From Phaeobacter sp. G2 (lineage in GTDB: Bacteria > Pseudomonadota > Alphaproteobacteria > Rhodobacterales > Rhodobacteraceae), in NCBI GenBank assembly GCA_025163595.1, contig CP104102.1, forward strand, positions 62,001 through 126,000: a DNA stretch of 64,000 nt, given 5' to 3'. The position numbers and the translations under genes are program-made. Of the stretch, positions 1-64,000 are shown piece by piece. The notes under the pieces were generated by a model. That model was not told the DNA's origin, did no database searches, and saw nothing but the letters and a program-made list of their open reading frames with translations. Positions within the stretch are counted from its first letter, which is position 1. Every line of letters begins with the position of its first letter.

Positions 1-1236
1 GAGATCGGTGAAGCAATCGAGGAAGCTACCGAAAAATTGACGGCGTTCCCGAGTGTCGGGGATCTTGAGAAAGACCTCGGACAACTCTTTGCAGCCATGA
101 GCGGCCCCAAGCAGGATGTCAAACCACGGCTTGGCTTTGGCGCCACCGATGTCACACGCCTTTTTCGCAACATAAGGCTGCTGATCGATGACGGCAGGCG
201 GTCCATCAATGACGCAAGTCTGGGCTCGGCCAACATCATGTTCCTGAGCCTCAAGATGCTGGAACTGAGCAGGCTGATTGCGGAGAACCATCGCGATCAT
301 ACGCTATTGGCCATCGAAGAACCTGAAGCCCACCTTCACCCGCATTTGCAACGATCAGTTTATCGCCACCTTTTTAAGTCAGTTGATAATCCTGATCAGC
401 AGAAGCAAATGTCAGTGCTACTGACTTCGCACTCGCCGCATATTGCCAGCGTTGCCCCGTTGCGTTCCATTCTCTTGCTCAAAGAGAAAGCTGACGAGGG
501 CACGACCGGCTGCTCTACAGCGTCGATAAGACTGACAGATGATGAGGTCGACGATCTCACGCGGTATCTGGATGTGACGCGTGCTGAGATGCTTTTCGCC
601 CGCGGTATCATTTTGGTCGAAGGCGACGCAGAAAAATTCCTTGTCCCACTCTTCGCTGAGGCTCTTGGCTGTTCGCTCGATATGCTCGGAATTACCGTGT
701 GCTCAGTCGCCGGGACAAATTTCACGCCCTATGCGAAATTTTTGACCTCCCTGGACATTCCCTTCTCGATCATTACAGATTGGGATCCAATGCCGAAGAG
801 CAAATCCTTGGCCGTAAATCGAGGAATCAAACTTGCGGTCGCGATCGAGCGCGCCAGAACAAAAAAAATCCCAAGAGCGCTCGCAAAGGAATTGGAAGAC
901 ATCGCCGAAAACAAGGATGAAGACGATCTCGCAGATCGCTTCGAAGATTTCGGCATTTATACGAACATCCGCACTCTTGAGACAGATCTGTACGAAGACG
1001 GGTTCGCAGCTGACATTCTCGACACGCTCAACGAAGGAAAATGGAGCAAGGCGAGACAAGCGCAGGTCGATGCCTGGATTGCTGATCACGACAGTATCGA
1101 CCACGACCAGATGCTCAAGCTGATCGATGTGGTTGGGAAAGGGCGCTTTGCACAACGCCTTGCCTCTAAAATCGAAGGACGAAAGCCCCCGCGCTATATC
1201 GAAGATGCTATCCGACATGTGGTGAAACGTGTCTGA
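1..1236 (+). CDS. OLD-family ATPase/Toprim nuclease (GajA-like), 5' end outside window
   Basis: The reading frame is open from base 1, so the N-terminus with the Walker A motif lies upstream of the window. Visible parts are an ABC-type Walker B (AIEEPEAHLHP, about 308-340), an H-loop (TSHSPH, about 424-441) and a C-terminal Toprim domain with VEGDAEKFL (about 616-642) and a downstream DWD (about 778-786). This order is that of OLD-family ATP-dependent nucleases. The last 8 bases overlap the start of a UvrD-like helicase, the arrangement of class 2 OLD nucleases and of the Gabija defence system (GajA nuclease plus GajB helicase). Those systems act against phage DNA; that role is inferred here from architecture only. 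An ordinary OLD/helicase pair without defence activity cannot be excluded. Confidence 0.85.
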   Translation, partial: EIGEAIEEATEKLTAFPSVGDLEKDLGQLFAAMSGPKQDVKPRLGFGATDVTRLFRNIRLLIDDGRRSINDASLGSANIMFLSLKMLELSRLIAENHRDHTLLAIEEPEAHLHPHLQRSVYRHLFKSVDNPDQQKQMSVLLTSHSPHIASVAPLRSILLLKEKADEGTTGCSTASIRLTDDEVDDLTRYLDVTRAEMLFARGIILVEGDAEKFLVPLFAEALGCSLDMLGITVCSVAGTNFTPYAKFLTSLDIPFSIITDWDPMPKSKSLAVNRGIKLAVAIERARTKKIPRALAKELEDIAENKDEDDLADRFEDFGIYTNIRTLETDLYEDGFAADILDTLNEGKWSKARQAQVDAWIADHDSIDHDQMLKLIDVVGKGRFAQRLASKIEGRKPPRYIEDAIRHVVKRV

Positions 1237-3010
1237 CGCGTCCATCTACCTGAAAGCTGCCGAAGATCTACGGGCCAACCCTGCACAATGGGCAGCCTAC
1301 GAATCCAAGGGACACTGTGTTGTCCTTGCTGGGCCAGGTAGCGGGAAGACAAAGACCTTGACCGTCAAGTTGGCACGTCTTCTGGCCGAAGATATTCAGG
1401 AGCCACGGGGCCTCGCCTGCATCACCTACAACAATGAATGCGCCCGGGAGCTCGAAACCAGACTATCAGCGCTCGGCATTGAGGCCGGAAGAAGAGCGTT
1501 TATTGGGACTGTCCACTCCTTCTCCCTTACACAGATCGTCCTACCGTATGCCAAGGCAGCCGACATGGGGCTCCCCGACGAGTTTTGCGTCGCAACCCGC
1601 GCGGAGCGGCGTCAAGCATTGGAAACCGCTTATAGGAAGGTGATTGGCGGGCGTGACAACCCACAACAGCTCGATTTCACGATGGGCACCTACCGTCGAT
1701 CCATTCTGAACAGAAGCAGCGCGGAATGGCGTGAAACTGATCCCGAGATGGCCGCATTGGTTGAGGCCTTTGAGGCCGAACTCAGGGCAATGGGGCGAAT
1801 TGATTTTGACGATATGCCTCTTCTGGCCGTCAGGGCGCTGCGCGAACATGAATGGCTGCAGCGCGCCATTCTCGCCAAGTACCCCGTTCTTGTTGTCGAT
1901 GAATATCAAGACCTCGGAAGAGCGCTCCATCGTATGGTCATGGGCTTGTGTTTCAGCACCGGGATGAAGCTTTTCGCAGTCGGAGACGCCGACCAATCCA
2001 TCTATGAATTCAACGGGGCGAACCCACAGCTTCTTCGCGAACTGGCGGCCCGTGATGACGTCGAATGTGTGCGGTTGCGACTGAACTACCGATCTGGATC
2101 GAAGATTGTAGAAGCATCCAATTTTGCGCTTGGCGAAGCGCGAGACTACAAGGCGCTTGACGATGCAGAGGAAGGCACTGTCTATTTTCACCCTCAGCAG
2201 GGTAGCTACGAACACCAGGCCGCAGAGGCGTTCAGGACAGTCATTGCTGACATCGCCAAACGACATCCGGATTTGGAGCCCGGAGACATCGCTATCCTCT
2301 ACCCAGCTGCCTGGCTAGGTGACAAGGTCGCCGAAGTAGCCCAGCAGGTCGGCTTGTCAGTTATCAGAACTGATACGAACGCAATTTATCCTCGCGCGAG
2401 CCGCTTGATGCGCTGGCTGGAAAGCTGTGCGAAATGGTGTTCGGGCGGATGGCAAACAGGATCACCGCGTTTCAACCATCTGGTCAACGAAGGCGCACGC
2501 CTGTTCGCTGAAGAGATCAACACACCCGAGATGCGCCTCGCCTTCCAACGAGCGCTAATGCAATGCCTCTGGTCGCGGCGCGATGGCACCTTGGTACTGA
2601 GAAAATGGCTGTCAGATGTTCGCGCGGCAATCATCAAAGACCTGATGGTTAAGTGCCGCTCAATGAAAGATGAGGGCGAAACACTGGACACCTTCATCGC
2701 GCGCACCCAACCAGGCAAAGATTGTGAAGATATGACTGTCAGTCAGTTCGCCGGCCAAAGCGAAGGGAACGACAGCCTGCACCTTTCAACACTTCACAGT
2801 GCCAAAGGTCGAGAATTTCCGATCGTCATCATGTTTGGCATGGATCAGGGGAGCATTCCGAGAAACAATTCCACTGCGTCACAGAAGTTGGAAGCTCGAC
2901 GCCTTTTCTACGTGGGATTTACGAGGGCAAAATCGGAAGTACATATCATGCATTCTATCTCGCGCCCCTCGCCTTTCGTGACCGAACTTGCTGCACGCCT
3001 CGATCAATAG
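1229..3010 (+). CDS. UvrD/Rep-like superfamily 1 helicase (GajB-like)
   Basis: This 593-residue protein has the ordered SF1A helicase motifs: Walker A GPGSGKT (residues about 35-41), Walker B VVDEYQD (about 222-228), motif III GDADQSIYEFNG (about 252-263), RLNYRSG, motif V LHSAKGREF (about 522-530) and motif VI FYVGFTRAK (about 560-568). It starts inside the last codons of the upstream Toprim nuclease, so the two are translationally coupled and probably work together. GajB proteins are typically near 500 residues and lack some helicase subdomains; this one is longer, so it may be a Gabija-like variant rather than canonical Gabija. It ends convergent to scpB with an 83-base gap in which I see nothing. 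Confidence 0.88.
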   Translation: MSDASIYLKAAEDLRANPAQWAAYESKGHCVVLAGPGSGKTKTLTVKLARLLAEDIQEPRGLACITYNNECARELETRLSALGIEAGRRAFIGTVHSFSLTQIVLPYAKAADMGLPDEFCVATRAERRQALETAYRKVIGGRDNPQQLDFTMGTYRRSILNRSSAEWRETDPEMAALVEAFEAELRAMGRIDFDDMPLLAVRALREHEWLQRAILAKYPVLVVDEYQDLGRALHRMVMGLCFSTGMKLFAVGDADQSIYEFNGANPQLLRELAARDDVECVRLRLNYRSGSKIVEASNFALGEARDYKALDDAEEGTVYFHPQQGSYEHQAAEAFRTVIADIAKRHPDLEPGDIAILYPAAWLGDKVAEVAQQVGLSVIRTDTNAIYPRASRLMRWLESCAKWCSGGWQTGSPRFNHLVNEGARLFAEEINTPEMRLAFQRALMQCLWSRRDGTLVLRKWLSDVRAAIIKDLMVKCRSMKDEGETLDTFIARTQPGKDCEDMTVSQFAGQSEGNDSLHLSTLHSAKGREFPIVIMFGMDQGSIPRNNSTASQKLEARRLFYVGFTRAKSEVHIMHSISRPSPFVTELAARLDQ

Positions 3011-3093
3011 CAAAACTGCCTAACGGCGAGAGCGGAAAGAGCTTTTGCTAGAAAGCCGATACCCATGGGCTATACAGTCGACGCGCGGCCATT

Positions 3094-3705
3094 TTACAGG
3101 GTACCCGGCTCAGCTGCACCTACCACGCCTGCGTCCACCAGCTGCTCCCGATCGGGAAGATCGCGCAGGCTTTCCAACCCAAAGGCGACAAGGAACTGCT
3201 CGGTGGTGACGAAGGTATAGGGGGCCCCTCGCCGGGGTGACCTTGGCCCGGTCCCGATCAGGTTGCGTGCGTGCAGCCGCCCGATCAGATCGCGACTGAT
3301 TTCCTTGCCGAAGATGTCCTTGAGTCCGTCGCGGGTTATCGGCTGGTGGTAGGCGATAGCGGCCAGGACCGCGACGTCGAATTCACTCAAGTCCAGCAGT
3401 TGGTCGCCGACATCTGCCGCAGCGCGGATCGCGGGCGCGTAGACGGGTCGCGTCCGGAACATCCAGCCGCCGGCGACCTGGGCGATCTCGAAGGCCCGCC
3501 CCTCCAGATCGGCGGCGAGGTCCTCGACGAGCAGGTCAACCGAGGCCCCCTGCCCCACGACCCGCGTCAGGTCTTCGCGCGGCACCGGCGATGCAGAGGC
3601 AAAGAGCACCGCCTCTATCCGGCGCATCCATTCCCGCCAGCGCAGCTCCGGTGGCAAGTCAGTCAAATCGCGGTCAAGCTCGGCTTCAGGGCCATCCTTT
3701 GCCAT
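3094..3705 (-). CDS. scpB: Segregation and condensation protein B, plasmid-borne
   Basis: This 203-residue protein matches ScpB, the kleisin-binding winged-helix subunit of the SMC-ScpA-ScpB condensin. Visible signatures are the N-terminal winged helix (WMRRIEAVLFAS, about 26-37), the centre (LSEFDVAVLAAIAYHQPITR, about 104-123) and the second winged helix ending in GAPYTFVTTEQFL (about 160-172). It lies two bases downstream of the DUF1403 gene on the same strand, so the two form one transcript. No smc or scpA is present, so it may partner with the chromosomal complex or act in plasmid segregation; that is inference. Confidence 0.85.
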   Translation of the reverse strand: MAKDGPEAELDRDLTDLPPELRWREWMRRIEAVLFASASPVPREDLTRVVGQGASVDLLVEDLAADLEGRAFEIAQVAGGWMFRTRPVYAPAIRAAADVGDQLLDLSEFDVAVLAAIAYHQPITRDGLKDIFGKEISRDLIGRLHARNLIGTGPRSPRRGAPYTFVTTEQFLVAFGLESLRDLPDREQLVDAGVVGAAEPGTL

Positions 3706-3707
3706 CG

Positions 3708-4592
3708 CTACACCCCATAAAGCCGAAAGGTGTCGCGCCCGGTCAGCTCGCGCACCGCGCCGAGGTCGACCAGCCGGTCACAGAGCCGCCGTGCCGCCCG
3801 ATCCGGCAAAGGCAAGGCCGACGGCGCCACGGCATCGCGGGTCAGGAACATCTCGACCGCGTCGACCGCGCCCTTGGCCCGCAGCTTGGGAGCGACCGCC
3901 TTCAGATGCGTCGCCCGACGCGCGAGGTCGGTGGCGAGGCGCACGGCCTCGACCGCCGATGAAATGAGCGCCCGATGACAAGCGATGCGCAAGTCGCCGC
4001 CTTGCTTGCGCAGGTCGGCACGTTTCAGGCCCGCGGCCAGCAGCGGCATGAGTTGATCCCAACCGAGGGCTTGGGCGAAGGCCGCATCCGCGAGGATCAA
4101 CGCTGGCACTTCGGCATGGGGTGCCTCCGTCAGCACTGCCTCCTGCACCATCGCGGCACGGGTCACCGGCATCCCATTCCCTGCATCAAGACGCGCAGCA
4201 ATCTGGCCGGGGTCGAGGCTCGGCAAAGCCCGACCCAGAGCCTTGATCGATACCGGTCGCTCCACCGCGTGCCGCCAGGCAAGGTAGGTTTCCCCCGCCG
4301 GTCCGGGCAGGTCGTCGGGCCTCAGCAGGTGCACGGCGTCGCGCAACTCCCCTAGCCGCTCCGACCGCCCCGAAAACCCCACGCAAGACTCGGCCGCGCG
4401 CAGCGCGAGGCGGTCCCGCAACAAGGCTTGGGGCACCGCCTCGTGTCCCAACACAAGATGCAGGTGGTTCAGCGCAGCGCCCGACAAAAACGCAACATCT
4501 TCAAGGGTTTCAGCACGCGTGGAGGTGACCCAGGCAGGCATCCGGGGTAAATTTTCGAGGCCGCTGATGTGATCCGGTAGGGCAAATGTCAT
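3708..4592 (-). CDS. DUF1403 family protein
   Basis: This 294-residue, Ala/Leu/Arg-rich soluble protein has no signal peptide or membrane segment. Its sequence (for example FLSGAALNHLHLVLGHE, about 34-50, and AAESCVGFSGRSERLGELRD, about 67-86) resembles DUF1403 proteins of alphaproteobacterial plasmids, which are commonly encoded next to a ScpB-like gene, as here. The function is unknown; the coupling to scpB suggests a role in plasmid maintenance or replicon organisation. Its start overlaps in opposite orientation the longest possible reading of the neighbouring recombinase, a reason to prefer a later start for the recombinase. Confidence 0.75.
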   Translation of the reverse strand: MTFALPDHISGLENLPRMPAWVTSTRAETLEDVAFLSGAALNHLHLVLGHEAVPQALLRDRLALRAAESCVGFSGRSERLGELRDAVHLLRPDDLPGPAGETYLAWRHAVERPVSIKALGRALPSLDPGQIAARLDAGNGMPVTRAAMVQEAVLTEAPHAEVPALILADAAFAQALGWDQLMPLLAAGLKRADLRKQGGDLRIACHRALISSAVEAVRLATDLARRATHLKAVAPKLRAKGAVDAVEMFLTRDAVAPSALPLPDRAARRLCDRLVDLGAVRELTGRDTFRLYGV

Positions 4593-4669
4593 GCTCAGAC
4601 CCTACACTTGCGCGGCGCTTTTCGCCAGAAAATAGCGATCTAACCGCCCCTCGTTGCCGTTGCATTCAA

Positions 4670-4696
4670 TGTCCAATAAGTTTGTATTATCGGACA
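4670..4696. promoter_or_regulatory. Imperfect 10-bp inverted repeat between divergent genes
   Basis: TGTCCAATAA (4670-4679) and TTATCGGACA (4687-4696) are inverted repeats with 9 of 10 matching positions and a 7-base spacer. The right arm overlaps a -10-like TATTAT (4685-4690), with TTGCAT 19 bases upstream. A repressor bound here would block transcription towards the recombinase and could also act on DUF1403. The role is inferred from symmetry and position. Confidence 0.45.
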
Positions 4697-4699
4697 TCA

Positions 4700-5833
4700 A
4701 TGAATATGCTCGGCGGCATGTCAGAAAACACCGAGAAATCGAGCTCAGAACCACCGATCGGGTCTTCGGCCAACGAGGACAACGAGAGAGATCGTCCTGA
4801 CGGCGAGGGCTTGAGCCTGCCGTCCTTTGTGGCTGGCTCAGGCGCGCTCGATCGCCTGGTCGACACCGCCCGCAACTATGCGCGCGCGGCGGCGTCGGAC
4901 AACACGCTGAAGGCTTATGCGAAGGACTGGACGCATTTCGCGCGATGGTGCCGGATGAAGGGCGTCGAGCCGCTGCCTCCGTCACCTGAAATGATCGGGC
5001 TTTATCTCGCCGACCTGGCGTCCGGATCAGGCTCCTCCCCTTCGCAGTCGGCGTCCCGACCCCTGTCGGTCAGTACGATAGACCGCCGCCTGTCCGGTCT
5101 CGCCTGGAACTACGCGCAGCGCGGCTTCAACCTTGATCGCAAGAACCGCCATATCGCCACCGTGCTCGCAGGGATCAAGCGCAAGCATGCGCGTCCGCCG
5201 GTGCAGAAGGAAGCGATCCTGGCCGAAGACATTCTCGCGATGGTGGCCACCCTGCCCTACGACCTGCGCGGGTTGAGGGACCGGGCGATCCTGCTCTTGG
5301 GCTATGCCGGCGGCCTCCGGCGCTCGGAAATTGTGAGCCTCGACGTTCACAAGGACGACACGCCGGACTCTGGCGGCTGGATCGAGATCTTCGACAAGGG
5401 TGCTCTACTCACCCTCAATGCCAAAACCGGTTGGCGCGAGGTCGAGATCGGCCGCGGCTCCAAGGACCATACCTGCCCCGTGCATGCACTCGAAGAATGG
5501 CTGCGCTTCGCCAAGATCGACTTCGGTCCGATCTTTGTCGGCACCTCGCGCGATGGCAAAAGGGCCTCCGAAGCGAGATTGAACGACAAGCATGTCGCTC
5601 GGCTGATCAAACGCACGGTTCTGGACGCCGGAATTCGGTCCGAGCTGCCCGAAAAGGACCGGCTCGCGCTGTTTTCCGGTCACTCCTTGCGCGCAGGGCT
5701 CGCCAGTTCGGCCGAAGTAGACGAGCGCTACGTGCAAAAGCAACTGGGACACGCCTCAGCCGAAATGACCCGCCGCTATCAACGCCGCCGCGACCGGTTC
5801 CGAGTGAACCTGACGCAGGCAGCCGGGTTGTGA
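4700..5833 (+). CDS. Tyrosine-type site-specific recombinase/integrase
   Basis: The protein has 377 residues from the ATG at 4700, with further ATGs at 4706 and 4718. An upstream in-frame ATG at 4586 is unlikely because it runs through the DUF1403 start and the promoter-like palindrome. It has an N-terminal SAM-like core-binding domain (NTLKAYAKDWTHFARWC, about 65-81) and a catalytic domain with Arg in GGLRRSE (about 204-210), the HSLRAG motif, LGHAS and the nucleophilic Tyr in TRRYQRRR (about residue 359). The complete set Arg...His-x-x-Arg...His...Tyr indicates an active enzyme. With a -10-like box ending 9 bases before the ATG, the mRNA may be nearly leaderless. Likely roles are plasmid dimer resolution or integration of a mobile segment. 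Confidence 0.88.
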   Translation: MNMLGGMSENTEKSSSEPPIGSSANEDNERDRPDGEGLSLPSFVAGSGALDRLVDTARNYARAAASDNTLKAYAKDWTHFARWCRMKGVEPLPPSPEMIGLYLADLASGSGSSPSQSASRPLSVSTIDRRLSGLAWNYAQRGFNLDRKNRHIATVLAGIKRKHARPPVQKEAILAEDILAMVATLPYDLRGLRDRAILLLGYAGGLRRSEIVSLDVHKDDTPDSGGWIEIFDKGALLTLNAKTGWREVEIGRGSKDHTCPVHALEEWLRFAKIDFGPIFVGTSRDGKRASEARLNDKHVARLIKRTVLDAGIRSELPEKDRLALFSGHSLRAGLASSAEVDERYVQKQLGHASAEMTRRYQRRRDRFRVNLTQAAGL

Positions 5834-5867
5834 CCCCCTGCCAAAGAGCATTTCCAGTTACGAACGC

Positions 5868-5915
5868 ATCGGTTTTCGCTGCCTCTGGCCTTTGGCTCGA
5901 ACGCGAAGAACCGAT
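5868..5915. repeat. Inverted repeat between convergent genes
   Basis: ATCGGTTTTCGC (5868-5879) pairs with GCGAAGAACCGAT (5903-5915) except for one unpaired base, around a 23-base loop. It lies in the 114-base gap between the converging recombinase and repC relic and could act as a terminator for both, although there is no T-run. Confidence 0.4.
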
Positions 5916-5947
5916 CCTTATTGGCAATGAAAACTGGGAATGCTGTA

Positions 5948-7079
5948 TCACGCTGCCTGCCCTCTGAGCCTGCCATAGAAGCTGCGCTCGAGATGCAACT
6001 CCCCTGCCCCGGCCTTCTCGACCATGCCGCGCAGATAGCCGCCCGGCGACGAAACCTCGCCCGTGCAATGCTTCTCGAAGACAAGCGCCAGCGCCGCTGT
6101 CGCCACCTGTTTGCCCAGCCGGTCCTGCGCCACGTTCCAAGCATGCTCGGACACTCCGATCATCGGCCTGAGTTGACCGGCAACACGATGCAGATCGCCC
6201 CAATCATTCAGGAACCCGCCCATATTGCGCGCCCAGGACGCGAATTCAGGACAGGCCTGCATCACAGTGGGCAGATCCAGCGCTGCGCGCTTCTTGCGCA
6301 CCTCTGCCACCCACTATTCCAGCTCCCTATCAACCCGATCTTCGGGTTGCGCATTGGGCACCACGGCCGCGATTTCCTCATTTTCTGAGGAATTACTAGT
6401 TCCAGGATTAAGTTGGTTTGTAATTAGTATATGAGGGTCAGAAATGACCTCCCTGGGGTTCATTTCTTGAGTCTTCTCGGAAACTTGCTCCTTGGTTTCA
6501 GGCGTATTTTCCACAGGCTGGGTAGCCTCTGTTGCCTTGAGATAGGCCGCCTCGACACGCTTCTGGAGATCCTTGAACCAGCCCAGCAACCGTGCAAGCT
6601 GCTCAGAAGCTTCGTGGCGGCGCGGAAGCCGGTCCAATAACTCTTCGAAGAGCCCCGTGAACTGCGCCCAGGGCCCGCGCAGCGCGCTGCTGACGGCCGC
6701 CTCGATCCGAGCGCGGATCATACGGCGGGCAACCGTGATCTGGCGCTTCAGGCGCTGACAGAGTTCGCGCTCGGCCTGCAAATCGGCATGGAGCTCCTCG
6801 AACTCCTCGACACGCGCCGACAGCGGCGACAAATCAAAGCCATAGGCCTCGACGATGCGCCCCTCGGCGTCCCTGCGGTCCCACCACTTGCCGTTCGGGC
6901 TGTCCTGGAAGGAGATCACGCCAATCTCGGCCAGGCGTCGGGCATGGCGCTTGAGCGCGGAGAGCGAGAACCCCGTCTGCTCCATCAGATAGGCGTTCGA
7001 CGCCCAGACGATAGGGCGTTGCCCCTCCTCCCAGTCTTGGGCCTGCGTAAAGGCCCCGAGCGTGTCGAGGAGCATCCTG
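5948..7079 (-). pseudogene. Truncated repC (replication initiator) with in-frame amber codon
   Basis: Read on the minus strand this is a RepC-type initiator lacking its N-terminus. The surviving part has the winged-helix segment (ALKRHARRLAEIGVISFQDS) and the RepC signature DSPNGKWW followed by YGFDLSPL, then a coiled-coil linker and the C-terminal domain (QACPEFASW...RPMIGVSEHAW). The frame is interrupted by TAG at 6314-6316; the frame is kept on both sides, so a single base change (for example TGG to TAG) explains it. The 5' end is cut off by the IS3-family element at 7080, and no repA or repB belongs to this copy. It differs clearly in sequence from the working repC at 11574-12668, so it comes from a different repABC compatibility type and points to past plasmid fusion or replicon replacement. 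Confidence 0.85.
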
Positions 7080-7117
7080 TGGACCTGTCACGTTTTCGTG
7101 CCGCCCCAGGTGCTCGG

Positions 7118-7975
7118 TTAAGCCACTTTCCGTTCGAAGGCGACCGGGCTTTTCCAGCCCAATGCTGAGTGCCGTCGACGTGGATTGTAGAAGCCATTGA
7201 TGTATTCGAAGATTGCCATCTCGGCTTGCCGCCTGGTTGCCCATGACCGCCGCCAGATCAGCTCGGCCTTGATGGTTTTAAAGAACGTCTCGACGGCTGC
7301 ATTGTCATAACAATTACCTTTGCCGCTCATGGAGACTTTGAAGCCATGCTGGCGCAGGATCTTCTGGTAGTCATGGGAACAGTATTGGCTGCCGCGATCG
7401 CTGTGGAAGATGCAGCCTTTGGGTGGCGCTCGGAAAGCGATGGCCATTTTCAAGGCCCGGATTGCAAGGTCACGCTTCATGCGATTGCTGACAGCCCAAC
7501 CAATGACACGCCGGGAATGCAGATCGAGGATGACGGCCAGATACAGCCAGCCCTCGCGGGTCCAGATATAGCTGATGTCGCCCGCCCATTTCTGGTTCGG
7601 CTGATCTGCTTTGAAGTCGCGATCCAGCAGGTTCGGGGCGATGTTGAAGGTATGATCGCGGTCCGTGGTCGCCTTGAACTTGCGCGTTCTTTCAACGGTG
7701 ATCCCGTTCTCGCGCATCAGGCGGCCCACCCGGCGGTGCCCCACATCGATGCCAACTTCCTTCAGCTCTTCGGTCATTCGGGGCCTGCCGTAGCTGCCCA
7801 AGCTCAGACGAGACTGTTCCTTGATGTGGGCCAGGACGACCATATCAGTGCGCTGCCTGCGGCTGGCCGGACGGCTGCGGAAAGCCCGCAAACCGCGCGG
7901 GCTGACGTTCATAACTTGACAGAGCCGGTCAATCGGGAAGGCCCCACGCTGTTCTTCAACGAACCGAAACCTCAT
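7118..7975 (-). CDS. IS3-family transposase OrfB (DDE integrase domain)
   Basis: This 285-residue protein has an N-terminal HTH_21-like domain (SYGRPRMTEELKEVGIDVGH, about 62-81) and an rve integrase core with the catalytic triad: Asp in GDISYIWT, Asp in FHSDRGSQY and Glu in AAVETFFKTIKAEL. The C-terminus has the usual YINGFYNPRRRHSALG. In IS3 elements the active transposase is made by -1 frameshifting from orfA into orfB. Here orfA is physically separated, so this copy is probably inactive although orfB itself is intact. Confidence 0.9.
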   Translation of the reverse strand: MRFRFVEEQRGAFPIDRLCQVMNVSPRGLRAFRSRPASRRQRTDMVVLAHIKEQSRLSLGSYGRPRMTEELKEVGIDVGHRRVGRLMRENGITVERTRKFKATTDRDHTFNIAPNLLDRDFKADQPNQKWAGDISYIWTREGWLYLAVILDLHSRRVIGWAVSNRMKRDLAIRALKMAIAFRAPPKGCIFHSDRGSQYCSHDYQKILRQHGFKVSMSGKGNCYDNAAVETFFKTIKAELIWRRSWATRRQAEMAIFEYINGFYNPRRRHSALGWKSPVAFERKVA

Positions 7976-8007
7976 GGCTTTTGGCTCGCGAAGAACTGGG
8001 TGGCTTC

Positions 8008-9375
8008 CTAAGAAACAGCCATGTCAGCCTCCTGCGGCAATTCTTGCAAATCAAAGCCGAATGACTTTGCTCTGCGCTTGAGATTGCCGAGCACGCGATT
8101 GCGGTATCGTTCCTCGTAATGGGACGCGCCGGGGTCCTGATAGGTCATGCCGTGACGAAGGGTGTTGTAGAACAGAACTGCAATTTTGCGCGCCGTCGCA
8201 GTGACTGCCTTGGCCTTACCCGCGCGCGCTGCCAGTCGGCGATAAAAAGCGCCCAAGGCGGTGTCACTTCGCCCAATAGTGACGGCTGCCAATCGCAAGA
8301 GAGCAGCGGCGCGGCTGGATGATCGCCGTGTTCGGGATGATAACACCTTGCCGCCGGATATCTTGTTGCCCGGTGCCAGACAGAGCCATGACGTGAAGTG
8401 TTTAGCGCTTGGCCATGCGCGCAGATCAGTGCCGCATTCGCCAACCAACTTGAGCGACAGGGACGGTCCCATCCCATGGATTTGTGTCAGATCAACGCCG
8501 AGGACACCAAACAGCGCGGCCCGCACGTCAAACGAAGGCGTACTGACCTGCTTGGTCTTGGTACGCGCGCGCGGCAACTTGCTGGGATCGTGATCGGTGT
8601 CTGCACCTAATCCCGCCAGCGTTGCCTCAAGATGGCGATCACATTCCAGCATCTTGGCCTGATAGAAGTCATAGAGTTCTAGCGACTGGGTCAGCGCAAA
8701 GATGTGTTCGGCGCGATCATTCCCATTGAGCGCAGCTTTGATTGTCTCAGTTGAAGCCTTGCAACGCACGTCACGATAGGAGGCCAACACGCCCAAATCC
8801 CGTTCGCCGGCGACGATGGCCCGGATGATCTTCATCCCCGTAATACCGGTGATGTCAGACACAACATGATGCAGTTGGAGGTTCATCTCCATCAGTGCTT
8901 TCTGCATGTGTTGAATGTGGGCAGCTGCATATTCCACCAACCGTTCACGCTGTCGCAGATATGCACGCAACGTTGCAATCTCGGCCGTTGGTCGAAAGCT
9001 GCCACGCAGAAGCCCATATGAATGCAGCTGCCGTAACCAACTGGCGTCACTTACGTCCGTCTTCCGGCCAGGCACGTTCTTGGCGTACCGGGCGTTGACC
9101 AGAATGACCTCGAAGCCGTGCTGCTCTAATATCTCGTAAGCTGGGATCCAGTAAACGCCCGTGGATTCCATCGCGACGCTGGTCACACCGTGCGATTTGA
9201 ACCAGTCAGCGAGATCATGCAGATCATGAGTGAAGGTCCCAAACGCGCGCACCGGTGCGTCTGTCACATCGGGATTAACTGCCGCCATATGTTCACGCGA
9301 TCCGATATCAACTGCGGCAGCGCCAGTCTTTACGGTCTCAATCGTAGGGCTCTTGTGAGTCTTTTGCTTTGCCAT
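8008..9375 (-). CDS. IS110-family recombinase
   Basis: This 455-residue recombinase has the family's N-terminal RuvC-like DEDD domain (Asp in AVDIGSREH, about 20-28; Glu in MESTGVYW, about 69-76; KTDVSDASWL, about 106-115) and the C-terminal Transposase_20 domain with its conserved serine region (HGMGPSLSLKLVGECGTD; FTSWLCLAPGNKISGGKV). It starts at an ATG preceded by AGGAGG seven bases upstream, and its stop codon lies at or next to the element boundary. Known IS110 enzymes are guided by a bridge RNA made from the element's non-coding end. The gene looks intact, so the element could still be active. Confidence 0.92.
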   Translation of the reverse strand: MAKQKTHKSPTIETVKTGAAAVDIGSREHMAAVNPDVTDAPVRAFGTFTHDLHDLADWFKSHGVTSVAMESTGVYWIPAYEILEQHGFEVILVNARYAKNVPGRKTDVSDASWLRQLHSYGLLRGSFRPTAEIATLRAYLRQRERLVEYAAAHIQHMQKALMEMNLQLHHVVSDITGITGMKIIRAIVAGERDLGVLASYRDVRCKASTETIKAALNGNDRAEHIFALTQSLELYDFYQAKMLECDRHLEATLAGLGADTDHDPSKLPRARTKTKQVSTPSFDVRAALFGVLGVDLTQIHGMGPSLSLKLVGECGTDLRAWPSAKHFTSWLCLAPGNKISGGKVLSSRTRRSSSRAAALLRLAAVTIGRSDTALGAFYRRLAARAGKAKAVTATARKIAVLFYNTLRHGMTYQDPGASHYEERYRNRVLGNLKRRAKSFGFDLQELPQEADMAVS

Positions 9376-9618
9376 TGTCTATCCTCCTGTTGGCAACAGA
9401 AGGGCGTGGGCTATGCAAATCCGTCATCTTCCTAACCGGGATCACTGCCAAAACAGCGTCACCACTCTCAGGTTCGCATCAACCCATGGACCACGTTTTT
9501 TAACGGGGTTCACGACAGCGTCGAGACCACCAATAAGCGAACGGCCGCTGCCCTTCATGGCGCGACCGTAGCACAGGCTGTTTCTACCGCGCACAGGCGG
9601 ACCCCAACCCAGAACGGT
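9376..9618 (-). ncRNA. Candidate bridge-RNA region of the IS110 element
   Basis: This is a 240-base non-coding stretch inside the IS110 element, upstream of the recombinase. IS110-type elements encode the bridge RNA in such a non-coding end. I do not resolve the target and donor loops; the assignment rests on position and length only. Confidence 0.35.
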
Positions 9619-9859
9619 TTTTTAATATATCCCTCTCCTCCTTGAGGATTCGGTTCTCGCGACGAAGCCGTTCGTTCTCCCGCGCAAGCTCGCGATCCTC
9701 AGGCGAAACCACATCCGTTTCCCGATGCGCCGTCACCCATTTGTTCGAGGTCGAAAGACCAACACCAAGATCGTCAGCAACCTGACGCCGTGTCAGCCCG
9801 CTGATCACTGCAATTCGCACCGCATCTTTGCGAAATTCATCCGTTCTTCCTGTGCCCAT
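9619..9859 (-). pseudogene. IS3 orfA, separated from orfB by the IS110 insertion
   Basis: This is the helix-turn-helix transposase subunit of the IS3 element (Tnp_1 type; VADDLGVGLSTSNKWV), followed by the usual leucine-zipper-like coiled coil (ENERLRRENRILKEERDILK). The ATG at 9859 has an AAGGAG box 8 bases upstream; a GTG at 9880 is the alternative. After the lysine codons the frame runs into IS110 DNA, so the frameshift link to orfB is lost. Confidence 0.8.
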
Positions 9860-9922
9860 AGATCGTCTCCTTCGCTGCACATTATGCTATCAAAGGAGCG
9901 GCACCAAACGGCGACAGGTCCA

Positions 9923-10483
9923 ATCAGAGGCGTTCCAAGCCGGACAGCCAAGTTGGCGAGCGGGAAGCGTTCAACGGCGGCATAGAGCGACACTGTTGTC
10001 AGCCCGAGGTGAAGAATGGTCCCTCCCCTACCGCAGCTGACATAGGCGTTGGGGTTGTTGATCGCCGCCCGCAGATACCCAATATCGCGACTGATTGTTT
10101 GGCGTTCCAGCCGACAAGCCTCATCAAGGTCACCAGTTCTTCTAAGCTCTCGATGTCGCCATCACGACTGAGCTTCTGCGCGCAGCACGCGCAATACTTC
10201 TGTTTGTATGAGAGGTTCCTTGTCCGGACAAACAGGCCGGAAACCGACCCGGACTCGTCAGGAACAACCCACAAGGGTTCCTTCAGACAGTCCCAAAACA
10301 AGAAGGAAACTTTTACTTTAGGATAACACTAGGCTGCATCTGTAATGGCGGACTGCAAAACAACTCAAAACACGAACGAACTGGTTTTCAGGGAACTATT
10401 GTGAGAAATAGTACGCATTTTTCAACTAACACATTGATAATTATGTATTTTAATTGAAAACCACGTTTTGGCTACCATCCTAG
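9923..10483. other. Unrecognised segment between two IS elements
   Basis: This segment has lower GC than the neighbouring catabolic DNA. A minus-strand frame at 9999-10301 (100 codons) contains a CACC...C cysteine cluster but resembles no family I recognise; it may be a fragment of a gene broken by the flanking IS elements. TTGTCCGGACAA near 10212-10223 is a 12-base palindrome. No repC N-terminus is found here, so this is not the missing part of the truncated repC. Confidence 0.4.
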
Positions 10484-11323
10484 GGTCAGAACCCATTAAC
10501 TGATTGAGCTTGTGGCGCTGTCATGATTCACGGCCCCCAGTTTTAGGGGGATATGATGAGCAATCTTTATTGGCTGAACGAAGAACAAATGTAGCAGCTT
10601 CGTCCGTAGTTTCCAAAGAGCCGAGGTCGCGCTCGAGTAGATGATCGCCGTGTTTTGAGCGGCATTATTTTCATCAATCGCAATGGTTTACGCTGGTGCG
10701 ATGCGCCCGCCGCGTATGGTCCGCCCAAGACGTTGTACAACCGCTGGAAGCGCTGGAGTGATATGGGCGTATTCGCGCGGATCATGATGGGGCTGGCCGA
10801 GCAGGCCCCCGACAACAAGACCATCTCAATCGACGCCACCTACCTCAAGGCACATCGTACGGCCTCCAGCCTGCGGTTAAAAAAGGGGGGCGAGGACGCC
10901 TGATCGGGCAGACCAAGGGCGGTATGAATACCAAACTGCACGCAATCACAGACACCAACGGACGACCAATCCGCTTCTTCATCACAGCAGGACAAGTTAG
11001 TGATTATACTGGTGCAGCCGCCTTGATGAATGGTTTGCCTGAGGCCGAATAGCTCCTCGCTGACAGAGGGTACGATGCTGATTGGTTCCGTGAAGCCCTT
11101 GTGGACAAGGGCACAAAGCCCTGCATTCCTGGCCGCAAGTCGCGCAAGAAATCCGTCAAATATGACAAGCGCCGCTACAAACGTCGTAATCGCACCGAGA
11201 GAATGTTCGGCAAGCTCAAGGATGGGCGGCGCATCGCAACCCGCTACGACAGATCACCAACCGTATTCCTCTCCGCAATCGCCCTCGCAGCAACCGTCAT
11301 ATTCTGGTTATGAGTCCTGACCC
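10484..11323 (+). mobile_element. Degenerate IS5-family (IS427-type) element, copy 1
   Basis: Terminal repeats are GGGTCAGAACCCAT (10484-10497) and, inverted, ATGAGTCCTGACCC (11310-11323), matching at 12 of 14 positions. The internal transposase frames are closely related to those of the element at 15725-18008 but contain three amber codons. TA precedes the left end but not the right one, so the expected TA target duplication is not preserved. Confidence 0.85.
10556..11313 (+). pseudogene. IS5-family transposase with three in-frame amber codons
   Basis: Aligned by eye with the intact copy at 15789-16546, the orfA part has TAG at 10592-10594 and 10607-10609 and the orfB part has TAG at 11050-11052, where the intact copy has Trp in VDWLLGDRGYDADW. 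The frame change at the A/G run between the two halves is normal for this group. The DDE core is otherwise readable (SIDATYLKAHRT; RGYDADWFREAL; KRRYKRRNRTERMFGKLKD). This copy cannot make full-length transposase but could be moved by the related intact enzyme. Confidence 0.88.
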
Positions 11324-11549
11324 AAGAGTGTTGAATTTGGCTCAATGGCGACTGAGTTAGGCAATGGGCCTAAATGGTGCGCGTAATGTGTCGGCAAAGC
11401 TTCGTGGTAGATTGTATATAGACCAGTGGGTCCTGCCCCATCTCTTCTGAGCGCAATAAAATCTGTGCAGCTATCGGCCGTAAGACTTAGCACCTCATGG
11501 TATCTTTGTGTGGGCGGCCGTTCATTAAAGCCGACGATGCGGCTTTGAA

Positions 11550-11567
11550 AATTGTCCGCGGACAATT
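11550..11567. promoter_or_regulatory. Candidate parS centromere, copy 1 (18-bp perfect palindrome)
   Basis: AATTGTCCGCGGACAATT is a perfect 18-base palindrome just after the repC stop codon. Its 16-base core recurs exactly at 12603-12618. RepB proteins of repABC plasmids bind palindromic parS sites of about this length, located in or near the operon. The rest of the 250-base gap down to the IS end shows no gene. Confidence 0.7.
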
Positions 11568-11573
11568 CTGAAA

Positions 11574-12668
11574 TCAAACTGCATATTTTTGCGCCGAAGC
11601 CAAACGCCGGATGAGCCTCTCTGGGCTAAAATCTGCGCTCTTTGATCCGGTGGTTATTGATCTAAAATACGCACCAACTACTTTGATTTTGTCATGGAAC
11701 TGCATGATGGCCCAAACAGTTGCCGCTGCTCTTAACGCACCCAGTCGCTTATGAGCAGCCTCGTAGCTTTGAGGGCTGATCCCTATCATCGGCGCCAGTG
11801 TTCGTGCGTGAGCGACGACATCATGAACAGTTTCTATTCTTCTCAGCGAAAACTCGGCTGCTTCCGGACAGGCCGATAGCAATTCTGGTATTGTGATTGG
11901 AGCATCTGAAGGCATAGGAGTGGTTTGTTTTTTTTGTGAGATGTTCTCTTTATCAATATGTTCTTTATTTGACTTATGATGGTGCCGGACATTTTGACCG
12001 TCACTGGCGGTCAATGTAGTCGTTAAATTAGAAGTTTGATCATCTGGTGACTCTGCTTCAACTTCTTTGATTGGCAGGGTTGAGAGAATTTTCTCACAGT
12101 CTTCAAGGGACAATTTCCGACGGAGGACACGAAAGACGTTCAGAGCCATCGCATCGTTTGGGTTATCGATCAGGCTTGCATTGGCTGCCGCGCGGATTTT
12201 GGCACGCAGATAGTCAATTTGCTCTCGTTCCCTCATGACCTCAGCCGCCATTGAAGCAATCTCAGGCAGACGATCGAAAAGCGGTGAGAGGTCAAAGCCA
12301 AAGCGAAGGGCTTGGCCGGCGTGACTGTTGTGTTTTGTGAACCGTTTTCGATTGGGGCTGTCACGGCGAACGAGCAGGCCAATTTCTTGAAGCGTCGCTG
12401 CGTGGCGTCTGATTGTTCTGTCTGAGATGCCATTGCGCCGGAACGTGAGCGTTGAGTTTGATGCAAACACGGTGTGGTGGTTGCGCTTTGGAGCGAGGCA
12501 CGAAAGCATCGCGTCCAATGTTGAAATCACCGATGCACTGAGACCGAGTCGCGGGGCCGCGTTTCGGAGCGTTGCGACTACGATGTGGCGTTCTGGAATG
12601 GAATTGTCCGCGGACAATATTTCACTGGTCCGCAGCCCAGTGGGTGCAGATGCTTGTATAAATGCCAT
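11574..12668 (-). CDS. repC: RepC replication initiator of the repABC operon
   Basis: This 364-residue RepC has a winged-helix N-terminus (NGISDRTIRRHAATLQEIGL), the RepC signature RRDSPNRKRFTKH and GFDLSPLF (about 127-134), a low-complexity polar linker and the C-terminal domain (LLSACPEAAEF...APMIGISPQSYEAAHKRLGA). RepC is the only protein needed for replication in this plasmid class, and oriV usually lies inside its gene. It is third in the operon, 227 bases after repB; that gap contains the antisense ctRNA that limits RepC synthesis. Base composition is more A+T rich than in the catabolic operons. A parS-like palindrome lies inside codons 17-22. Confidence 0.93.
   Translation of the reverse strand: MAFIQASAPTGLRTSEILSADNSIPERHIVVATLRNAAPRLGLSASVISTLDAMLSCLAPKRNHHTVFASNSTLTFRRNGISDRTIRRHAATLQEIGLLVRRDSPNRKRFTKHNSHAGQALRFGFDLSPLFDRLPEIASMAAEVMREREQIDYLRAKIRAAANASLIDNPNDAMALNVFRVLRRKLSLEDCEKILSTLPIKEVEAESPDDQTSNLTTTLTASDGQNVRHHHKSNKEHIDKENISQKKQTTPMPSDAPITIPELLSACPEAAEFSLRRIETVHDVVAHARTLAPMIGISPQSYEAAHKRLGALRAAATVWAIMQFHDKIKVVGAYFRSITTGSKSADFSPERLIRRLASAQKYAV
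12603..12618. promoter_or_regulatory. Candidate parS centromere, copy 2 (inside repC)
   Basis: ATTGTCCGCGGACAAT is an exact repeat of the core palindrome found after repC, about 1.05 kb away. It lies within the 5' coding part of repC. Two identical 16-base palindromes bracketing the initiator gene are best explained as RepB-binding partition sites. Confidence 0.68.
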
Positions 12669-12759
12669 GTTTTTTCACGACAACCTGATGTGAAAGGCTC
12701 CGATATCTCTGAAAGTCAGAAAAAAGGCCGCAAATCTTCGGCAACCGAATCGGTTGTTG

Positions 12760-12787
12760 TTGACTGGCGCGGAGAAGCTGGTAAATC
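12760..12787 (+). promoter_or_regulatory. Promoter of the antisense ctRNA
   Basis: TTGACT (12760-12765) and TAAATC (12782-12787) are separated by 16 bases on the strand opposite the repABC operon. It points at the hairpin terminator at 12812, giving a short antisense RNA in the repB-repC gap. Confidence 0.6.
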
Positions 12788-12793
12788 TGAAAG

Positions 12794-12848
12794 TGCAAAG
12801 AACAGATTGGGCTCTCCTAGGGAAACCTTGGGGGGCTCTTTCTTTTTT
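12794..12848 (+). ncRNA. Antisense ctRNA controlling repC
   Basis: repABC plasmids carry a small counter-transcribed RNA in the repB-repC gap that represses RepC and sets incompatibility. Here the + strand has a promoter at 12760-12787 and, about 25 bases after the expected start, a strong terminator, predicting an RNA of roughly 55 bases complementary to the repC leader. The exact ends are inferred. Confidence 0.65.
12812..12848 (+). terminator. Rho-independent terminator of the ctRNA
   Basis: CTCTCCTAGG (12812-12821), loop GAAA, CCTTGGGGGG (12826-12835) form a 10-pair stem with two G-U pairs and one mismatch. It is followed by CTCTTTCTTTTTT. Confidence 0.75.
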
Positions 12849-12895
12849 GGGTTGTTGGTCGTGCTCCTTTTTTAAGTTTTACTGCTCGGTCGACA

Positions 12896-13873
12896 TCAGT
12901 CAGGCTTTTGCTCTGACTGCCACGCCTCATAGAGGCGCATAAGCTCAGCTTCTGCGTTGTTACGCATCCACTGGGCAAATTCTGGGGCATCGGACTTCGA
13001 CAGCTTGAATGTCAAAGCACGGGCCGTTTCTTTTACTTCAGCCAAAGCCGTCCCATCACCAAGTTTGATGGAGAGGGTAGGGGGTACAGCTGGTTTGTTA
13101 GTGGCCTTAGATTTTAGCGCCTGAGTAATGGCGTCACTGACCATGCCAAAGCGGTCGTCGGAGCTCTTGGCCGCATTAAACTGAAGCGTTGCGGTGACCT
13201 GTTCCAGATCGACGCTATAGCTGCGCGACTGGTCTGCCAGCTCTTCCCACCGCCTCCGTCCAATGCCATGCGCGGAGCCGATTTGCTCAATGACTGACTT
13301 TGGAATAGACCGTGCAACTTTGGTCATGCGCGATAGCATTGGCTTGTCCACAGCGAGGGCATCCAGAATGATGGCTTGCTCGTAGCCACTTGTGGCCAGC
13401 TCGGTCGCAAATAGGGCTTTTTCAATGAAGCTGGGGTCCAGACGATGGGTGTTCTCTTGCCCCTGAGCGAGAATGGCCTCTTCGTCAGAAAGAGATCTGA
13501 CAAGAGCCTTCGCGGGGATGCCGAGCGATCGTAAGGCCCGCAGTCTGCGGCGACCATAAACGATCTTGTAGTGTCCGGGTTTGTCCGCGATGGGGCGCAC
13601 CATAATCGGTACTTGTTGGCCGTGTGCCTTAATGCTCTCAGCTAGCGTCACAACATCAGCATCGGTGAAAGAGAGACGGTCCTTGGGGCCGTTCTCTTCA
13701 ATGACATCAACGGGGATTTCTCTTACCGCGTTGCTCGCGACATCCTTCAAAGTGGATTTAACGCCGCTCATTGCGCCGGTATTCGGGAATCGCGCCTTTT
13801 GTGCTCCGGCTGGTGCCGCATTGCTGGCCGCATCGGGAGGGGGAGGGGGCTGAAATAGGTTTCTACGGGCCAT
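12896..13873 (-). CDS. repB: RepB, ParB-family partition protein
   Basis: This 325-residue plasmid partition protein has a ParB/Srx N-terminal domain (LAESIKAHGQQVPIMVRP, about 78-95; IVYGRRRLRALRSLGIPAKA, about 104-123; ENTHRLDPSFIEKALFA) followed by a helix-turn-helix region (ILDALAVDKPMLSRMTKVAR). It binds parS and works with RepA for segregation; the palindromes at 11550 and 12603 are its likely sites. Its start ATG shares bases with the repA stop codon (TAATG), so translation is coupled. Confidence 0.93.
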   Translation of the reverse strand: MARRNLFQPPPPPDAASNAAPAGAQKARFPNTGAMSGVKSTLKDVASNAVREIPVDVIEENGPKDRLSFTDADVVTLAESIKAHGQQVPIMVRPIADKPGHYKIVYGRRRLRALRSLGIPAKALVRSLSDEEAILAQGQENTHRLDPSFIEKALFATELATSGYEQAIILDALAVDKPMLSRMTKVARSIPKSVIEQIGSAHGIGRRRWEELADQSRSYSVDLEQVTATLQFNAAKSSDDRFGMVSDAITQALKSKATNKPAVPPTLSIKLGDGTALAEVKETARALTFKLSKSDAPEFAQWMRNNAEAELMRLYEAWQSEQKPD

Positions 13874-15075
13874 TAGTCAGTTTCCCTTCCCCAAGCTTGC
13901 TGGATCGTCTTTTCGAACTCATCCGCGACGCCATTAACAGACTCTAATATGCGTGTTAGTGTCTTCTTTACGACTTGCGAGGGATCCAGCTCATAGATGG
14001 TTTGCTGCGTCATCCCAGCGTCTGAGATAGCTGTGGATTTGAGCATCGGGGTGGTCAACACTTGATCCAAGAGAATAGACCTCAAGAAACCCGCCATTTG
14101 TGACTGTGGGACGTCGGTTGGTTCATATCGAGCGATCAAGAACTTAAGGAAATTCCAGTCGATGGGCCCTGCCGCCTCCTCGAGAGTTTGGACAGTTTCT
14201 CCAGCCATTTCAAGGAATTGCGCCATTGATGCAACATCCAACATGCTGGGAACAACCGTGATTAGTAGGCCGGTAGACGCCAACAAAGCTGTCATTGTTG
14301 TGAAGCCAAGTTGAGGCGGGCAATCTATGATGACGAGATCGTAGTCTGCTTCGACCTCGTCGAGAGCGATCGCAAGGCGTTGAGTGAATGGCGGGTCGAT
14401 CTTGTGCTGAAGCGCATACGCTGTTTCTGTCTCGTACTCGGATAGCAAGAGACCTGCCGGAGCGAGGTCAAGGTTGTGAAAATATGTTTTTCGGATGACT
14501 TGGCTCAGCGGCACAGGGTCTTCGTATTTTAGCGCGTCATAAACGGTGCCGCTCTCAGCAAACTCGATCTCAGGACGGTACCCGAACATCGTGGTTAAGC
14601 TCGCCTGTGGGTCCATGTCGATCGCAAGTACCCGATAGCCTCGCAACGCATAGCGTTGAGCCAAATGGATGGCGCTGGTTGTTTTGCTGGATCCGCCTTT
14701 GAAGTTCACTATAGAAATAACCTGAAGGGCATCGTTCTCGCGCCGTCCGGGAAGGTATGTTTCGCCATTCCGACCGGTCTTTGCCATCACATGGCGAATT
14801 TGGTCAATCTCTTGGGCGGTATAGAGCCTGCGACCTCTGGAATCCGTCTCTACATCAGGGAAATCACCTTCCTGATGCCGCGTTCGAAGGTTCGACATAC
14901 TGATGCCGGTTAGCTCTGATGCTTCCGCAGGATGAAACTTACGTAGCGCTTTTCTACTATCGGGCTGGAAGCTATTGCGCATATGGTTGTTAAGCGCTTC
15001 CGACAGACGGGCAGCGTTCGACGCAATGGATGCAGCGATAGAACTGGTTTGCGCGATATTTCCGTCTGAATTCAT
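13873..15075 (-). CDS. repA: RepA, ParA-family partition ATPase
   Basis: This 400-residue ATPase has an N-terminal winged helix-turn-helix region (KFHPAEASELTGISMSNLRT, about 45-64) and a deviant Walker A, FKGGSSKTTSAIHLA (about 124-138). Walker A' (AIDMDPQASLTTMFG) and Walker B (DLVIIDCPPQLGF) follow. RepA drives segregation with RepB and represses the operon. It is the first gene of the repABC operon; the upstream 15076-15369 region is A+T rich and should hold the operon promoter, but I cannot pick a convincing -35/-10 pair. Confidence 0.94.
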   Translation of the reverse strand: MNSDGNIAQTSSIAASIASNAARLSEALNNHMRNSFQPDSRKALRKFHPAEASELTGISMSNLRTRHQEGDFPDVETDSRGRRLYTAQEIDQIRHVMAKTGRNGETYLPGRRENDALQVISIVNFKGGSSKTTSAIHLAQRYALRGYRVLAIDMDPQASLTTMFGYRPEIEFAESGTVYDALKYEDPVPLSQVIRKTYFHNLDLAPAGLLLSEYETETAYALQHKIDPPFTQRLAIALDEVEADYDLVIIDCPPQLGFTTMTALLASTGLLITVVPSMLDVASMAQFLEMAGETVQTLEEAAGPIDWNFLKFLIARYEPTDVPQSQMAGFLRSILLDQVLTTPMLKSTAISDAGMTQQTIYELDPSQVVKKTLTRILESVNGVADEFEKTIQQAWGRETD

Positions 15076-15724
15076 GCTGCCCTCACGACCTCTTAGTGGG
15101 TCATCTGTGTTTCGTCGCTAAACAGCGTGATTTACGTCAGCTTGCGACAATTGAACTCATGACACGCAACTTATCCCCAGGCAACAATTTTTTGGCCCTT
15201 TCAGTGATGGGGTTCGTTTGTATTTAGGTATGGATGCCGAAAATTTCCTATTAACCTATTGTAAAAAAACACTTTATCAAAGTTTCCGTGAGTTGCCGCA
15301 AGATGTTGTACGATATAGCCACATGATCACAATTGATAGCAATCACGTCTAGGTCTCGAATCGGTTGAATTAAGGAAGCTGTGGAAAGCCGTTGTCGCGG
15401 AAAAAAGCCAAGCGGGGTCTCCGCAGACGACGTTTAGTGGGTTTCGGGGGCGCTCCCAATAGAGATCGCAGTCTTACTTTCTTGCACCTTACATGCGGGA
15501 AAGTTAGACTTTTGGTCTGCCGCGAGATGAACTCGGCGTACCTTCCGAGCATTACTTTTTCTAAAAGCGTACTACTCAGCCTGGGGGGGGGGCGGCACAA
15601 TTGTTGGTATTGTTTCTCTGAGTGGGGCAGGTGGTCCGAGCCGTACGTGAAATCAGAAAATAGCCCAGCAAAGCCAGGAGAAAAAGCTCCTTGCCACTGA
15701 GAAGTGTCCGGCAGGCTAAAGCTA
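15076..15724. other. Non-coding region upstream of repA
   Basis: There is no convincing gene. The half next to repA is A+T rich and probably contains the repABC promoter and operator. The half next to the IS is GC-richer; a 131-codon minus-strand frame at 15370-15765 runs into the IS end, matches no family I know and is not called. A near-perfect inverted repeat lies at 15470-15510. Confidence 0.6.
15470..15510. repeat. Inverted repeat, 12-bp arms
   Basis: AGTCTTACTTTC (15470-15481) and GAAAGTTAGACT (15499-15510) match inverted at 11 of 12 positions with a 17-base spacer. It lies in otherwise featureless DNA between repA and the IS5 element. Possible roles are a recombination or protein-binding site; none is demonstrated. 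Confidence 0.45.
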
Positions 15725-15788
15725 GGGTCGGGACCCATTGATTTCCCGGTGGCAGCGTGATTCACGGCTCGAAAATCGACCGGTGAAC

Positions 15789-16546
15789 ATGTCTGATCTC
15801 TTCTGGTTGAGCGACGCGCAGATGGCGCGTCTGGAGCCCTTCTTTCCCAAGTCCCACGGCAGGCCTCGCGTCGATGATCGGCGCGTGTTGAGTGGCATTA
15901 TTTTCATCAATCGCAATGGTTTACGTTGGCGCGACGCCCCGGCGGAATATGGGCCTCACAAGACACTCTACAACCGTTGGAAACGTTGGAGTGACAAGGG
16001 CATCTTTGCGCGGATAATGGTCGGCCTGGCCGCCGATCACGGCGAACGGAAGACCGTTATAATCGACGCAACCTATCTGAAGGCACACCGCACAGCGACC
16101 AGCATGGGCGTGAAAAAGGGGGGCGTGGACGCCTGATAGGGCGAACCAAGGGCGGCATAAATACCAAGCTGCATGCCATCTGCGACAGCCAAGGCCGCCC
16201 GCTGAGCCTATGCGTGACCGCGGGACAAGTCAGCGACTACATCGGCGCACGGGCTTTGGTGAACAGCCTGCCGAAAGTCGATTGGCTGCTCGGGGATCGC
16301 GGTTATGACGCCGATTGGTTCCGAGAAGCATTGAACGACAAGGGGATACGCGCCTGCATCCCGGGCAGAAAACAGCGCAAGAAGACCGTGAAATACGACA
16401 AGCGTCGGTACAAAAGGCGCAACAGGATCGAGATCATGTTTGGTAGGCTCAAGGACTGGCGGCGTGTCGCCACGCGTTACGACCGCTGCCCAAAGGTCTT
16501 CCTCTCAGCCATCGCCCTCGCGGCAACCGTCAGCTATTGGCTATGA
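15789..16546 (+). CDS. IS5-family transposase, made from two frames by programmed -1 frameshift
   Basis: The first frame starts at the ATG at 15789 and ends at 16136 (115 residues; DUF4096-like domain with IFINRNGLRWRDAP). The second frame, shifted by -1, continues to the stop at 16544-16546. The shift site is the run AAAAAGGGGGG at 16113-16123, the usual arrangement for IS427-type elements. Catalytic DDE residues can be traced in IIDATYLKAHRT, LLGDRGYDADWF and NRIEIMFGRLKDW. No nonsense codons occur, so the enzyme may be active and could also mobilise the dead copy at 10484-11323. Confidence 0.88.
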
Positions 16547-16648
16547 GATGCTGTAACGGGGCCTGCGTCACGCACCGCCGTTGCCACTTGTCAGATCAGC
16601 GCTGCGCTGCCGCCATTCCCGTATTGAACCCACATGGAGGACGACGGG

Positions 16649-17677
16649 ATGAAGCTATTTATTGGATTGGATGTGTCGTTGGCGAAGACTGCAGTGTGTG
16701 TGGTCAGCGAGCATGGCCAGATCGTCAAAGAGGCGGAGACTGAAAGCGAACCCGAAGGTCTGGCGCGCTGGTTGGACGAACTTGACGGCAGCATCGCAGT
16801 GATTGGCCTGGAGGCCGGACCACTGTCGCAATGGCTGCACCGAAGGCTGACCGAAGCTGGCCTGGATGTGGCGCTCATGGAAACGCGCCAGGTGAAAGGA
16901 GCGCTGAAGGCGATGCCGATCAAGACGGATCGGCGCGATGCAGAAGGGATTGCACGCCTTCTTCATCTCGGCTGGTTCCGCCCGGTCCACTGTAAATCCG
17001 TCTCTGCTCAGGAAACCCGGGCGGTTCTCGGCGCTCGAAAGGCTATCCAGCAGAACATGATCGCTCTGGAAATGTCGTTGCGCGGACTGCTGCGGAACTT
17101 TGGCCTCAAGGTCGGTGCGATCTCCCGCGGTAGGTTCGAGACGCGCATTCGGGAATTGGCAGATGGCAATCCGATGCTGGAAACCGCGACTGAACCGATG
17201 TTGCGGGCCCGAGCATCCCTACGACAGGAACTGGCCGGTCTCGAAAAGTGCGTGCGCCAGTTGACCTGGGATGATCCGGTTTGCCAACGCCTTATGTCGA
17301 TGCCTGGAATCGGTGCCGTCGTAGCACTGACATTCCGTGCTGGGGTCGATGATCCGGCCCGCTTTCAGTCTTCAAAGAGAATTGGCCCCTGGGTTGGCCT
17401 GACGCCCTCTCGTAGCCAGTCTGGTGAGCGGGACGTGTCCGGCGGCATCACCAAAGCGGGTGACGTCAACCTGAGGCGAGCATTGTGCCAAGCAGCAACC
17501 GTCATGATGAACCGCGGCCGATCGACATGGCTGAGAACATGGGGAGCCCAGCTCGCGCAGCGGCGCGGTCGTAAAATCGCGATGGTCGCCCTCGCACGCC
17601 GCATCGCTGTCATACTTCACCGGATTTGGGTCGATAACACGACCTTCCAGCCAGATGCCGCGCCGAACCTTGCCTGA
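16649..17677 (+). CDS. IS1111/IS110-family recombinase
   Basis: This 342-residue recombinase starts at the ATG at 16649, 8 bases after GGAGG; an ATG at 16634 is an alternative but overlaps that box. The RuvC-like DEDD domain shows IGLDVSLAKT (about 5-14), GLEAGPLSQWL (about 57-67) and KTDRRDAEGIARLLH (about 97-111). The C-terminal Transposase_20 domain shows MPGIGAVVALTF and VGLTPSRSQSGERDVSGGIT with the conserved serine. The gene is complete, so the element may be mobile. Confidence 0.92.
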   Translation: MKLFIGLDVSLAKTAVCVVSEHGQIVKEAETESEPEGLARWLDELDGSIAVIGLEAGPLSQWLHRRLTEAGLDVALMETRQVKGALKAMPIKTDRRDAEGIARLLHLGWFRPVHCKSVSAQETRAVLGARKAIQQNMIALEMSLRGLLRNFGLKVGAISRGRFETRIRELADGNPMLETATEPMLRARASLRQELAGLEKCVRQLTWDDPVCQRLMSMPGIGAVVALTFRAGVDDPARFQSSKRIGPWVGLTPSRSQSGERDVSGGITKAGDVNLRRALCQAATVMMNRGRSTWLRTWGAQLAQRRGRKIAMVALARRIAVILHRIWVDNTTFQPDAAPNLA

Positions 17678-17985
17678 CCGGATGACCCGTCACCCGTTGC
17701 CTGATTGATCGCAGGCTTCCGAGGTCCCGCAGGGACGTGGTTCCGATGATGCCGTGGTCTGGACTGTCGCTGACACAAGTCAAGCACGCCTATGAGATGG
17801 GCACATCGGAATTACATCGAACCAGCATCATGTTGGCAGCCGCCGCGCTGACCACGAGCCGAAGCATGTACCCGAAGGACCTCAGCCAATAGCCGCGACA
17901 GAAGCCAGGGCGGGCACCAAAAAATTATCAAAGGAACCGCTATGGCGGATCAATTGTTTTGCGCAAAACGGCTTGACTGGGACGC
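17678..17985 (+). ncRNA. Candidate bridge-RNA region of the IS1111-type element
   Basis: The 310 bases after the recombinase contain no gene but do contain local structures, for example GTCCC-GCA-GGGAC near 17726-17738 and the perfect 14-base palindrome GTTTTGCGCAAAAC at 17956-17969. In IS1111-type elements the target-specifying RNA is encoded downstream of the recombinase. Exact RNA ends and loops are not resolved. Confidence 0.4.
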
Positions 17986-18008
17986 CCCCGTTACCGAAGT
18001 CCTGACCC

Positions 18009-18360
18009 TAGTAATCAACAGTAAGATGGCGAAGGTTCCACAAGATGACTGGCTTCGAATGAAACTAGAGCGGGTAATCTTGGGTCATGCGGACTGAGGC
18101 GGGAGGTGGCAGGTGACGGATCAACCCCTGACCATGAAAGAATTTACGTGGCAGGGAGGCACCGCCCCAAAAAAAGATGAAACACTCCGCACGTAGCGCT
18201 GCGTCTCAAAGGAACAGTTGCAAGTAAGGCGCCTATCGAAAGAACTACTGCAGAAAAAGGGATCTAAGGATGACCTCTGATGGCGGTTACAATTCTGTGA
18301 AAAGTTTGCAATACACACTATTCTCGACGCGGATTTCGGCTGCGTGCTGGAGCGTGTGAC
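18009..18360. other. Non-coding region after the IS zone
   Basis: I see no supported gene in these 352 bases. Short frames (for example a 27-codon one beginning near 18113) may be relics of genes removed during IS rearrangement. This region must supply any promoter for the SDR/flavokinase/lumazine synthase genes that follow; no clear -35/-10 pair is seen. Confidence 0.5.
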
Positions 18361-19153
18361 ATGACACATACGGAGTCCGCTCTCTTTGCCAGCGCTCTGA
18401 GCGATCGGACCGCCTTTATAACCGGTGGTGGTAGCGGCATCGGCTTTTGTATTGCCTGCGCGCTTGCAAAGGCCGGGGCGCGCGTCGTGATCGCAAGCCG
18501 CAATCAAGAGCACATTGAGACCGCAGTTGCACATATTCGCAATGCTGACGGTCAAGCCATGGCGCAGGTTGTAGATGTCCGTGATGGCGACGCGGTTCAA
18601 GCGGCAGTCGATGCAAGCGTGGCCGCCTACGGGGGCTTGGATGTTTTTGTTGCAAACGCCGCGGGGAAGTTCATCGTTCCATTTGAGGAAATGTCGTTCA
18701 ACGCGTGGCGGACGGTTGTTGACATTGACCTCCACGGCACATTTCATTGCGCCAAGGCCGCTCAGGCCCCCCTTAGCACGCTCGCCTTTTGGCGGGCGGT
18801 TCATCGCGATCTCAACCATGCGCGCGTTCGAAGGTTGGCCCGGTTGTGCCCACGCAGCGGCCGCGAAAGCGGGTGTGATGTCTTTGGTGCGGACCTTGGC
18901 GATTGAATGGGGTGGGCAGGGCATCCGCTGCAACACCATCGCACCGGGGCCCATTGCGGGCACAGAGGGCGTTCAGCGTTTATATGAGGCGGAAAGCAAA
19001 GACAATATTCAATCGCAGATGGCGGGAACTCCGCTGGGCCGTCTTGGCCATACCCATGACATCGCGAATGCGGCACTTTATCTTTGTGCTCAAACAGGGG
19101 ATTTCATCACCGGAACCGACCTTGTGGTCGACGGAGGGAGGGCAAGACTATGA
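18361..19153 (+). pseudogene. SDR oxidoreductase (2,4-dienoyl-CoA reductase-like) with a frameshift
   Basis: The first frame encodes the Rossmann N-terminus (FITGGGSGIGFCIACALAKA, about 19-38; VANAAGKF; DIDLHGTFHCAKAAQ). The second half (GGRFIAISTMRAF, HAAAAKAGVMSL, IAPGPIAGTEG, TGTDLVVDGG) continues in the next frame. The switch lies in the run of six C at 18767-18772, so a one-base indel or a sequencing error explains it. The active-site Tyr of classical SDRs is replaced in an HAAAAK context, as in dienoyl-CoA reductases. Its stop overlaps the start of the flavokinase gene, indicating an operon. Confidence 0.8.
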
Positions 19154-19644
19154 AACAGACCGCACAGAATGAACAAGTCGAAAATTCAGGCAAAACCACC
19201 AACGCCACTTTACCGTTCAAAGTGAGCGGACCGGTTAGACATGGGGACAAGCGGGGGCGCCTTTTGGGCTTTCCAACGGCGAACCTTGTGAGCGCACAAA
19301 TCGTCGGGCTGGCATATGGTGTTTATGCCTCGACAACGCGAATCACAGGCAGGAGTCCAAAAGAATTTGCCTCCGTCACATCATACGGAACACGGCCAAC
19401 TTTTGAGGGCGAAGAGGCGCGGGTTGAGACCCATATCTTTGATTTTGATGGCGACATTTATGGCGAAGTTATAGACGTCTGCTTGACAGACTTCGTGCGA
19501 TGCGAACTCCGGTTCGAGACCGAAGAAGATTTGGTAAAGGCAATGACGCAGGACGTTGTATTCGTTCGCTCTTTGTTCTCCTGCAAAAATGAACACAAAT
19601 CCGAGGAAACCTGGACATGTCGACCCTCTCTATCGCTTTCATAA
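19150..19644 (+). CDS. Stand-alone riboflavin kinase (flavokinase) domain protein
   Basis: This 164-residue protein corresponds to only the C-terminal half of the bifunctional bacterial RibF. Visible are the nucleotide-binding segment HGDKRGRLLGFPTANL (about 36-51), YGVYAST, TSYGTRPTF and the catalytic-base region VETHIFDFDGDIYG (about 96-109). The N-terminal FMN adenylyltransferase domain is absent, so the predicted product of riboflavin phosphorylation is FMN and not FAD. It overlaps the SDR stop at its start and the lumazine synthase at its end (28 bases). A second, separate gene of the same type lies at 56026-56418. FMN-only supply fits the FMN-type monooxygenase in this window. Confidence 0.85.
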   Translation: MKQTAQNEQVENSGKTTNATLPFKVSGPVRHGDKRGRLLGFPTANLVSAQIVGLAYGVYASTTRITGRSPKEFASVTSYGTRPTFEGEEARVETHIFDFDGDIYGEVIDVCLTDFVRCELRFETEEDLVKAMTQDVVFVRSLFSCKNEHKSEETWTCRPSLSLS

Positions 19645-20087
19645 AAGCGCGCTGGCACGCAGATATCGTAGATCAGGCTTTAATCGGCTTTACCGCTGAG
19701 ATGAAGGCGCTTGGGCAAGCCGTCGATATTGTGACCTATGATGTGCCGGGGGCCTTTGAGATGCCATTGCTTGCTAAAAAGCTGGGAAATTCGGGGCGTT
19801 TTGACGGAATTGTTGCGGTCGCTCTTGTGGTTGATGGTGGGATTTATCGCCACGACTTTGTCGCACAAACCGTCGTGTCGGGGTTGATGCAGGCTCAATT
19901 AGAAACCGGTGTGCCGACCTATTCAGTCAGTCTCACGCCTCATCATTTTCAACCGGTTCCAGATCTCACAGATTTCTATATGGCGCACTTTGTCAAGAAG
20001 GGAAGAGAGGCTGCACAGGCCGTACATACCATGGCACAGATCGCGCAAAAAATCCCCGAGGCCTCTTCTCCGGCCCGCACTGACTAA
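19617..20087 (+). CDS. ribH: 6,7-dimethyl-8-ribityllumazine synthase, type II (RibH2-like)
   Basis: This 156-residue lumazine synthase condenses 5-amino-6-ribitylaminouracil with 3,4-dihydroxybutanone 4-phosphate, the penultimate step of riboflavin synthesis. Motifs include IAFIKARWHADIVDQA (about 6-21), DVPGAFEMPL (about 41-50) and VVDGGIYRHDFVA, followed by VSLTPHHF. The IYRHDFVA and TPHHF segments match the decameric type II enzymes (Brucella RibH2) rather than the icosahedral housekeeping type. The catalytic His lies in YRHD. No FMN riboswitch is visible upstream. Together with RibB at 49616 and the flavokinases it covers part of the riboflavin pathway; RibA, RibD and riboflavin synthase are not in the window. 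Confidence 0.92.
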   Translation: MSTLSIAFIKARWHADIVDQALIGFTAEMKALGQAVDIVTYDVPGAFEMPLLAKKLGNSGRFDGIVAVALVVDGGIYRHDFVAQTVVSGLMQAQLETGVPTYSVSLTPHHFQPVPDLTDFYMAHFVKKGREAAQAVHTMAQIAQKIPEASSPARTD

Positions 20088-20175
20088 GCTTTCAATACAC
20101 CTGTTCGCAAACAATATGACCTGTCCTAGACCCCCTAGGCCGTTGGGCGGATTGTGACCAGCCAAAGGAAAACTC

Positions 20176-20215
20176 ATGAAGGTACTGGTACCTGTCAAAC
20201 AGCGTGATTGACTAC
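20176..20215 (+). pseudogene. Remnant of the start of an electron-transfer flavoprotein beta gene
   Basis: An ATG with an AAAGGAA box upstream opens MKVLVPVK, the conserved N-terminus of EtfB. With a one-base frame change the next codons read VIDY, as in EtfB, then similarity stops. The surviving reading frame ends after 11 codons at 20209-20211. This is a short match and is offered as a likely rearrangement scar. Confidence 0.45.
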
Positions 20216-20296
20216 TGTACACGTGGGGTGGGGCATTCACACCTCAGTGTCCGATTTTCGGGACGTCTCATACGTGACAACACCTGTAAATCACTT

Positions 20297-21103
20297 CTAT
20301 TTTGAAGATTGAGATTCCGTCTCGACACGGATCACTGATTTCGACGTGCAATAAGCAAGAAGGGCCTTTATCTCGGCTGAGTCTGAAACGACGAAGTTCG
20401 GGTCAGTTCCGACGATTGTCACGGCCGCTTGCACTTCAGCTTGCCAGTCAAGCACCGGGGCGGCCGCTGCAACGAGGCCTGGAATGTATCGGCCTTCAAC
20501 GGTAGCATAACCCCGCTCGCGCGTGCGTGAAATCAAGGTATCGACACCAGTCTTTGACGGCTCAAAGTCGAGTATTTGTCCCGTTTGGCGACTAAGGCGC
20601 CGAATTTGGTCCTTTCGGACGGGATTGATGGCGCGCGGTGCGCCCCACGTCAGAAAAACGCGTCCGGTTGCGGAATTTAGCAGCGGAAGCGTTGTGCCAA
20701 GGCCCATCGAAGTATCCGTCGGCGTTGCGCCTCTCTCCCATCTTACCACTGTGGCCCCTTGATTGGCCCAAACCGACAGCAGAACGGTCATTCCAGTCTG
20801 GGCAGAGAGTAATTCCAGACCATCTGCCGCAGAGTTTACGAAGTCGTGTCGGGCAAGTGCCGCAAGACCCAACTGCATCGCGGCTGGACCAAGGTCATAT
20901 CGGCCGGATCGTTCTTGTTGCTGCACCAACCCTGCATTCACGAAGGAGGCAAGATAACGATGGGCCTTGCTGGGCGGCATGCCGCAGGCGCGCCCAATTT
21001 CCGAAAGTGTTTGCGGCCCAGCTCTTGCGGCCATCTGAGCCAGTAAATTCAGCGCAGTGTCTAGTGATTTTAGACCTGATCCATGACCGTTTTCGTCATT
21101 CAT
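20297..21103 (-). CDS. IclR-family transcriptional regulator
   Basis: This 268-residue regulator starts at the ATG at 21103; a longer frame to 21229 would run deep into the thioesterase gene. The N-terminal winged helix-turn-helix (TLSEIGRACGMPPSKAHRYL, about 31-50; GLVQQQERSGRYDLGPAA) is followed by an IclR effector domain (GATVVRWERG; LLNSATGRVFLTW; ERGYATVEGRYIPGLVAAAA). The start overlaps the thioesterase stop by 8 bases, so both are co-transcribed. They lie divergent to the long salicylate/gentisate operon, whose most likely regulator this is, with an aromatic acid or CoA ester as candidate effector. Confidence 0.9.
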   Translation of the reverse strand: MNDENGHGSGLKSLDTALNLLAQMAARAGPQTLSEIGRACGMPPSKAHRYLASFVNAGLVQQQERSGRYDLGPAAMQLGLAALARHDFVNSAADGLELLSAQTGMTVLLSVWANQGATVVRWERGATPTDTSMGLGTTLPLLNSATGRVFLTWGAPRAINPVRKDQIRRLSRQTGQILDFEPSKTGVDTLISRTRERGYATVEGRYIPGLVAAAAPVLDWQAEVQAAVTIVGTDPNFVVSDSAEIKALLAYCTSKSVIRVETESQSSK

Positions 21104-21518
21104 TCGACGGCTCCAGAAGTTGGCGTAGTTGCTCGATTTCGCCAGCCACAATACCATCTTTCGTTTCCTTGAAAAGGCACCGCACTTCGTGGCCTTTGAA
21201 CCGTGCGGAGCCATCGACCTCTCCGCCATAGTGAATGGTTAGCGTACGTCGGGACCATTCAAGGTTCGAGATTCGCAGGCTTAGCTGCTCTCCGTCTCGC
21301 ATAGGCTTTTGAAATTGGGCCGATGCATCAACCAGCCCAACCCCTTGGGAACTTAGTTTTTCGCACAAGTACGCGTGGCCGCCATGCTTGCGCAGAAGCT
21401 TGTGAAATGCGGCATCCATCCAGCGGAACGTGTTGGGATAAAAGACAATTCCGGCGGGGTCACAGTCTCCGAACGTGATCTCGTAGGTCAGTAGTTCTGG
21501 CACGACAGATTTCCTCAT
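21096..21518 (-). CDS. Hotdog acyl-CoA thioesterase (4-hydroxybenzoyl-CoA thioesterase type)
   Basis: This 140-residue single-hotdog protein has the 4HBT signature FGDCDPAGIVFYPNTFRWMD (about 16-35) with the catalytic Asp. It is divergent from a salicylyl-CoA hydroxylase-like gene. The expected role is hydrolysis of gentisyl-CoA to gentisate, the step between ring hydroxylation and the gentisate dioxygenase encoded at 29704. Substrate choice is inferred from context, and hydrolysis of salicylyl-CoA is a possible side reaction. Confidence 0.87.
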   Translation of the reverse strand: MRKSVVPELLTYEITFGDCDPAGIVFYPNTFRWMDAAFHKLLRKHGGHAYLCEKLSSQGVGLVDASAQFQKPMRDGEQLSLRISNLEWSRRTLTIHYGGEVDGSARFKGHEVRCLFKETKDGIVAGEIEQLRQLLEPSNE

Positions 21519-21591
21519 TATGAAATTGATTGCTTAATATGGAAGCATAAGATATCAACGTCCCCAAGTCGAGAGGGTTTGAGGAGAAACC
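21519..21591. promoter_or_regulatory. Divergent control region of the salicylate/gentisate operon
   Basis: This 73-base A+T-rich gap separates the thioesterase-iclR pair from the hydroxylase operon. It contains TGCTT (21531-21535) and AAGCA (21543-21547) as an inverted repeat with a 7-base spacer, a candidate IclR-type operator. A GAGGAG box precedes the ATG at 21592. Confidence 0.5.
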
Positions 21592-22734
21592 ATGTCTAAG
21601 CTTTCTACTGTCGAGATTTTGGGTGGCGGCCCAGGGGGTCTGTACACTGCTATCCTGTTGCGTCGTCTGATGCCCCACGTGAAGGTCAGGGTGACCGAGC
21701 AAAATCCGAAAGGCGCCACTTGGGGCTTTGGGGTGGTGTTCTCGGATCAAGCGCTTGATTTCCTCAAGCAGGATGACCCCGAAACGCATGATCTGATCGT
21801 TCCCCAGATGGAGCGCTGGCAGAACATGACTTTGAATCTGCCCGAGGGCAGCGTCACGCTGGATGGCGTAGGCTTTACCGCCGTGGGTCGTCTGCAACTG
21901 ATCGAAACCTTGCGCGAAAGAGCAGAAGAGCTGGGCGCGGAGCTGCGGTTTTCTCATACGGTTAATTCGGTGGACGAGCTTGAGGCGGATCTGATCATCG
22001 GGGCCGATGGTCTGAATTCGCTCGTCCGGGCAAGTGATCCGAAAGCGTTTGGAGAATCCATTGATCAGCGTACAAATCACTTTGCCTGGTTCGGCGCTGA
22101 CCGTCCGTTCGACACGCTGACCCAGACATTCGTGAACACCGACAAGGGCGCGCTGAACGCGCACCATTATCGTTTTTCGCCCGATACGTCGACCTTCATC
22201 GTCGAATGCACCGATGAGGTTTTCAAGACCTACGGGTTCAGCGACATGGATGAAGATCAGAGCGCGGAAATCTGTGAAGAGATCTTTGCAGACGTTCTGG
22301 ACGGTGCGAAACTGATCAAGAACAAGTCGGTTTGGCGGCAGTTCCCAAAACTGTGGTGTGATACGTGGTACTCTGGCAACCGTGTGCTGCTGGGGGATTC
22401 CGTTCACACGGCCCACTTCTCGATCGGATCCGGTACACGCATCGCCATGGAAGATGCTATTGCCCTGGTCCAATCTCTGGCTTCAGAAGCCGACATTGAA
22501 ACCGCGCTCGAGCGGTATCAGGCGACGCGCCCACCGATTGCAAAAAAGATCGTAGATGCTGCCACAACGTCAGCTGTCTGGTACGAGTCATTCGAAGAGA
22601 AAATGCAGCTCCATCCACTGGAGTTCGCCTACGACTACCTAACCCGTTCGGGTCGTATGTCGGATGAACGTCTGGCCCAGGTTGCGCCGAAATTTGCGGC
22701 CGACTACGCGGCGTTCAAATCGGTCAATGCTTGA
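21592..22734 (+). CDS. FAD-dependent aryl-CoA monooxygenase, probable salicylyl-CoA 5-hydroxylase
   Basis: This 380-residue class A flavoprotein monooxygenase shows an N-terminal dinucleotide fold ILGGGPGGLYTAILL (about 8-22), the DG motif IIGADGLNSLVR (about 135-146) and the GD motif RVLLGDSVHTAHFSIGSGT (about 264-282). AHFSIGSGT with WGFGVVFSD near the N-terminus is typical of the monooxygenase domain of 2-aminobenzoyl-CoA and salicylyl-CoA hydroxylases, which act on CoA thioesters. In the known salicylate-CoA pathway this enzyme makes gentisyl-CoA. The gentisate genes downstream support salicylyl-CoA; anthraniloyl-CoA is the main alternative but would not lead to gentisate. Confidence 0.85.
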   Translation: MSKLSTVEILGGGPGGLYTAILLRRLMPHVKVRVTEQNPKGATWGFGVVFSDQALDFLKQDDPETHDLIVPQMERWQNMTLNLPEGSVTLDGVGFTAVGRLQLIETLRERAEELGAELRFSHTVNSVDELEADLIIGADGLNSLVRASDPKAFGESIDQRTNHFAWFGADRPFDTLTQTFVNTDKGALNAHHYRFSPDTSTFIVECTDEVFKTYGFSDMDEDQSAEICEEIFADVLDGAKLIKNKSVWRQFPKLWCDTWYSGNRVLLGDSVHTAHFSIGSGTRIAMEDAIALVQSLASEADIETALERYQATRPPIAKKIVDAATTSAVWYESFEEKMQLHPLEFAYDYLTRSGRMSDERLAQVAPKFAADYAAFKSVNA

Positions 22735-22824
22735 CCGAACAGGTCACTGAAAACCGTCGAATATCTGTCAAACCGTGAGCGGCACCGATCAAAAGGTGTC
22801 GCTTCGGTAAAGGGAGGAATAATT

Positions 22825-24441
22825 ATGTCCAATCAAGAGACTGTCATCACCGACCCGCTGGCCGCTGATACCTCAAGCGCGGCCGAAATCGGGTACAAGA
22901 AGGAACTGCACGGCAATTGTTCACAAATGCTGTGGCAGAATCTTGATCGCAACCCGGACAGGCAGGCAGTGATGGGCCCGATGGGTACAATGACCTATCG
23001 CGAGCTGATCGCCGAAGCAGCGCGTTGGGGAAACGCCTTTGTCAGTGCTGGCCTGAAGCAGGGCGAGCGCATTGCCTTCTTTCTGGATGATACCCCAGTT
23101 TATCCTGCGGCCTTTTATGGGGCGGTCCGCGCAGGGTTCGTGCCTGTCCTGCTGAACATCCAGACCAAACCGGACGTTCTGAACTTCTTTTTGCGGGATA
23201 CCGAAGCGCGTATCGCACTGGTCGAGGGCAATCTGGTCGGGTCATTCGGGGACACGACGCGCGCAGGCACCAAGCTAGAAACACTGGTCATCGCAAACGG
23301 AGAGCCAGGCGCGGGCAGCATCAGCACAGATGCCTTCCTTGAGGGTGCGGATGACACGCTGGATGCCGCAGACACCGGCCCCGATGACATGGCGTTCTGG
23401 ATGTATTCGTCCGGGTCTACGGGGCGGCCCAAGGGGATCGTCCACCTGCACCACGACGTGGCCTATATCGAGGCCAGTTTCGGAACCCATATTCTGAAGC
23501 TTCAAGACAGCGACATCTGCTATTCTGTGCCCAAGGCCTATTTCGCCTATGGCTTTGGCAACTCGCTGGTTTTCCCCTTTGCCCGCGGGGCCACATCCCT
23601 GTTGGTTCCGGGCCAACCCCGGCCCGATGTCGTGCTGAAATCCATCGAAACCTACCGCCCCACAGTTCTGTTCGGTCTGCCCACGCTTTACACTGCGCTG
23701 GCGCGTTCGGCGGATATCGACAAGCGCGACCTGTCTTCGCTTCGCCAATCCATGTCCGCAGCCGAGATCCTGTCCGCAGATGTCTATTCCGCCTGGAAGG
23801 ACAGGGTTGGCCACGGCCCGACCGAAGGACTGGGCTCGACTGAGATGCTACATGTCTACCTGAGCAACCGGCTGGATGATCACCGCCTTGGGGCAGCGGG
23901 GGCGCGGGTTCCGGGCTATGAAATCCGTCTTGAAACGCCGGATGGAACTCCTGCCCAGCCAGGGGAAGAAGGCGTCATGTTTGTACGTGGCCATTCCTCG
24001 GCACCGACTTATTGGAACCGCCCCGACAAAACCGCCGACACGATGCGCGGCGATTGGATCTACACGGGGGATCGGTTCATCGAGAAGGACGGCTATTATT
24101 ATTTCCAAGGGCGCGCAGACGATCTTGTGAAAGTGTCGGGTCAATGGGTTTGGCCTCTGGAAGTTGAACGGTGCCTGAACGAGCATCCGGATGTCCACGA
24201 ATGCGCCGTGATGGCAGAGCAACTGGACGACAAGCGGACGGCCCTGCGCGCCGTTGTCAGCCTTGTGGCCGATAAGACAGGTGATGACACGCTAACCCGC
24301 TCGCTGCGCGATTTCATCAAGGACAGGCTGACACCCTACAAGGCACCGCGTCTGTTTGAATTCCTACCTGAACTTCCGAAGACCGGCACCGGGAAAATTG
24401 ATCGCCAGGCGCTTCTTCGAACGCTCGAAACCACTGCTTGA
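22825..24441 (+). CDS. Benzoate-CoA ligase-family enzyme, probable salicylate-CoA ligase
   Basis: This 538-residue adenylate-forming enzyme starts 6 bases after GGGAGGAATAAT-type ribosome-binding bases. Motifs: phosphate loop SSGSTGRPKGIVHLHHD (about 194-210), STEMLHVYLSN, the YTGDRF region and the C-terminal catalytic Lys in KTGTGKIDRQAL (about 520-531). Overall it resembles benzoate/hydroxybenzoate/aminobenzoate-CoA ligases. Lying between the aryl-CoA hydroxylase and an importer, it should activate the imported aromatic acid to its CoA ester at ATP expense. Confidence 0.87.
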   Translation: MSNQETVITDPLAADTSSAAEIGYKKELHGNCSQMLWQNLDRNPDRQAVMGPMGTMTYRELIAEAARWGNAFVSAGLKQGERIAFFLDDTPVYPAAFYGAVRAGFVPVLLNIQTKPDVLNFFLRDTEARIALVEGNLVGSFGDTTRAGTKLETLVIANGEPGAGSISTDAFLEGADDTLDAADTGPDDMAFWMYSSGSTGRPKGIVHLHHDVAYIEASFGTHILKLQDSDICYSVPKAYFAYGFGNSLVFPFARGATSLLVPGQPRPDVVLKSIETYRPTVLFGLPTLYTALARSADIDKRDLSSLRQSMSAAEILSADVYSAWKDRVGHGPTEGLGSTEMLHVYLSNRLDDHRLGAAGARVPGYEIRLETPDGTPAQPGEEGVMFVRGHSSAPTYWNRPDKTADTMRGDWIYTGDRFIEKDGYYYFQGRADDLVKVSGQWVWPLEVERCLNEHPDVHECAVMAEQLDDKRTALRAVVSLVADKTGDDTLTRSLRDFIKDRLTPYKAPRLFEFLPELPKTGTGKIDRQALLRTLETTA

Positions 24442-24469
24442 CGGCTTGCATTAAAAGGGAGGAACCAAA

Positions 24470-25438
24470 ATGCGAACACTAAAGAAAATCATCCTCGCCG
24501 GTCTGATGACCGCAGGATTCACGGCTGCTGCACATGCTCAGGTGCTGTCGTTCTCGACCCCGCCGCAGGGATCTGTTTGGAACACGATGGCCTCGGTCAT
24601 TTCCGGGCAGGCGCGTAACTCTGCGGGCCTGAAAATGGTCGTGCAGCCCTATGGTGGCAACGCCCAGATGATGCAGGCCGTGAACGATGCGCTGGCCGAA
24701 TACTCGCTGAATGATGTGAATGATGTCATTACAGCAGTGTCGGGAACTGGCGAATACACAACCGCGATGCCTAGCCTGCGAGTCGTCGCACGGGTCAACC
24801 CATTTCCTGTTGGTCTTTATGTCAAGGAAAGTTCTGGCATGACCTCAATCGCTGATCTCAAGGGGCGCAGCGTACCCTCGGGGTGGGATGCTTTCCCGAT
24901 CGCAAGATCGCATATTTCTGCAATCTTGGCCGCCGGTGGTCTGGGCTGGGATGACGTGAAACAGGTGCCGGTCCCGGAACTGATCCGCGGGTCGGACGAT
25001 ATGGCATCGGGCCGTGTTGACAGTGCCTTCTTTGCCGTCGGTGGTCCGAAAGTTGCCGAGATTGACGCATCGGTTGGCGGAGTGCGTTTCCTGAGCGTCG
25101 AGGCAAATGATGAGACGCTACAGAAGATCCGCGCCGTTCGTCCGGCATTCTATTTCGCCGAGGTGACGCCAGCCCCGGTGCGCGTCGGGGTTCCCGAGCC
25201 AATGATGTTTGTGACATGGGACAACGTTCTGGTCGCCGGCGCACATGTTTCCGATGAGGACGTACAAAAGCTGCTGGCTGTCATCTTTGATGAACGCGAA
25301 GCCATTGGTGGTGCCTACCCGCCGCTGCGCGCCTTGAACCTGGAAACGGCATACAAGGCCTATCCCGGTGTCGACTATCACCCCGGTGCGGTCGCTTTCT
25401 TTGAAGAACGCGGCGTGGAACTGATCGAAGCGCAATAA
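24470..25438 (+). CDS. TAXI-type TRAP transporter solute-binding protein
   Basis: This 322-residue periplasmic protein has a signal peptide of about 23 residues (charged MRTLKKI, hydrophobic core, cleavage near AHA-Q). The mature part fits the TAXI/NMT1-like group (STPPQGSVWNTMASVISGQA; YSLNDVNDVITAV; LKGRSVPSGWDAFP). It precedes the fused TRAP permease, so together they form one importer. Given the operon, the ligand is probably salicylate or a related aromatic acid, by inference. Confidence 0.87.
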   Translation: MRTLKKIILAGLMTAGFTAAAHAQVLSFSTPPQGSVWNTMASVISGQARNSAGLKMVVQPYGGNAQMMQAVNDALAEYSLNDVNDVITAVSGTGEYTTAMPSLRVVARVNPFPVGLYVKESSGMTSIADLKGRSVPSGWDAFPIARSHISAILAAGGLGWDDVKQVPVPELIRGSDDMASGRVDSAFFAVGGPKVAEIDASVGGVRFLSVEANDETLQKIRAVRPAFYFAEVTPAPVRVGVPEPMMFVTWDNVLVAGAHVSDEDVQKLLAVIFDEREAIGGAYPPLRALNLETAYKAYPGVDYHPGAVAFFEERGVELIEAQ

Positions 25439-25452
25439 TTGCGCGCTGTTTG

Positions 25453-25475
25453 ATGGGGCGGCAACGTCGCCCCAT
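25453..25475 (+). terminator. Intercistronic hairpin between TRAP binding protein and permease
   Basis: ATGGGGCG (25453-25460) pairs with CGCCCCAT (25468-25475) around a 7-base loop, without a T-run. Such hairpins after binding-protein genes usually stabilise the upstream mRNA or partly stop transcription. Confidence 0.5.
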
Positions 25476-25498
25476 TCCACCAACGGAGGGGGTCCCAA

Positions 25499-27451
25499 GT
25501 GGAACAGGTCGAAAAACAACAACCGGATCGCACAGCAAAAAGCTTTGTTGTCGCAGGCTTGGCCGGGTCTTTGACGCTTGCTGCGATAGTACAAGCCGCA
25601 AGCCTGCCATCACGTCTTGGCTATTCCTACTACACCGAGCAATTTCTTGCCCTTGTTCTTGGCCTAAGCCTGTCGATCATTTTTCTTGTCTCGGGACGCG
25701 GCGAAAAAAGCGAAGATGAAACAGGTCGCTCCAGCGTTCTGGATTGGATTCTGTCTGCGCTTGGGCTGTGTCTTGGGCTGTATATCATGGTGGCCTATCC
25801 CAGCCTTGTCTCGCGTGCGATGTCACTGCCTTGGGACGCCCTTATCGTAGGGTCGATCCTATTCCTGCTGGTGCTGGAGGGTTTGCGACGGGCGGTTGGC
25901 TGGACACTTGTGATCGTCGTCGTGGTGATCGTTGGCTATGCGATGATCGGCCACCTTGTGCCGGGGGTTTTGCAAACACGCGAAGTCGCACCACATCGGT
26001 TGGCCGTATACCTGTCATTCGACCCGAACGGGTTGCTGGGTCTGACGCTGAATGTCGCGTCTACTGTCGTGGTCGCCTTTGTCTTTTTTGGGCAGCTGTT
26101 GTTGCGGTCGGGCGGCGCGGATTTCTTCAACGACATCGCAATGTCCACAATGGGACACAAGCGCGGTGGTGCGGCAAAAATCTCGATTGTGGCCTCGGGC
26201 CTTTTCGGGTCGATCTCGGGTGTTGTTGTGTCAAACATCGTGGCGACCGGCGTTGTGACCATTCGATTGATGATCCAGTCGGGATTTCGCCGGACAACCG
26301 CCGGTGCTGTCGAGGCGGTGGCATCTACAGGCGGCCAGATCGCCCCGCCGGTTATGGGGGCCGTTGCCTTTCTGATGGCCGATATTCTGCAAAAACCCTA
26401 TTCCGAGATTGTCGTGGCCGCCATCGTGCCGGCGCTTTTGTATTATGTCGCGCTATTCGTGCAGGCCGACTTGCAGGCCGCAAAACAAAACATCAAACCG
26501 CTTGAATTGGATGATGTCCCATCGACCCGCACCGTCATGTCGCAAGGCTGGGTGTTCATCCTGCCATTTGCCGCCATCGTGGTTGCGCTGTTCTGGTTCA
26601 ACCAACCTGCTGAAACCTCGGCTCTGTGGGGTGGGGCGGCTGCCCTGCTGATCGGGTTGACCGTTGGATATGGCAAAACACGGATGGTTTTCAAAGACCT
26701 GTGGAGCGCCGCCGTCGAAGCGGGCCGATCCATCACCGAGATCATCATGATTTCGGCGGCGGCAGGGTTCATCATCGGTGTGTTGAATGTGACCGGCCTG
26801 GGCTTTGCCGCAACCTTTGCACTGGTCGATCTGGGGCAGGGGAACGTGTTCCTGCTGCTTCTCATCTCTGCGCTGGTCTGTCTGGTTCTGGGCATGGGGA
26901 TGCCGACCGTGGGGGTCTATCTGCTGTTGGCCGTCTTGATCGCGCCATCGCTTGTGCAGTCCGGGGTAGAGCCAATCGCCGCACATCTGTTCATTTTCTA
27001 TCTGGGAATGATGTCGATGGTCACACCGCCGATCGGGATCGGGGCCTTCTTTGCGGCAGCCATCGCCAAGGCATCGCCCATGGCAACCGCGTGGGAATCC
27101 ATGCGCTTTGGTTGGACGGCCTACATCATACCGTTCCTGTTCGTCTTCTCTCCGGCCCTGCTTTTGATCGGAGACCCGGTAGAGATCGTTCTGGCGGTCG
27201 TGACGGCTGTCATCGGTGTCTACGCGATTTCCGCCGCCTTTGTCGGATGGCTGCATGGGCCGGTTGGTATGGGGCGTAGAATTCTGATCGCGATGGCGGG
27301 TGTGGCCTTGTTGCTACCGCCGGGCATCGGTGGTGACCTTACGCTTTGGGTCAACGGGGCCGGACTGATCGCATTGGCTGGACTGTGGTTTCTCGGGCGA
27401 AGCGAACGGGTTTCCTCCGAGGTGATGAACCCGGAAATCGAACAACGTTAA
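25499..27451 (+). CDS. TRAP transporter fused permease (4TM/12TM)
   Basis: This 650-residue polytopic inner-membrane protein starts at GTG after an AGGGGG-type box. The N-terminal third resembles the small 4TM component, followed by a DctM-like 12TM part with GLFGSISGVVVSNIVATGVV, STGGQIAPPVMGAVAFLMAD and GMGMPTVGVYLLLAV. Fused permeases are the usual partners of TAXI binding proteins such as the one just upstream. It should import the substrate using a sodium or proton gradient. Confidence 0.92.
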   Translation: MEQVEKQQPDRTAKSFVVAGLAGSLTLAAIVQAASLPSRLGYSYYTEQFLALVLGLSLSIIFLVSGRGEKSEDETGRSSVLDWILSALGLCLGLYIMVAYPSLVSRAMSLPWDALIVGSILFLLVLEGLRRAVGWTLVIVVVVIVGYAMIGHLVPGVLQTREVAPHRLAVYLSFDPNGLLGLTLNVASTVVVAFVFFGQLLLRSGGADFFNDIAMSTMGHKRGGAAKISIVASGLFGSISGVVVSNIVATGVVTIRLMIQSGFRRTTAGAVEAVASTGGQIAPPVMGAVAFLMADILQKPYSEIVVAAIVPALLYYVALFVQADLQAAKQNIKPLELDDVPSTRTVMSQGWVFILPFAAIVVALFWFNQPAETSALWGGAAALLIGLTVGYGKTRMVFKDLWSAAVEAGRSITEIIMISAAAGFIIGVLNVTGLGFAATFALVDLGQGNVFLLLLISALVCLVLGMGMPTVGVYLLLAVLIAPSLVQSGVEPIAAHLFIFYLGMMSMVTPPIGIGAFFAAAIAKASPMATAWESMRFGWTAYIIPFLFVFSPALLLIGDPVEIVLAVVTAVIGVYAISAAFVGWLHGPVGMGRRILIAMAGVALLLPPGIGGDLTLWVNGAGLIALAGLWFLGRSERVSSEVMNPEIEQR

Positions 27452-27485
27452 AGCCGTCAACAGACGGACAGGAAAGGACTCTCAA

Positions 27486-28181
27486 TTGACTTACGTCTTC
27501 CCCCCCAAGGACCCCGCAACGGTTGCTGTCGACGGCAGTGACGACCGCCTCCCTGTGCGACGCATTTTTTGTGTGGGCCGCAACTACGCCGCCCACGCCC
27601 GTGAGATGGGCAAGGACCCGGATCGTGATCCGCCCTTCTTTTTTACCAAACCGGCTGACGCAGTGGTCATGGATGGTGAAACTGTCGCCTATCCCCCCGA
27701 GACCGAGAACTTCCACTATGAGGCCGAGCTGGTCGCTGTCATCGGCACCGCAGGCACGAACATCACCGAAGAGGATAGCCTGAACCACGTGTGGGGCTAT
27801 GCCATTGGCAACGATCTGACCCGGCGCGATTTGCAACTGAAGGCCCGTGAACAGGGGCGTCCGTGGGATTGGGGCAAGGCATTTGACCGTTCGGCAGTCA
27901 TCGGCCCGGTGCATCCGGTATCCAAGGTTGGCCATCTCGACAAGGGCGCCATCACCCTGACCGTCAACGGCGAGACCAAGCAAAACGCCGATTTGGCCGA
28001 GCTGATCTGGTCCGTGCCGGAAATCATTTCGATCCTATCACACTCGATCGCACTGGAGCCGGGCGATCTGATCATGACCGGTACGCCTGCGGGTGTCGGC
28101 GCGATGGTCGAAGGCGACATCTGCGTCGTGTCGATTGACGGTCTGGGCAGCATCGAAACGCCCATCGGTCCAAAATCCTAA
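27486..28181 (+). CDS. nagK: Fumarylacetoacetate hydrolase-family protein, probable fumarylpyruvate hydrolase
   Basis: This 231-residue protein starts at TTG (27486) behind a GGAAAGGA box. It has the FAH-fold signature VRRIFCVGRNYAAHAREMG (about 24-42), the metal-binding region NFHYEAELVAVIG (about 76-88; Glu residues) and the C-terminal LEPGDLIMTGTPAGVG (about 193-208). In gentisate degradation this enzyme splits fumarylpyruvate into fumarate and pyruvate. The neighbouring maleylpyruvate isomerase and gentisate dioxygenase make that substrate likely. Confidence 0.87.
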   Translation: MTYVFPPKDPATVAVDGSDDRLPVRRIFCVGRNYAAHAREMGKDPDRDPPFFFTKPADAVVMDGETVAYPPETENFHYEAELVAVIGTAGTNITEEDSLNHVWGYAIGNDLTRRDLQLKAREQGRPWDWGKAFDRSAVIGPVHPVSKVGHLDKGAITLTVNGETKQNADLAELIWSVPEIISILSHSIALEPGDLIMTGTPAGVGAMVEGDICVVSIDGLGSIETPIGPKS

Positions 28182-28200
28182 GCAAGAAGTGGAGAGGCTA

Positions 28201-29022
28201 ATGAGTTTCAAAAACCTTTTACTGGCGTATAGCGGCGAGGCTTCCTTCGCCAGCAGCCTCTCTCATGCGATCAAGTTGGCAGACCGCCATGAGGCTTGGC
28301 TGACCGCGGCAATGCGCAACGGGCGGCCATATTTCGAACGCCTTGGTGGTGGTTTGCCGACTGCGTTGCGTGATCAGCTTCGAACAGCAGAACAGCAAGA
28401 AGTGTCCTTGGTTCGGGCAAAATTTGAACGGGCCGTTGCGGAAGCCGGGCTTGCCGAACGGTCAGAGTTCATCCTTCCCGAACAGCTTGGTCCAAAGCTG
28501 CCAAGTGAATTCGCGCGCCATTATGACCTGATTATCACTGGCTTCCAATCAGACCTGGCCGGAGAAGAGCACCATGCGGTCAATCCGGATCGGATTGCGC
28601 TGTATAGTGGTCGGCCGGTGCTGGTTGTCCCGCAAGATTACGACGCCCCGGTGCTTGCTGATCGGGTTCTTGTGGCGTGGGATGGAAAACGATCTGCTGC
28701 CCGCGCGCTGGGGGATGCAATGAATGCCATCGAGGGCAAGCGAGAAGTAACGCTGCTGACGGTTGGGTCTCAGGCAGAGGCATCCCTGCATGATGGTGTC
28801 ATGAAGCACCTGGAAAGACACGGTGTTTCGGCCCGTCACCTGCACAAGATTGGAAGTGGCAGGAATATCGCCAGGATCATCGAAGATGCCGCAGATGAGG
28901 TTGGCGCAAGGCTCATTGTGATGGGCGCATATGAACACAGCAAGTTCTCGCAGGATTTGTTTGGTGGGGTCACGCATGACGTGATGCATACCACCCGAGT
29001 ACCTGTCTTTTTGTCCCATTGA
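28201..29022 (+). CDS. Universal stress protein, tandem UspA domains
   Basis: This 273-residue cytoplasmic protein has two UspA-like halves. The second half is better conserved and ends with the nucleotide-binding pattern LIVMGAYEHSKFSQDLFGGV (about 239-258) followed by THDVMHTTRVPVFLSH. It sits within the gentisate operon, 20 bases after the hydrolase gene. Its role may be stress adaptation during growth on toxic phenolic compounds; no catalytic step needs it. Confidence 0.85.
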   Translation: MSFKNLLLAYSGEASFASSLSHAIKLADRHEAWLTAAMRNGRPYFERLGGGLPTALRDQLRTAEQQEVSLVRAKFERAVAEAGLAERSEFILPEQLGPKLPSEFARHYDLIITGFQSDLAGEEHHAVNPDRIALYSGRPVLVVPQDYDAPVLADRVLVAWDGKRSAARALGDAMNAIEGKREVTLLTVGSQAEASLHDGVMKHLERHGVSARHLHKIGSGRNIARIIEDAADEVGARLIVMGAYEHSKFSQDLFGGVTHDVMHTTRVPVFLSH

Positions 29023-29032
29023 AGGATTTGAT

Positions 29033-29680
29033 ATGCCTATGAAGTTGCACAACTTTTTTCGCTCTTCCACGTCAACGCGTCTGCGTGCTGCGTTAAACCT
29101 GAAGGGGCTGGAGTATGACTATGTCGCCTATGTACTGCGCGACGGGGAAACGCGCACACCCGCGTATCTGTCCAAGAACCCGCAAGGGTTGGTTCCAACG
29201 CTGGAATGCGAAGACGGCAAGTTTCTGACCCAATCCCTGTCGATCATGGAATGGCTTGAGGACAAGCACCCCACTCCCGCCATACTGCCCGCAGATGCGG
29301 ACGGGCGGGCCCGGGTGCGATCGCTGTCCTACATGATCGCCTGCGAAATACACCCGCTTAACAACCTGCGTGTCCTGTTCCGCCTGCGCGACCAGTTCGG
29401 CGCGGACGAAGATGCGCAGAAAGAGTGGTTCACCCATTGGGTTGCCCTGACGTTCGATGCGCTGGAAACCGAATTGGCCAGCTCGGATGAGACTGGCATT
29501 TATTGCCACGGCGATACCCCAACGATGGCCGATTGTTGCCTGTATGCACAGGTCTGGAACAACCGCCGCTTTGGCATCCCGCTAGATTGCTGGCCGACCA
29601 TCGCCCGGATTTATGCCTCGTTGGACGCGCTGGACGCGTTCCAGAAATCCGCGCCGCCCAACCAGCCCGACGCAATCTGA
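29033..29680 (+). CDS. nagL: Maleylpyruvate isomerase, zeta-class GST type
   Basis: This 215-residue GST-fold protein has the thioredoxin-like N-terminus with the zeta-class motif RSSTSTRLRAALNLKG (about 10-25), NPQGLVPTLE and the helical C-terminus with ACEIHPLNNLRVL (about 102-114). These match glutathione-dependent maleylpyruvate and maleylacetoacetate isomerases. Between the fumarylpyruvate hydrolase and gentisate dioxygenase genes it should isomerise maleylpyruvate to fumarylpyruvate. Confidence 0.9.
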   Translation: MPMKLHNFFRSSTSTRLRAALNLKGLEYDYVAYVLRDGETRTPAYLSKNPQGLVPTLECEDGKFLTQSLSIMEWLEDKHPTPAILPADADGRARVRSLSYMIACEIHPLNNLRVLFRLRDQFGADEDAQKEWFTHWVALTFDALETELASSDETGIYCHGDTPTMADCCLYAQVWNNRRFGIPLDCWPTIARIYASLDALDAFQKSAPPNQPDAI

Positions 29681-29703
29681 AGAGCATTCAGGAGGAAAGA
29701 CCC

Positions 29704-30777
29704 ATGGACAACGCCATGCAACCCGAAGACACGCAGGAACTGCGCGCACTTTACAAAGGTTTTGAGGATAATCACCTGAACCCCCTGTGGACGCAGACGG
29801 GCGATTTGATGCCGCTTCACCCTAAGTCGAAGGCCGTACCCTATGTGTGGAAATGGGCAGATCTTCTGCCGTTGGCGGAACGATCAGGCGAACTCGTGCC
29901 GGTGGGCCGCGGAGGCGAACGCCGTGCCATCGGGTTGGCAAACCCCGGTTTGGGCGGAAACGCCTATGTCAGCCCGACGCTTTGGTGCGCGATTCAGTAT
30001 TTGTGCCCGGGCGAAAACGCGCCGGAACACCGCCACTCGCAGAATGCTTTCCGCTTTGTCGTCGAGGGCGAAGGCGTCTGGACTGTGGTCAATGGTGATC
30101 CCGTGCGGATGTCGCGCGGCGACTTGCTGTTGACGCCGGGCTGGAATTTCCACGGCCACCATAACGTGGCAACCGAACCGATGGCCTGGATTGACGGGCT
30201 TGATATTCCTTTCAGCCAGCAGATGGATGTCGGGTTCTTTGAATTTGGTGCGGAACGTGTCACCGACAACGCGACCCCCAATTTCAGCCAGGGTGAACGG
30301 CTGTGGTGTCATCCCGGGCTGCGCCCGCTTTCCCAATTGAAGAACACGGTATCATCGCCGATCGGCGCCTATCGCTGGGAACATACCGACCAGGCGCTGA
30401 CACAGCAACTGCTGCTGGAGGACGAGGGCAACCCTGCAACCTTCCAACAGGGGCACGCTGCGATCCGCTACGTAAACCCGACAACAGGCGGGGACGTCAT
30501 GCCGACGATCCGGTGCGAATTCCACCGCCTGCGTCCAGGCGTGGAAACCGCAGCGCGGCAAGAAGTCGGATCGAGCGTGTTCCAAGTCTTTGAAGGGTCG
30601 GGGGCGGTCGTCCTGGGTGGCGAGACGAAGAAGTTGGAAAAGGGCGATTTGTTCGTGGTGCCGTCCTGGGTGTCCTGGTCGCTTCAGGCTGACAGCCAGT
30701 TCGATCTCTTCCGCTTCTCGGATGCGCCGATCATGGAACAATTGCATTTCATGCGCACACAGGTCACCGGAACATGA
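29704..30777 (+). CDS. Gentisate 1,2-dioxygenase
   Basis: This 357-residue bicupin starts at the ATG at 29704 behind GGAGG. The N-terminal cupin has the iron-ligand motif PGENAPEHRHSQNAFRFVVE (about 102-121) and a second histidine in TPGWNFHGHHN (about 145-155). The C-terminal cupin (LRPGVETAARQEVGSSVFQV; GDLFVVPSWVSW) has lost most ligands, as in known gentisate dioxygenases. It opens the ring of gentisate between C1 and C2 to form maleylpyruvate. Confidence 0.92.
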   Translation: MDNAMQPEDTQELRALYKGFEDNHLNPLWTQTGDLMPLHPKSKAVPYVWKWADLLPLAERSGELVPVGRGGERRAIGLANPGLGGNAYVSPTLWCAIQYLCPGENAPEHRHSQNAFRFVVEGEGVWTVVNGDPVRMSRGDLLLTPGWNFHGHHNVATEPMAWIDGLDIPFSQQMDVGFFEFGAERVTDNATPNFSQGERLWCHPGLRPLSQLKNTVSSPIGAYRWEHTDQALTQQLLLEDEGNPATFQQGHAAIRYVNPTTGGDVMPTIRCEFHRLRPGVETAARQEVGSSVFQVFEGSGAVVLGGETKKLEKGDLFVVPSWVSWSLQADSQFDLFRFSDAPIMEQLHFMRTQVTGT

Positions 30778-31334
30778 GCAGCGAAACGGATGCGGCGCGT
30801 GCAGCGCTTCGTCAACGCCAGGGCAAAGGGGCACGTTTTGATACGGCCTCTGCGCCGCACGATGATCTCTTGCTTGCAAGGCGAGGAACAGCGTTCTTTG
30901 CAAGGAAGCTTTTGGAGCTGAGCGACACTGACCTATACCAACCTTCTGCATTCCAAGGCCGTTCGCGCGCCTGGGTGGTGGTTGATGTCAGTTTCGCTGC
31001 TCGTCGTCAGGCCGTGATGCTTGAATCGCTGTTCCGCGGCAGGCCAACGGATCTCCCGCCAGATCTTGAACATCAGTTTTCAGATCTCGATTTGGCCGAA
31101 ACATTGCCGCCTCAGGCTATTCGACATTTGTTTCGGCACTCAGAAGTACACCTGAACGTATGTTGGCGCGATCTATCAGACACACAGTGGGATCTGGAGT
31201 TTGCAATGCCGAATGGATCCGTTGCGACGCCCCGGCTCTTGCCTCGGCTTCGTGCCGTCCAAGTTTGGCACGCAGCTTTGGGTTTGGGCAACGGCGCAAG
31301 CACCCGAGATTTGCCGGTGGAATTGGAAGATTAA
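30774..31334 (+). CDS. MDMPI/DinB-like protein in the gentisate operon
   Basis: This 186-residue protein overlaps the dioxygenase stop by 4 bases (ATGA). The segment with DTDLYQPSAFQGRSRAWVVV (about 51-70) resembles the N-terminal four-helix DinB domain of mycothiol-dependent maleylpyruvate isomerases, where the family has a PGWTRGHVxAH-like pattern. Here the metal-binding histidines of that pattern are replaced. HSEVHLNV (about 123-130) partly resembles the family's second metal motif. Alphaproteobacteria do not make mycothiol, and a GST-type isomerase is already encoded two genes upstream, so this may be a divergent or non-catalytic relative. The similarity is weak and the function unknown. 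Confidence 0.55.
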   Translation: MSSETDAARAALRQRQGKGARFDTASAPHDDLLLARRGTAFFARKLLELSDTDLYQPSAFQGRSRAWVVVDVSFAARRQAVMLESLFRGRPTDLPPDLEHQFSDLDLAETLPPQAIRHLFRHSEVHLNVCWRDLSDTQWDLEFAMPNGSVATPRLLPRLRAVQVWHAALGLGNGASTRDLPVELED

Positions 31335-31354
31335 CTTCTACGCCCCCAAAAATA

Positions 31355-31383
31355 TTTACGTATTGGGGAAATAATTGCACAAT
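31355..31383 (+). promoter_or_regulatory. Possible internal promoter for the aldehyde dehydrogenase and GMC genes
   Basis: TTTACG (31355-31360) and CACAAT (31378-31383) are 17 bases apart in an A+T-rich gap. CCCCAA (31344-31349) and TTGGGG (31363-31368) form an inverted repeat over the -35, a possible operator. Matches to consensus are only 4 of 6 in each box. Confidence 0.35.
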
Positions 31384-31473
31384 ATTAAAAGAATCAGCAC
31401 CTGTTCCCCCACATGGAGGAAGGGTTCGGGTTGCTGCAAGCCTAGCGAGAACAGGTTCCAAAGGGAGGAAAAT

Positions 31474-32925
31474 ATGGAAACTCAACTTTTGATTGATAAC
31501 GAACGCGTCTCTGCCGAAAGCGGGGCGACGTTTGACAGAGTCGCGCCAACAAGTGGCCAGACCGTGACCCGCAGCGCGGCTGCTGGCGTGAAAGACAGCA
31601 TTGCTGCGGTCGAGTCGGCGCATCGTGCCTTTCAAAGCTGGTCCAAGACGGGACCCGGCGAACGTCGTGCCCTGTTGTTGAAAGCAGCCGATGAAATCGA
31701 CGCTCGCGTCGGAGATTTTATTGCGGCCATGCAGGCTGAAGTCGGAGCAAACGAGCTCTGGGCCGGTTTCAACGTCATGCTTGCGTCGAACCTGTTTCGC
31801 GAAGCAGCCGGTCTTGCCACCCAAATTCAGGGTGAAACCATTCCGACCGATAAACCCGGAACCTTGTCGATGACAGTCCGCCAGCCGGTGGGGGTTATCC
31901 TTAGTATCGTTCCTTGGAATGGGCCGGTGGTTCTGGCGGCACGCGCGATTGCCTATCCGCTGGTCTGCGGCAATACGGTCGTATTCCGCGCATCGGAAAC
32001 CAGCCCCCGAACCCACGAACTGATGGCCGAAGCTGTCGCTGCAGCGGGTTTTCCGGCGGGTGTGCTGAATTTCATTACGCATGATCTGTCCACAGCGCCT
32101 GAAGCTGTTGAAACGCTCATCGCGCATCCAGCGGTTCGGCGTATCAACTTTACCGGATCAACTGCGGTTGGTCGTATTATCGGTGAAAAGGCCGGCAAGC
32201 ATCTGAAACGCTGTATTCTTGAACTTGGGGACAAGTCGCCTTTGGTCGTGCTGGATGACGCCAATGTCGATGACGCCGTGAATGCTGGGGTCTTTGGGGC
32301 TTTCTTGTATCAAGGCCAGATTTGCATGACGACAGAGCGGATCATCGTCGATGACGCCATTGCGGATGAATACGTGCAAAAGTTTGCGGAACGCGCGAAA
32401 ACCCTTCCGCTGGGCGACCCGGCGGCTCAGTCCGCCTGTGTGCTGGGACCGGTCATCAGTTTGAATGCAGCAGACCGATTGAAAGCCTTGCTGGATGACG
32501 CCGTGTCCAAAGGGGCACGGATCGTTGCAGGCGGGCCAGGCGATGGCGCGATGATGCCCGCAACGGTGTTGGACGGGGTAACGCCTGACATGCGCATCTA
32601 TGGCGAAGAAACGTTCGGCCCCATTGTTTCGATCATTCGCGCCAAAGATACCGAGGATGCAGTGCGTATTGCCAACGATACGGAATTCGGCCTGTCGGCA
32701 GGGGTATTTGGGCGCGATGTGACGCGTGCCATCGACGTCGCACAGCGCATTGATACCGGATCTGTTCATATCAACGGTTCGACAGTCGCAAACGAGGCCC
32801 AAGCGCCCTATGGCGGCACGAAGTCCAGTGGTTTTGGACGGTTTGACGGACGCGCGGTTGTCGATGAATTCACAGAACTGAAGTGGATCACGATCGAACA
32901 AAGCGGCCAGAAATACCCATTCTGA
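31474..32925 (+). CDS. Aldehyde dehydrogenase, salicylaldehyde dehydrogenase-like
   Basis: This 483-residue enzyme starts at the ATG at 31474, 5 bases after GGGAGGAA. Motifs: SIVPWNGPVVLAARAIAYPL (about 148-167), NFTGSTAVGRIIGEKAG (about 225-241), catalytic Glu in LELGDKSPLVVLDD and catalytic Cys in QGQICMTTERI. The C-terminus GTKSSGFGRFDGRAVVDEFT followed by ELKWITIE is typical of salicylaldehyde and vanillin dehydrogenases. The usual ELGGK reads ELGDK here, an uncommon change next to the catalytic Glu. In this operon it should oxidise salicylaldehyde to salicylate, the entry substrate of the CoA route. Confidence 0.85.
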   Translation: METQLLIDNERVSAESGATFDRVAPTSGQTVTRSAAAGVKDSIAAVESAHRAFQSWSKTGPGERRALLLKAADEIDARVGDFIAAMQAEVGANELWAGFNVMLASNLFREAAGLATQIQGETIPTDKPGTLSMTVRQPVGVILSIVPWNGPVVLAARAIAYPLVCGNTVVFRASETSPRTHELMAEAVAAAGFPAGVLNFITHDLSTAPEAVETLIAHPAVRRINFTGSTAVGRIIGEKAGKHLKRCILELGDKSPLVVLDDANVDDAVNAGVFGAFLYQGQICMTTERIIVDDAIADEYVQKFAERAKTLPLGDPAAQSACVLGPVISLNAADRLKALLDDAVSKGARIVAGGPGDGAMMPATVLDGVTPDMRIYGEETFGPIVSIIRAKDTEDAVRIANDTEFGLSAGVFGRDVTRAIDVAQRIDTGSVHINGSTVANEAQAPYGGTKSSGFGRFDGRAVVDEFTELKWITIEQSGQKYPF

Positions 32926-32990
32926 CGCCTGGAATGCGTCAAGAAAACCTCGTCGGGCAAATGCCCGGCGGGACATTTAGGGAGGAAATC

Positions 32991-34712
32991 ATGAACAAAT
33001 ATATGGACCAAGCGCTAGAGCGGCTCGAACATTCGGTGATCTCTGGCAAGATGTCGCGGCGGGCCTTTATAACGACGGCGCTGGCTACGGGCGTGATCGG
33101 TGGCACGCCCTTGCGTGCGCTTGCCGACGAGCTGGACAATATCCGACAGGTGCAGGCGGACCGCGTTGCGAACCTTGGACAGAGCTATGACTATATTGTC
33201 GTCGGTTCCGGTAGTGCGGGATGTGCATTGGTTGGAACGCTGGCGGCTAAGACCGATGGCAATATCCTGCTGATCGAAGCAGGGGATTGGGACACGGCAC
33301 CATCAATCAGTGACCCGCGCATTTGGTTTACGAACCTTGGTACAGAACGCGACTGGGGCGATGTCGCTATACCAAGCGCAGGTGTGAACAATCGTGCGAT
33401 CCCCGAACACACGGGACGTGTTGTTGGCGGCGGATCCAGCATCAACGCGACAATCTGGGCGCGCCCGACCAAGGCCGACATGGATCACTGGGCCGATGTC
33501 ACAGGCGATGCATCCTGGAATTATGAGGCCAGTCGTGAAATCTATAAGCGTATGGAAAACTGGCAGGGTGCGCCCAATCCGGAATTCCGCGGAACCGACG
33601 GTCCGGTATGGGTGCAACCCGCCCAAGGGCTACTGCCGCTGGTCGACGCGACCCTCGATGCCGTCGCCGAAGTTGGATTGCCCGTAACCGAAGACCTGAA
33701 TACGGACCGGGAAATTACAGGCAACGGCTTTGGCTTAATGAATCAGATCATCAAGGATGGACGGCGCAATTCTATGGCGCGCGCATTTCTATACCCTGCC
33801 TTGGCACGGGATAACGTCACACTTCTGGTCAATACGACCGTGAACCGGGTGATCGTCGAAGGGGGTGTCGCCGTCGGCGTTGAATGTGTGCGGGACGGTG
33901 AAACTGTGGTTTTCCGTGCAGATCGAGAGATCGTCCTGTCGGCGGGTGGTTTCAACACACCGAAATTGCTGATGTTGAGCGGTATCGGCGACGAAGAAGA
34001 TCTAAAGGCGGTCAATATCGAGACGGTTCTTCATGCACCCGAAGTCGGCCAGAATGTGCAGGATCATATCCTGCATGGGGGCTGTTTGTTTGAATCGCCC
34101 GACCCGGTCGAACATCGCAACAGCGCAGCGAACATGTCGGGCTACCTAAAGACTGATTCATCCCTTGATCTGCCGGATGTCAGCATTGTTCAGATCGAAA
34201 TTCCTTACGCAAGCGAGGTTATTGCCAAGGAATATGCGATCGAGAATCCAGGGAATACCTGGGCACTGTGTGGCGGTTTGGTTGCCCCAAAAAGCCGTGG
34301 GACGGTAACTTTGGCCTCGGATAATCCTGACGACCGTCCGGTGGTGGATATGCAGTTCCTGAGCCATCCCGATGACGTGACCTATCTGGAACGTGCGATC
34401 GGCGTTGCGCGTGAAATCGCCCATGCACCGGCATTGAAGGATCATGTGGTCAAAGAGGTCGCGCCAGGAAAGGATCTACAAGGCGAAGAGCTTGCCAATT
34501 TCGTTCGCAATGGCGCCACGACCTACTTCCATTCCGCAGGCGCCTGCCGGATGGGGGCCGATGATCAGGCTGTGGTTGATGCGCAGCTACGTGTGAACGG
34601 CATTCGCAATCTACGGGTCGCTGACAGCACGATCATGCCAAGGATCGTCTCTGTGCCCACGATGCCGGCCTGTGCGATGATCGGCATGAAGATGGCCGAT
34701 ATGCTGTCCTAG
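32991..34712 (+). CDS. GMC-family oxidoreductase with Tat-type signal, probable aryl alcohol oxidase/dehydrogenase
   Basis: This 573-residue protein starts at the ATG at 32991, 6 bases after GGGAGGAA. The N-terminus carries SRRAFITTALATGVIGG (about 23-39), a twin-arginine-like signal, so it probably acts folded in the periplasm. FAD-binding GMC motifs follow: YIVVGSGSAGCALVGTLA (about 67-84), the GMC signature around RVVGGGSSINATIWARPTKA, and the C-terminal YFHSAGACRMG plus LRVADSTIMPRIVSVPTMPA. Directly downstream of the aldehyde dehydrogenase, it plausibly oxidises salicyl alcohol to salicylaldehyde; the substrate is inferred. Confidence 0.85.
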   Translation: MNKYMDQALERLEHSVISGKMSRRAFITTALATGVIGGTPLRALADELDNIRQVQADRVANLGQSYDYIVVGSGSAGCALVGTLAAKTDGNILLIEAGDWDTAPSISDPRIWFTNLGTERDWGDVAIPSAGVNNRAIPEHTGRVVGGGSSINATIWARPTKADMDHWADVTGDASWNYEASREIYKRMENWQGAPNPEFRGTDGPVWVQPAQGLLPLVDATLDAVAEVGLPVTEDLNTDREITGNGFGLMNQIIKDGRRNSMARAFLYPALARDNVTLLVNTTVNRVIVEGGVAVGVECVRDGETVVFRADREIVLSAGGFNTPKLLMLSGIGDEEDLKAVNIETVLHAPEVGQNVQDHILHGGCLFESPDPVEHRNSAANMSGYLKTDSSLDLPDVSIVQIEIPYASEVIAKEYAIENPGNTWALCGGLVAPKSRGTVTLASDNPDDRPVVDMQFLSHPDDVTYLERAIGVAREIAHAPALKDHVVKEVAPGKDLQGEELANFVRNGATTYFHSAGACRMGADDQAVVDAQLRVNGIRNLRVADSTIMPRIVSVPTMPACAMIGMKMADMLS

Positions 34713-34733
34713 GTCTCAGCACGCGACAATCGA

Positions 34734-34763
34734 CGCCGGGCGGTATGTATCCGCCCGGCGTTT
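34734..34763 (+). terminator. Terminator of the salicylate/gentisate operon
   Basis: CGCCGGGCGG (34734-34743) and CCGCCCGGCG (34751-34760) form a perfect 10-pair stem with a 7-base loop, followed by TTT. It lies 21 bases after the GMC gene stop. Confidence 0.75.
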
Positions 34764-35482
34764 CCCACGTCTACGCGCCGCAGCGAGACCGTCGAATTTT
34801 TGCCTGCAAGCGTCGGGGGAATCCTACAAATCGACGCCAATGGGCGTTTTCCGTTCGTCAAAGGCGACGCGCAGGAAAACATCGCCCGCCGCCTTCCTAG
34901 GTCTCAAACCCGACAAAGCGCCTCTCGCCGATCATATGGTTGAGGGGCTTGAATTGGTTGGCAGGATGCATTGCGACACGCTGAACCTGTTTCTGGGCAG
35001 CGCTCTACAATGAAGACACGGGGCACCAGAACACCACCAGATAGAGACATACGGATCAGCCATTGCAAAAGAAACAGAATACAGCCTGTCCCATTGGCTG
35101 CTTGTCATAAATCCCGCAAAGCCACTGAGCATATGGAGTGAAACGCAGGGGTGTGATGTAAGTATCTGTAATTATTATATTATAATGAAGCGCCCCTCGA
35201 AATAGGCAAGCGTCGCGTCTGAGACATTTCGCGCCTATTTGGGTGCCGCTTCTGAACCAGTAGCCAAGAACAATGTCTTAAAGCAGCATCCACACAGTGA
35301 AACACTGGTGTTTCGCCCAAGACGGCAAAAGCAGAAGCGGCTGCCTTGGGTCAAGAGTCACCAGCGAGACAACAAAGTTTTACGTGTGCTGACATCGAAC
35401 AAACGCAGGCGAGACGGTGGACGCTCGTCGGTCGTCGGTACACGTCTATCAGAACGTCCACCGACATATGGGAGGAATAAAA
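34764..35482 (+). other. Intergenic region before the ABC importer operon
   Basis: There is no supported gene in about 720 bases. A short frame ending near 35012 could be the tail of a lost gene, but I do not recognise it. An A+T-rich stretch at 35165-35190 with TATAAT (35181-35186) is a plausible promoter for the ABC operon, leaving a leader of about 290 bases; no good -35 box is seen. Confidence 0.45.
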
Positions 35483-36556
35483 ATGAAATTTTGGTCTCTT
35501 GCCGGTCTTGGTATGGCCTCGGCGTTGCTGTGTGCGACGACCACCGGGGCGGTCGCCCAAGACGACGCTGCGAAAAAACTGTTTCTGGGCGTGGGGAACA
35601 CCAGCTCGGAATATTGGCAGCAGATGATCTGGGGCGCCACGACGATGATGGAATCGGTCGATGGCACCGTTGAAATCATCAGCAACGATTTCGACCCGCA
35701 GAAATCCATGCAGAACATGAGCGCCCTGGTCGCCGCCGGCTGCGAAGGCTGCATGTTCACCTGGTTCCCGGATTCGCCCTCGATCACAAAGGTTCTGGTT
35801 AACCGGGTTGAACAGGCGGGCGGCGTGATCACCACGCTGTGGAACCGTCCCGAAGAACTGCACCCCTGGGATACCGCGCCGGACACATGGATCGCCAACA
35901 TCTCTTTTGACGGTGTGTTCGCGGGCCATGAAAACGGCAAAGCCCTGTGTGCCGCCTTGGGCGGGACGGGTGAAATCGTGGTGCTGCGCGGCACGCCCGA
36001 CAACGCGCCCGCAAAACAGCGGAACATGGGTCTGGACAAAGCCCTGGAAGAATGTCCCGGCATGACCATTCTGGACGAACAGGTCGCGGACTGGCAGCAG
36101 TCGAAGGCGCAGGATGTCATGCGCACCTGGCTGGTCAAATACGGTGATCGGATCAAGGGCGTCTATGGCGCAAACGATGCCATGGCCCTGGGCGCTGTCG
36201 CTGCCCTGCGCGAAGTTGGCCTGAATGGCAAAGTGCCGGTATCGGGCACTGACGGATCCAGCGACGTGGTCAAACTGATCCAGACGGGTGAAATGCTGTC
36301 CACCGTGGCGGGCTTGTCCGAATACCAGGGCGCCGTGGCTGCCGCGATGCTGTATGCGGTCCGCGTTGGCGATCTGAGCCCCGAAGATATGGCCGAAGCA
36401 CAGCGGGATTTCTTTATCGAGCAGGTCCTGGTGACCAAGGAAAACGCAGACGCATTCCTGGAAACGGTAAAAGACCCGGCTGACTATTCCTATGAAAAGA
36501 TCAAGGCGGATTTTTGGGCCAAGTCTGCCGGCCAAATTCCTCCTGGTGTGAACTGA
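35483..36556 (+). CDS. Ribose-type ABC transporter substrate-binding protein
   Basis: This 357-residue periplasmic protein starts at the ATG at 35483 after GGGAGGAATAAAA. It has a signal peptide of about 25 residues (cleavage near AVA-Q). The mature part is a Periplasmic_BP_4/RbsB-like fold (NDFDPQKSMQNMSALVAAGC; KIKGVYGAND-type hinge segment; AMALGAVAALREVGLNGKVP; GTDGSSDVVKLIQTGEM). It is first in an operon with two permeases and a duplicated ATPase. The ligand could be a sugar or polyol, but RbsB relatives also bind other small molecules. Confidence 0.9.
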   Translation: MKFWSLAGLGMASALLCATTTGAVAQDDAAKKLFLGVGNTSSEYWQQMIWGATTMMESVDGTVEIISNDFDPQKSMQNMSALVAAGCEGCMFTWFPDSPSITKVLVNRVEQAGGVITTLWNRPEELHPWDTAPDTWIANISFDGVFAGHENGKALCAALGGTGEIVVLRGTPDNAPAKQRNMGLDKALEECPGMTILDEQVADWQQSKAQDVMRTWLVKYGDRIKGVYGANDAMALGAVAALREVGLNGKVPVSGTDGSSDVVKLIQTGEMLSTVAGLSEYQGAVAAAMLYAVRVGDLSPEDMAEAQRDFFIEQVLVTKENADAFLETVKDPADYSYEKIKADFWAKSAGQIPPGVN

Positions 36557-36567
36557 GGACTTTGAAA

Positions 36568-37623
36568 ATGCAGGACGGATTCAAAACGTCCGGCGCTCGC
36601 GATCTAGAGCTCTCCTCCCGCAAGGGGGGAGAGTTGCCTTCCGGCCCCAAGGCCGATTGGTGGAAGCAAGCGTCGAACATCCTTCAGAAACACGGGCCTC
36701 TGGTGGCCTTGGTTGGGCTTTGTATACTGTTTTCGCTCGCGGCGCCGAACTTTGCCAGCTTGGGCAATTTCGTGGCCGTACTGGAAGCAGCCGCCGTACC
36801 GGCGATTGTCGCCATTGGCCTGACCTTTGTCTTAATGCAGGCGTCGATTGACCTGTCGGTCGAGGGTGTGTCCTCTTTGGGCAATATCATCGTGTCGATC
36901 ATGGTTGCCAATACGGTGACGGGCACGGATATCGGCCTGTGGGCACTGCCGCTGGTCATCGCCACCGGCGCGGCCATCGGCCTGCTGAACGGGGTTATTT
37001 CGATCTACGCCCGGATGCCGTCGCTGATCGTGACGCTGGGGTCCTGGCTGATCGCCTTGGGGCTGGCATCGCTATTGTTTCCAAACAGGCAGCCGCAGAT
37101 TCTGGATACGCGGATCACTTCTTTGGCGATCGACAAACATTTCGGGGTCAGCAGCTTGGTCTATCTGGCCGTAGCGATCGCCCTTCTGGCCATACTGGTC
37201 GAGAAAAATACGGTCTTTGGCAGGATGAGCCGCGCCATCGGCGAAAACGAACCCGTTCTCCGGATGTCGGGTATCCGGGTGAACCGCTATAAGATGGCGG
37301 CCTTTACCGTGGCGGGCGCCTGTTTCGCTATTGCGGGCCTGTTTATCGCCGCGCGGATCGGTGTCGGTAATCCCCGGTCGGGGATCGGCCTGCTGTTTCC
37401 CAGCATCGCGGCCTGCGTTGTCGGCGGCACCCTTCTTTCGGGGGGGCATGGCGGTATCCGTCAGTCGATGATCGGGGTTCTGATCCTCGTGACACTGCGC
37501 AATGGCCTTATTCAGATCGGCGTCGACCCCCTGCTTCAAAGTGCAGTGGAGGGGGCTGTCATCATCACCGCGGTTGCCGCATCCACCTGGCATCTGCGAA
37601 GCAAGATCAGGATCATCAAATGA
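36568..37623 (+). CDS. RbsC-type ABC transporter permease
   Basis: This 351-residue inner-membrane protein starts at the ATG at 36568 with a roughly 45-residue polar N-terminal tail, then about nine hydrophobic segments of the BPD_transp_2 family. Visible are IGLTFVLMQASIDLSVEGV (about 91-109) with the conserved acidic residue of this family, and GGTLLSGGHGGI (about 288-299). The stop overlaps the ATPase start by 4 bases (ATGA). A second permease follows the ATPase, suggesting a heterodimeric channel. Confidence 0.9.
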   Translation: MQDGFKTSGARDLELSSRKGGELPSGPKADWWKQASNILQKHGPLVALVGLCILFSLAAPNFASLGNFVAVLEAAAVPAIVAIGLTFVLMQASIDLSVEGVSSLGNIIVSIMVANTVTGTDIGLWALPLVIATGAAIGLLNGVISIYARMPSLIVTLGSWLIALGLASLLFPNRQPQILDTRITSLAIDKHFGVSSLVYLAVAIALLAILVEKNTVFGRMSRAIGENEPVLRMSGIRVNRYKMAAFTVAGACFAIAGLFIAARIGVGNPRSGIGLLFPSIAACVVGGTLLSGGHGGIRQSMIGVLILVTLRNGLIQIGVDPLLQSAVEGAVIITAVAASTWHLRSKIRIIK

Positions 37624-39137
37624 CAATTGCGCTCTCTCTTCACGGCGTGGAAAAGCGCTTTGGCGACGTTGTCGCATTGGACAATGTCAACGTGTCTTTG
37701 CATGAAGGCGAAGTCCTGGGGCTTATCGGGCAGAATGGTTCGGGAAAGTCCTCTCTTATGAAAATCATGTCGGGGCTGTACCGTCCCGACGGTGGCGAGG
37801 TGCGTGTCGGCGGAAAGGTGGTGCAGCTACGCTCGCCGCTGGATGCAGGCCGGGCCGGGATCGGGCTGGTGCATCAGGAACAATCCCTGATCGGCAGCCT
37901 AAGCGTGGCCGAAAACCTGTTCCTGGACAAACCGGCGGCCTATGCGCGCTGGGGCAGTTATCGCTGGACGGCAATGAAGGACGAGGCCAGACGGCAACTG
38001 GAAAAGGTTGAGCTGGATATCGACCCGTTCACCCCGCTGGGCGATCTGTCCTTTGGTGAACGCCAGATGGTGGAACTGGCCAAGGTTCTGACCCTGGAAG
38101 AACTGGTCGATGGGCATCTGGTGATCTTGTTCGACGAACCGACCGCCGTCTTGAACCCGCCCGAGATCGAGGCACTGTTTTCGCAGATCAGGCGGATCAA
38201 GCATCGCTCCTCTGTGGTGTTCGTGTCGCACCGGATGGACGAAATCCTGGATATTTCCGACCGGGTCCTGGTCATGAGCGACGGTCGCAACGTGGCCGAG
38301 CGCGAAAAAGACAAGGTCAATGTGGACGAACTGTACGAACTGATGGTCGGTAAGCAACGGATCGACCGTGTCGCCCGTCGCCCGCGTGACGCGCATCTGG
38401 GCAGCAGCAGGGTGCTGGAGGTTGAAAACATGTCGGTCCCCGGCGAGGTTCACGACGTGAGTTTCAGTATGGCGCCGGGTGAAATCCTTGGCGTGATCGG
38501 GGTGCAGGGATCGGGCGCGGAATCGGTTTTGCGCACGATTTTTGGCATGGCAGACCGCTGGAGCGGTAGCATTCGTTTCGACGGGAAACCGCTTGAAATC
38601 GACGCGCCTTCGGCGGCTGTAGCGCGGGGCATCGGCTATCTGCCGGCGGAACGCAAAACCGAAGGCATGGTGCGCAACACCAGCGTGTCGGAAAACGCCG
38701 CGATCACCTTTGGTTGGCAGCACGCTGCCGGACCGGGGATGGTGTCGCGTCGCCGAGAAAAGGCGCCGATCAAGGACTGGGTCGCCAAGCTGGCGATCAA
38801 GACCCCGTCGATCGAACACCAGATCGACCTGCTGTCTGGCGGAAACCAGCAAAAGGTGGTGCTTAGCAAATGGCTGTTGGGCAATTCGCTGAAGCTGCTG
38901 ATGCTGGACCATCCGACGCGTGGGCTTGATCCGGGTGCCCGGGCCGATCTCTTTGCAGCGATCCGCGAGCTGGCCGACAAGGGCCTGGCGATCCTGCTTG
39001 TTGGCGATACGCTTGATGAGGTTCTTAGCCTTTCTGACGAGATCATCGTCATGAAGGACGGCATGATCAGCGCACATATCGCCCAGGTTCAACAAAGCCC
39101 GCCTTCGGAAGAAGAGCTTGTCCGGGCCATGGTTTGA
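37620..39137 (+). CDS. RbsA/MglA-type ABC transporter ATPase with two nucleotide-binding domains
   Basis: This 505-residue protein has two ABC cassettes. The first has Walker A GQNGSGKSSLMK (about 37-48), signature LSFGERQMVELAKVL (about 142-156) and Walker B LVILFDEPTAVL. The second has a degenerate Walker A (GVQGSGAESVL), signature LLSGGNQQKVVLSKWL (about 402-417) and LMLDHPTRGLDPGA, in which the usual catalytic Glu after Walker B is replaced by His. Such asymmetry is common in this carbohydrate-importer family, so only one ATP site may be fully active. Confidence 0.92.
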   Translation: MTIALSLHGVEKRFGDVVALDNVNVSLHEGEVLGLIGQNGSGKSSLMKIMSGLYRPDGGEVRVGGKVVQLRSPLDAGRAGIGLVHQEQSLIGSLSVAENLFLDKPAAYARWGSYRWTAMKDEARRQLEKVELDIDPFTPLGDLSFGERQMVELAKVLTLEELVDGHLVILFDEPTAVLNPPEIEALFSQIRRIKHRSSVVFVSHRMDEILDISDRVLVMSDGRNVAEREKDKVNVDELYELMVGKQRIDRVARRPRDAHLGSSRVLEVENMSVPGEVHDVSFSMAPGEILGVIGVQGSGAESVLRTIFGMADRWSGSIRFDGKPLEIDAPSAAVARGIGYLPAERKTEGMVRNTSVSENAAITFGWQHAAGPGMVSRRREKAPIKDWVAKLAIKTPSIEHQIDLLSGGNQQKVVLSKWLLGNSLKLLMLDHPTRGLDPGARADLFAAIRELADKGLAILLVGDTLDEVLSLSDEIIVMKDGMISAHIAQVQQSPPSEEELVRAMV

Positions 39138-39146
39138 GGAAAAGAA

Positions 39147-40112
39147 GTGTCTAGTCTTTCAATACTTTCGTCCCCGATCTCGCGCGAGCGGCTACGCCGG
39201 TTCGTTCCCTTTTTCGTCCTGGTGGTCACGCTGATCGTCCTGTTTAACGCGGCGCCCGGGCTGATGCGCTGGCGGGCCATCAACTCTTTGATGATGGATA
39301 ACGCGCCGATGCTGTTGCTGATTATCGGATCGACACTGCCGATCCTGATCGGGTGTTTGGATTTGTCCGTCGCGGCGATGGCATCGCTGGCGGCAGTCAG
39401 CGGCGCACTGCTGTCTCCTATGCTGGGGTCTTTTGCCGGGTTGGCCGTGGTCGCAGGCGCGTCGCTGATTGGCGCCTTGCAAGGGTATCTGATCGGCAGG
39501 ATGCAAATCCCGTCCTTCGTGATGACCCTTGGCGCCTTGGGTATTTTCAACGGCGCGGCCTTGGCGTTGACCGGGGCCAATATGGTGGGCATCGGTTCCG
39601 GCATGTGGCTGTTCGACAGTCTGGCGGGGCGCAATTTCGGGATCTCGAACATGTTCCTTTTGGTGCTGGCCGTGGTGATCTGCCTGCAGGTGATGCTGCG
39701 GTTCACCAGGATGGGCCGGAATATCTATGCGTTCGGATCCAGTGAACTGGCTGTGTATGTGTCGGGTATCCGGCGCGATCTGGTGCGCAGCGTGGCCTTT
39801 GGTATTTCGGCGGGCTGCGGGGCGCTGGCGGGGCTGATGATGCTGTCGCAGACGCAGTTTGCCAATGCCACGATCGCCGACGGGATGCTGTTGCCCGCGC
39901 TTGTGGGCGTGGTGGTTGGCGGCACCGCCATCTCCGGCGGTGTCGGAAGTGTGGTGGCCAGCTTGATCGGAGGCATCATCGCCGTCCTGTTGCGTGTCGG
40001 TGTCACGATTTCCAGTATGCCCCCATCCAGCCAGGATATCGTTTTCGGCGTTGTCATCCTGGTCGCGGTTGCCTTGACCACAGACCGTCAAAAAATCGGG
40101 GTGGTCAAGTAG
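39147..40112 (+). CDS. RbsC-type ABC transporter permease, second subunit
   Basis: This 321-residue polytopic membrane protein starts at GTG (39147), 9 bases after the ATPase stop, behind GAGGAAAAG. BPD_transp_2 features include LLIIGSTLPILIGCLDLSVA (about 52-71), MQIPSFVMTLGALGIFNGAA (about 118-137) and GGTAISGGVGSVVASLIGG (about 253-271). It is the last gene of the importer operon and is followed by a strong terminator. Confidence 0.9.
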   Translation: MSSLSILSSPISRERLRRFVPFFVLVVTLIVLFNAAPGLMRWRAINSLMMDNAPMLLLIIGSTLPILIGCLDLSVAAMASLAAVSGALLSPMLGSFAGLAVVAGASLIGALQGYLIGRMQIPSFVMTLGALGIFNGAALALTGANMVGIGSGMWLFDSLAGRNFGISNMFLLVLAVVICLQVMLRFTRMGRNIYAFGSSELAVYVSGIRRDLVRSVAFGISAGCGALAGLMMLSQTQFANATIADGMLLPALVGVVVGGTAISGGVGSVVASLIGGIIAVLLRVGVTISSMPPSSQDIVFGVVILVAVALTTDRQKIGVVK

Positions 40113-40141
40113 GCGATACGCCAACAAATGACTCCGAACAG

Positions 40142-40175
40142 AAAACCCCGCCGGTTCCAAACCGGCGGGGTTTTT
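40142..40175. terminator. Bidirectional rho-independent terminator
   Basis: AAAACCCCGCCGGTT (40142-40156) and AACCGGCGGGGTTTT (40160-40174) form a perfect 15-pair hairpin with a 3-base loop. T-runs on both strands serve the ABC operon and the convergent acyl-CoA dehydrogenase gene. A second perfect hairpin (12-base arms, 40219-40230 and 40237-40248) lies nearer the dehydrogenase stop. Confidence 0.9.
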
Positions 40176-40256
40176 CAATTTCGTGAAACCTGCGCGACGT
40201 AAAGGGCAGGTGGCCTGCAACACGGGCGCCATATCAGGCGCCCGTGTTGGTGTTAG

Positions 40257-41417
40257 TTAGGCAGACGCCTGGCGGATCATGCCACGGGCAATGACAAGCT
40301 GTTGAATCTGGGTCGTTCCTTCGTAGATGCGGAACAGCCGCACGTCGCGGAAAAACCGTTCGACCCCGTAATCCGCGATATAACCCGCACCGCCAAGAAT
40401 CTGCACTGCGCGGTCCGCGACGCGACCAACCATTTCGCTGGCGTACATTTTACAGCAGGCCGCGTCGATCGAGACATTCTGCCCGGCATCCTTACGGCGG
40501 GCGGTTTCCTCGATCATGCAGCGGGCCGCGAATGCCTCGGTGCGGCTGTCGGCCAGCATGGCTTGGACCAGTTGCTTTTCGGCAATCGGTTCGCCGAATT
40601 GTTTACGGTCCATCGCATATTCCAGGCTGTCGCGGATCAACCGCTCGGCGTTGCCGGTGCAAACGGCTGAGATATGCAGGCGGCCCCGGTCCAGCACTTT
40701 CATCGCGGTCTTAAATCCCTGCCCCAGACGGTCAGGGCCGCCGATGATCGCGCTTTCGTGTACGCGGCAGCCGTCCAGGATGACGTCGCAGGTATGGGAA
40801 CCCTTCTGACCCATTTTCCGGTCGATCGGCCCCAGCGACAGGCCGGGCGTGTCCGCCTCGACCAGGAAGGCCGTGACTCCGGCCGAGGTTTTCGAACTGG
40901 GATCGGTGCGGGCAAACACGGTGAACAGTCCGGCGCGTGGAGCGTTGGTAATGAACCGTTTCGTACCGCTCAGAGTATAGTGATCGCCATCCTTGCGCGC
41001 CGAGGTCCGCAGCGACCCTGCGTCCGATCCTGCCTCGGGTTCGGTCAGTGCGAACGAGGCGACCATCTCTCCGGTGGCCAGTTGGGGCAGGTATGTCTCT
41101 TTTTGCTGAGGGGTGCCATCGATGATCAGGCCCTGGCTGCCGATACCGTTGTTGGTGCCCACCAGGGACCGAAACGCGGGCGAGGTCTGCCCCAATACGA
41201 AGGCGGCCTGAACCTCTTCGTGCATGGTCAGGCCCAGACCGCCGTATTCCTCGGGGATCGACAGGCCGAATAGGCCCATGTCGCGGATTTCCTGAACCAG
41301 ATCGTCGGGGATGGCATCGTCGTCGGCCACCCGTTCTTCGTTTGGTACGAGCCGTTCGCGCACAAAGCGATCAAGCATATCAAGGAACTGCGAGAGGGTT
41401 TCGGGGTCGAGTGACAT
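40257..41417 (-). CDS. Acyl-CoA dehydrogenase
   Basis: This 386-residue enzyme starts at the ATG at 41417 with AAAGGAGG 9 bases upstream; a longer frame to 41516 lacks such a site. Family motifs: FALTEPEAGSDAGSLRT (about 123-139), the FAD/substrate region RKMGQKGSHTCDV, DRKQFGEPIAEKQLVQAMLA (about 268-287) and catalytic Glu in FRIYEGTTQIQ (about 368-378). It introduces the 2,3-double bond in an acyl-CoA. The substrate is unknown; proximity to thiolase and FadB-like genes suggests a shared beta-oxidation route. The 300-base gap to the divergent alcohol dehydrogenase gene contains no gene that I can see. Confidence 0.93.
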   Translation of the reverse strand: MSLDPETLSQFLDMLDRFVRERLVPNEERVADDDAIPDDLVQEIRDMGLFGLSIPEEYGGLGLTMHEEVQAAFVLGQTSPAFRSLVGTNNGIGSQGLIIDGTPQQKETYLPQLATGEMVASFALTEPEAGSDAGSLRTSARKDGDHYTLSGTKRFITNAPRAGLFTVFARTDPSSKTSAGVTAFLVEADTPGLSLGPIDRKMGQKGSHTCDVILDGCRVHESAIIGGPDRLGQGFKTAMKVLDRGRLHISAVCTGNAERLIRDSLEYAMDRKQFGEPIAEKQLVQAMLADSRTEAFAARCMIEETARRKDAGQNVSIDAACCKMYASEMVGRVADRAVQILGGAGYIADYGVERFFRDVRLFRIYEGTTQIQQLVIARGMIRQASA

Positions 41418-41721
41418 GAGGCGGCGCCTCCTTTGCGGAAGTTTCTGGAAAATCGGGCCGTCGCGTGCGGCGCAAACGCCGCAATCCGTTCGCCCTTGTG
41501 TTGTCAGTCCTACCAAGGCGGCTTTGACCTTTCCAATGGGGCGATTGCGTCAGGGTGTTATCCGCGGCCTGTCGCAGGAGAGACAGTTGTTGGATGCCCC
41601 ATTCCGGCCTCTACTGGCGTCAGTACCGCCGGCACCCGGTCGTTGCGGGTGGGCGTTCCTGTCCTCCGACACAGCCGGAAAACAGTGGTACGCCTTTTAA
41701 ACATTAGGGGAGGATACCCAA

Positions 41722-42789
41722 ATGAGAGCACTGCGCTTTCACGCTGCGAAGGACCTGCGGGTCGAGGATATTGCACTGCCGACGGACCCGGCCGAGGACG
41801 AAGTCGTCATCGAAAACCGTTTCGTCGGGATTTGTGGCACGGATTTGCACGAATACGCTTATGGCCCGATTTTCGTTCCGCAGGACGAGGACGGCAAAAC
41901 CGCCGCGCCCCAGGTTCTGGGCCATGAATATGGCGGCACGGTTACCAAGGTCGGCAAGGGGGTGACCCATGTGAAAGTGGGCGACCGCGTGTCGGTACAG
42001 CCCTTCATCACGCCCCGCAGCGGCGATTATTATGTCGACCGCGGTGAATTCAACCTGTCGGACGCGATGCAGCTGGCCGGTCTGAGCTGGATCGGTGGCG
42101 GCATGGCACAAGAGAGCCTGCTAAAGGGCTATAACGTCTACAAAGTGCCTGAAGACATGACGGACGAAGACGCCGCCCTGGTCGAACCGACCGCCGTGGC
42201 TGTCTATGGCGTTGATCGCGGTGGGGTCAACGCGGGCGATTCCGTTCTGGTCACCGGCGCGGGCCCGATCGGGCTGTTGACGCTGCTGGCGGCACGGGCT
42301 GCTGGTGCGGTGCAGATGTTCGTTTCGGATCCTAACGCCACCCGCCTGAAAATCGCAAAGGAGATTATTCCTGATGTGATCACGATCAACCCGACCGAAG
42401 AAAACGTCGGCGACGTGATCCGGGCGGCTACCGAAGGTGGCGTCGGCTGCGACGTTGCGCTGGAATGTGTGGGGAATACCTTGGCGTTGCAGGCTTGTGT
42501 CGATGCGGTTCGTAAACGCGGCGTCGTCGTCCAAATTGGCCTGCACCCAGGTGAGGCCCCGGTCAATTGGTTCGACGTTGTTTACAAGGACATCGATTTG
42601 CGGGGGTCCTGGGCCTATACCGCGCAAATGTGGCCCCGCGTGATGCGCCTGATTGCTTCGGGTCAAATCCCGGCCCGCAAAGTTGTGACCAAAACCGTGA
42701 CGCTTGATACCGTGATCAAGGACGGGTTTGACGCGTTGTTGGATCCGGCGGGCACACAACTGAAGATCCTAATCGATCTGAATGGCTGA
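41722..42789 (+). CDS. Zn-type medium-chain alcohol dehydrogenase (2,3-butanediol/sorbitol dehydrogenase-like)
   Basis: This 355-residue MDR enzyme starts at the ATG behind GGGGAGGATACCC. Catalytic zinc ligands are visible: Cys in GICGTDLHEY (about 36-45), HE in LGHEYGGTV (about 66-74) and Glu in VEPTAVAVYG. The NAD-binding turn is VTGAGPIGLLTLLAA (about 174-188). The four-Cys structural zinc loop usually found after the GDRVSVQP region is absent: residues PFITPRSGDYYVDRGEFN contain no cysteine. Related enzymes oxidise vicinal diols or polyols. It is a single-gene unit followed by a strong terminator. Confidence 0.88.
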   Translation: MRALRFHAAKDLRVEDIALPTDPAEDEVVIENRFVGICGTDLHEYAYGPIFVPQDEDGKTAAPQVLGHEYGGTVTKVGKGVTHVKVGDRVSVQPFITPRSGDYYVDRGEFNLSDAMQLAGLSWIGGGMAQESLLKGYNVYKVPEDMTDEDAALVEPTAVAVYGVDRGGVNAGDSVLVTGAGPIGLLTLLAARAAGAVQMFVSDPNATRLKIAKEIIPDVITINPTEENVGDVIRAATEGGVGCDVALECVGNTLALQACVDAVRKRGVVVQIGLHPGEAPVNWFDVVYKDIDLRGSWAYTAQMWPRVMRLIASGQIPARKVVTKTVTLDTVIKDGFDALLDPAGTQLKILIDLNG

Positions 42790-42836
42790 CGTCAGAGGGT
42801 TCCTCCCGCCCTTTGAGCGCAACGTCGGCACGTCGG

Positions 42837-42870
42837 AAGGCCAAGGCACGCAAGTGCCTTGGCCTTTTGC
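42837..42870 (+). terminator. Terminator after the alcohol dehydrogenase gene
   Basis: AAGGCCAAGGCAC (42837-42849) and GTGCCTTGGCCTT (42854-42866) form a perfect 13-pair stem with a GCAA loop, followed by TTTGCC. Confidence 0.85.
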
Positions 42871-42920
42871 CTTGCGCCACGTGGGAACGGGAGTTCGCAG
42901 CGCAAAGCAAGGGGCAGGGG

Positions 42921-44126
42921 TCAGACGCGTTCAAGCAGAAGGGCGACGCCCTGACCGACCCCAACACACATCGACACAATGGCGCGCCGCGCGGTGCCCT
43001 GCGAAAGCTGAATAGCGGCACTACCGGCAATTCGGGCACCGGACATGCCCAACGGATGCCCAAGGGCGATCGCCCCACCATTGGGATTCACGCGCGGATC
43101 GTTGTCAGGGATGCCCAGCCCGCGCAGACAGGCCAGCACTTGCGCCGCAAAGGCCTCGTTCATTTCGAAGAGATCGATGTCTTCGGTGGTCAGGCCGTGC
43201 TGAGTCAGCAGTTTCTGCACCGCTGGCACCGGCCCGTAGCCCATTAACCGCGGCGGCACCCCGGCAGACGCGCCACCAACCACCCGTGCGAGAGGCCGCA
43301 ACCCATGGCGTTGTACCGCCGCCCCCGAAGCCAGTATCAGCGCCGCCGCCCCGTCATTCACTCCCGAAGCATTGCCAGCGGTCACAGATCCGTCCGTCCG
43401 AGTGATCGGGCGCAGCCGTGCCAGATCGGCCAGTTGGGTGTCGGGTCGGGGGTGTTCGTCTGCGGCTATGACCTTGGTTTTGCCACGGCCGGCTGGCACC
43501 TCGACCGGGATGATTTCAGGGGTGAAACGTCCTGCGGTTTGGGCCTGTCCCGTTTTACGCTGCGAGTCGGCGGCAAAAGCGTCCTGGTCTGCGCGGCTGA
43601 TGTCCATTTCATCCGCCAGGTTCTGCGCCGTCTGAGGCATCGAATCTGTCCCATAGGCAGCCTGCATCTTGGGGTTAATGAAACGCCAGCCGATGGTGGT
43701 GTCCTCCATCGCGACGGCGCGTGAAAAGGCGCGATCAGATTTCAGCAGGACAAAGGGTGCGCGGCTCATGCTTTCGGCGCCACCGGCGATGGCCAGGTGC
43801 ATTTCCCCGGCCTTGATCGTGCGAGCGGTGGTCAGAACGGCCTCTAGCCCGGAACCGCACAGGCGGTTTACCGTGACCCCCGGCACCTGTTCAGGTAATC
43901 CAGCCAGCAAACTGGACATGCGGGCAATGTTGCGGTTGTCCTCTCCTGCCTGATTGGCGCACCCCAGCCAGACCTCCTCGACTTCGGACGGGTCCATCCC
44001 CGGATTCCGGCGCAGTAATTCGGCCAGTGGAATGGCCGCTAGATCATCAGGGCGCAGGCCGGACAGGCCGCCGCCATGACGCCCGATGGGCGTGCGGATG
44101 TAATCGCAAAGGAAGACGTCGTTCAT
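42921..44126 (-). CDS. Acetyl-CoA acyltransferase (3-oxoadipyl-CoA thiolase-like)
   Basis: This 401-residue thiolase has the catalytic Cys in [13 protein letters not shown] (about 85-97), the second active-site His in [18 protein letters not shown] (about 344-361) and the C-terminal Cys in SMCVGVGQG. Sequence throughout ([20 protein letters not shown] at the N-terminus; [21 protein letters not shown]) is closest to PcaF-type beta-ketoadipyl-CoA thiolases. It follows the FadB-like gene by 10 bases in a three-gene operon running leftward, and cleaves a 3-oxoacyl-CoA to acetyl-CoA plus a shortened acyl-CoA. Confidence 0.92.
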
Positions 44127-44136
44127 GGGGTACCTC

Positions 44137-46194
44137 TTAGGTATTCAGGCTGTTCAGGGTACGGTTCGCTGCGGCCAGATCAGTCAGAAGGCCGGGAACG
44201 GACCAGGATAAAGGGTCGTTTTCGCAAAGCGCGTTCAGTTGGTCGATCAACATGGGCACGCCGATCCGGTCGGCCTGATACATAAGCCCTCCGCGCCAGC
44301 GAGGGAACCCGTAGCCATGGATCAGAATCAGATCGATATCGGCGGGCCGGGCGGCGATGCCTTCTGTCAGGATGTCACAGGCCTCGGCGATCATGGCCAG
44401 CAGTAAGCGGGCAGAAATCACCTGGGGCGGGATCGGTTCGCGGGGGATTTTCGCCTGGGCGCTGGTGGCAACAATACAGTCCAACACGATCTGCGAGGGC
44501 TGCGGTGTGCCGTCGGCATCATAATCGTACCAGCCGGCATTGGTTTTCCGCCCCAGCCTTTTCAGGTCTTCGACCAGGCGGTCCGCGATCGGCACATAGC
44601 GCCGGTCCTGGCGGTCCCCGGGGGCCTGACGTTTGCGGTTGGCATAGGCGATGTCCAGACCAGACAGATCTTGCGCCTGATAGGGGCCCATGGCCATGCC
44701 AAAGGCGCGCATCGCGGCATCAATGCTGTCCGGGGTGGCCCCCTGCAACAGCAAAGTATCCGCCGCATGGCGATACCGGGTCAGGATGCGATTCCCGATA
44801 AATCCGTCGCATACCCCCGACAGAACCGGCATTTTCCCAAGCCGCCGTGCCAGGGCAAAGGCCACACCCAGCGTCGCGTCGGATGTTTTCTCACCGCGCA
44901 CGATTTCCAGCAGCTTCATGATATGCGCGGGGGCGAAAAAATGCAGACCCAGGAACCGTTCGGGGGTGTCGATTCCCAGGGCCAGTGCGTTCACATTCAG
45001 ATAAGAGGTGTTCGTGGCTAGCACCGCGTCGCGGGGCAGGGCGGCCTGAAGCGCGGCAAATATGGTGCGTTTGACGCTCATGTCCTCGAATGCGGCCTCG
45101 ATGGCCAGGCCTGCGGGGGGCAACCCTTCGTATCCGTATTGAACAGACAAGCGAACCTGCAACACGGCCGGATCCAGCCCGGTGCGGGCCGCACCTTGGG
45201 TAATCAGTCGGGCGATATTGTCCTTAGCGCGGCTCACCGCATTGGCGTCGGTTTCGACCACGGTCACCTCTAGCCCAGCGGTGGCCAGCGCATAGGCGAT
45301 CGAGGCCCCCATGTTGCCGCCACCGACGACGACCGCGCGGCTGAGTTCGGTTTTCGGCGCGGCAAAGGCCTTGCCCTGGGACAGGGCGGCGCGTTCGGCG
45401 AAAAACACATGGCGCAGGGCATGAGCCTGTTGTGACTGGCGCAGGTCCAGGAAGGTGCGCCTTTCGCGCAGCATGGTCTGCTCCAGTGTTTCGGACGCGG
45501 CTGCGGCGACCAGATCAATTGCGAGATGCGGTGCGATCTGTCCCGCGGCCCGCCGGTCGGCCTGGGCATGCGCATCGTCAACCGCCTGGGTGTCCAGGTC
45601 CGGTGCGGGACGCTGATCCGGTATCAGCGCACGGTGCAGTACCTGTTTGCCCACACTGTGGGCGGCGGCGACGGGGTCGGCGGCGATCTGGTCGACCAGC
45701 CCCATATCCAGCCCCTTTTCTGCCGACACGCTGCGCCCCCGGGCGATCATGTCCAGCGCGGCGGCCATCGGTATCAGGCGCGACAACCTTTGCGTGCCGC
45801 CGGCCCCGGGGACGATACCCAGCGTGACCTCTGGCAGGCCCAGCGTGGCCCCCGGCGCCGCGATGCGATACCGGCAAGCCAGCGCGATTTCCAAGCCGCC
45901 CCCCAAGGCCGTCCCGTTGATGGCCGCGATGGTCGGAAACGGCAGGTCGGTCAGTTGGGCCAGCACGTCGTTCAAATGCGGCGGCAGCGGTTTGCCGTCA
46001 AATTCGCGCGCATCCGCACCAGCGACAAAGGCGCGCCCGGCCCCCGTCAGAATCAGGCGTGACGGACGGTCCTGTGCGGCACGCTGGATCGCGTCCAACA
46101 ATTCAGCCCTCATGTCGCGGCCAAACACGTTCAGCGGCGGGTTGTCAAAGGTGACCACGGCCACCTTGTTTTCCAGACGGTAGTGTACGGTCAT
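44137..46194 (-). CDS. Enoyl-CoA hydratase/3-hydroxyacyl-CoA dehydrogenase fusion (FadB/FadJ-like)
   Basis: This 685-residue bifunctional protein has an N-terminal crotonase domain (GAGRAFVAGADAREFDGKPL, about 50-69; ALGGGLEIALACRYRIA; GIVPGAGGTQRLSRL). After a linker come the NAD-binding domain (VVGGGNMGASIAYALATAGL, about 291-310; NTSYLNVNALA; FFAPAHIMKLLEIVRG) and two C-terminal dehydrogenase helical domains (CDGFIGNRILTRY; GWYDYDADG; IHGYGFPRWRGG). It performs hydration and oxidation in beta-oxidation, delivering the 3-oxoacyl-CoA to the neighbouring thiolase. The order crotonase-dehydrogenase matches peroxisomal-type and FadB-type proteins. Confidence 0.93.
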   Translation of the reverse strand: MTVHYRLENKVAVVTFDNPPLNVFGRDMRAELLDAIQRAAQDRPSRLILTGAGRAFVAGADAREFDGKPLPPHLNDVLAQLTDLPFPTIAAINGTALGGGLEIALACRYRIAAPGATLGLPEVTLGIVPGAGGTQRLSRLIPMAAALDMIARGRSVSAEKGLDMGLVDQIAADPVAAAHSVGKQVLHRALIPDQRPAPDLDTQAVDDAHAQADRRAAGQIAPHLAIDLVAAAASETLEQTMLRERRTFLDLRQSQQAHALRHVFFAERAALSQGKAFAAPKTELSRAVVVGGGNMGASIAYALATAGLEVTVVETDANAVSRAKDNIARLITQGAARTGLDPAVLQVRLSVQYGYEGLPPAGLAIEAAFEDMSVKRTIFAALQAALPRDAVLATNTSYLNVNALALGIDTPERFLGLHFFAPAHIMKLLEIVRGEKTSDATLGVAFALARRLGKMPVLSGVCDGFIGNRILTRYRHAADTLLLQGATPDSIDAAMRAFGMAMGPYQAQDLSGLDIAYANRKRQAPGDRQDRRYVPIADRLVEDLKRLGRKTNAGWYDYDADGTPQPSQIVLDCIVATSAQAKIPREPIPPQVISARLLLAMIAEACDILTEGIAARPADIDLILIHGYGFPRWRGGLMYQADRIGVPMLIDQLNALCENDPLSWSVPGLLTDLAAANRTLNSLNT

Positions 46195-46197
46195 CGG

Positions 46198-47652
46198 TCA
46201 GGCCACCGGGTTTGACATGCGGCTGATGAATTTCGTGTTCAGGTAGCCTTCGAAGCTTTCGATGCCGCCTTCGCTGCCATAGCCGCTGTCGTTAATCCCG
46301 CCAAATGGCGTTTCGGGCAGGGCCAGTCCAAAATGGTTGATCGACACCATCCCTGCCGCCAAAGAGGCCGACGCCTGATCGGCGCGTTGCAGCGAATTGG
46401 TAAAGACATAAGAGGCCAGACCAAAGGGCAGGCGATTTGCGCGGCGCAGGGCCTCGTCACTGTCGCGGAATCGCGACACCACCGCGACCGGGCCAAAGGG
46501 TTCGTCATTCATCAGCGCGATGTCGTCGCCGTCAGTGGCAACGACGGTCGGGCTGTAGAAATGTCCGACATTGCCGATGCGCGCGCCGCCGGTGGCAATG
46601 GTGGCGCCGTTTGCGCGGGCATCGGCGACCAGCGCGTCCATCGCATCCACCCGGCCGGAATTGACCAACGGGCCCATTTTGGTGGCTGGGTCCAACCCGT
46701 TGCCAACGTTTACTTTTTCAAACGCATCGACCAAAGCGGGCAAGAAGCTGTCATAGACGCCATCCTGCACATAGAACCGCGTCGGAGAGATACAGACCTG
46801 CCCGGAATTGCGCAGCTTATTGGCGGTCAGCGCGCGGGCCACGGCCTGGGGGTCGACATCGTCGTAAATCAGAACGGGGGCATGGCCTCCCAATTCCATC
46901 GTGACACGTTTCATGTACCGTCCGGCCAGCTCTGCCAGATGTTTGCCAACTGGAACCGAGCCGGTGAAGCTAAGTTTTTTCACCACGGGATGCGCCAGCA
47001 AGGTGTTGGCAATCAGCGATGGGTCCCCCCAGATGATGTTCAGGCACCCCGCGGGCAGGCCGGCCTCTTCCAGGGCGTTGGCAATGGCCATGATCGCCGA
47101 GGGGGTTTCAGATGCGCCTTTCAGCAGCAGCGTACAGCCCGAGGCCAGGGCATTGGCCACCTTTCGGATCGACTGGCTCAGTGGAAAGTTCCACGGCGCG
47201 ATTGCCAGACAGACCCCGACAGGTTCTTTGACCATGATTTGCTGCACCCCAGCCACCCGCGCGGGAATGATGCGGCCATAGACGCGGCGGCCTTCCTCGG
47301 CGTGCCAGTCCACATAATCGGCGGCCGAACGCACCTCGGCCAGGGCCTCGGCCAGGGGTTTGCCCATGTCCAGCGTGATGTTGCGCGCAATCTGGGATTC
47401 GTCGCGGCGCAGAATGTCGGCAAAGCGCCGCAGAATCCGGCTGCGCTCCAGGGCTGACACGCCCTGCCAGGAGTCAAAGGCGGTTTGCGCTGTTTGTACC
47501 GCCTGGTCCAGTTCCTGGGCGGTGATCATCGGCATTTCGGCCAGTGTTTCCTCTGTGGCGGGGTTGGTGATCGCCCGCGTGGAACGGCCTTCGGGGCCGA
47601 TCCTTTTGCCGTTCAGGATGATTTCAATTCGAGGGTAAGTTGCATCGGTCAT
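46198..47652 (-). CDS. NAD(P)-dependent aldehyde dehydrogenase (succinate-semialdehyde dehydrogenase-like)
   Basis: This 484-residue enzyme starts at the ATG at 47652 behind AAAGGACC. Motifs: AIAPWNFPLSQSIRKVANAL (about 151-170), SFTGSVPVGKHLAELAGRYM (about 228-247), catalytic Glu in MELGGHAPVLI (about 251-261), catalytic Cys in NSGQVCISPTRFYV (about 282-295) and a GabD-like C-terminus. It is first in the leftward operon with the FadB-like and thiolase genes, suggesting conversion of an aldehyde intermediate to the acid before CoA activation and beta-oxidation. It is not the salicylaldehyde enzyme, which lies at 31474. Confidence 0.9.
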   Translation of the reverse strand: MTDATYPRIEIILNGKRIGPEGRSTRAITNPATEETLAEMPMITAQELDQAVQTAQTAFDSWQGVSALERSRILRRFADILRRDESQIARNITLDMGKPLAEALAEVRSAADYVDWHAEEGRRVYGRIIPARVAGVQQIMVKEPVGVCLAIAPWNFPLSQSIRKVANALASGCTLLLKGASETPSAIMAIANALEEAGLPAGCLNIIWGDPSLIANTLLAHPVVKKLSFTGSVPVGKHLAELAGRYMKRVTMELGGHAPVLIYDDVDPQAVARALTANKLRNSGQVCISPTRFYVQDGVYDSFLPALVDAFEKVNVGNGLDPATKMGPLVNSGRVDAMDALVADARANGATIATGGARIGNVGHFYSPTVVATDGDDIALMNDEPFGPVAVVSRFRDSDEALRRANRLPFGLASYVFTNSLQRADQASASLAAGMVSINHFGLALPETPFGGINDSGYGSEGGIESFEGYLNTKFISRMSNPVA

Positions 47653-47773
47653 CGCCGGTCCTTTCGATCAGCGCCCGAACGCTACCCGCCCAGCAATTAT
47701 TCCCAGGGGTGGTTCGACGCGAAAAAAACATTGGATAGGCTCACATGTCTGACGCAGGGGCAATTGTCGCAAC

Positions 47774-47789
47774 TGTCAATTCTGAGACA
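47774..47789. promoter_or_regulatory. Dyad TGTC-N8-GACA, candidate site of the AcoR-like regulator
   Basis: TGTCAATTCTGAGACA lies in the 275-base divergent gap between the aldehyde dehydrogenase operon and the flavin reductase/LLM/RibB operon. It has the outline of the larger palindrome at 52306-52333 and shares its right half TGAGACA. TTGACA at 47842-47847 is a possible -35. Confidence 0.5.
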
Positions 47790-47927
47790 AGCCGGACGTT
47801 CCGGCTTAGCGCAACTGGGCCAGTGGGCATTTCGGGTTGAATTGACAATTCTCAGGGCAAGCTTGGGTGCCTCGCTGCGATCTGCGGGGCGCTCCTTACA
47901 TTCACTTAGCGGCGGAGAACCGTTCCG

Positions 47928-48455
47928 ATGACGGCACAGGACCTGACCATGACCTCACTGACCGAGGACTTCCGAACGAGTTTACGGTTGTGTGCGGCCA
48001 GCATTTCTCTGGTGACCGCGTGTGACGAAACAGGCGGCTGGCACGGCATGGCTGTTACCAGTTCGGGATCGCTCTCGATGGAACCCCCGTCGATGATGGT
48101 GGCTATTAATCACACGGCCTCGATCCATCCGGTTATCCTGCGCACCGGACGGTTCGCCCTTAACCTGATGGGAGAAGACCGCCTTGACCTGTTAGAGCGG
48201 TTCTCCCGCAGCGACATGCGCGACCAGCGGTTCGTACCGGGTGAATGGACCGATGTGGTCGGGGGCGTGCCTGCACTGAAGGACGCCCTGTCAACGCATA
48301 TTTGCAGTGTGGTCGAACGCCATGATTTTGGCACCCACACAGTTTTCTTTGGTGCGGTCGAGGATGTCATCCTGCCCCGCACGGATCAGGCCACGGCGCC
48401 AATTCTGTGGCTGAACGGCGCGCGCGCTTCTGTTGCGACGCCACTCACCGACTGA
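47928..48455 (+). CDS. Flavin reductase (HpaC/DIM6-NTAB family)
   Basis: This 175-residue protein resembles the FMN-binding flavin reductases of two-component monooxygenases: SLVTACDETGGWHGMAVTSS (about 26-45), MMVAINHTASIHP (about 55-67), GRFALNLMGEDRLDLLERFS (about 73-92) and AILWLNG near the end. It supplies reduced flavin from NAD(P)H. It starts the operon with the LLM monooxygenase and RibB; an ATG at 47949 is an alternative start. A paralogue lies at 52446. Confidence 0.87.
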   Translation: MTAQDLTMTSLTEDFRTSLRLCAASISLVTACDETGGWHGMAVTSSGSLSMEPPSMMVAINHTASIHPVILRTGRFALNLMGEDRLDLLERFSRSDMRDQRFVPGEWTDVVGGVPALKDALSTHICSVVERHDFGTHTVFFGAVEDVILPRTDQATAPILWLNGARASVATPLTD

Positions 48456-48521
48456 CTTGGGCAGGTGCCTGAGCAGAAACCAACGCCCGTATGGGCACTT
48501 AACGAACCTTGGGAGGATTCA

Positions 48522-49610
48522 ATGGATCTCGGACTTTTCCACATGCCCCTGCACCCGGCTGACCGGCCGCTTGTTGATGTGTTGGCAGAGAACACGGAAA
48601 AAATCATTTACGCTGACCAGCTAGGTTTCAAGGAAACCTGGATCGGCGAACATTATTCGGCCTCGACCGAGCCAATCACCGCGCCGATGATGTTCCTGGC
48701 GTCGCTGATCCCCCAGACCAAGCAAATCCGCTTTGGTACGGGTGTGATTTGTCTGCCAAACCACCACCCGGCGCAGGTTGCCGGTCAGGCGGCGCAGTTT
48801 GATCACATGACTGAGGGCCGTTTCAACATGGGTATCGGGCCGGGCGGTCTGGCCTCTGATATGGAACTGTTCGACGTTCTGGACGGCACTGAACGCGCCG
48901 AAAAGTTCGCTGAATCTATCGGTATGATCAAGCAGATCTGGTCGCAGGACCCGCCCTATGACATCAAGGGCAAACACTGGAATATCAAGATCACCGACAA
49001 TATCATTCCCAAACTCGGCGTGGGCTATATGTCCAAGCCCTTTACCAAACCGCATCCCCCGATCTCGCTGTCGTCGATGTCGCCGGATGGTAATTCGGTC
49101 GCCCATGCGGTGAAACAGGGCTGGCGCCCGATCTCGGCCAACTTTGCGCCCGAAAGCACCATCATCAACCACTGGCACAAGTATGTCGAAGGTTGCGAAG
49201 CTATCGGCAAGAAGGCCGACGGCAAAGACTGGTCGGTTGTTCGCAACATCCTGATCGCCGAAAGCGACGCCCAGGCAGAAGACTGGCTGCTGGATCCCAA
49301 AGGGTCGGATTTCTACTACTTCGACTACCTGTGGGAAGTGCTGAAAGTCGCTGACTATACCGCGGTTATCAAGCCGAATCCGGAAATGTCAGATGACGAG
49401 GTCACGGTCGAATCGATCGTTAAGTCCTCGGTGATCTATGGCTCGCCCAAGACCGTGATTGATAAGATCATGAGCCTGCGTGAGCGTTCGGGTCCGTTCG
49501 GCACTTTGCTGAAGGCGGCGATGGACGGTTCTGGCCATAACCGCGAACGCGAGCGGCTGACGATGCGTCGTCTGGCTGAAGACGTTCTGCCGGTCATTAA
49601 CGCAGGCTGA
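48522..49610 (+). CDS. LLM-class flavin-dependent monooxygenase (luciferase-like)
   Basis: This 362-residue TIM-barrel bacterial-luciferase-family protein starts at the ATG at 48522, 6 bases after GGGAGG. Features include DLGLFHMPLHPADRP at the N-terminus, DQLGFKETWIGEHYSASTEP (about 29-48), RFGTGVICLPNHHPAQVAGQ (about 74-93), HMTEGRFNMGIGPGG and the C-terminal GSPKTVIDKIMSLRERSG. Such enzymes use FMNH2 and O2 for Baeyer-Villiger-type oxidation, epoxidation or desulfurisation; limonene monooxygenase-like and diketocamphane-like enzymes are in this family. The substrate here is unknown. The adjacent flavin reductase and RibB support an FMN-hungry two-component oxygenase. Confidence 0.9.
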   Translation: MDLGLFHMPLHPADRPLVDVLAENTEKIIYADQLGFKETWIGEHYSASTEPITAPMMFLASLIPQTKQIRFGTGVICLPNHHPAQVAGQAAQFDHMTEGRFNMGIGPGGLASDMELFDVLDGTERAEKFAESIGMIKQIWSQDPPYDIKGKHWNIKITDNIIPKLGVGYMSKPFTKPHPPISLSSMSPDGNSVAHAVKQGWRPISANFAPESTIINHWHKYVEGCEAIGKKADGKDWSVVRNILIAESDAQAEDWLLDPKGSDFYYFDYLWEVLKVADYTAVIKPNPEMSDDEVTVESIVKSSVIYGSPKTVIDKIMSLRERSGPFGTLLKAAMDGSGHNRERERLTMRRLAEDVLPVINAG

Positions 49611-49615
49611 GCGGG

Positions 49616-50308
49616 ATGTTGTTTCTGCGAGAACTGGAAATTAAAGGGGACAGCGTTGCTGTCCCCTCGATATCCACCGACGCGCCGTCCGCTGCGGCTT
49701 TGCGCCGGGTCGCCCTGGCGATTGACATCATCGCCTCTGGCGGGATGGTTATCGCTGTCGATGATGACATGCGCGAAAACGAAGGCGACCTGATCGCTTC
49801 GGCCGCAACGATTACGCCGGATATGGTGGCCTTTATGGTTAATCATTCCACCGGTATCCTGTGCGCAGCAATGAGCGGCGCAAAGGCGGATGCCTTGGAT
49901 CTGCCGCCAATGGTGGCGCGCAACGACGATCCTCAGGCGACGGCCTTTACCGTCACATGCGATGCGAATGGCTGTAGTACGGGCGTTTCTGCAAACGACC
50001 GCGCCCTGACATTCCAAGTGTTGTCTGCCAACACACCGGACCCGTCCGCGATCAGACGGCCCGGCCATGTGTTCCCCCTGCGTGCCCGCGAGGGTGGTGT
50101 TCTGGTGCGGGATGGCCACACCGAGGCGACCTATGACTTGGTGCGTCTAGCCGGGCATGAGCCTGTGGGTGTGTTGTGCGAGCTGGTGAACCCCGATGGC
50201 TCGATGATGTGTGGTCAGCGGCTTGACGATTTTGCCGCGCAGCATGGCCTGTTGAAAATCACCATCGCCGATCTGATGGACTGGCGCCGCGCGCATAACG
50301 ACCTGTAA
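49616..50308 (+). CDS. ribB: 3,4-dihydroxy-2-butanone 4-phosphate synthase
   Basis: This 230-residue monofunctional enzyme is without the RibA (GTP cyclohydrolase II) domain. All RibB motifs are present: VDDDMRENEGDLIASA (about 48-63) with the metal-binding Glu, NHSTGIL, RRPGHVFPLRAREGGVL (about 143-159), GHTEATYDLVRLAG (about 163-176) and CELVNPDGSM. It converts ribulose 5-phosphate to the C4 precursor of lumazine. It lies 5 bases after the LLM monooxygenase, with no riboswitch between, so flavin precursor synthesis is tied to oxygenase expression rather than to FMN feedback. Confidence 0.95.
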   Translation: MLFLRELEIKGDSVAVPSISTDAPSAAALRRVALAIDIIASGGMVIAVDDDMRENEGDLIASAATITPDMVAFMVNHSTGILCAAMSGAKADALDLPPMVARNDDPQATAFTVTCDANGCSTGVSANDRALTFQVLSANTPDPSAIRRPGHVFPLRAREGGVLVRDGHTEATYDLVRLAGHEPVGVLCELVNPDGSMMCGQRLDDFAAQHGLLKITIADLMDWRRAHNDL

Positions 50309-50311
50309 GGC

Positions 50312-50340
50312 CCGGCCCCCGGAGGATCGGGGCCGGGCCC
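50312..50340 (+). terminator. GC-rich hairpin after ribB
   Basis: GGCCCGGCCCC (50312 onward) and GGGGCCGGGCC (ending near 50339) form a long GC stem with a short loop but no T-run. It may attenuate transcription between ribB and the CaiB-family gene. Confidence 0.45.
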
Positions 50341-50362
50341 GCGCTAAACTGAGGAGAAGCAA

Positions 50363-51547
50363 GTGAGCAAAAGCGTGAACGGGTCTTTGACCGGGACATT
50401 AGTTCTGGATGCCTCGCGTGTGTTGGCGGGTCCGTTTGCCGGACAATTGCTGGGCGATCATGGCGCAGAAGTCATCAAGGTCGAGGCCTTCGCCGGCGAC
50501 GATACGCGTGGGTACGGCCCACCATTTGTCGATGGCACTGCGCCCTATTTTCTGGGTTTGAATCGCAATAAGAAAGATCTGGCACTGGATCTATCCAAGC
50601 CAGAGGGCATTGACCTGCTGTTCGAGATGCTGGAACAGGCCGATGTTTTTATCGAAAACTTCAAGGCCAGCACTTGGGCGAAATGGGGTGTCTCGGATCT
50701 GTCGGAAATCACTCGGCGGTTTCCGCATCTGGTGCATTGCCGTGTGTCGGGGTTCGGGGAAACCGGACAACTGGGTGGTTTGCCCGGCTATGACGCTGCG
50801 GTGCAGGCGATTTCGGGGCTGATGGCGGTGAACGGGCCGCCCGATATTGATGCCTGTCGGATCGGTATTCCCATCGTTGACAGCTGCACCGGCATGTATG
50901 GCTGCATGGGTATTCTGATGGCGCTGCTGGAACGCAACAGGTCCGGTTTGGGCCAGATGGTCGAGGTGACATTGTACGATACCGCGATTGCAATGTTGCA
51001 CCCTCATGCCTCGAACGTTCTGAATGGCGGGCGGGCCTTGCGGACCGGCAACGGTCATCCGAATATCGTCCCCTATGACCTGTTTCCGACCAGCACCGTG
51101 CCGCTGTTTCTGGCCGTGGGAAATGACCGGCAATTCCGTACGCTATGCGCCGAGCTGGGTGTGCCCGAGCTGGGCACCGACGTGCTGTACCGCACAAACC
51201 GCGACCGGGTGACGAACCGCGACAGTCTGCGGGCCACACTGAGTCCGCTGCTGGAACAACGGGACGGTATGGCCCTGTTCACGCATCTGATGGATCTGGG
51301 GGTACCCTGCGCGCCGGTTCTGACCGTCGAAGAGGTGCTCGAACTTGATCATACGCGGACCAGAGAGATGGTACAGGAAGTCGATGGCTATCGCGGGCCC
51401 GGTATCGCCGTGAAACTGGACCGGACGCCAGGTTCTGTGCGTCTTCCGCCGCCAATTATCGGGGCACATAGTCGGGACGTACTGACGCGGTTTGGTTTTG
51501 ACGGCGAGAGGGTGTCACTCCTTTTTTCCCGGAATGTCGTCACATAG
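50363..51547 (+). CDS. CaiB/BaiF family CoA-transferase
   Basis: This 394-residue class III CoA-transferase starts at GTG after GAGGAGAAGCAA. Motifs: VLDASRVLAGPFAGQLLGDH (about 15-34), GAEVIKVEAFAGDDTRGYGP (about 35-54), FLGLNRNKKDLALDL (about 64-78) and the catalytic Asp region PGYDAAVQAISGLMAVNG (about 138-155). It transfers CoA from a donor acyl-CoA to a carboxylic acid. In this context it could activate the acid produced by the LLM/aldehyde dehydrogenase route for beta-oxidation. A second, distinct family member lies at 60672. Confidence 0.92.
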   Translation: MSKSVNGSLTGTLVLDASRVLAGPFAGQLLGDHGAEVIKVEAFAGDDTRGYGPPFVDGTAPYFLGLNRNKKDLALDLSKPEGIDLLFEMLEQADVFIENFKASTWAKWGVSDLSEITRRFPHLVHCRVSGFGETGQLGGLPGYDAAVQAISGLMAVNGPPDIDACRIGIPIVDSCTGMYGCMGILMALLERNRSGLGQMVEVTLYDTAIAMLHPHASNVLNGGRALRTGNGHPNIVPYDLFPTSTVPLFLAVGNDRQFRTLCAELGVPELGTDVLYRTNRDRVTNRDSLRATLSPLLEQRDGMALFTHLMDLGVPCAPVLTVEEVLELDHTRTREMVQEVDGYRGPGIAVKLDRTPGSVRLPPPIIGAHSRDVLTRFGFDGERVSLLFSRNVVT

Positions 51548-51568
51548 TTACAAATATGCGAGGCGGGG

Positions 51569-52249
51569 ATGATATCCATCAATAAGCACGCTGCTATGGC
51601 CACCGTGACATTCGCCCCTGTGCAAGGCCATGTATCGCTGAGCGGCGAACAGATGCAGCATCTCACAAGGGTCGCTTTGGATTTCCATGACGACTTCTCC
51701 ACCACATCCGTCGTACTCAGAACATCCCACATGACCAGCTGTGAAGCTGACGAGGCGGTATGTTACTCGGTTGACGCACAATCGTCCGAGGCGAAACTCA
51801 TTTCAATGCATTACGAGCACATGTGCAGCGCATGGCGGGCTATGCCTCAAGTGACGATTGCCGCCATTGAGGGGGGTGTTGTCGGGGCCGCGGCCGCGTT
51901 GACTTTGTCTTGCGACTGGCGAGTAATGGCAGAAAGTGCCTACTTGCAAATGTCCGGGAAAATCGGGGAAGTGCTGTTCGACGCATCAGTTGTTTCGGAC
52001 TTAGTCAGTATGGTTGGCCACGCGAAAACTCTGCAATATTTGATTCTTGGTGATCGTGTGGCTCCCGAATGCGCTTTGAAGGCTAGTCTGGTTGAATGGA
52101 TTGCCCCAGACGGCCTTGCCGCAGCCATGGCTGCGGATCTCGCACAGAGAGTGGCTGCACGGCCCGTGGATGAAGTGCTAAGGCAAAAGCGGGCAGTGTC
52201 GAGCTGCAAAGAGGCTTTGTTCCAAGCTGCGGGCCTGACGGCCTATTGA
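51569..52249 (+). CDS. Divergent enoyl-CoA hydratase/isomerase-family protein
   Basis: This 226-residue crotonase-fold protein is shorter than the usual 255-260 residues. AIEGGVVGAAAALTLSCDWR (about 96-115) corresponds to the family's oxyanion-hole region (IxGxxxGGGxxLALxCD), but the usual catalytic Glu pair further on is not clearly conserved, reading SGKIGEVLFDASVVSDLVSM. The N-terminal part is weakly conserved. It follows the CaiB-family gene by 21 bases, probably in the same operon. Isomerase, hydratase or a non-hydratase crotonase function are all possible. Confidence 0.75.
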   Translation: MISINKHAAMATVTFAPVQGHVSLSGEQMQHLTRVALDFHDDFSTTSVVLRTSHMTSCEADEAVCYSVDAQSSEAKLISMHYEHMCSAWRAMPQVTIAAIEGGVVGAAAALTLSCDWRVMAESAYLQMSGKIGEVLFDASVVSDLVSMVGHAKTLQYLILGDRVAPECALKASLVEWIAPDGLAAAMAADLAQRVAARPVDEVLRQKRAVSSCKEALFQAAGLTAY

Positions 52250-52305
52250 GTTGTCCGGCACCTTAGAGCGGTCGGACCATACGGCGGCAAATAAGGATGC
52301 AAGGC

Positions 52306-52333
52306 AACAAGTGTCTCAGATGAGACACTTGTT
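52306..52333. promoter_or_regulatory. 28-bp perfect palindrome, probable operator of the AcoR-like regulator
   Basis: AACAAGTGTCTCA (52306-52318) and TGAGACACTTGTT (52321-52333) are perfect inverted repeats around GA. The core TGTCTCAGATGAGACA fits the TGTC-N8-GACA outline also seen at 47774 and 55869. It lies about 60 bases upstream of a -10-like TATAAT that precedes the second flavin reductase and the regulator gene. Confidence 0.72.
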
Positions 52334-52370
52334 ATGATAAGATGTGTCCGACTGGAGCGTGTGTTCAATA

Positions 52371-52399
52371 GCTACAACGCGGTAACATGTGGCTATAAT
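52371..52399 (+). promoter_or_regulatory. Sigma-70-type promoter before the second flavin reductase
   Basis: TATAAT (52394-52399) has a weak -35 GCTACA 17 bases upstream (52371-52376). I do not see a sigma-54-type GG-N10-GC element in this gap. A perfect -10 with a poor -35 and an upstream palindrome suggests activator-dependent transcription. Confidence 0.45.
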
Positions 52400-52445
52400 T
52401 GGACGGAGGGCACTGCGATCTTACAGGCGCACGGGAGGATATGAT

Positions 52446-52991
52446 ATGAATAAGCACCCCGATTTCGATCGAGAAGGTGAATGCGATTTCTCAAAGAACC
52501 TGAGACAAGCGCTCAGGGGGACGGTGGTCAATGTTGCGCTTCTGACAACGCGCGATCATTCTGGAGGCTTTCACGGCCTCGCTGTTACGACCGCTGTTCC
52601 GTTCTCCACTCATCGCCCCGCGATAATCGTTGCAGTCAACAACCGTGCCTCGGCCTTTCCGGCGATCCGGGACAGTGGTTACTTTTGCCTGAACCAGATC
52701 ACCACAAACGACATCGACCTATTGGATCGATTTTGCCGAAGCGACAAGCGTGCCTCTCGCTTCACCTCCGACAGATGGGTGGAGGGGATGCATGGGCTAC
52801 CATATCTGGCAGGGGCTACGACATGTTTCTTTTGCGATGTTCAACAAGCGTATGCACATGACGATCAGATGGTTTTTATTGGGAAAATCGACGGTGTCCG
52901 TTTGGGTCATAGATGCCCAGAGACTCCGGAGGACCCCCTTATCTGGCTTAACGGAGGAGCAGCAAAGCTGGCCAGACGGGAAATAGCCTAG
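52446..52991 (+). CDS. Flavin reductase, second copy (HpaC/DIM6-NTAB family)
   Basis: This 181-residue protein starts at the ATG at 52446 after GGGAGGATATGAT; an upstream in-frame start at 52389 lacks a ribosome-binding site. Its sequence parallels the reductase at 47928 (HSGGFHGLAVTTAVPFSTHR, about 38-57; IIVAVNNRASAFPAIRDSGY; FCLNQITTNDIDLLDRFCRS; PLIWLNGG) but is clearly diverged. It lies just upstream of the AcoR-like regulator and downstream of the strongest palindrome. A second reductase suggests either high FMNH2 demand or a different oxygenase partner. Confidence 0.87.
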   Translation: MNKHPDFDREGECDFSKNLRQALRGTVVNVALLTTRDHSGGFHGLAVTTAVPFSTHRPAIIVAVNNRASAFPAIRDSGYFCLNQITTNDIDLLDRFCRSDKRASRFTSDRWVEGMHGLPYLAGATTCFFCDVQQAYAHDDQMVFIGKIDGVRLGHRCPETPEDPLIWLNGGAAKLARREIA

Positions 52992-53037
52992 CGCTGTAAA
53001 ATCGGCGCTTGATAGAAGTTGTCTTGGGAGGGGCATA

Positions 53038-54912
53038 ATGTCAGACACAAGGGCGGGAACCGCCACAGAATTGAATGATCCGTTGGCAATAGAAATCGCC
53101 AATATTCGCAAATCTCGCGGGCTGAATGGCGCACTTGACCTGCCAGATCTCGTGTCCGAGTCTTGGAAAAGATGTCTTTCAGACTATAATCTTCTTCCCG
53201 ACAGTATTCCGCGTGCTGAGGTCCTGTCACATTCTGAATTGCGCCCGATCCTGGAGGAGCGCGAAGATTTTCTACGTATCGCTGAACCCGAAATCGAGCG
53301 CCTGTTCCAACGGCTCGTCGATAGTGAGTATCTGGTGTCACTCGCGTCCTCTCAAGGGGCAATGCTACTGTTCCGCTGCGATTATCAATACTTGGGCGAG
53401 TTGGCGGGATCAGGTGTTATTCCAGGTTCGATTTGGACTGAGGACAGGCAGGGAACCAATGGTATCGGAACCTGCTTGAGGGTGGGGAAATCAGTCTCTG
53501 TCGTCGGAACCGAGCATTATGGTGCCGCAACTCAAGACCTGACCTGCCTCACGGCGCCGGTTTTTGGGCGGAAGGGAGCTTTAGAATGCGTTATTAACGT
53601 AACGACGGCTCGTAGCACAGACATACGGATGAACCGTGTCGTACAAAGCATCGTCGAACGTGCGGCCCGCCGAATTGAAAACGGGCACTTTGGTCGACTT
53701 CACCGTCGTAACCTGATGCTGCGCATTCTGGACAATGCAGAAAATTCCGACATGGCCGAAGAGGGCCAGATCGCGATTAGCGAAAGTGGGTTGATCTTAG
53801 AGGGGACATCCCAAGTTGCACGGTTGCTGAAACAGCCGGTAGATGAGTTGATTGGCACTTCGGCGACTGAGCTTTTTGAATTGGATACCGATATATCCGA
53901 GATCCGTCCAGGTACGCCCATCATGCTCCAGCATGGAGGAAAGCCACTTAGGGCGATGCTGAGCGTGCCCGAAACACGCAGGCAGTCGGCTGCCCTCCAG
54001 ACTGGCAGTGCGCGGATGTCTCCAGCAACTCCTTGGGCCCTAAAGACGGTTGATCTGGTTAAAGAGGACTTGCGTATCAACCCGGTGCTAAGCCAGGCAA
54101 TGGATCGCGCGCAACGTCTCTTGTCTTCGGGGTTACCTGTCGTCGTAACGGGCGAAACGGGTGCAGGCAAAACTAGTTTTGCCAAGGCGGTTGCGCGGCA
54201 TTGTTTTGGTGAAGATACGAAAATTGTCTTTGTTGATTGTGCCGCACTCGAAGCGCGTAGCAATTTGTCATCCTTGTTCGAAAACCGTCTTCAAGGTCAA
54301 CGATCCTGTCTTATCATTGATCGGATCGACGAAATGAGCGAAGCACATCAATCAGTGTTACTGGGCCTGCTGGAAAGTGACAGGCAGGCGGCTGTGAACG
54401 GGATCGGCATGATTGTGATTTCCACCCAGGAGCTCAGCGAACTGGTAAAAGAGAACCGCCTGCGGCCCGATCTTCTGCACCGATTGAAGGGCGGGCAAAT
54501 TGCGCTTCCCCCATTGCGCAACGCACCGGATATAGAGCTGACCGTCCGCGATCTGTTTCGGATCGAGCGTGAGCTGCAAGAAAAGCCAGATTTGGAACTG
54601 GACGACGATGTGCGCTTGGTGTTGCAGCATTACCATTGGCCCGGCAACCTGCGGGAACTGCGCAATTCGCTGCGTCACGCGATTGCCTTATCCGATGGAA
54701 AACTGGTCCGTCTGGACCAACTGCCACAGGATATAGTTGAGGAAATCGCACGTAAAGACCTGACCGCGCGGTCCCAGTCCGAAGCATCAAAAATCGAGGC
54801 AGCCCTGCGCTATAACGGCGGCAACGTTTCCCTGACGGCGCGGTATCTGGGCATGTCGCGCGCGACGCTTTACCGGAAAATCCAAATCCAGAAGGCGCGC
54901 GAGGAAACCTGA
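53038..54912 (+). CDS. AcoR-like transcriptional activator (GAF, AAA+, Fis-type HTH) lacking the GAFTGA loop
   Basis: This 624-residue regulator has an N-terminal AcoR-type sensory region ending in a GAF-like domain (VIPGSIWTEDRQGTNGIGTC; VGTEHYGAATQDLTCLTAPV). The AAA+ domain has Walker A VTGETGAGKTSFAKAVARH (about 369-387), Walker B LIIDRIDEM (about 425-433) and LRPDLLHRLKGGQIALPPLR (about 479-498), then HWPGNLRELRNSLRHAIALS and a C-terminal Fis-type helix-turn-helix (GGNVSLTARYLGMSRATLYR). The GAFTGA loop that contacts sigma-54 is deleted between the CAALEARSNLSSLFEN segment and Walker B, so it probably activates sigma-70 promoters, as TyrR-like proteins do. It likely controls the nearby oxygenase and flavin genes. 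Confidence 0.9.
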   Translation: MSDTRAGTATELNDPLAIEIANIRKSRGLNGALDLPDLVSESWKRCLSDYNLLPDSIPRAEVLSHSELRPILEEREDFLRIAEPEIERLFQRLVDSEYLVSLASSQGAMLLFRCDYQYLGELAGSGVIPGSIWTEDRQGTNGIGTCLRVGKSVSVVGTEHYGAATQDLTCLTAPVFGRKGALECVINVTTARSTDIRMNRVVQSIVERAARRIENGHFGRLHRRNLMLRILDNAENSDMAEEGQIAISESGLILEGTSQVARLLKQPVDELIGTSATELFELDTDISEIRPGTPIMLQHGGKPLRAMLSVPETRRQSAALQTGSARMSPATPWALKTVDLVKEDLRINPVLSQAMDRAQRLLSSGLPVVVTGETGAGKTSFAKAVARHCFGEDTKIVFVDCAALEARSNLSSLFENRLQGQRSCLIIDRIDEMSEAHQSVLLGLLESDRQAAVNGIGMIVISTQELSELVKENRLRPDLLHRLKGGQIALPPLRNAPDIELTVRDLFRIERELQEKPDLELDDDVRLVLQHYHWPGNLRELRNSLRHAIALSDGKLVRLDQLPQDIVEEIARKDLTARSQSEASKIEAALRYNGGNVSLTARYLGMSRATLYRKIQIQKAREET

Positions 54913-54918
54913 AGGTCA

Positions 54919-54942
54919 GGCCCGGGAACAGTGTCCCGGGCC
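54919..54942. terminator. GC-rich hairpin between converging genes
   Basis: GGCCCGGGA (54919-54927) and TCCCGGGCC (54934-54942) form a perfect 9-pair stem with a 6-base loop and no T-run. It lies between the converging regulator and SDR genes. Confidence 0.5.
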
Positions 54943-54959
54943 GACCAGGGGCCTGATGA

Positions 54960-55754
54960 TCAGCCCAGAGAAAACCCGCCATCCACGGCCAGCGCCTGGC
55001 CGGTGACATGGGGTGCGCAGGCCAGATACACGACCATCTGGCCCATGTCCTCGGGTGTTTGCGCCACGCCCTGCGGCAGGAAAATCTGCTGGTGACGTTT
55101 CCATGATTCCTCTTCGGTTTCGCCGGGTTCTGCCCATTTGCCGGATAGGCCGGTTTCGCCGCGCCACATGCCAGTGCCGACGATGCCGGGGCACAGGGCG
55201 TTCACAGTGATGCCTTCCTGGGCCACTTCCTTGGCCACGGCGTTGCTAAAGCCGATGACACCGAATTTCGTGGCACTGTAATGCGACAGGGCGGGGAAAC
55301 CGACCTTGCCAGCGATCGAGGCGGTGTTAATGATCCGGCCGTATTTCTGTTTGCGCATCAGGGCCACTTCGGCCTGGGTGCACAGGAAAACGCCGCGCAA
55401 GTTGATGTTAATGCAATCGTCCCACTGATCGACGGTCAGTTCTTCGATTCCGCCCAAGCTGACGACGCCCGCATTGTTCATTGCGATGTCCAGCCGACCG
55501 AATTGCTTTTCCACGGCGTCAACCATTGCCGTAACACTGTCCGGTTTGCGGACGTCAACTTGCAACGCGGCAGTGCGACGCCCCAGTTTCGACACCGCAT
55601 CAGCGCCTGCTTCTGCCAGCTCTTTCGTGTAATCGGCGATCACGACATCAGCACCGGCCTCGGCCAGGCTGGTGGCAATGCCCAGCCCGATACCCCGTCC
55701 GCCACCAGTTACCATGGCGATGCGGCCTTCTAGTGAAAATTGAGAATTTGTCAT
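54960..55754 (-). CDS. SDR-family NAD(P)-dependent oxidoreductase
   Basis: This 264-residue classical SDR shows the cofactor motif VTGGGRGIGLGIATSLAEAG (about 15-34), NNAGV (about 93-97), a catalytic Ser in NTASIAGK and the YxxxK motif in HYSATKFGVIGFSNAV. An Asp in VVIADYTKE points to NAD(H) preference. It starts behind GGGAGGACAAA. It is divergent from the second flavokinase gene, with a regulatory dyad between. It may oxidise an alcohol in the LLM monooxygenase pathway; the substrate is unknown. Confidence 0.9.
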   Translation of the reverse strand: MTNSQFSLEGRIAMVTGGGRGIGLGIATSLAEAGADVVIADYTKELAEAGADAVSKLGRRTAALQVDVRKPDSVTAMVDAVEKQFGRLDIAMNNAGVVSLGGIEELTVDQWDDCININLRGVFLCTQAEVALMRKQKYGRIINTASIAGKVGFPALSHYSATKFGVIGFSNAVAKEVAQEGITVNALCPGIVGTGMWRGETGLSGKWAEPGETEEESWKRHQQIFLPQGVAQTPEDMGQMVVYLACAPHVTGQALAVDGGFSLG

Positions 55755-55868
55755 TTTGTCCTCCCTGACTGTGTTCAGGGCCCAGAAAAGGGCTCTTCAG
55801 CTTATGCTGATCATGAATGCCTCTTGTGGGACAATTGGCTCAATCGCTTCACTGGACAGGGCACCCCC

Positions 55869-55884
55869 TGTCACATCAAAGACA
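55869..55884. promoter_or_regulatory. Dyad TGTC-N8-GACA between SDR and flavokinase genes
   Basis: TGTCACATCAAAGACA, extended to CCTGTC...GACAGG, has the same spacing as the sites at 47774 and 52312. It lies in the 271-base divergent gap and could serve both genes. GACAGGG...CCCTGTC just upstream and a GCACAATTGTGC palindrome add further symmetry. Confidence 0.5.
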
Positions 55885-56025
55885 GGCTGAGATTTCCCTT
55901 TGATTGGGTGCCGTCTCAAAAGGCACAATTGTGCGGGCAGGTCACGCCGATTAGACTCTCAGAGCTATACAGTGTGGGCATTCGGCACTCGTGCCATTCC
56001 GTAAAATCCGACGTGGTAGACAGAC

Positions 56026-56418
56026 ATGACTAAATTAGAACTCCCGGTCCGGATTCGCGGCGTTGTGGCACATGGCGACAAGCGGGGCAGAGTCTTGGGG
56101 TTCCCCACCGCGAATTTAATGAGCGGCATTCCGGTTGGTCTCGACTATGGTGTTTATGCTTCGGAAACAGTGATCCTAGGCGATATGTCAAAAACCTATG
56201 CTTCTGTGACGTCTTTTGGTATCCGCCCAACCTTTGATGGTGCTGACAGACGTATCGAAACACATATTTTAGATTTCAACGAGGACATCTACGACCGGGA
56301 AATCGAAGTATCTCTCTTGGCCTTTTTGCGACCGGAAAGACGGTTTGCGTCAGTCAAGCATCCGGTCGCAGCGATGCATGGCGATATAATGGCCACCCGT
56401 TCGCGAACACGATCTTGA
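56026..56418 (+). CDS. Stand-alone riboflavin kinase (flavokinase) domain protein, second copy
   Basis: This 130-residue protein consists only of the RibF C-terminal domain: VAHGDKRGRVLGFPTANLMS (about 14-33), YGVYASE (about 41-47), TSFGIRPTFDGADRR and catalytic-base segment IETHILDFNEDIYDREIE. The adenylyltransferase domain is absent, so FMN but not FAD is the expected product. It is clearly related to the protein at 19150-19644 but diverged, so the two are old paralogues or separate acquisitions. It is divergent from the SDR gene behind a TGTC-N8-GACA dyad, suggesting co-regulation with the FMN-dependent monooxygenase genes. Confidence 0.85.
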   Translation: MTKLELPVRIRGVVAHGDKRGRVLGFPTANLMSGIPVGLDYGVYASETVILGDMSKTYASVTSFGIRPTFDGADRRIETHILDFNEDIYDREIEVSLLAFLRPERRFASVKHPVAAMHGDIMATRSRTRS

Positions 56419-56576
56419 GCAGTTGCCACATCTTTGGTCGGGTTCTGCAAAATGCCTCTACTTTGCTCGAATTCGCGGTTTTGTATAGTAGAGGCACTGT
56501 TTCGTGTGCAGATGTCACTGATGTTTCGCGCAGCTTGGAAAACTACGGATCAAGGGTTGCCGTATTTAACCCTTCC

Positions 56577-58052
56577 CTAGTCGAGCAGAATCCGTGGCAG
56601 CCACAATGCGATGTCAGGGAAAATCATTACCAACACCAACGCGAGAATCTGAAGCCCGACAAACGGGATGATCCCACGATATATTTGCTGTATTTTGATT
56701 TCAGGCGGTGCGACCGCTTTCATATAGAACAAGGCAAACCCGAAAGGCGGCGTGAGGAACGATGTCTGTAGATTGACAGCCAATAGGATGGCGAACCAAT
56801 AGACGACTTCAGACGACGCCACGTGATCGCCGAAGTCCAATCCATTGATGATTGGGGCAAACACCGGCAAGACGATCAAAGTAATCTCGATCCAGTCGAG
56901 AAAGAACCCGAGTAAGAACACGACTCCCATGATCATGAACAACTGGCCCCAAGGCCCAAAACCCAGATGCGCGATGAAAGACTCGACCTGCGCCTCGCCC
57001 CCCAGGGCGCGGAACATGTACGAGAATAATGTAGCGCCAACAAAAAGCCCAAAGACCATACCATTGGTCAGACCCGTTGAGATCATGACATCCCAGACAA
57101 CACGACCGAAGTGTTTTATGTCCGCGGCGCCCCCCCTGCCTGTTGGGTGATCATCGATGCTTGCGGCAGCTTCGCCGTCAAAATGAAACTCTGGGACCCC
57201 GATTGCAGGCAACAGCACAAGGTTGATAAATGCAAGGATGAGCGCCCCCATCGCGCCCACACCAGCGGCCTCTGTTGGCGTCGCGATACCACCAAGAATT
57301 GAACCCAAAACACAGGCAATCAGGAACACCGGCGGTAGAAACGACCTGAATAACATCAGCCAGTATTGGCCTGTGGATTTGGGTCCAAGTTCAGCAGGCA
57401 ATTTCGGCGCAATGCTTGGGCGCAGTATCGAAATCACAACGATGTAAGCGACATACAGACCGGCCAGCATGAAGCCGGGGATGATCGCGGCGACAAAGAG
57501 GTTCCCAACCGAGCGCGACAGAAGATCCCCCATGATGACCAGCATGATAGAGGGCGGAATAAGAATTCCAAGTGTCCCAGAAGACGCGATCGTACCCGTC
57601 GCCAACTGAGGGGAGTACCCACGTTGTAACATGATCGGCAGAGCAAGCAGGCTCATCATCACAACCGATGCGCCGATAATCCCCGTCGTTGCGGCAAGGA
57701 TTGTGCCCATCAGGGTAACGGACAGGGCAAGCCCTCCGGGGACACGACGCAGCAGAACCTGAAGACAGTTCAAAAGATCCCGCGCCACGCCTGATTTTTC
57801 CAACATAACACCCATGAAGATGAACATGGGAACGGCGGTCAAAATAAGGCTTTCGGCAATGGATCCGTAGATTCGCGATGGCAGAGTTCCAAACTGCGGC
57901 AGGTCAAACAGCCATGGGTCGACGAAATACGCCAAGAAACCAAATCCCATGCCGATGCCGCCAAGCACAAAGGCGACTGGGTAGCCTGTAAATAGGAGTA
58001 CCGCGAGCGACGCAAACATCAGTGCCGGCAGGTAGGGCGCTATCCATTCCAT
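56577..58052 (-). CDS. TRAP transporter large permease (DctM-type)
   Basis: This 491-residue polytopic membrane protein has about 12 hydrophobic segments. DctM features: ALMFASLAVLLFTGYPVAFV (about 10-29), LILTAVPMFIFMGVMLEKSG (about 69-88), ASGTLGILIPPSIMLVIMGD and GIATPTEAAGVGAMGAL. A polar insert around residues 280-310 (HFDGEAAASIDDHPTGRGGA) is unusual for the smaller members of the family. It follows the small permease by 2 bases. Confidence 0.92.
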   Translation of the reverse strand: MEWIAPYLPALMFASLAVLLFTGYPVAFVLGGIGMGFGFLAYFVDPWLFDLPQFGTLPSRIYGSIAESLILTAVPMFIFMGVMLEKSGVARDLLNCLQVLLRRVPGGLALSVTLMGTILAATTGIIGASVVMMSLLALPIMLQRGYSPQLATGTIASSGTLGILIPPSIMLVIMGDLLSRSVGNLFVAAIIPGFMLAGLYVAYIVVISILRPSIAPKLPAELGPKSTGQYWLMLFRSFLPPVFLIACVLGSILGGIATPTEAAGVGAMGALILAFINLVLLPAIGVPEFHFDGEAAASIDDHPTGRGGAADIKHFGRVVWDVMISTGLTNGMVFGLFVGATLFSYMFRALGGEAQVESFIAHLGFGPWGQLFMIMGVVFLLGFFLDWIEITLIVLPVFAPIINGLDFGDHVASSEVVYWFAILLAVNLQTSFLTPPFGFALFYMKAVAPPEIKIQQIYRGIIPFVGLQILALVLVMIFPDIALWLPRILLD

Positions 58053-58054
58053 GA

Positions 58055-58615
58055 TCAGTTAACTCCGAATGGGTCGGTGGTTTTTCCATCTCGGATGATC
58101 CCGAGGTAAGCCGCCAAAGATTTGATGAATTGAGAGATTGCAGCAGCAGCCAGCAGAACGAACATCAAGAAAAGAGCCGTTTTTAGGATCCAGACATTCG
58201 AAAGGCCCAGTACCGACTTTGAAGATTCGTCATTCAGAAACGATGTGAGTGCGTATTGCCCTGTGTACCAGATGCCCAAGAGTGAGAACGACAGTAGAAA
58301 AAATATCGCACCTATCATTTCGATAACAAGGCGGGTTCGCGCGCTAAACATCGAACTGACGAGGTCAATCCTGACATGGTAATTTTTTGTATAGGCCCAG
58401 CCAATCATGAACGTGAACAGAAAGGTATGAAACCAGTATTCGGCTTCTTGCAACTGCGTGGAGTTCAAACCGAATGGTTTTGGAGCACCCAGGTATCTTG
58501 TCACAACGTCAACACAGACTGTGATCACAAGCACCAGGCCACTTATTGCGCCCAGCTTAGCGATCGCAGCCAGCACATGGTCCAGCGTATCACTTATTGT
58601 TAAGAGCAATCTCAT
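58055..58615 (-). CDS. TRAP transporter small permease (DctQ-type)
   Basis: This 186-residue protein has four hydrophobic segments (for example GLVLVITVCVDVVTRYLG, about 26-43; YWFHTFLFTFMIGWAYTKNY, about 61-80), typical of DctQ. WAYTKNYHVRIDLV matches the family's conserved cytoplasmic-loop pattern. It is encoded between the binding protein and large permease, separated from the former by a hairpin. Confidence 0.9.
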   Translation of the reverse strand: MRLLLTISDTLDHVLAAIAKLGAISGLVLVITVCVDVVTRYLGAPKPFGLNSTQLQEAEYWFHTFLFTFMIGWAYTKNYHVRIDLVSSMFSARTRLVIEMIGAIFFLLSFSLLGIWYTGQYALTSFLNDESSKSVLGLSNVWILKTALFLMFVLLAAAAISQFIKSLAAYLGIIRDGKTTDPFGVN

Positions 58616-58693
58616 GAAGTCGCCCTCCTTCCAGACCTACGCGCGCCAACTTCGCAAGAGACAGCGCCATTATTCGAAATGACATATCGAAAT

Positions 58694-58719
58694 GCCCACC
58701 CAAAAGACCTTGGGTGGGC
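58694..58719 (-). terminator. Intercistronic hairpin after the TRAP binding-protein gene
   Basis: GCCCACCCAA (58694-58703) and TTGGGTGGGC (58710-58719) form a perfect 10-pair stem with a 6-base loop, with only a weak T-run on the minus strand. It probably gives higher expression of the binding protein than of the permeases, as does the hairpin at 25453. Confidence 0.6.
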
Positions 58720-58736
58720 ACCGATAGATCAACGGT

Positions 58737-59774
58737 TTACTTCAGGTAGCCAACGTCGCCCCAAGTTTTGTACTCAGCACGGAAGGCCGACAGGGACTCC
58801 CAAGCCGCCTTGAACTCGGCGTCAGCCGCAGCCTCTTCGGCGACAACTTCGTCCCATGCGGCCTTGAATGTCCCCAGCATTTCGGGCGACCAAGTGTGAA
58901 CGATCGCACCCTTTGATGCCAGTTCGGCAATTGCAGCCCCTTGGATGGCTTCGCCTTCGGCAAGTCCAGTGGCGATGTTCGCGCGACACGCCATCTTGAT
59001 CAGACTCTGTTGCGACTCGCTCATCGCGTCCCACTTATCCTTGTTGATGATGAAATCAAGCATGGTGCTTTGCTGGTGCCAGCCGGGGAAGTAGTAGTGC
59101 TTTGCAACCTGGTAGAAGCCCAGTTTCAGGTCGATTGCAGGCATCGAAAATTCGGCCGCATCAATCGTACCGCGTTCCAGGGCCGGGAACACATCACCGC
59201 CGCCCAGCAATTGGGTGTCTACACCCAGCTTTTGCATGACTTTGCTACCCAGCCCGAAGATACGCATTTTCATGCCTTCGAATTGTTCCACGGACGTGAT
59301 TTCATCACGGAACCAGCCGCCAGCCTCGGGCGCAAGAATACCGCACAGCTCAGAGTGGATGTTATGTTTTTCATAGGCACGGTTCAGAAACTCTTCGCCG
59401 CCTTTGAATTGCAGCCACGCTAGGTATTCACCGGCACCAGGTCCAAACGGAATGGACGAGGTCACACCCAGAACAGGCTCTTTCGACTGCCAGAAACCAG
59501 GGGCGGCCCAGCCTGCATCGACCGATCCATTGCTGACGGCATCGAAAATTTCCAACGAGGGCACCAAGGCGTTCGGTTCAAACAGTTTGACCTGAATATC
59601 CCCATCAGACGCCACGTTAAGATTGGTTTCGAGATTCTTGGCCAGCGAGCCAAGTTGCACAAGACTCAAAGGATAGGCCGAAGCAATTTTCAGGCGGACT
59701 GCATCAGCTTGTGCGGCCATGCCAGACGCAGCAAAAGCCGCGGCGGCAAGAGTCGTTGTAAGGGCGAATTTCAT
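58737..59774 (-). CDS. TRAP transporter solute-binding protein (DctP-type)
   Basis: This 345-residue periplasmic protein starts at the ATG at 59774 behind GGAGGAGAAACT. It has a signal peptide of about 24 residues (MKFALTTTLAAAAFAASGMA, then cleavage near AQA). Family features: IFDAVSNGSVDAGWAAPGFW (about 73-92), GMKMRIFGLGSKVMQKLGVD (about 167-186) and the GTIDAAEFSMP segment. Large members of this type often bind 2-oxo acids or aromatic/branched carboxylates. Its ligand should be the substrate of the adjoining SDR/CaiB/MaoC genes. Confidence 0.92.
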   Translation of the reverse strand: MKFALTTTLAAAAFAASGMAAQADAVRLKIASAYPLSLVQLGSLAKNLETNLNVASDGDIQVKLFEPNALVPSLEIFDAVSNGSVDAGWAAPGFWQSKEPVLGVTSSIPFGPGAGEYLAWLQFKGGEEFLNRAYEKHNIHSELCGILAPEAGGWFRDEITSVEQFEGMKMRIFGLGSKVMQKLGVDTQLLGGGDVFPALERGTIDAAEFSMPAIDLKLGFYQVAKHYYFPGWHQQSTMLDFIINKDKWDAMSESQQSLIKMACRANIATGLAEGEAIQGAAIAELASKGAIVHTWSPEMLGTFKAAWDEVVAEEAAADAEFKAAWESLSAFRAEYKTWGDVGYLK

Positions 59775-59884
59775 ATAGTTTCTCCTCCGTTGATTGCCGG
59801 TGACCCGGCTGATTTCCAATCGCAATTGCGGGATGGATCATTTGCATGCGATGGCAGTTGCTATTCGTGTGCCATTGCACGTTT

Positions 59885-60670
59885 TTAGTGAATGTGTGTT
59901 CCCCCGTTCACATCGATCGTCGCGCCAGTGACAAAGGCGGACATGTCAGATGCCAGGAACAGGCAGGCATAAGCGGCATCAAGCGGCCGACCAGCTTTCT
60001 TGAGTGGGATCGCGTCAATGATGCCCGCAAGACGGGTTTCATCCAGCACATCCAGCATCGACGTATCGATCATTGCCGGGCAAATCACATTCGCACGAAT
60101 CCCCTGTGACCCGAATTCGCGGGCGATCGTGCGGGTCAGGCTGATGACCCCGCCTTTTGAGGCGGCGTAATGGGGCCCGCCGACCAACCCGCCACCGCGC
60201 TGAGCAGCAGAAGACGCAAGGTTCACAATGGTGCCGGATTGCTTCTCGACGAAAATCCGAATGGCGCTTTGGCAAATGTTGAATGCGCCCTTCAGGTTCA
60301 CGCCGATCATCTGGTCGAACTCATCAGACGGAATGGAAAGCATCCCTTTCCCGTTCACGATGGCGGCCGAATTGACTAGACAGTCGATGGTTCCGAAACG
60401 GTCCACCGCCGCCTTGATCGCGGCATTGCAGCTTTCAGGGGACTGAATATCGACCTGCACCCCCAGAACGTCTGCGGCGATATCTGTGTTCGTTTCGATT
60501 TCCTGCGCCATCCCCTTGGCGACGTCATCGTTCATGGCGATATCAAGCGCGACAATCTTTGCGCCATGAAGCGCAAACAGCTCTGCCGTGGCATAGCCAA
60601 TACCACGCAGCGAGGATGCGCCGACGATGACACAGACTTTGTTCTGCAAGAGTTGCAAGTTTTGATTCAT
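59885..60670 (-). CDS. SDR-family oxidoreductase
   Basis: This 261-residue classical SDR has a slightly atypical cofactor motif, IVGASSLRGIGYATAELFA (about 14-32), with a two-residue insertion in the usual TGxxxGxG. NSAAI (about 98-102), NLASSAA and the catalytic YxxxK in HYAASKGGVISL follow. The C-terminus VTGATIDVNGGTHIH is normal. It lies one base after the CaiB-family gene stop, in an operon MaoC-CaiB-SDR-TRAP. A hydroxyacyl or hydroxyacyl-CoA oxidation role fits the hydratase upstream but is inferred. Confidence 0.9.
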   Translation of the reverse strand: MNQNLQLLQNKVCVIVGASSLRGIGYATAELFALHGAKIVALDIAMNDDVAKGMAQEIETNTDIAADVLGVQVDIQSPESCNAAIKAAVDRFGTIDCLVNSAAIVNGKGMLSIPSDEFDQMIGVNLKGAFNICQSAIRIFVEKQSGTIVNLASSAAQRGGGLVGGPHYAASKGGVISLTRTIAREFGSQGIRANVICPAMIDTSMLDVLDETRLAGIIDAIPLKKAGRPLDAAYACLFLASDMSAFVTGATIDVNGGTHIH

Positions 60671-60671
60671 A

Positions 60672-61889
60672 TCATTGTTTCTCTTCTTGTTTGGAGGTTC
60701 GGACAGCGCGGTTGGCGATCAGGTCTTGGGCCGCATCGCTATCAAACCCGAGCATGTCCAAAACCGTGCCGGAGTCCCAGCCACACGGAGCCGCAGGCGA
60801 CCTACGGTCCAGCGCGTCGCCATTCACACGGACCGAAGCACGAATTGAAGCTGTCCGGCCTTCAGTGGGGTGATCTTCATATGCGATCAGCCCGACCGAT
60901 TTCAGATGCGGATCTTCGGGCAAGGTTTCCAATGTGTGACAAGGCATCACCGCCAGGTCCGCCGCCCGCAGGATATTTATCCATTCATCAGAGGTCTTGT
61001 CCCTCAGTGGGGCGCCGCGAACCTCGAACCATTCGGTAACATTGTCAGCGCGGGCCGCGATCGAATTGAAACGAGGGTCATCCACCAGTTCTGACCGGCC
61101 CGTCGCCACCAGAAAGGCCCGGACTTGCGAGTCCGTGTTGATCGTGAAGGAAATGAAACCGTCTTTTGTCTGGACTGGTTTGTTATACGGGCTCAGCAAG
61201 CGCTGATCCCCTGCCGGCCCCACCGGGGGATCAAAGCTCTGCTGCGCCAAATGTTCCTGAAGGACAAAAGCCGCCATTGTTTCGAACATCGGCACCTCCA
61301 GGAAAGCCCCGCGGCCGGTGTTATTCTGCTCCAACACGGCTGCCATGATCGCCCCGGACGCGATTTCGCCCACGACATGGTCGCAGACCAGCATCGGCAC
61401 ATATGCCGGGCGTCCATCGCGGGCCTGCATCAGACCCGCCATGCCTGTCGCCCCCTGAACGACGCTATCATAGGTCGGGAAACCGCCGTAGGGCCCGTCA
61501 GTCCCATAACCGGTGAGAAGGCAGTAAATTTTCTGGGGATGTGCGTCCTGAATGGACTGTGCATCCAGGCCCAGACGTTTCAGGGCCTGGGGGCGCATAT
61601 TCGCCACGATCACATCTGCCCACGCGATCAGGCGCTCAATGACGGGGCGCGCCTCTGGGTTCTTCAGGTCAAGGCAGATGTTCTTTTTGCCCCGGTTCAG
61701 ATGCAGGTACGCCCCCGAATGCTGGCCCGTGGGCGACTGTCCCCCAAGACCTCGCATCAGATCGCGGCCGGGGCTTTCGACCTTGATGACCTGGGCGCCA
61801 TATTGGGCCAGTCGCCATGTCGAAACGGGGCCCACGACGACGCTGGTCAGATCCAGGACCTTCAGATCACTGAGGGGAGAAAAACTCAT
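60672..61889 (-). CDS. CaiB/BaiF family CoA-transferase, second copy
   Basis: This 405-residue protein shows LKVLDLTSVVVGPVSTWRLA (about 9-28), YGAQVIKVESPGRDLMRGLG (about 30-49), LHLNRGKKNICLDLKNPEA and the catalytic Asp in GFPTYDSVVQGATGMAGLM. The start overlaps the end of the MaoC-like gene by 4 bases. It likely activates an imported carboxylic acid with CoA before hydration and oxidation by its neighbours. It is only distantly similar to the family member at 50363. Confidence 0.92.
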   Translation of the reverse strand: MSFSPLSDLKVLDLTSVVVGPVSTWRLAQYGAQVIKVESPGRDLMRGLGGQSPTGQHSGAYLHLNRGKKNICLDLKNPEARPVIERLIAWADVIVANMRPQALKRLGLDAQSIQDAHPQKIYCLLTGYGTDGPYGGFPTYDSVVQGATGMAGLMQARDGRPAYVPMLVCDHVVGEIASGAIMAAVLEQNNTGRGAFLEVPMFETMAAFVLQEHLAQQSFDPPVGPAGDQRLLSPYNKPVQTKDGFISFTINTDSQVRAFLVATGRSELVDDPRFNSIAARADNVTEWFEVRGAPLRDKTSDEWINILRAADLAVMPCHTLETLPEDPHLKSVGLIAYEDHPTEGRTASIRASVRVNGDALDRRSPAAPCGWDSGTVLDMLGFDSDAAQDLIANRAVRTSKQEEKQ

Positions 61890-62713
61890 TTGCAGGTAAT
61901 CTCCATAGAAGCGGCAAGGATATTGGATTCATCATAAATGCGTGCACTCCAGCCCTGGCCTGAACGATCCAGCGCAATCGTCATCTTCCGATTGGAATAG
62001 AGCGGCGCGACATGGCGCGTGGAAATGGCGATGGGATCGGCACCTAGATCCACCCGCACAGTTTCCGTGACCAACAAGGTCGCAAGGCCACCGTTCACAA
62101 CCAGATCGGGCAGGCCCTCTACGTCGCGGGCATAGGCACGATCCAGGTGGATCTTGTGGGAATTGAACCCAAGCGCAGAGTATTGGAACAAAAGCGTATC
62201 ATCCGGGGTGATGACCTTTGTGAATTCCGCGTCGATAACGGTCGCCTCGGGGGGCTTTGACGCCTGGCCCGATGCTGCCGTCAACATCAGGTAGGTCTGC
62301 GTTTCCTGAATGGATGCGGGGCCATCGACCTCTGCCAGTGTACTCTCGATATCTACGACAGCGATCCGACCGGCAGGCGTGTCCTTTTCCTTTAACTTCG
62401 CAATCCGGCTTGACCGGCGGATGTCCGAACCGATCCGCAAGGGCCCCTGGCATTCAATGCGTCGGCCGCCCAGCAACAGACGCGGCAGCCCAAGGTCCGG
62501 CAACGGAACGCCAAACCCCGGAAACCCGTCGGACCGCAGCTCCGAGCGTCGCGTTGCTCCGCCCAACAGGAAAAAATGCCATCCGAAGGGCAGGGGGGCG
62601 CCTTCGCAAAGGTTCGCGTCCTCAAGGTCGAGCATCGCAGCAATCCGTCTGGTTTGCGCGGCGCTACAAACATCGGCGCGCTCTTGGTGAGCGCCCTGAA
62701 TGGACGTGTTCAT
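61886..62713 (-). CDS. MaoC/HTD2-like acyl-CoA hydratase (mesaconyl-C4-CoA hydratase type)
   Basis: This 275-residue double-hotdog protein has an N-terminal FAS1-type dehydratase-like half (PLPFGWHFFLLGGATRRSEL, about 41-60; RIECQGPLRIGSDIRRSSRI, about 85-104) and a C-terminal MaoC-like half with FQYSALGFNSHKIHLDRAYA (about 176-195), where Asn-Ser-His-Lys-Ile-His corresponds to the hydratase catalytic dyad. Related proteins hydrate mesaconyl-C4-CoA or itaconyl-type CoA esters. It is first in a leftward operon with CaiB, SDR and TRAP genes, behind GGGAGGATTCTTAC. Confidence 0.82.
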   Translation of the reverse strand: MNTSIQGAHQERADVCSAAQTRRIAAMLDLEDANLCEGAPLPFGWHFFLLGGATRRSELRSDGFPGFGVPLPDLGLPRLLLGGRRIECQGPLRIGSDIRRSSRIAKLKEKDTPAGRIAVVDIESTLAEVDGPASIQETQTYLMLTAASGQASKPPEATVIDAEFTKVITPDDTLLFQYSALGFNSHKIHLDRAYARDVEGLPDLVVNGGLATLLVTETVRVDLGADPIAISTRHVAPLYSNRKMTIALDRSGQGWSARIYDESNILAASMEITCK

Positions 62714-62736
62714 GTAAGAATCCTCCCTTTGCTGTA

Positions 62737-62764
62737 AGTATCAAATTTAAATATCTTTGTTCAA
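62737..62764 (-). promoter_or_regulatory. Candidate promoter of the MaoC-CaiB-SDR-TRAP operon
   Basis: On the minus strand TTGAAC (62759-62764) and GATACT (62737-62742) are 16 bases apart in an A+T-rich stretch, 24 bases before the start codon. The remainder of the 342-base divergent gap contains a consensus-like TTGACA (62882-62887, + strand) that may be the -35 for the VOC gene. Confidence 0.4.
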
Positions 62765-63055
62765 GTGCAAATTTTTATACGGCTCGTGTATCCCAAACTA
62801 TCAAAATATTACCCATTTAAAGCGGTTTAATGGAGTCACTCTTCCAGGCCGCCATAATAGTGCTTGAATATTCCTTTTTGCTTGACAATATATCTATTTA
62901 TGTATGAATAACTCAATCGCGAGACGCGCAACTCTTGGCATGGCACTCGCTTGGAAGGACATCGTGACTTCGAAGCCGAAGCACACTCGGACGGCATCGC
63001 CGGCCCGGCTTTTCATGCGACTGGCGGGCCGAGCTTTTAAATCCTGAGGAAAGCC

Positions 63056-63463
63056 ATGAAAATCGAACTGCACCACATCAATATCTGCTCCAAAGACGTG
63101 CCGGAGCTGGATAGCTTCTACCGGAATGTTTTTGGCTTCGGCGGTATCGACGACGACGAACATCACCAGGACACGACCCAGGGATATGACGGTGGCGTCG
63201 CATTCCTTACGGACGGGCATGCTGAATTCCACCTCGCGACCACCGATCTTGGCGTGGGGCACCGGACCGGTCATGCTGTCAACCCTCTGGAACGTGGCCA
63301 CATTGCGTTCCGGACCGATGACATCGAAGCGTTCAAGGATCGACTAAACGAGCTGGGTGTCCCGTTTTCCGACTATGGAACATGGGCGATGGCGGGCTGG
63401 TATCAGGTCTTTTTCCAAGACCCATCGGGCACGATTATCGAGGTGCATCAAATCGGTTGCTAA
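63056..63463 (+). CDS. VOC-superfamily (glyoxalase/dioxygenase-fold) metalloprotein
   Basis: This 135-residue protein is a single pair of beta-alpha-beta-beta-beta modules. Putative metal ligands are His in LHHINICSKD (about 5-14), His in RGHIAFRTDDIEAF (about 80-93) and Glu in GTIIEVHQI (about 125-133). ELDSFYRNVFGFG is the usual first-module pattern. The family includes glyoxalase I, methylmalonyl-CoA epimerase and extradiol dioxygenases; length and ligands fit several of these, so the reaction is not assigned. It starts behind GAGGAAAGCC and is followed by a hairpin at 63477-63505. Confidence 0.8.
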   Translation: MKIELHHINICSKDVPELDSFYRNVFGFGGIDDDEHHQDTTQGYDGGVAFLTDGHAEFHLATTDLGVGHRTGHAVNPLERGHIAFRTDDIEAFKDRLNELGVPFSDYGTWAMAGWYQVFFQDPSGTIIEVHQIGC

Positions 63464-63614
63464 CCAATGACAACTGGCCCACCAGCACGAAGTGTCCTGG
63501 TGGGCGGCCGCTCTCTTAACTGTTCATAGGGGCATACTCTAATTGCAACTAAATGGAAAAAAAGCAAAAATCGCTGGTTAGGACTGTGGTTGAATACGGA
63601 GGTTAAGGTCGAGA

Positions 63615-64000
63615 ATGAGCAAACAAGATCGTGTTTCGGATAACAGCATTACAGGAGACGGGGTAAAATCGGACGGTAAACAGACAAGTTATTCTGCGCC
63701 GGCTCTTGAAAAGGGGCTGGATATTCTGGAAGCGCTTTGCCACAGCAGCGACGGCCTATCCCCGAAAGAAATAGCAGCACAGCTGGGGCGTAGCACGAGC
63801 GAGCTCTACCGGATGGTGAACTGTCTCGAGCGCAGAAAATACATTTCCCACCAGGGTGATAAATACGCGATCACGACCAAGTTGTTTCAGCTGTCGCGCA
63901 TTCATCCGCCGACGGACAGGCTCGTCACGGCCGCTTTACCCATCATGCAGGAACTGGCGCATGCCGTGGGATATTCTTGTGATTTGCGTGTCTACAACAT
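63615..64000 (+). CDS. IclR-family transcriptional regulator, 3' end outside window
   Basis: The first 128 residues are visible, starting at the ATG at 63615. After a polar N-terminal tail of about 25 residues comes the IclR winged helix-turn-helix: ALEKGLDILEALCHSSDGLS (about 30-49), PKEIAAQLGRSTSELYRMVN (about 50-69) and YISHQGDKYAITTKLFQLSR. The effector domain begins at ELAHAVGYSCDLRVYN and runs off the window. It is the nearest candidate regulator for the VOC gene and the divergent MaoC-CaiB-SDR-TRAP operon. Confidence 0.9.
   Translation, partial: MSKQDRVSDNSITGDGVKSDGKQTSYSAPALEKGLDILEALCHSSDGLSPKEIAAQLGRSTSELYRMVNCLERRKYISHQGDKYAITTKLFQLSRIHPPTDRLVTAALPIMQELAHAVGYSCDLRVYN

Follow-up and report, generated by a model that had tools for sequence, protein, structure and literature searches.

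A candidate shared operator joining an FMN-dependent monooxygenase pathway and flavin supply on a plasmid of Phaeobacter sp. G2

Introduction

In a plasmid-borne locus of the marine bacterium Phaeobacter sp. G2, a gene of the luciferase-like family (PF00296) lies adjacent to ribB on the same strand, which raises the question of whether an FMN-dependent oxygenase and the synthesis of its cofactor are placed under one regulator. A sequence-only reading of this DNA had proposed such an FMN-supply regulon, linked by TGTC-N8-GACA dyads in three promoter gaps and governed by an AcoR-like activator. The proposal is supported here, with corrections: held-out sites and further members, including ribH operons, agree with it, but two sites (41570 and 35211) had been missed, and the regulator is not a normal sigma54 activator. 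The window below is the whole stretch of 64,000 nt that was analysed, and its features are collected in Table 1.

Table 1. Predicted genes, operators and promoter-like blocks of the locus (window coordinates)
Feature	Position	Strand	Remarks
Operator E CGTCGCGTCTGAGACA, weaker	35211..35226	.	before sugar ABC transporter operon
Core-promoter-like block CGCTTCTGAACCAGT	35247..35261	+	20 bp from operator E
Sugar-type ABC transporter operon (binding protein, permeases, ATPase)	35417..40112	+	behind operator E
Acyl-CoA dehydrogenase	40257..41516	-	longest ORF; P88 annotated start inside it
Core-promoter-like block	41535..41549	-	20 bp from operator D, towards acyl-CoA dehydrogenase
Operator D TGTCGCAGGAGAGACA	41570..41585	.	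gap: acyl-CoA dehydrogenase (-) / 2,3-butanediol-dehydrogenase-like gene (+)
2,3-Butanediol-dehydrogenase-like MDR	41722..42789	+	
3-Oxoadipyl-CoA thiolase PcaF	42921..44126	-	above NCBIfam cut-off
Bifunctional enoyl-CoA hydratase / 3-hydroxyacyl-CoA dehydrogenase	44137..46194	-	
Aldehyde dehydrogenase (succinate-semialdehyde dehydrogenase-like)	46198..47652	-	
Operator A TGTCAATTCTGAGACA	47774..47789	.	gap: aldehyde dehydrogenase operon (-) / reductase-LLM-ribB operon (+)
Conserved core-promoter-like block CGCAACTGGGCCAGT	47810..47824	+	20 bp from operator A
Flavin reductase 1	47928..48455	+	PF01613
Luciferase-family FMN monooxygenase	48522..49610	+	PF00296
RibB, monofunctional DHBP synthase	49616..50308	+	TIGR00506 above cut-off
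Class III CoA-transferase	50363..51547	+	
Enoyl-CoA hydratase/isomerase-like	51569..52249	+	
Operator B TGTCTCAGATGAGACA	52312..52327	.	before flavin reductase 2 + regulator gene; core of palindrome 52306-52333
Flavin reductase 2, upstream of regulator	52446..52991	+	PF01613
AcoR-like regulator, 624 aa	53038..54912	+	AAA+ domain, Fis-type HTH_8
SDR oxidoreductase	54960..55754	-	
Core-promoter-like block, around GCGATTGAGCCAAT	55834..55848	-	20 bp from operator C, towards SDR
Operator C TGTCACATCAAAGACA	55869..55884	.	gap: SDR (-) / riboflavin kinase (+)
Riboflavin kinase, monofunctional	56026..56418	+	PF01687

Dyads in the window and in the genome

A pattern search of the window returned six TGTC-N8-GACA matches against 0.96 expected, a chance level that agrees with the earlier figure of roughly one in 64 kb, and none of 100 shuffles reached six. 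The three dyads listed earlier (operators A, B and C) are exactly placed, but the list was incomplete, the further matches being operator D and two in genes. The "perfect 28-base palindrome" described around operator B holds for its two perfect 13-base arms, which are separated by a 2-base spacer, GA. Two of the six matches are intragenic, both in transporter genes (26142 within a fused TRAP permease gene and 56763 within dctM). In a whole-replicon search of contig C3, all six matches fall inside the window, and for this reason only the local dyad cluster is notable.

Equal frequency of the motif inside genes and lack of conservation at homologous promoters had both been named as grounds against the proposal. 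As to frequency, the bare motif is indeed as common elsewhere and is not enriched across the 4.96 Mb host genome (45 matches versus 61 for a reversed-pattern control); lack of conservation was not found, since the sites, judged by eye, are the most conserved blocks of their gaps. It is conservation at homologous promoters, not the bare motif count, that decides the reality of the sites. The shared operator approximates TGTCnCAnnTGnGACA, and a TGTCnCA-N2-TGnGACA palindrome can be read in four or more promoter gaps, five being the probable number. Its tight form TGTCNCANNNGAGACA occurs exactly at just two genome positions, 41570 and 52312, both in the window. With one mismatch allowed, the host genome holds 14 forward and 9 reverse matches (control, 6 and 10). 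In relatives, with strands summed, the one-mismatch pattern is clearly above control in G770 (18 vs 2) and G772 (12 vs 1), slightly above it in G774 (10 vs 7) and W01 (4 vs 1), and not above it in G771 (11 vs 10) and G773 (8 vs 10).

Prediction of sites in related loci

Thirteen sites, all taken from gaps A and B, served to train a matrix, everything else being held out; at a cut-off of 12, about 0.6 matches per 64 kb are expected by chance. With this matrix, held-out sites were recovered from related loci of both Rhodobacteraceae and Rhizobiaceae. In the window, operators C and D score 19.0 and 20.2 (p ~0.001 each) and operator E scores 10.3 (p ~0.035 taken alone); for six other gaps of the window, p is 0.15-0.74. 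The operator A 16-mer is identical at the homologous gap in L003, L005, L013, L014 and L017 and one base off in L001 and L004. Operator D is found in five of five loci (p ~0.001), being conserved in L003, L004, L005 and L013, and sites precede the same genes in L061, L063 and L066. By matrix scan, operator C has counterparts in L002, L004 and L005, is weak in L004 and L013, and is absent in L003. In L001, the SDR gene has a further gene close upstream, so this locus stands outside the comparison. For operator E, TGTCGCGTCTGAGACA or its complement occurs in L062, L064 and L068 and, in variant form, in L013; the binding-protein genes that follow are 87-89% mutually alike.

ABC transporter genes of L003 and L013 are also preceded by matrix sites, and in L005 and L013 the matrix detects new ones, designated R, ahead of ribH operons; operons preceded by sites in relatives include ribH-ribE-ribBA and ribH-ribA. 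The R site of L013 falls within an annotated SDR fragment, apparently a decayed remnant that is read through. A third ribH gene is preceded by a site in L061, so that ribH promoters with sites span three lineages, and the SDR-riboflavin-kinase pairs of L061 and L063 each have a site before them. Directly upstream of ribE-ribBA in L063, the scan found none. Seven of eight further stretches, chosen for holding pattern matches, contain matrix sites. At a score of at least 13, such loci, 264 kb in all, give 41 matches, of which 28 were held out and 1 is a duplicate, and none of the 41 is overlapped by an aligned homologous gene; as the loci are related, these sites are not independent. The recovery of held-out sites, including those of rib operons, indicates that the luciferase-family monooxygenase and FMN-supply genes have a common operator.

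A conserved -35-like block, CGCAnnTgnnCCAnT, stands 20 bp from the operator. Among held-out promoters, it was ranked first in only 7 of 21, 8 of 23 and 9 of 22 in three tests (about 0.7 expected), in a ranking that left out two promoters lacking the block by eye (C of L004 and A2 of L001). At operator E, the block at the usual spacing was ranked first in two of the three tests. The R sites lack the block, and a search for a -10 box gave no convincing candidate.

The regulator and sigma54

The window regulator keeps the domain order of sigma54-dependent AcoR-type proteins, AAA+ and then Fis-type HTH_8, and a GAF domain is recognised in a 74% identical relative. The GAFTGA loop is absent from it, as a gap in its alignment against ZraR, and from all 120 relatives listed; the L1 loop is thus deleted in an otherwise recognisable AAA+ domain, as in GAFTGA-less enhancer-binding proteins. 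Walker A is kept in 118 of the 120 relatives listed, Walker B reads D-R instead of D-E (glutamate to arginine) in 117 of 118 relatives read, and the HTH is nearly invariant across the 120. Both sigma54 domains, PF04552 and PF04963, are absent from the host genome (G000, 99.99% complete) in a search that was positive in 4 of 14 control genomes; sigma54 is present in the genomes of all six loci L001-L006, of which L001-L005 belong to the clade of the window regulator. The 29 target gaps lack a good sigma54 promoter (TGGCAC-N5-TTGCW), with a best fit of two mismatches in one gap and at least three in 28, and matches in the whole window are at chance level (41 vs 40.5). Taken together, the missing loop, Walker B glutamate, good sigma54 promoters and host sigma54 indicate that the regulator works without sigma54. 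The earlier designation "AcoR-like activator" therefore stands by descent but not in the sense of a normal sigma54 activator.

The AcoR-like gene is the only regulator gene common to these loci, and its product is likely the binder of the operator. An ArsR-type gene is also present at the edge in the Rhizobiaceae plasmids, and L003 has a second AcoR-like gene.

Distant relatives

The same half-sites occur in six loci whose monooxygenases are 40-46% identical and whose AcoR-like regulators retain GAFTGA; their 11 palindromes (10 distinct) are all intergenic, against 0.1-0.3 per locus in shuffles. Like the window, L006, L015 and L055-L059 have AcoR/DhaR-type activators with the AAA+/HTH order, the half-sites, and a flavin reductase and an aldehyde dehydrogenase nearby. 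Unlike the window, they keep GAFTGA and have TGGCAC-N5-TTGC promoters at 0-1 mismatch, as in the three gaps of L006 and L015. The half-sites of the distant loci are 4 bases apart in 6 of the 10 distinct palindromes and 7 or 14 otherwise, whereas the window spacing is 2. RibBA, RibH or riboflavin kinase genes are present in L015, L056 and L057; no rib genes were seen in the stretches of L055, L058 and L059.

Since the half-sites of these relatives stand beside near-perfect sigma54 promoters, it seems that the regulon has switched from one sigma factor to another. The evidence is evenly poised on whether the whole regulon did so, the loop and ATPase glutamate being lost, the half-sites kept but shifted to N2 spacing, and the -24/-12 boxes replaced by the fixed -35-like block. 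Such a change would free the plasmid island for hosts without sigma54, such as Phaeobacter sp. G2, and would offer a natural before-and-after comparison of a sigma54 activator turned sigma54-independent regulator over a set of promoters. Within Rhodobacterales, another clade of AcoR-like proteins (L019-L030), on long branches, seems to have lost the loop independently.

Proposed mechanism and alternatives

Based on sites that are common, conserved and predictive, on gene content, on the loss of the loop and catalytic residue, and on the absence of sigma54, it is probable that this is a plasmid-borne catabolic regulon in which the linked AcoR-like regulator, acting on a shared operator, co-induces the pathway and FMN supply. 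The regulator would bind TGTCnCA-N2-TGnGACA in at least four gaps (probably five). Its targets, switched on as one set, would be uptake, the FMN-dependent monooxygenase and both flavin reductases, a lower pathway of CoA-linked steps with a thiolase of the 3-oxoadipyl-CoA type at its end, and FMN supply, for which the window has RibB and riboflavin kinase and relatives have RibH, RibE and RibA/RibBA. It would also induce itself together with reductase 2. Most likely it would be a ligand-bound (perhaps ATP-bound) class I activator of sigma70 RNA polymerase, and the -35-like block would place the operator centre about 69 bp upstream of the start. The substrate may be a cyclic ketone or vicinal diol, converted to adipyl- or 3-oxoadipyl-CoA via a type II Baeyer-Villiger-like step.

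The alternative that survives best, although unlikely, is that the regulator acts as a repressor of these promoters until the substrate relieves it. A protein without GAFTGA and the Walker B glutamate would suit this role, and the GAFTGA-less NtrC of Caulobacter is reported also to repress some sigma70-dependent genes (PMC10274813). Against it, the operators are placed some 20 bp upstream of the core-like block, not on or after it, and the regulator gene shares an operon with reductase 2, as positive feedback would predict. Rather improbable is a real regulon whose palindrome is bound by another regulator, with the AcoR-like protein a bystander or co-factor. The loss of two functional AAA+ features might mark it as degenerate; on the other hand, no other regulator gene is common to the loci, the gene for this protein is itself preceded by an operator, the HTH hardly varies, and GAFTGA-intact relatives at other monooxygenase loci have the same half-sites. 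It is very improbable that the dyads reflect chance and ordinary promoter conservation, with flavin genes merely collected by plasmids. The genome-wide count of the bare motif and the two intragenic matches fit that view, but the exact tight pattern occurs only here, and its strong form is ruled out by the prediction of held-out sites, not only at orthologous gaps but also at others, ribH promoters of three lineages among them. Least probable is a system still dependent on sigma54 through mixed rings, a diverged sigma54 or a missed host sigma54, for, although the L001-L006 genomes encode sigma54 and the P88 annotation names the regulator sigma54-interacting, the absence of both domains from a nearly complete host strongly disfavours it, as do the lost loop and catalytic residue and the 28 of 29 gaps without a match within two mismatches.

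Flavin supply and known systems

In many bacteria, flavin supply is governed by the FMN riboswitch (RFN element). No Rfam match was obtained in the window, L005 or L013, and the co-induction favoured above is accordingly modelled as substrate-driven cofactor supply: flavin supply appears tied to the substrate rather than to the FMN level. It would lie outside FMN feedback at the RNA level, alongside the set on the largest contig. The window also has a riboflavin kinase and lumazine synthase pair at 19084-20087, with no recognisable site (p 0.33). The best solved relative of the predicted window monooxygenase is 3,6-diketocamphane 1,6-monooxygenase (E 2e-23) of the camphor pathway, a type II Baeyer-Villiger enzyme of the FMN-dependent two-component type; no riboflavin genes are known to share one operator with it. 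If correct, the model would provide a clear case of a catabolic regulon bringing its own induced cofactor supply, with riboflavin/FMN synthesis switched with the FMN-using oxygenase rather than by an FMN riboswitch, and the operator would serve as a handle for locating flavin-supply genes at other monooxygenase loci.

A related arrangement is the lux-rib operon of Photobacterium, in which lux genes are followed by ribE-B-H-A and an FMN-dependent luciferase is co-expressed with riboflavin synthesis for flavin supply (PMC6409340). Co-expression of this kind would fit the adjacent PF00296 and ribB genes of the window and the operator sites ahead of ribH genes in relatives. However, lux-rib is one operon, for light, whereas the window has at least four separate promoters linked by one operator for a catabolic pathway, and includes riboflavin kinase, two flavin reductases and a linked regulator.

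Regulators without the sigma54-contacting loop are reported to act on sigma70 promoters (PMC10274813); they are the NtrC proteins of Rhodobacter capsulatus and Caulobacter, and VspR (so spelled in that paper) of Vibrio cholerae. The window regulator resembles them in belonging to the enhancer-binding-protein family and lacking this loop. NtrC and VspR use a phosphorylatable aspartate in a receiver part, whereas the window regulator is AcoR-like, with GAF recognised in its close relative, and differs further in the Walker B arginine of its clade.

Distribution of the palindrome in the window and genome

The window is part of a seven-contig genome of 4.96 Mb (G000), in which it occupies bases 62001-126000 of contig C3. 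The dyad TGTC-N8-GACA occurs six times in the window against 0.96 expected, and a count of at least six was reached in none of 100 shuffles. The three occurrences named by the sequence-only reading (gaps A, B and C) were confirmed, and three extra matches were present. One of these (gap D) lies between divergently oriented genes for an acyl-CoA dehydrogenase and a butanediol-dehydrogenase-like protein, and the other two, at 26142 and 56763, were ruled out as operators since both fall within TRAP permease genes. When the pattern search was carried beyond the window, the bare motif was counted 45 times in the whole genome and its reversed control 61 times; it therefore proves nothing by itself, and its enrichment was dropped as proof of a regulon. 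Frequency thus failed to set the bare motif apart genome-wide, whereas its conservation in homologous gaps held. A tighter form, TGTCNCANNNGAGACA, matches exactly at just two positions genome-wide, 41570 and 52312.

Features of the window and their positions
Feature	Position (strand)	Neighbouring genes or remark
Operator A	47774	reductase / aldehyde dehydrogenase or hydratase operon
Operator B	52312	reductase 2-regulator
Operator C	55869	SDR / riboflavin kinase
Operator D	41570	acyl-CoA dehydrogenase / diol dehydrogenase
Operator E (weaker)	35211	
Luciferase-family monooxygenase, FMN type	48522-49610 (+)	
AcoR-like regulator	53038-54912 (+)	
Riboflavin kinase, second copy	19084-19644	overlaps RibH gene
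RibH (lumazine synthase)	19617-20087	second flavin pair of the window
Broken SDR gene	about 18361-19153	two frames; beside second flavin pair
Gabija-type gene pair	37-3010	
RP-C gene, second and shorter	6314-7075	
RepABC-type module	11574-15075	
Aromatic pathway gene set	21592-34712	

Conservation across homologous loci

Counterparts of the locus occur in five Rhodobacterales assemblies (L001-L005), Stagnihabitans, Gemmobacter and Cypionkella among them, and on Agrobacterium/Rhizobium plasmids (L013, L014 and L017). Across these loci, identity is 63-68% for the regulator and 84-90% for the monooxygenase. The closest named record met was plasmid pP88_c of Phaeobacter inhibens P88, whose monooxygenase is 100% identical; most of its other genes reach approximately 95-100% identity, with just 75% for the hydratase-like gene at 51569. 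The P88 hydratase/3-hydroxyacyl-CoA dehydrogenase (L012:7942-9672) aligns as two pieces with an uncovered middle, and it may be rearranged or frameshifted. In a sample of 390 genomes of the order, a close regulator was found in G000 alone, 12 others reaching 30-32% identity; in a sample of 385 genomes of the class, G000 was likewise the only one with a close monooxygenase, and viral contigs yielded no further locus. In the aligned gaps A, B and D, conservation judged by eye peaks at the palindrome; this bears out the expected conservation at homologous promoters. Gap C is less evenly kept.

Prediction of held-out sites

A symmetrised matrix was trained on 13 sites of gaps A and B and run on gaps outside the training set. 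In gap D it scored 18-21 in five of five loci (p ~0.001 each), and in gap C the window scored 19.0, L005 13.9, L002 11.9, L004 10.8 and L013 8.8; L003 reached just 7.0, at a different spot, and lacks the C site. Upstream of ABC transporter genes, the matrix gave 21.1 in L003, which has a different transporter (ATPase 33% identical), 19.5 in L013 and, in the window, a low score of 10.3 (site E). Six other gaps of the window gave p values of 0.15-0.74 under the same matrix.

The tight form was also searched in five whole genomes and one plasmid (W01), where 12 distinct exact matches were obtained, 11 of them on contigs bearing regulon genes and the twelfth on contig C57 of G774, in a stretch without any gene searched for. 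Allowing one mismatch gives a clear excess over the control in G770 and G772 and a small one in G774 and W01; G771 and G773 show none. Eight further stretches were picked because they held pattern matches, and seven of them reached a matrix score of at least 13, L067 being the exception. Their sites precede diol dehydrogenase, acyl-CoA dehydrogenase and ABC binding-protein genes, second monooxygenase genes (59% identity) facing ABC genes in L061 and L064, and a second copy of the regulator in L061 and L063. Altogether, 41 sites in 264 kb score at least 13 (13 training and 28 held-out, with one duplicate), and no aligned homologous gene overlaps any of them. Five lie within the projected full length of an aligned gene: four at an over-long acyl-CoA dehydrogenase start, and one at a reductase whose frame stops before the site.

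Link to flavin supply

Two matrix sites that had not been sought, L005:2734 (17.8) and L013:6508 (18.6), both at p ~0.001, stand before flavin genes: RibH, RibE (riboflavin synthase) and a RibBA-like protein with a partial DHBP-synthase part in L005, and RibH and GTP cyclohydrolase II in L013. A third ribH gene with a site is found in L061, with ribE and a ribBA piece further on. These ribH sites support the proposal that an FMN-supply regulon shares the dyad. In addition, SDR-riboflavin kinase pairs are preceded by a site in L061 and L063. Speaking against the link, ribE-ribBA in L063 has no site directly upstream. One or more rib or riboflavin kinase genes are present in the cluster of each of the seven lineages (the window; L001, L062 and L063; L002, L061, L066 and L068; L003; L004 and L065; L005 and L064; L013, L014 and L017). 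The largest contig of the genome, C1, has its own ribB, two ribH genes and one flavokinase gene; the plasmid flavin genes are therefore additions.

Also against the link, the matrix gave no operator for the second flavin pair of the window; a half-site-like stretch was noticed near 18198 by eye alone. Control by an FMN riboswitch was dropped, since the window, L005 and L013 (three sources scanned) gave no match to any Rfam family and therefore no such riboswitch.

The regulator and the loss of the sigma54 loop

The regulator has 624 residues, is DhaR/AcoR-like by family scan (under curated cut-offs) and contains AAA+ and Fis-type HTH domains; a GAF domain is recognisable in a 74% identical relative. 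GAFTGA, treated as invariant in sigma54-specific activators in a survey (PMC12316311), is absent from the regulator and from all 120 relatives listed (the best 120 of 382), and in the alignment with ZraR the loop region is simply missing. All but two of the 120 relatives listed retain Walker A, and in 117 of the 118 read the Walker B glutamate is replaced by arginine. A tree of 34 regulators requires two changes of the loop, with a long-branch warning, and a second GAFTGA-less AcoR-like clade, 30-32% identical, is present in Rhodobacterales genomes (L019-L030).

Neither PF04552 nor PF04963 was found in G000, which is 99.99% complete; in the control search, 4 of 14 genomes were positive, including E. 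coli, B. subtilis and Caulobacter. All six genomes behind L001-L006 possess sigma54, and the loop loss is therefore not simply a result of missing sigma54. Sigma54 promoters in the gaps were dropped, as none was convincing: of 29 target gaps in the clade, one has a best match to TGGCAC-N5-TTGCW with two mismatches, and in the other 28 the best match has at least three. The P88 annotation names the plasmid regulator sigma54-interacting; the host G000 is without sigma54 domains.

AcoR-like regulators that keep GAFTGA occur in L015 and L055-L059 (monooxygenases 41-46% identical) and in L006 (63%). Six annotated loci of this kind contain 11 palindromes of the form GTC[TG]CA...TG[AC]GAC (10 distinct), all intergenic, over a shuffle background of 0.1-0.3 per locus. 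The half-sites are 4 bases apart in six of the distinct palindromes, 7 in two and 14 in two, and a sigma54-like site with 0-1 mismatch lies within ~165 bp of nine, the exception being L057:1623. In the GAFTGA-less L012 and L013, a single sigma54-like match was found per locus, in each case within a gene. The palindromes and sigma54-like sites of the sister loci argue that the half-site goes with this AcoR-like regulator family, which points to the linked regulator as the probable binder; by the same sequence comparison, the clade of the window seems to have kept the half-site and lost the sigma54 apparatus. Flavin genes accompany three of the six loci (RibBA in L056 and L057, RibH and riboflavin kinase in L015), and none was seen in the L055, L058 and L059 stretches. 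The Marinovum (L016) and Paracoccus (L060) stretches have neither a sigma54-type regulator nor rib genes. In the GAFTGA-intact Rhodovarius locus (L006:9222-9247), TGTCTCA and TGCGACA are 12 bases apart, 10 more than N2, and these half-sites stand before a sigma54-like promoter at 9291.

Core promoter and possible mechanism

A block, CGCAnnTgnnCCAnT, lies approximately 20 bp beyond the operator, toward one gene, at the A, C and D promoters, at two of three E-type promoters and at part of the B promoters; it is missing at the sites before ribH operons. Trained on one promoter group, the block ranks first at that spacing elsewhere in 7 of 21, 8 of 23 and 9 of 22 cases, where ~0.7 is expected, two promoters without the block by eye having been left out. 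No clear -10 box was found near the block. If the block is the -35 region, the operator centre would fall near -69, a usual place for a class I activator. Three GAFTGA-less proteins are reported to work at sigma70 promoters (PMC10274813): NtrC of Rhodobacter capsulatus, which does so with ATP binding rather than hydrolysis, NtrC of Caulobacter, and VspR.

Pathway and relation to known systems

The best solved relative of the monooxygenase is 3,6-diketocamphane 1,6-monooxygenase, and the thiolase scores above the PcaF cut-off; the set also comprises an acyl-CoA dehydrogenase, a bifunctional hydratase/dehydrogenase, a class III CoA-transferase and diol/SDR-kind dehydrogenases. With this set of genes, our guess is that the substrate is a cyclic ketone or vicinal diol degraded via adipyl- and 3-oxoadipyl-CoA.

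The Photobacterium lux operon (PMC6409340) co-expresses a luciferase-family oxygenase with rib genes; the same combination is present here, with co-expression predicted. As far as our searches show, three aspects are new: the catabolic form with several promoters, a riboflavin kinase among the members, and an AcoR-like regulator that lacks GAFTGA and can be compared with sigma54-bearing sister systems. No earlier description of this regulon was found in the literature searched, most subscription journals lying outside it, and neither half-site, TGTCTCA or TGAGACA, occurs in the AcoR-related literature matches listed.

Other features of the window

The GajA-like and GajB-like genes form a Gabija-type anti-phage defence pair (PADLOC models); the GajA-like gene matches the later part of its model alone, and its start may precede the window. 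The genes for an FAD monooxygenase, a benzoate-CoA-ligase-like protein, a TRAP transporter, an FAA hydrolase, a GST/maleylacetoacetate isomerase-like protein, a cupin and a maleylpyruvate isomerase-like protein look like a pathway of the gentisate type for aromatic compounds; an IclR regulator is encoded close by. The RepABC-type module and the extra RP-C gene lie among transposases (6314-15075) and are perhaps the remains of two replicons.
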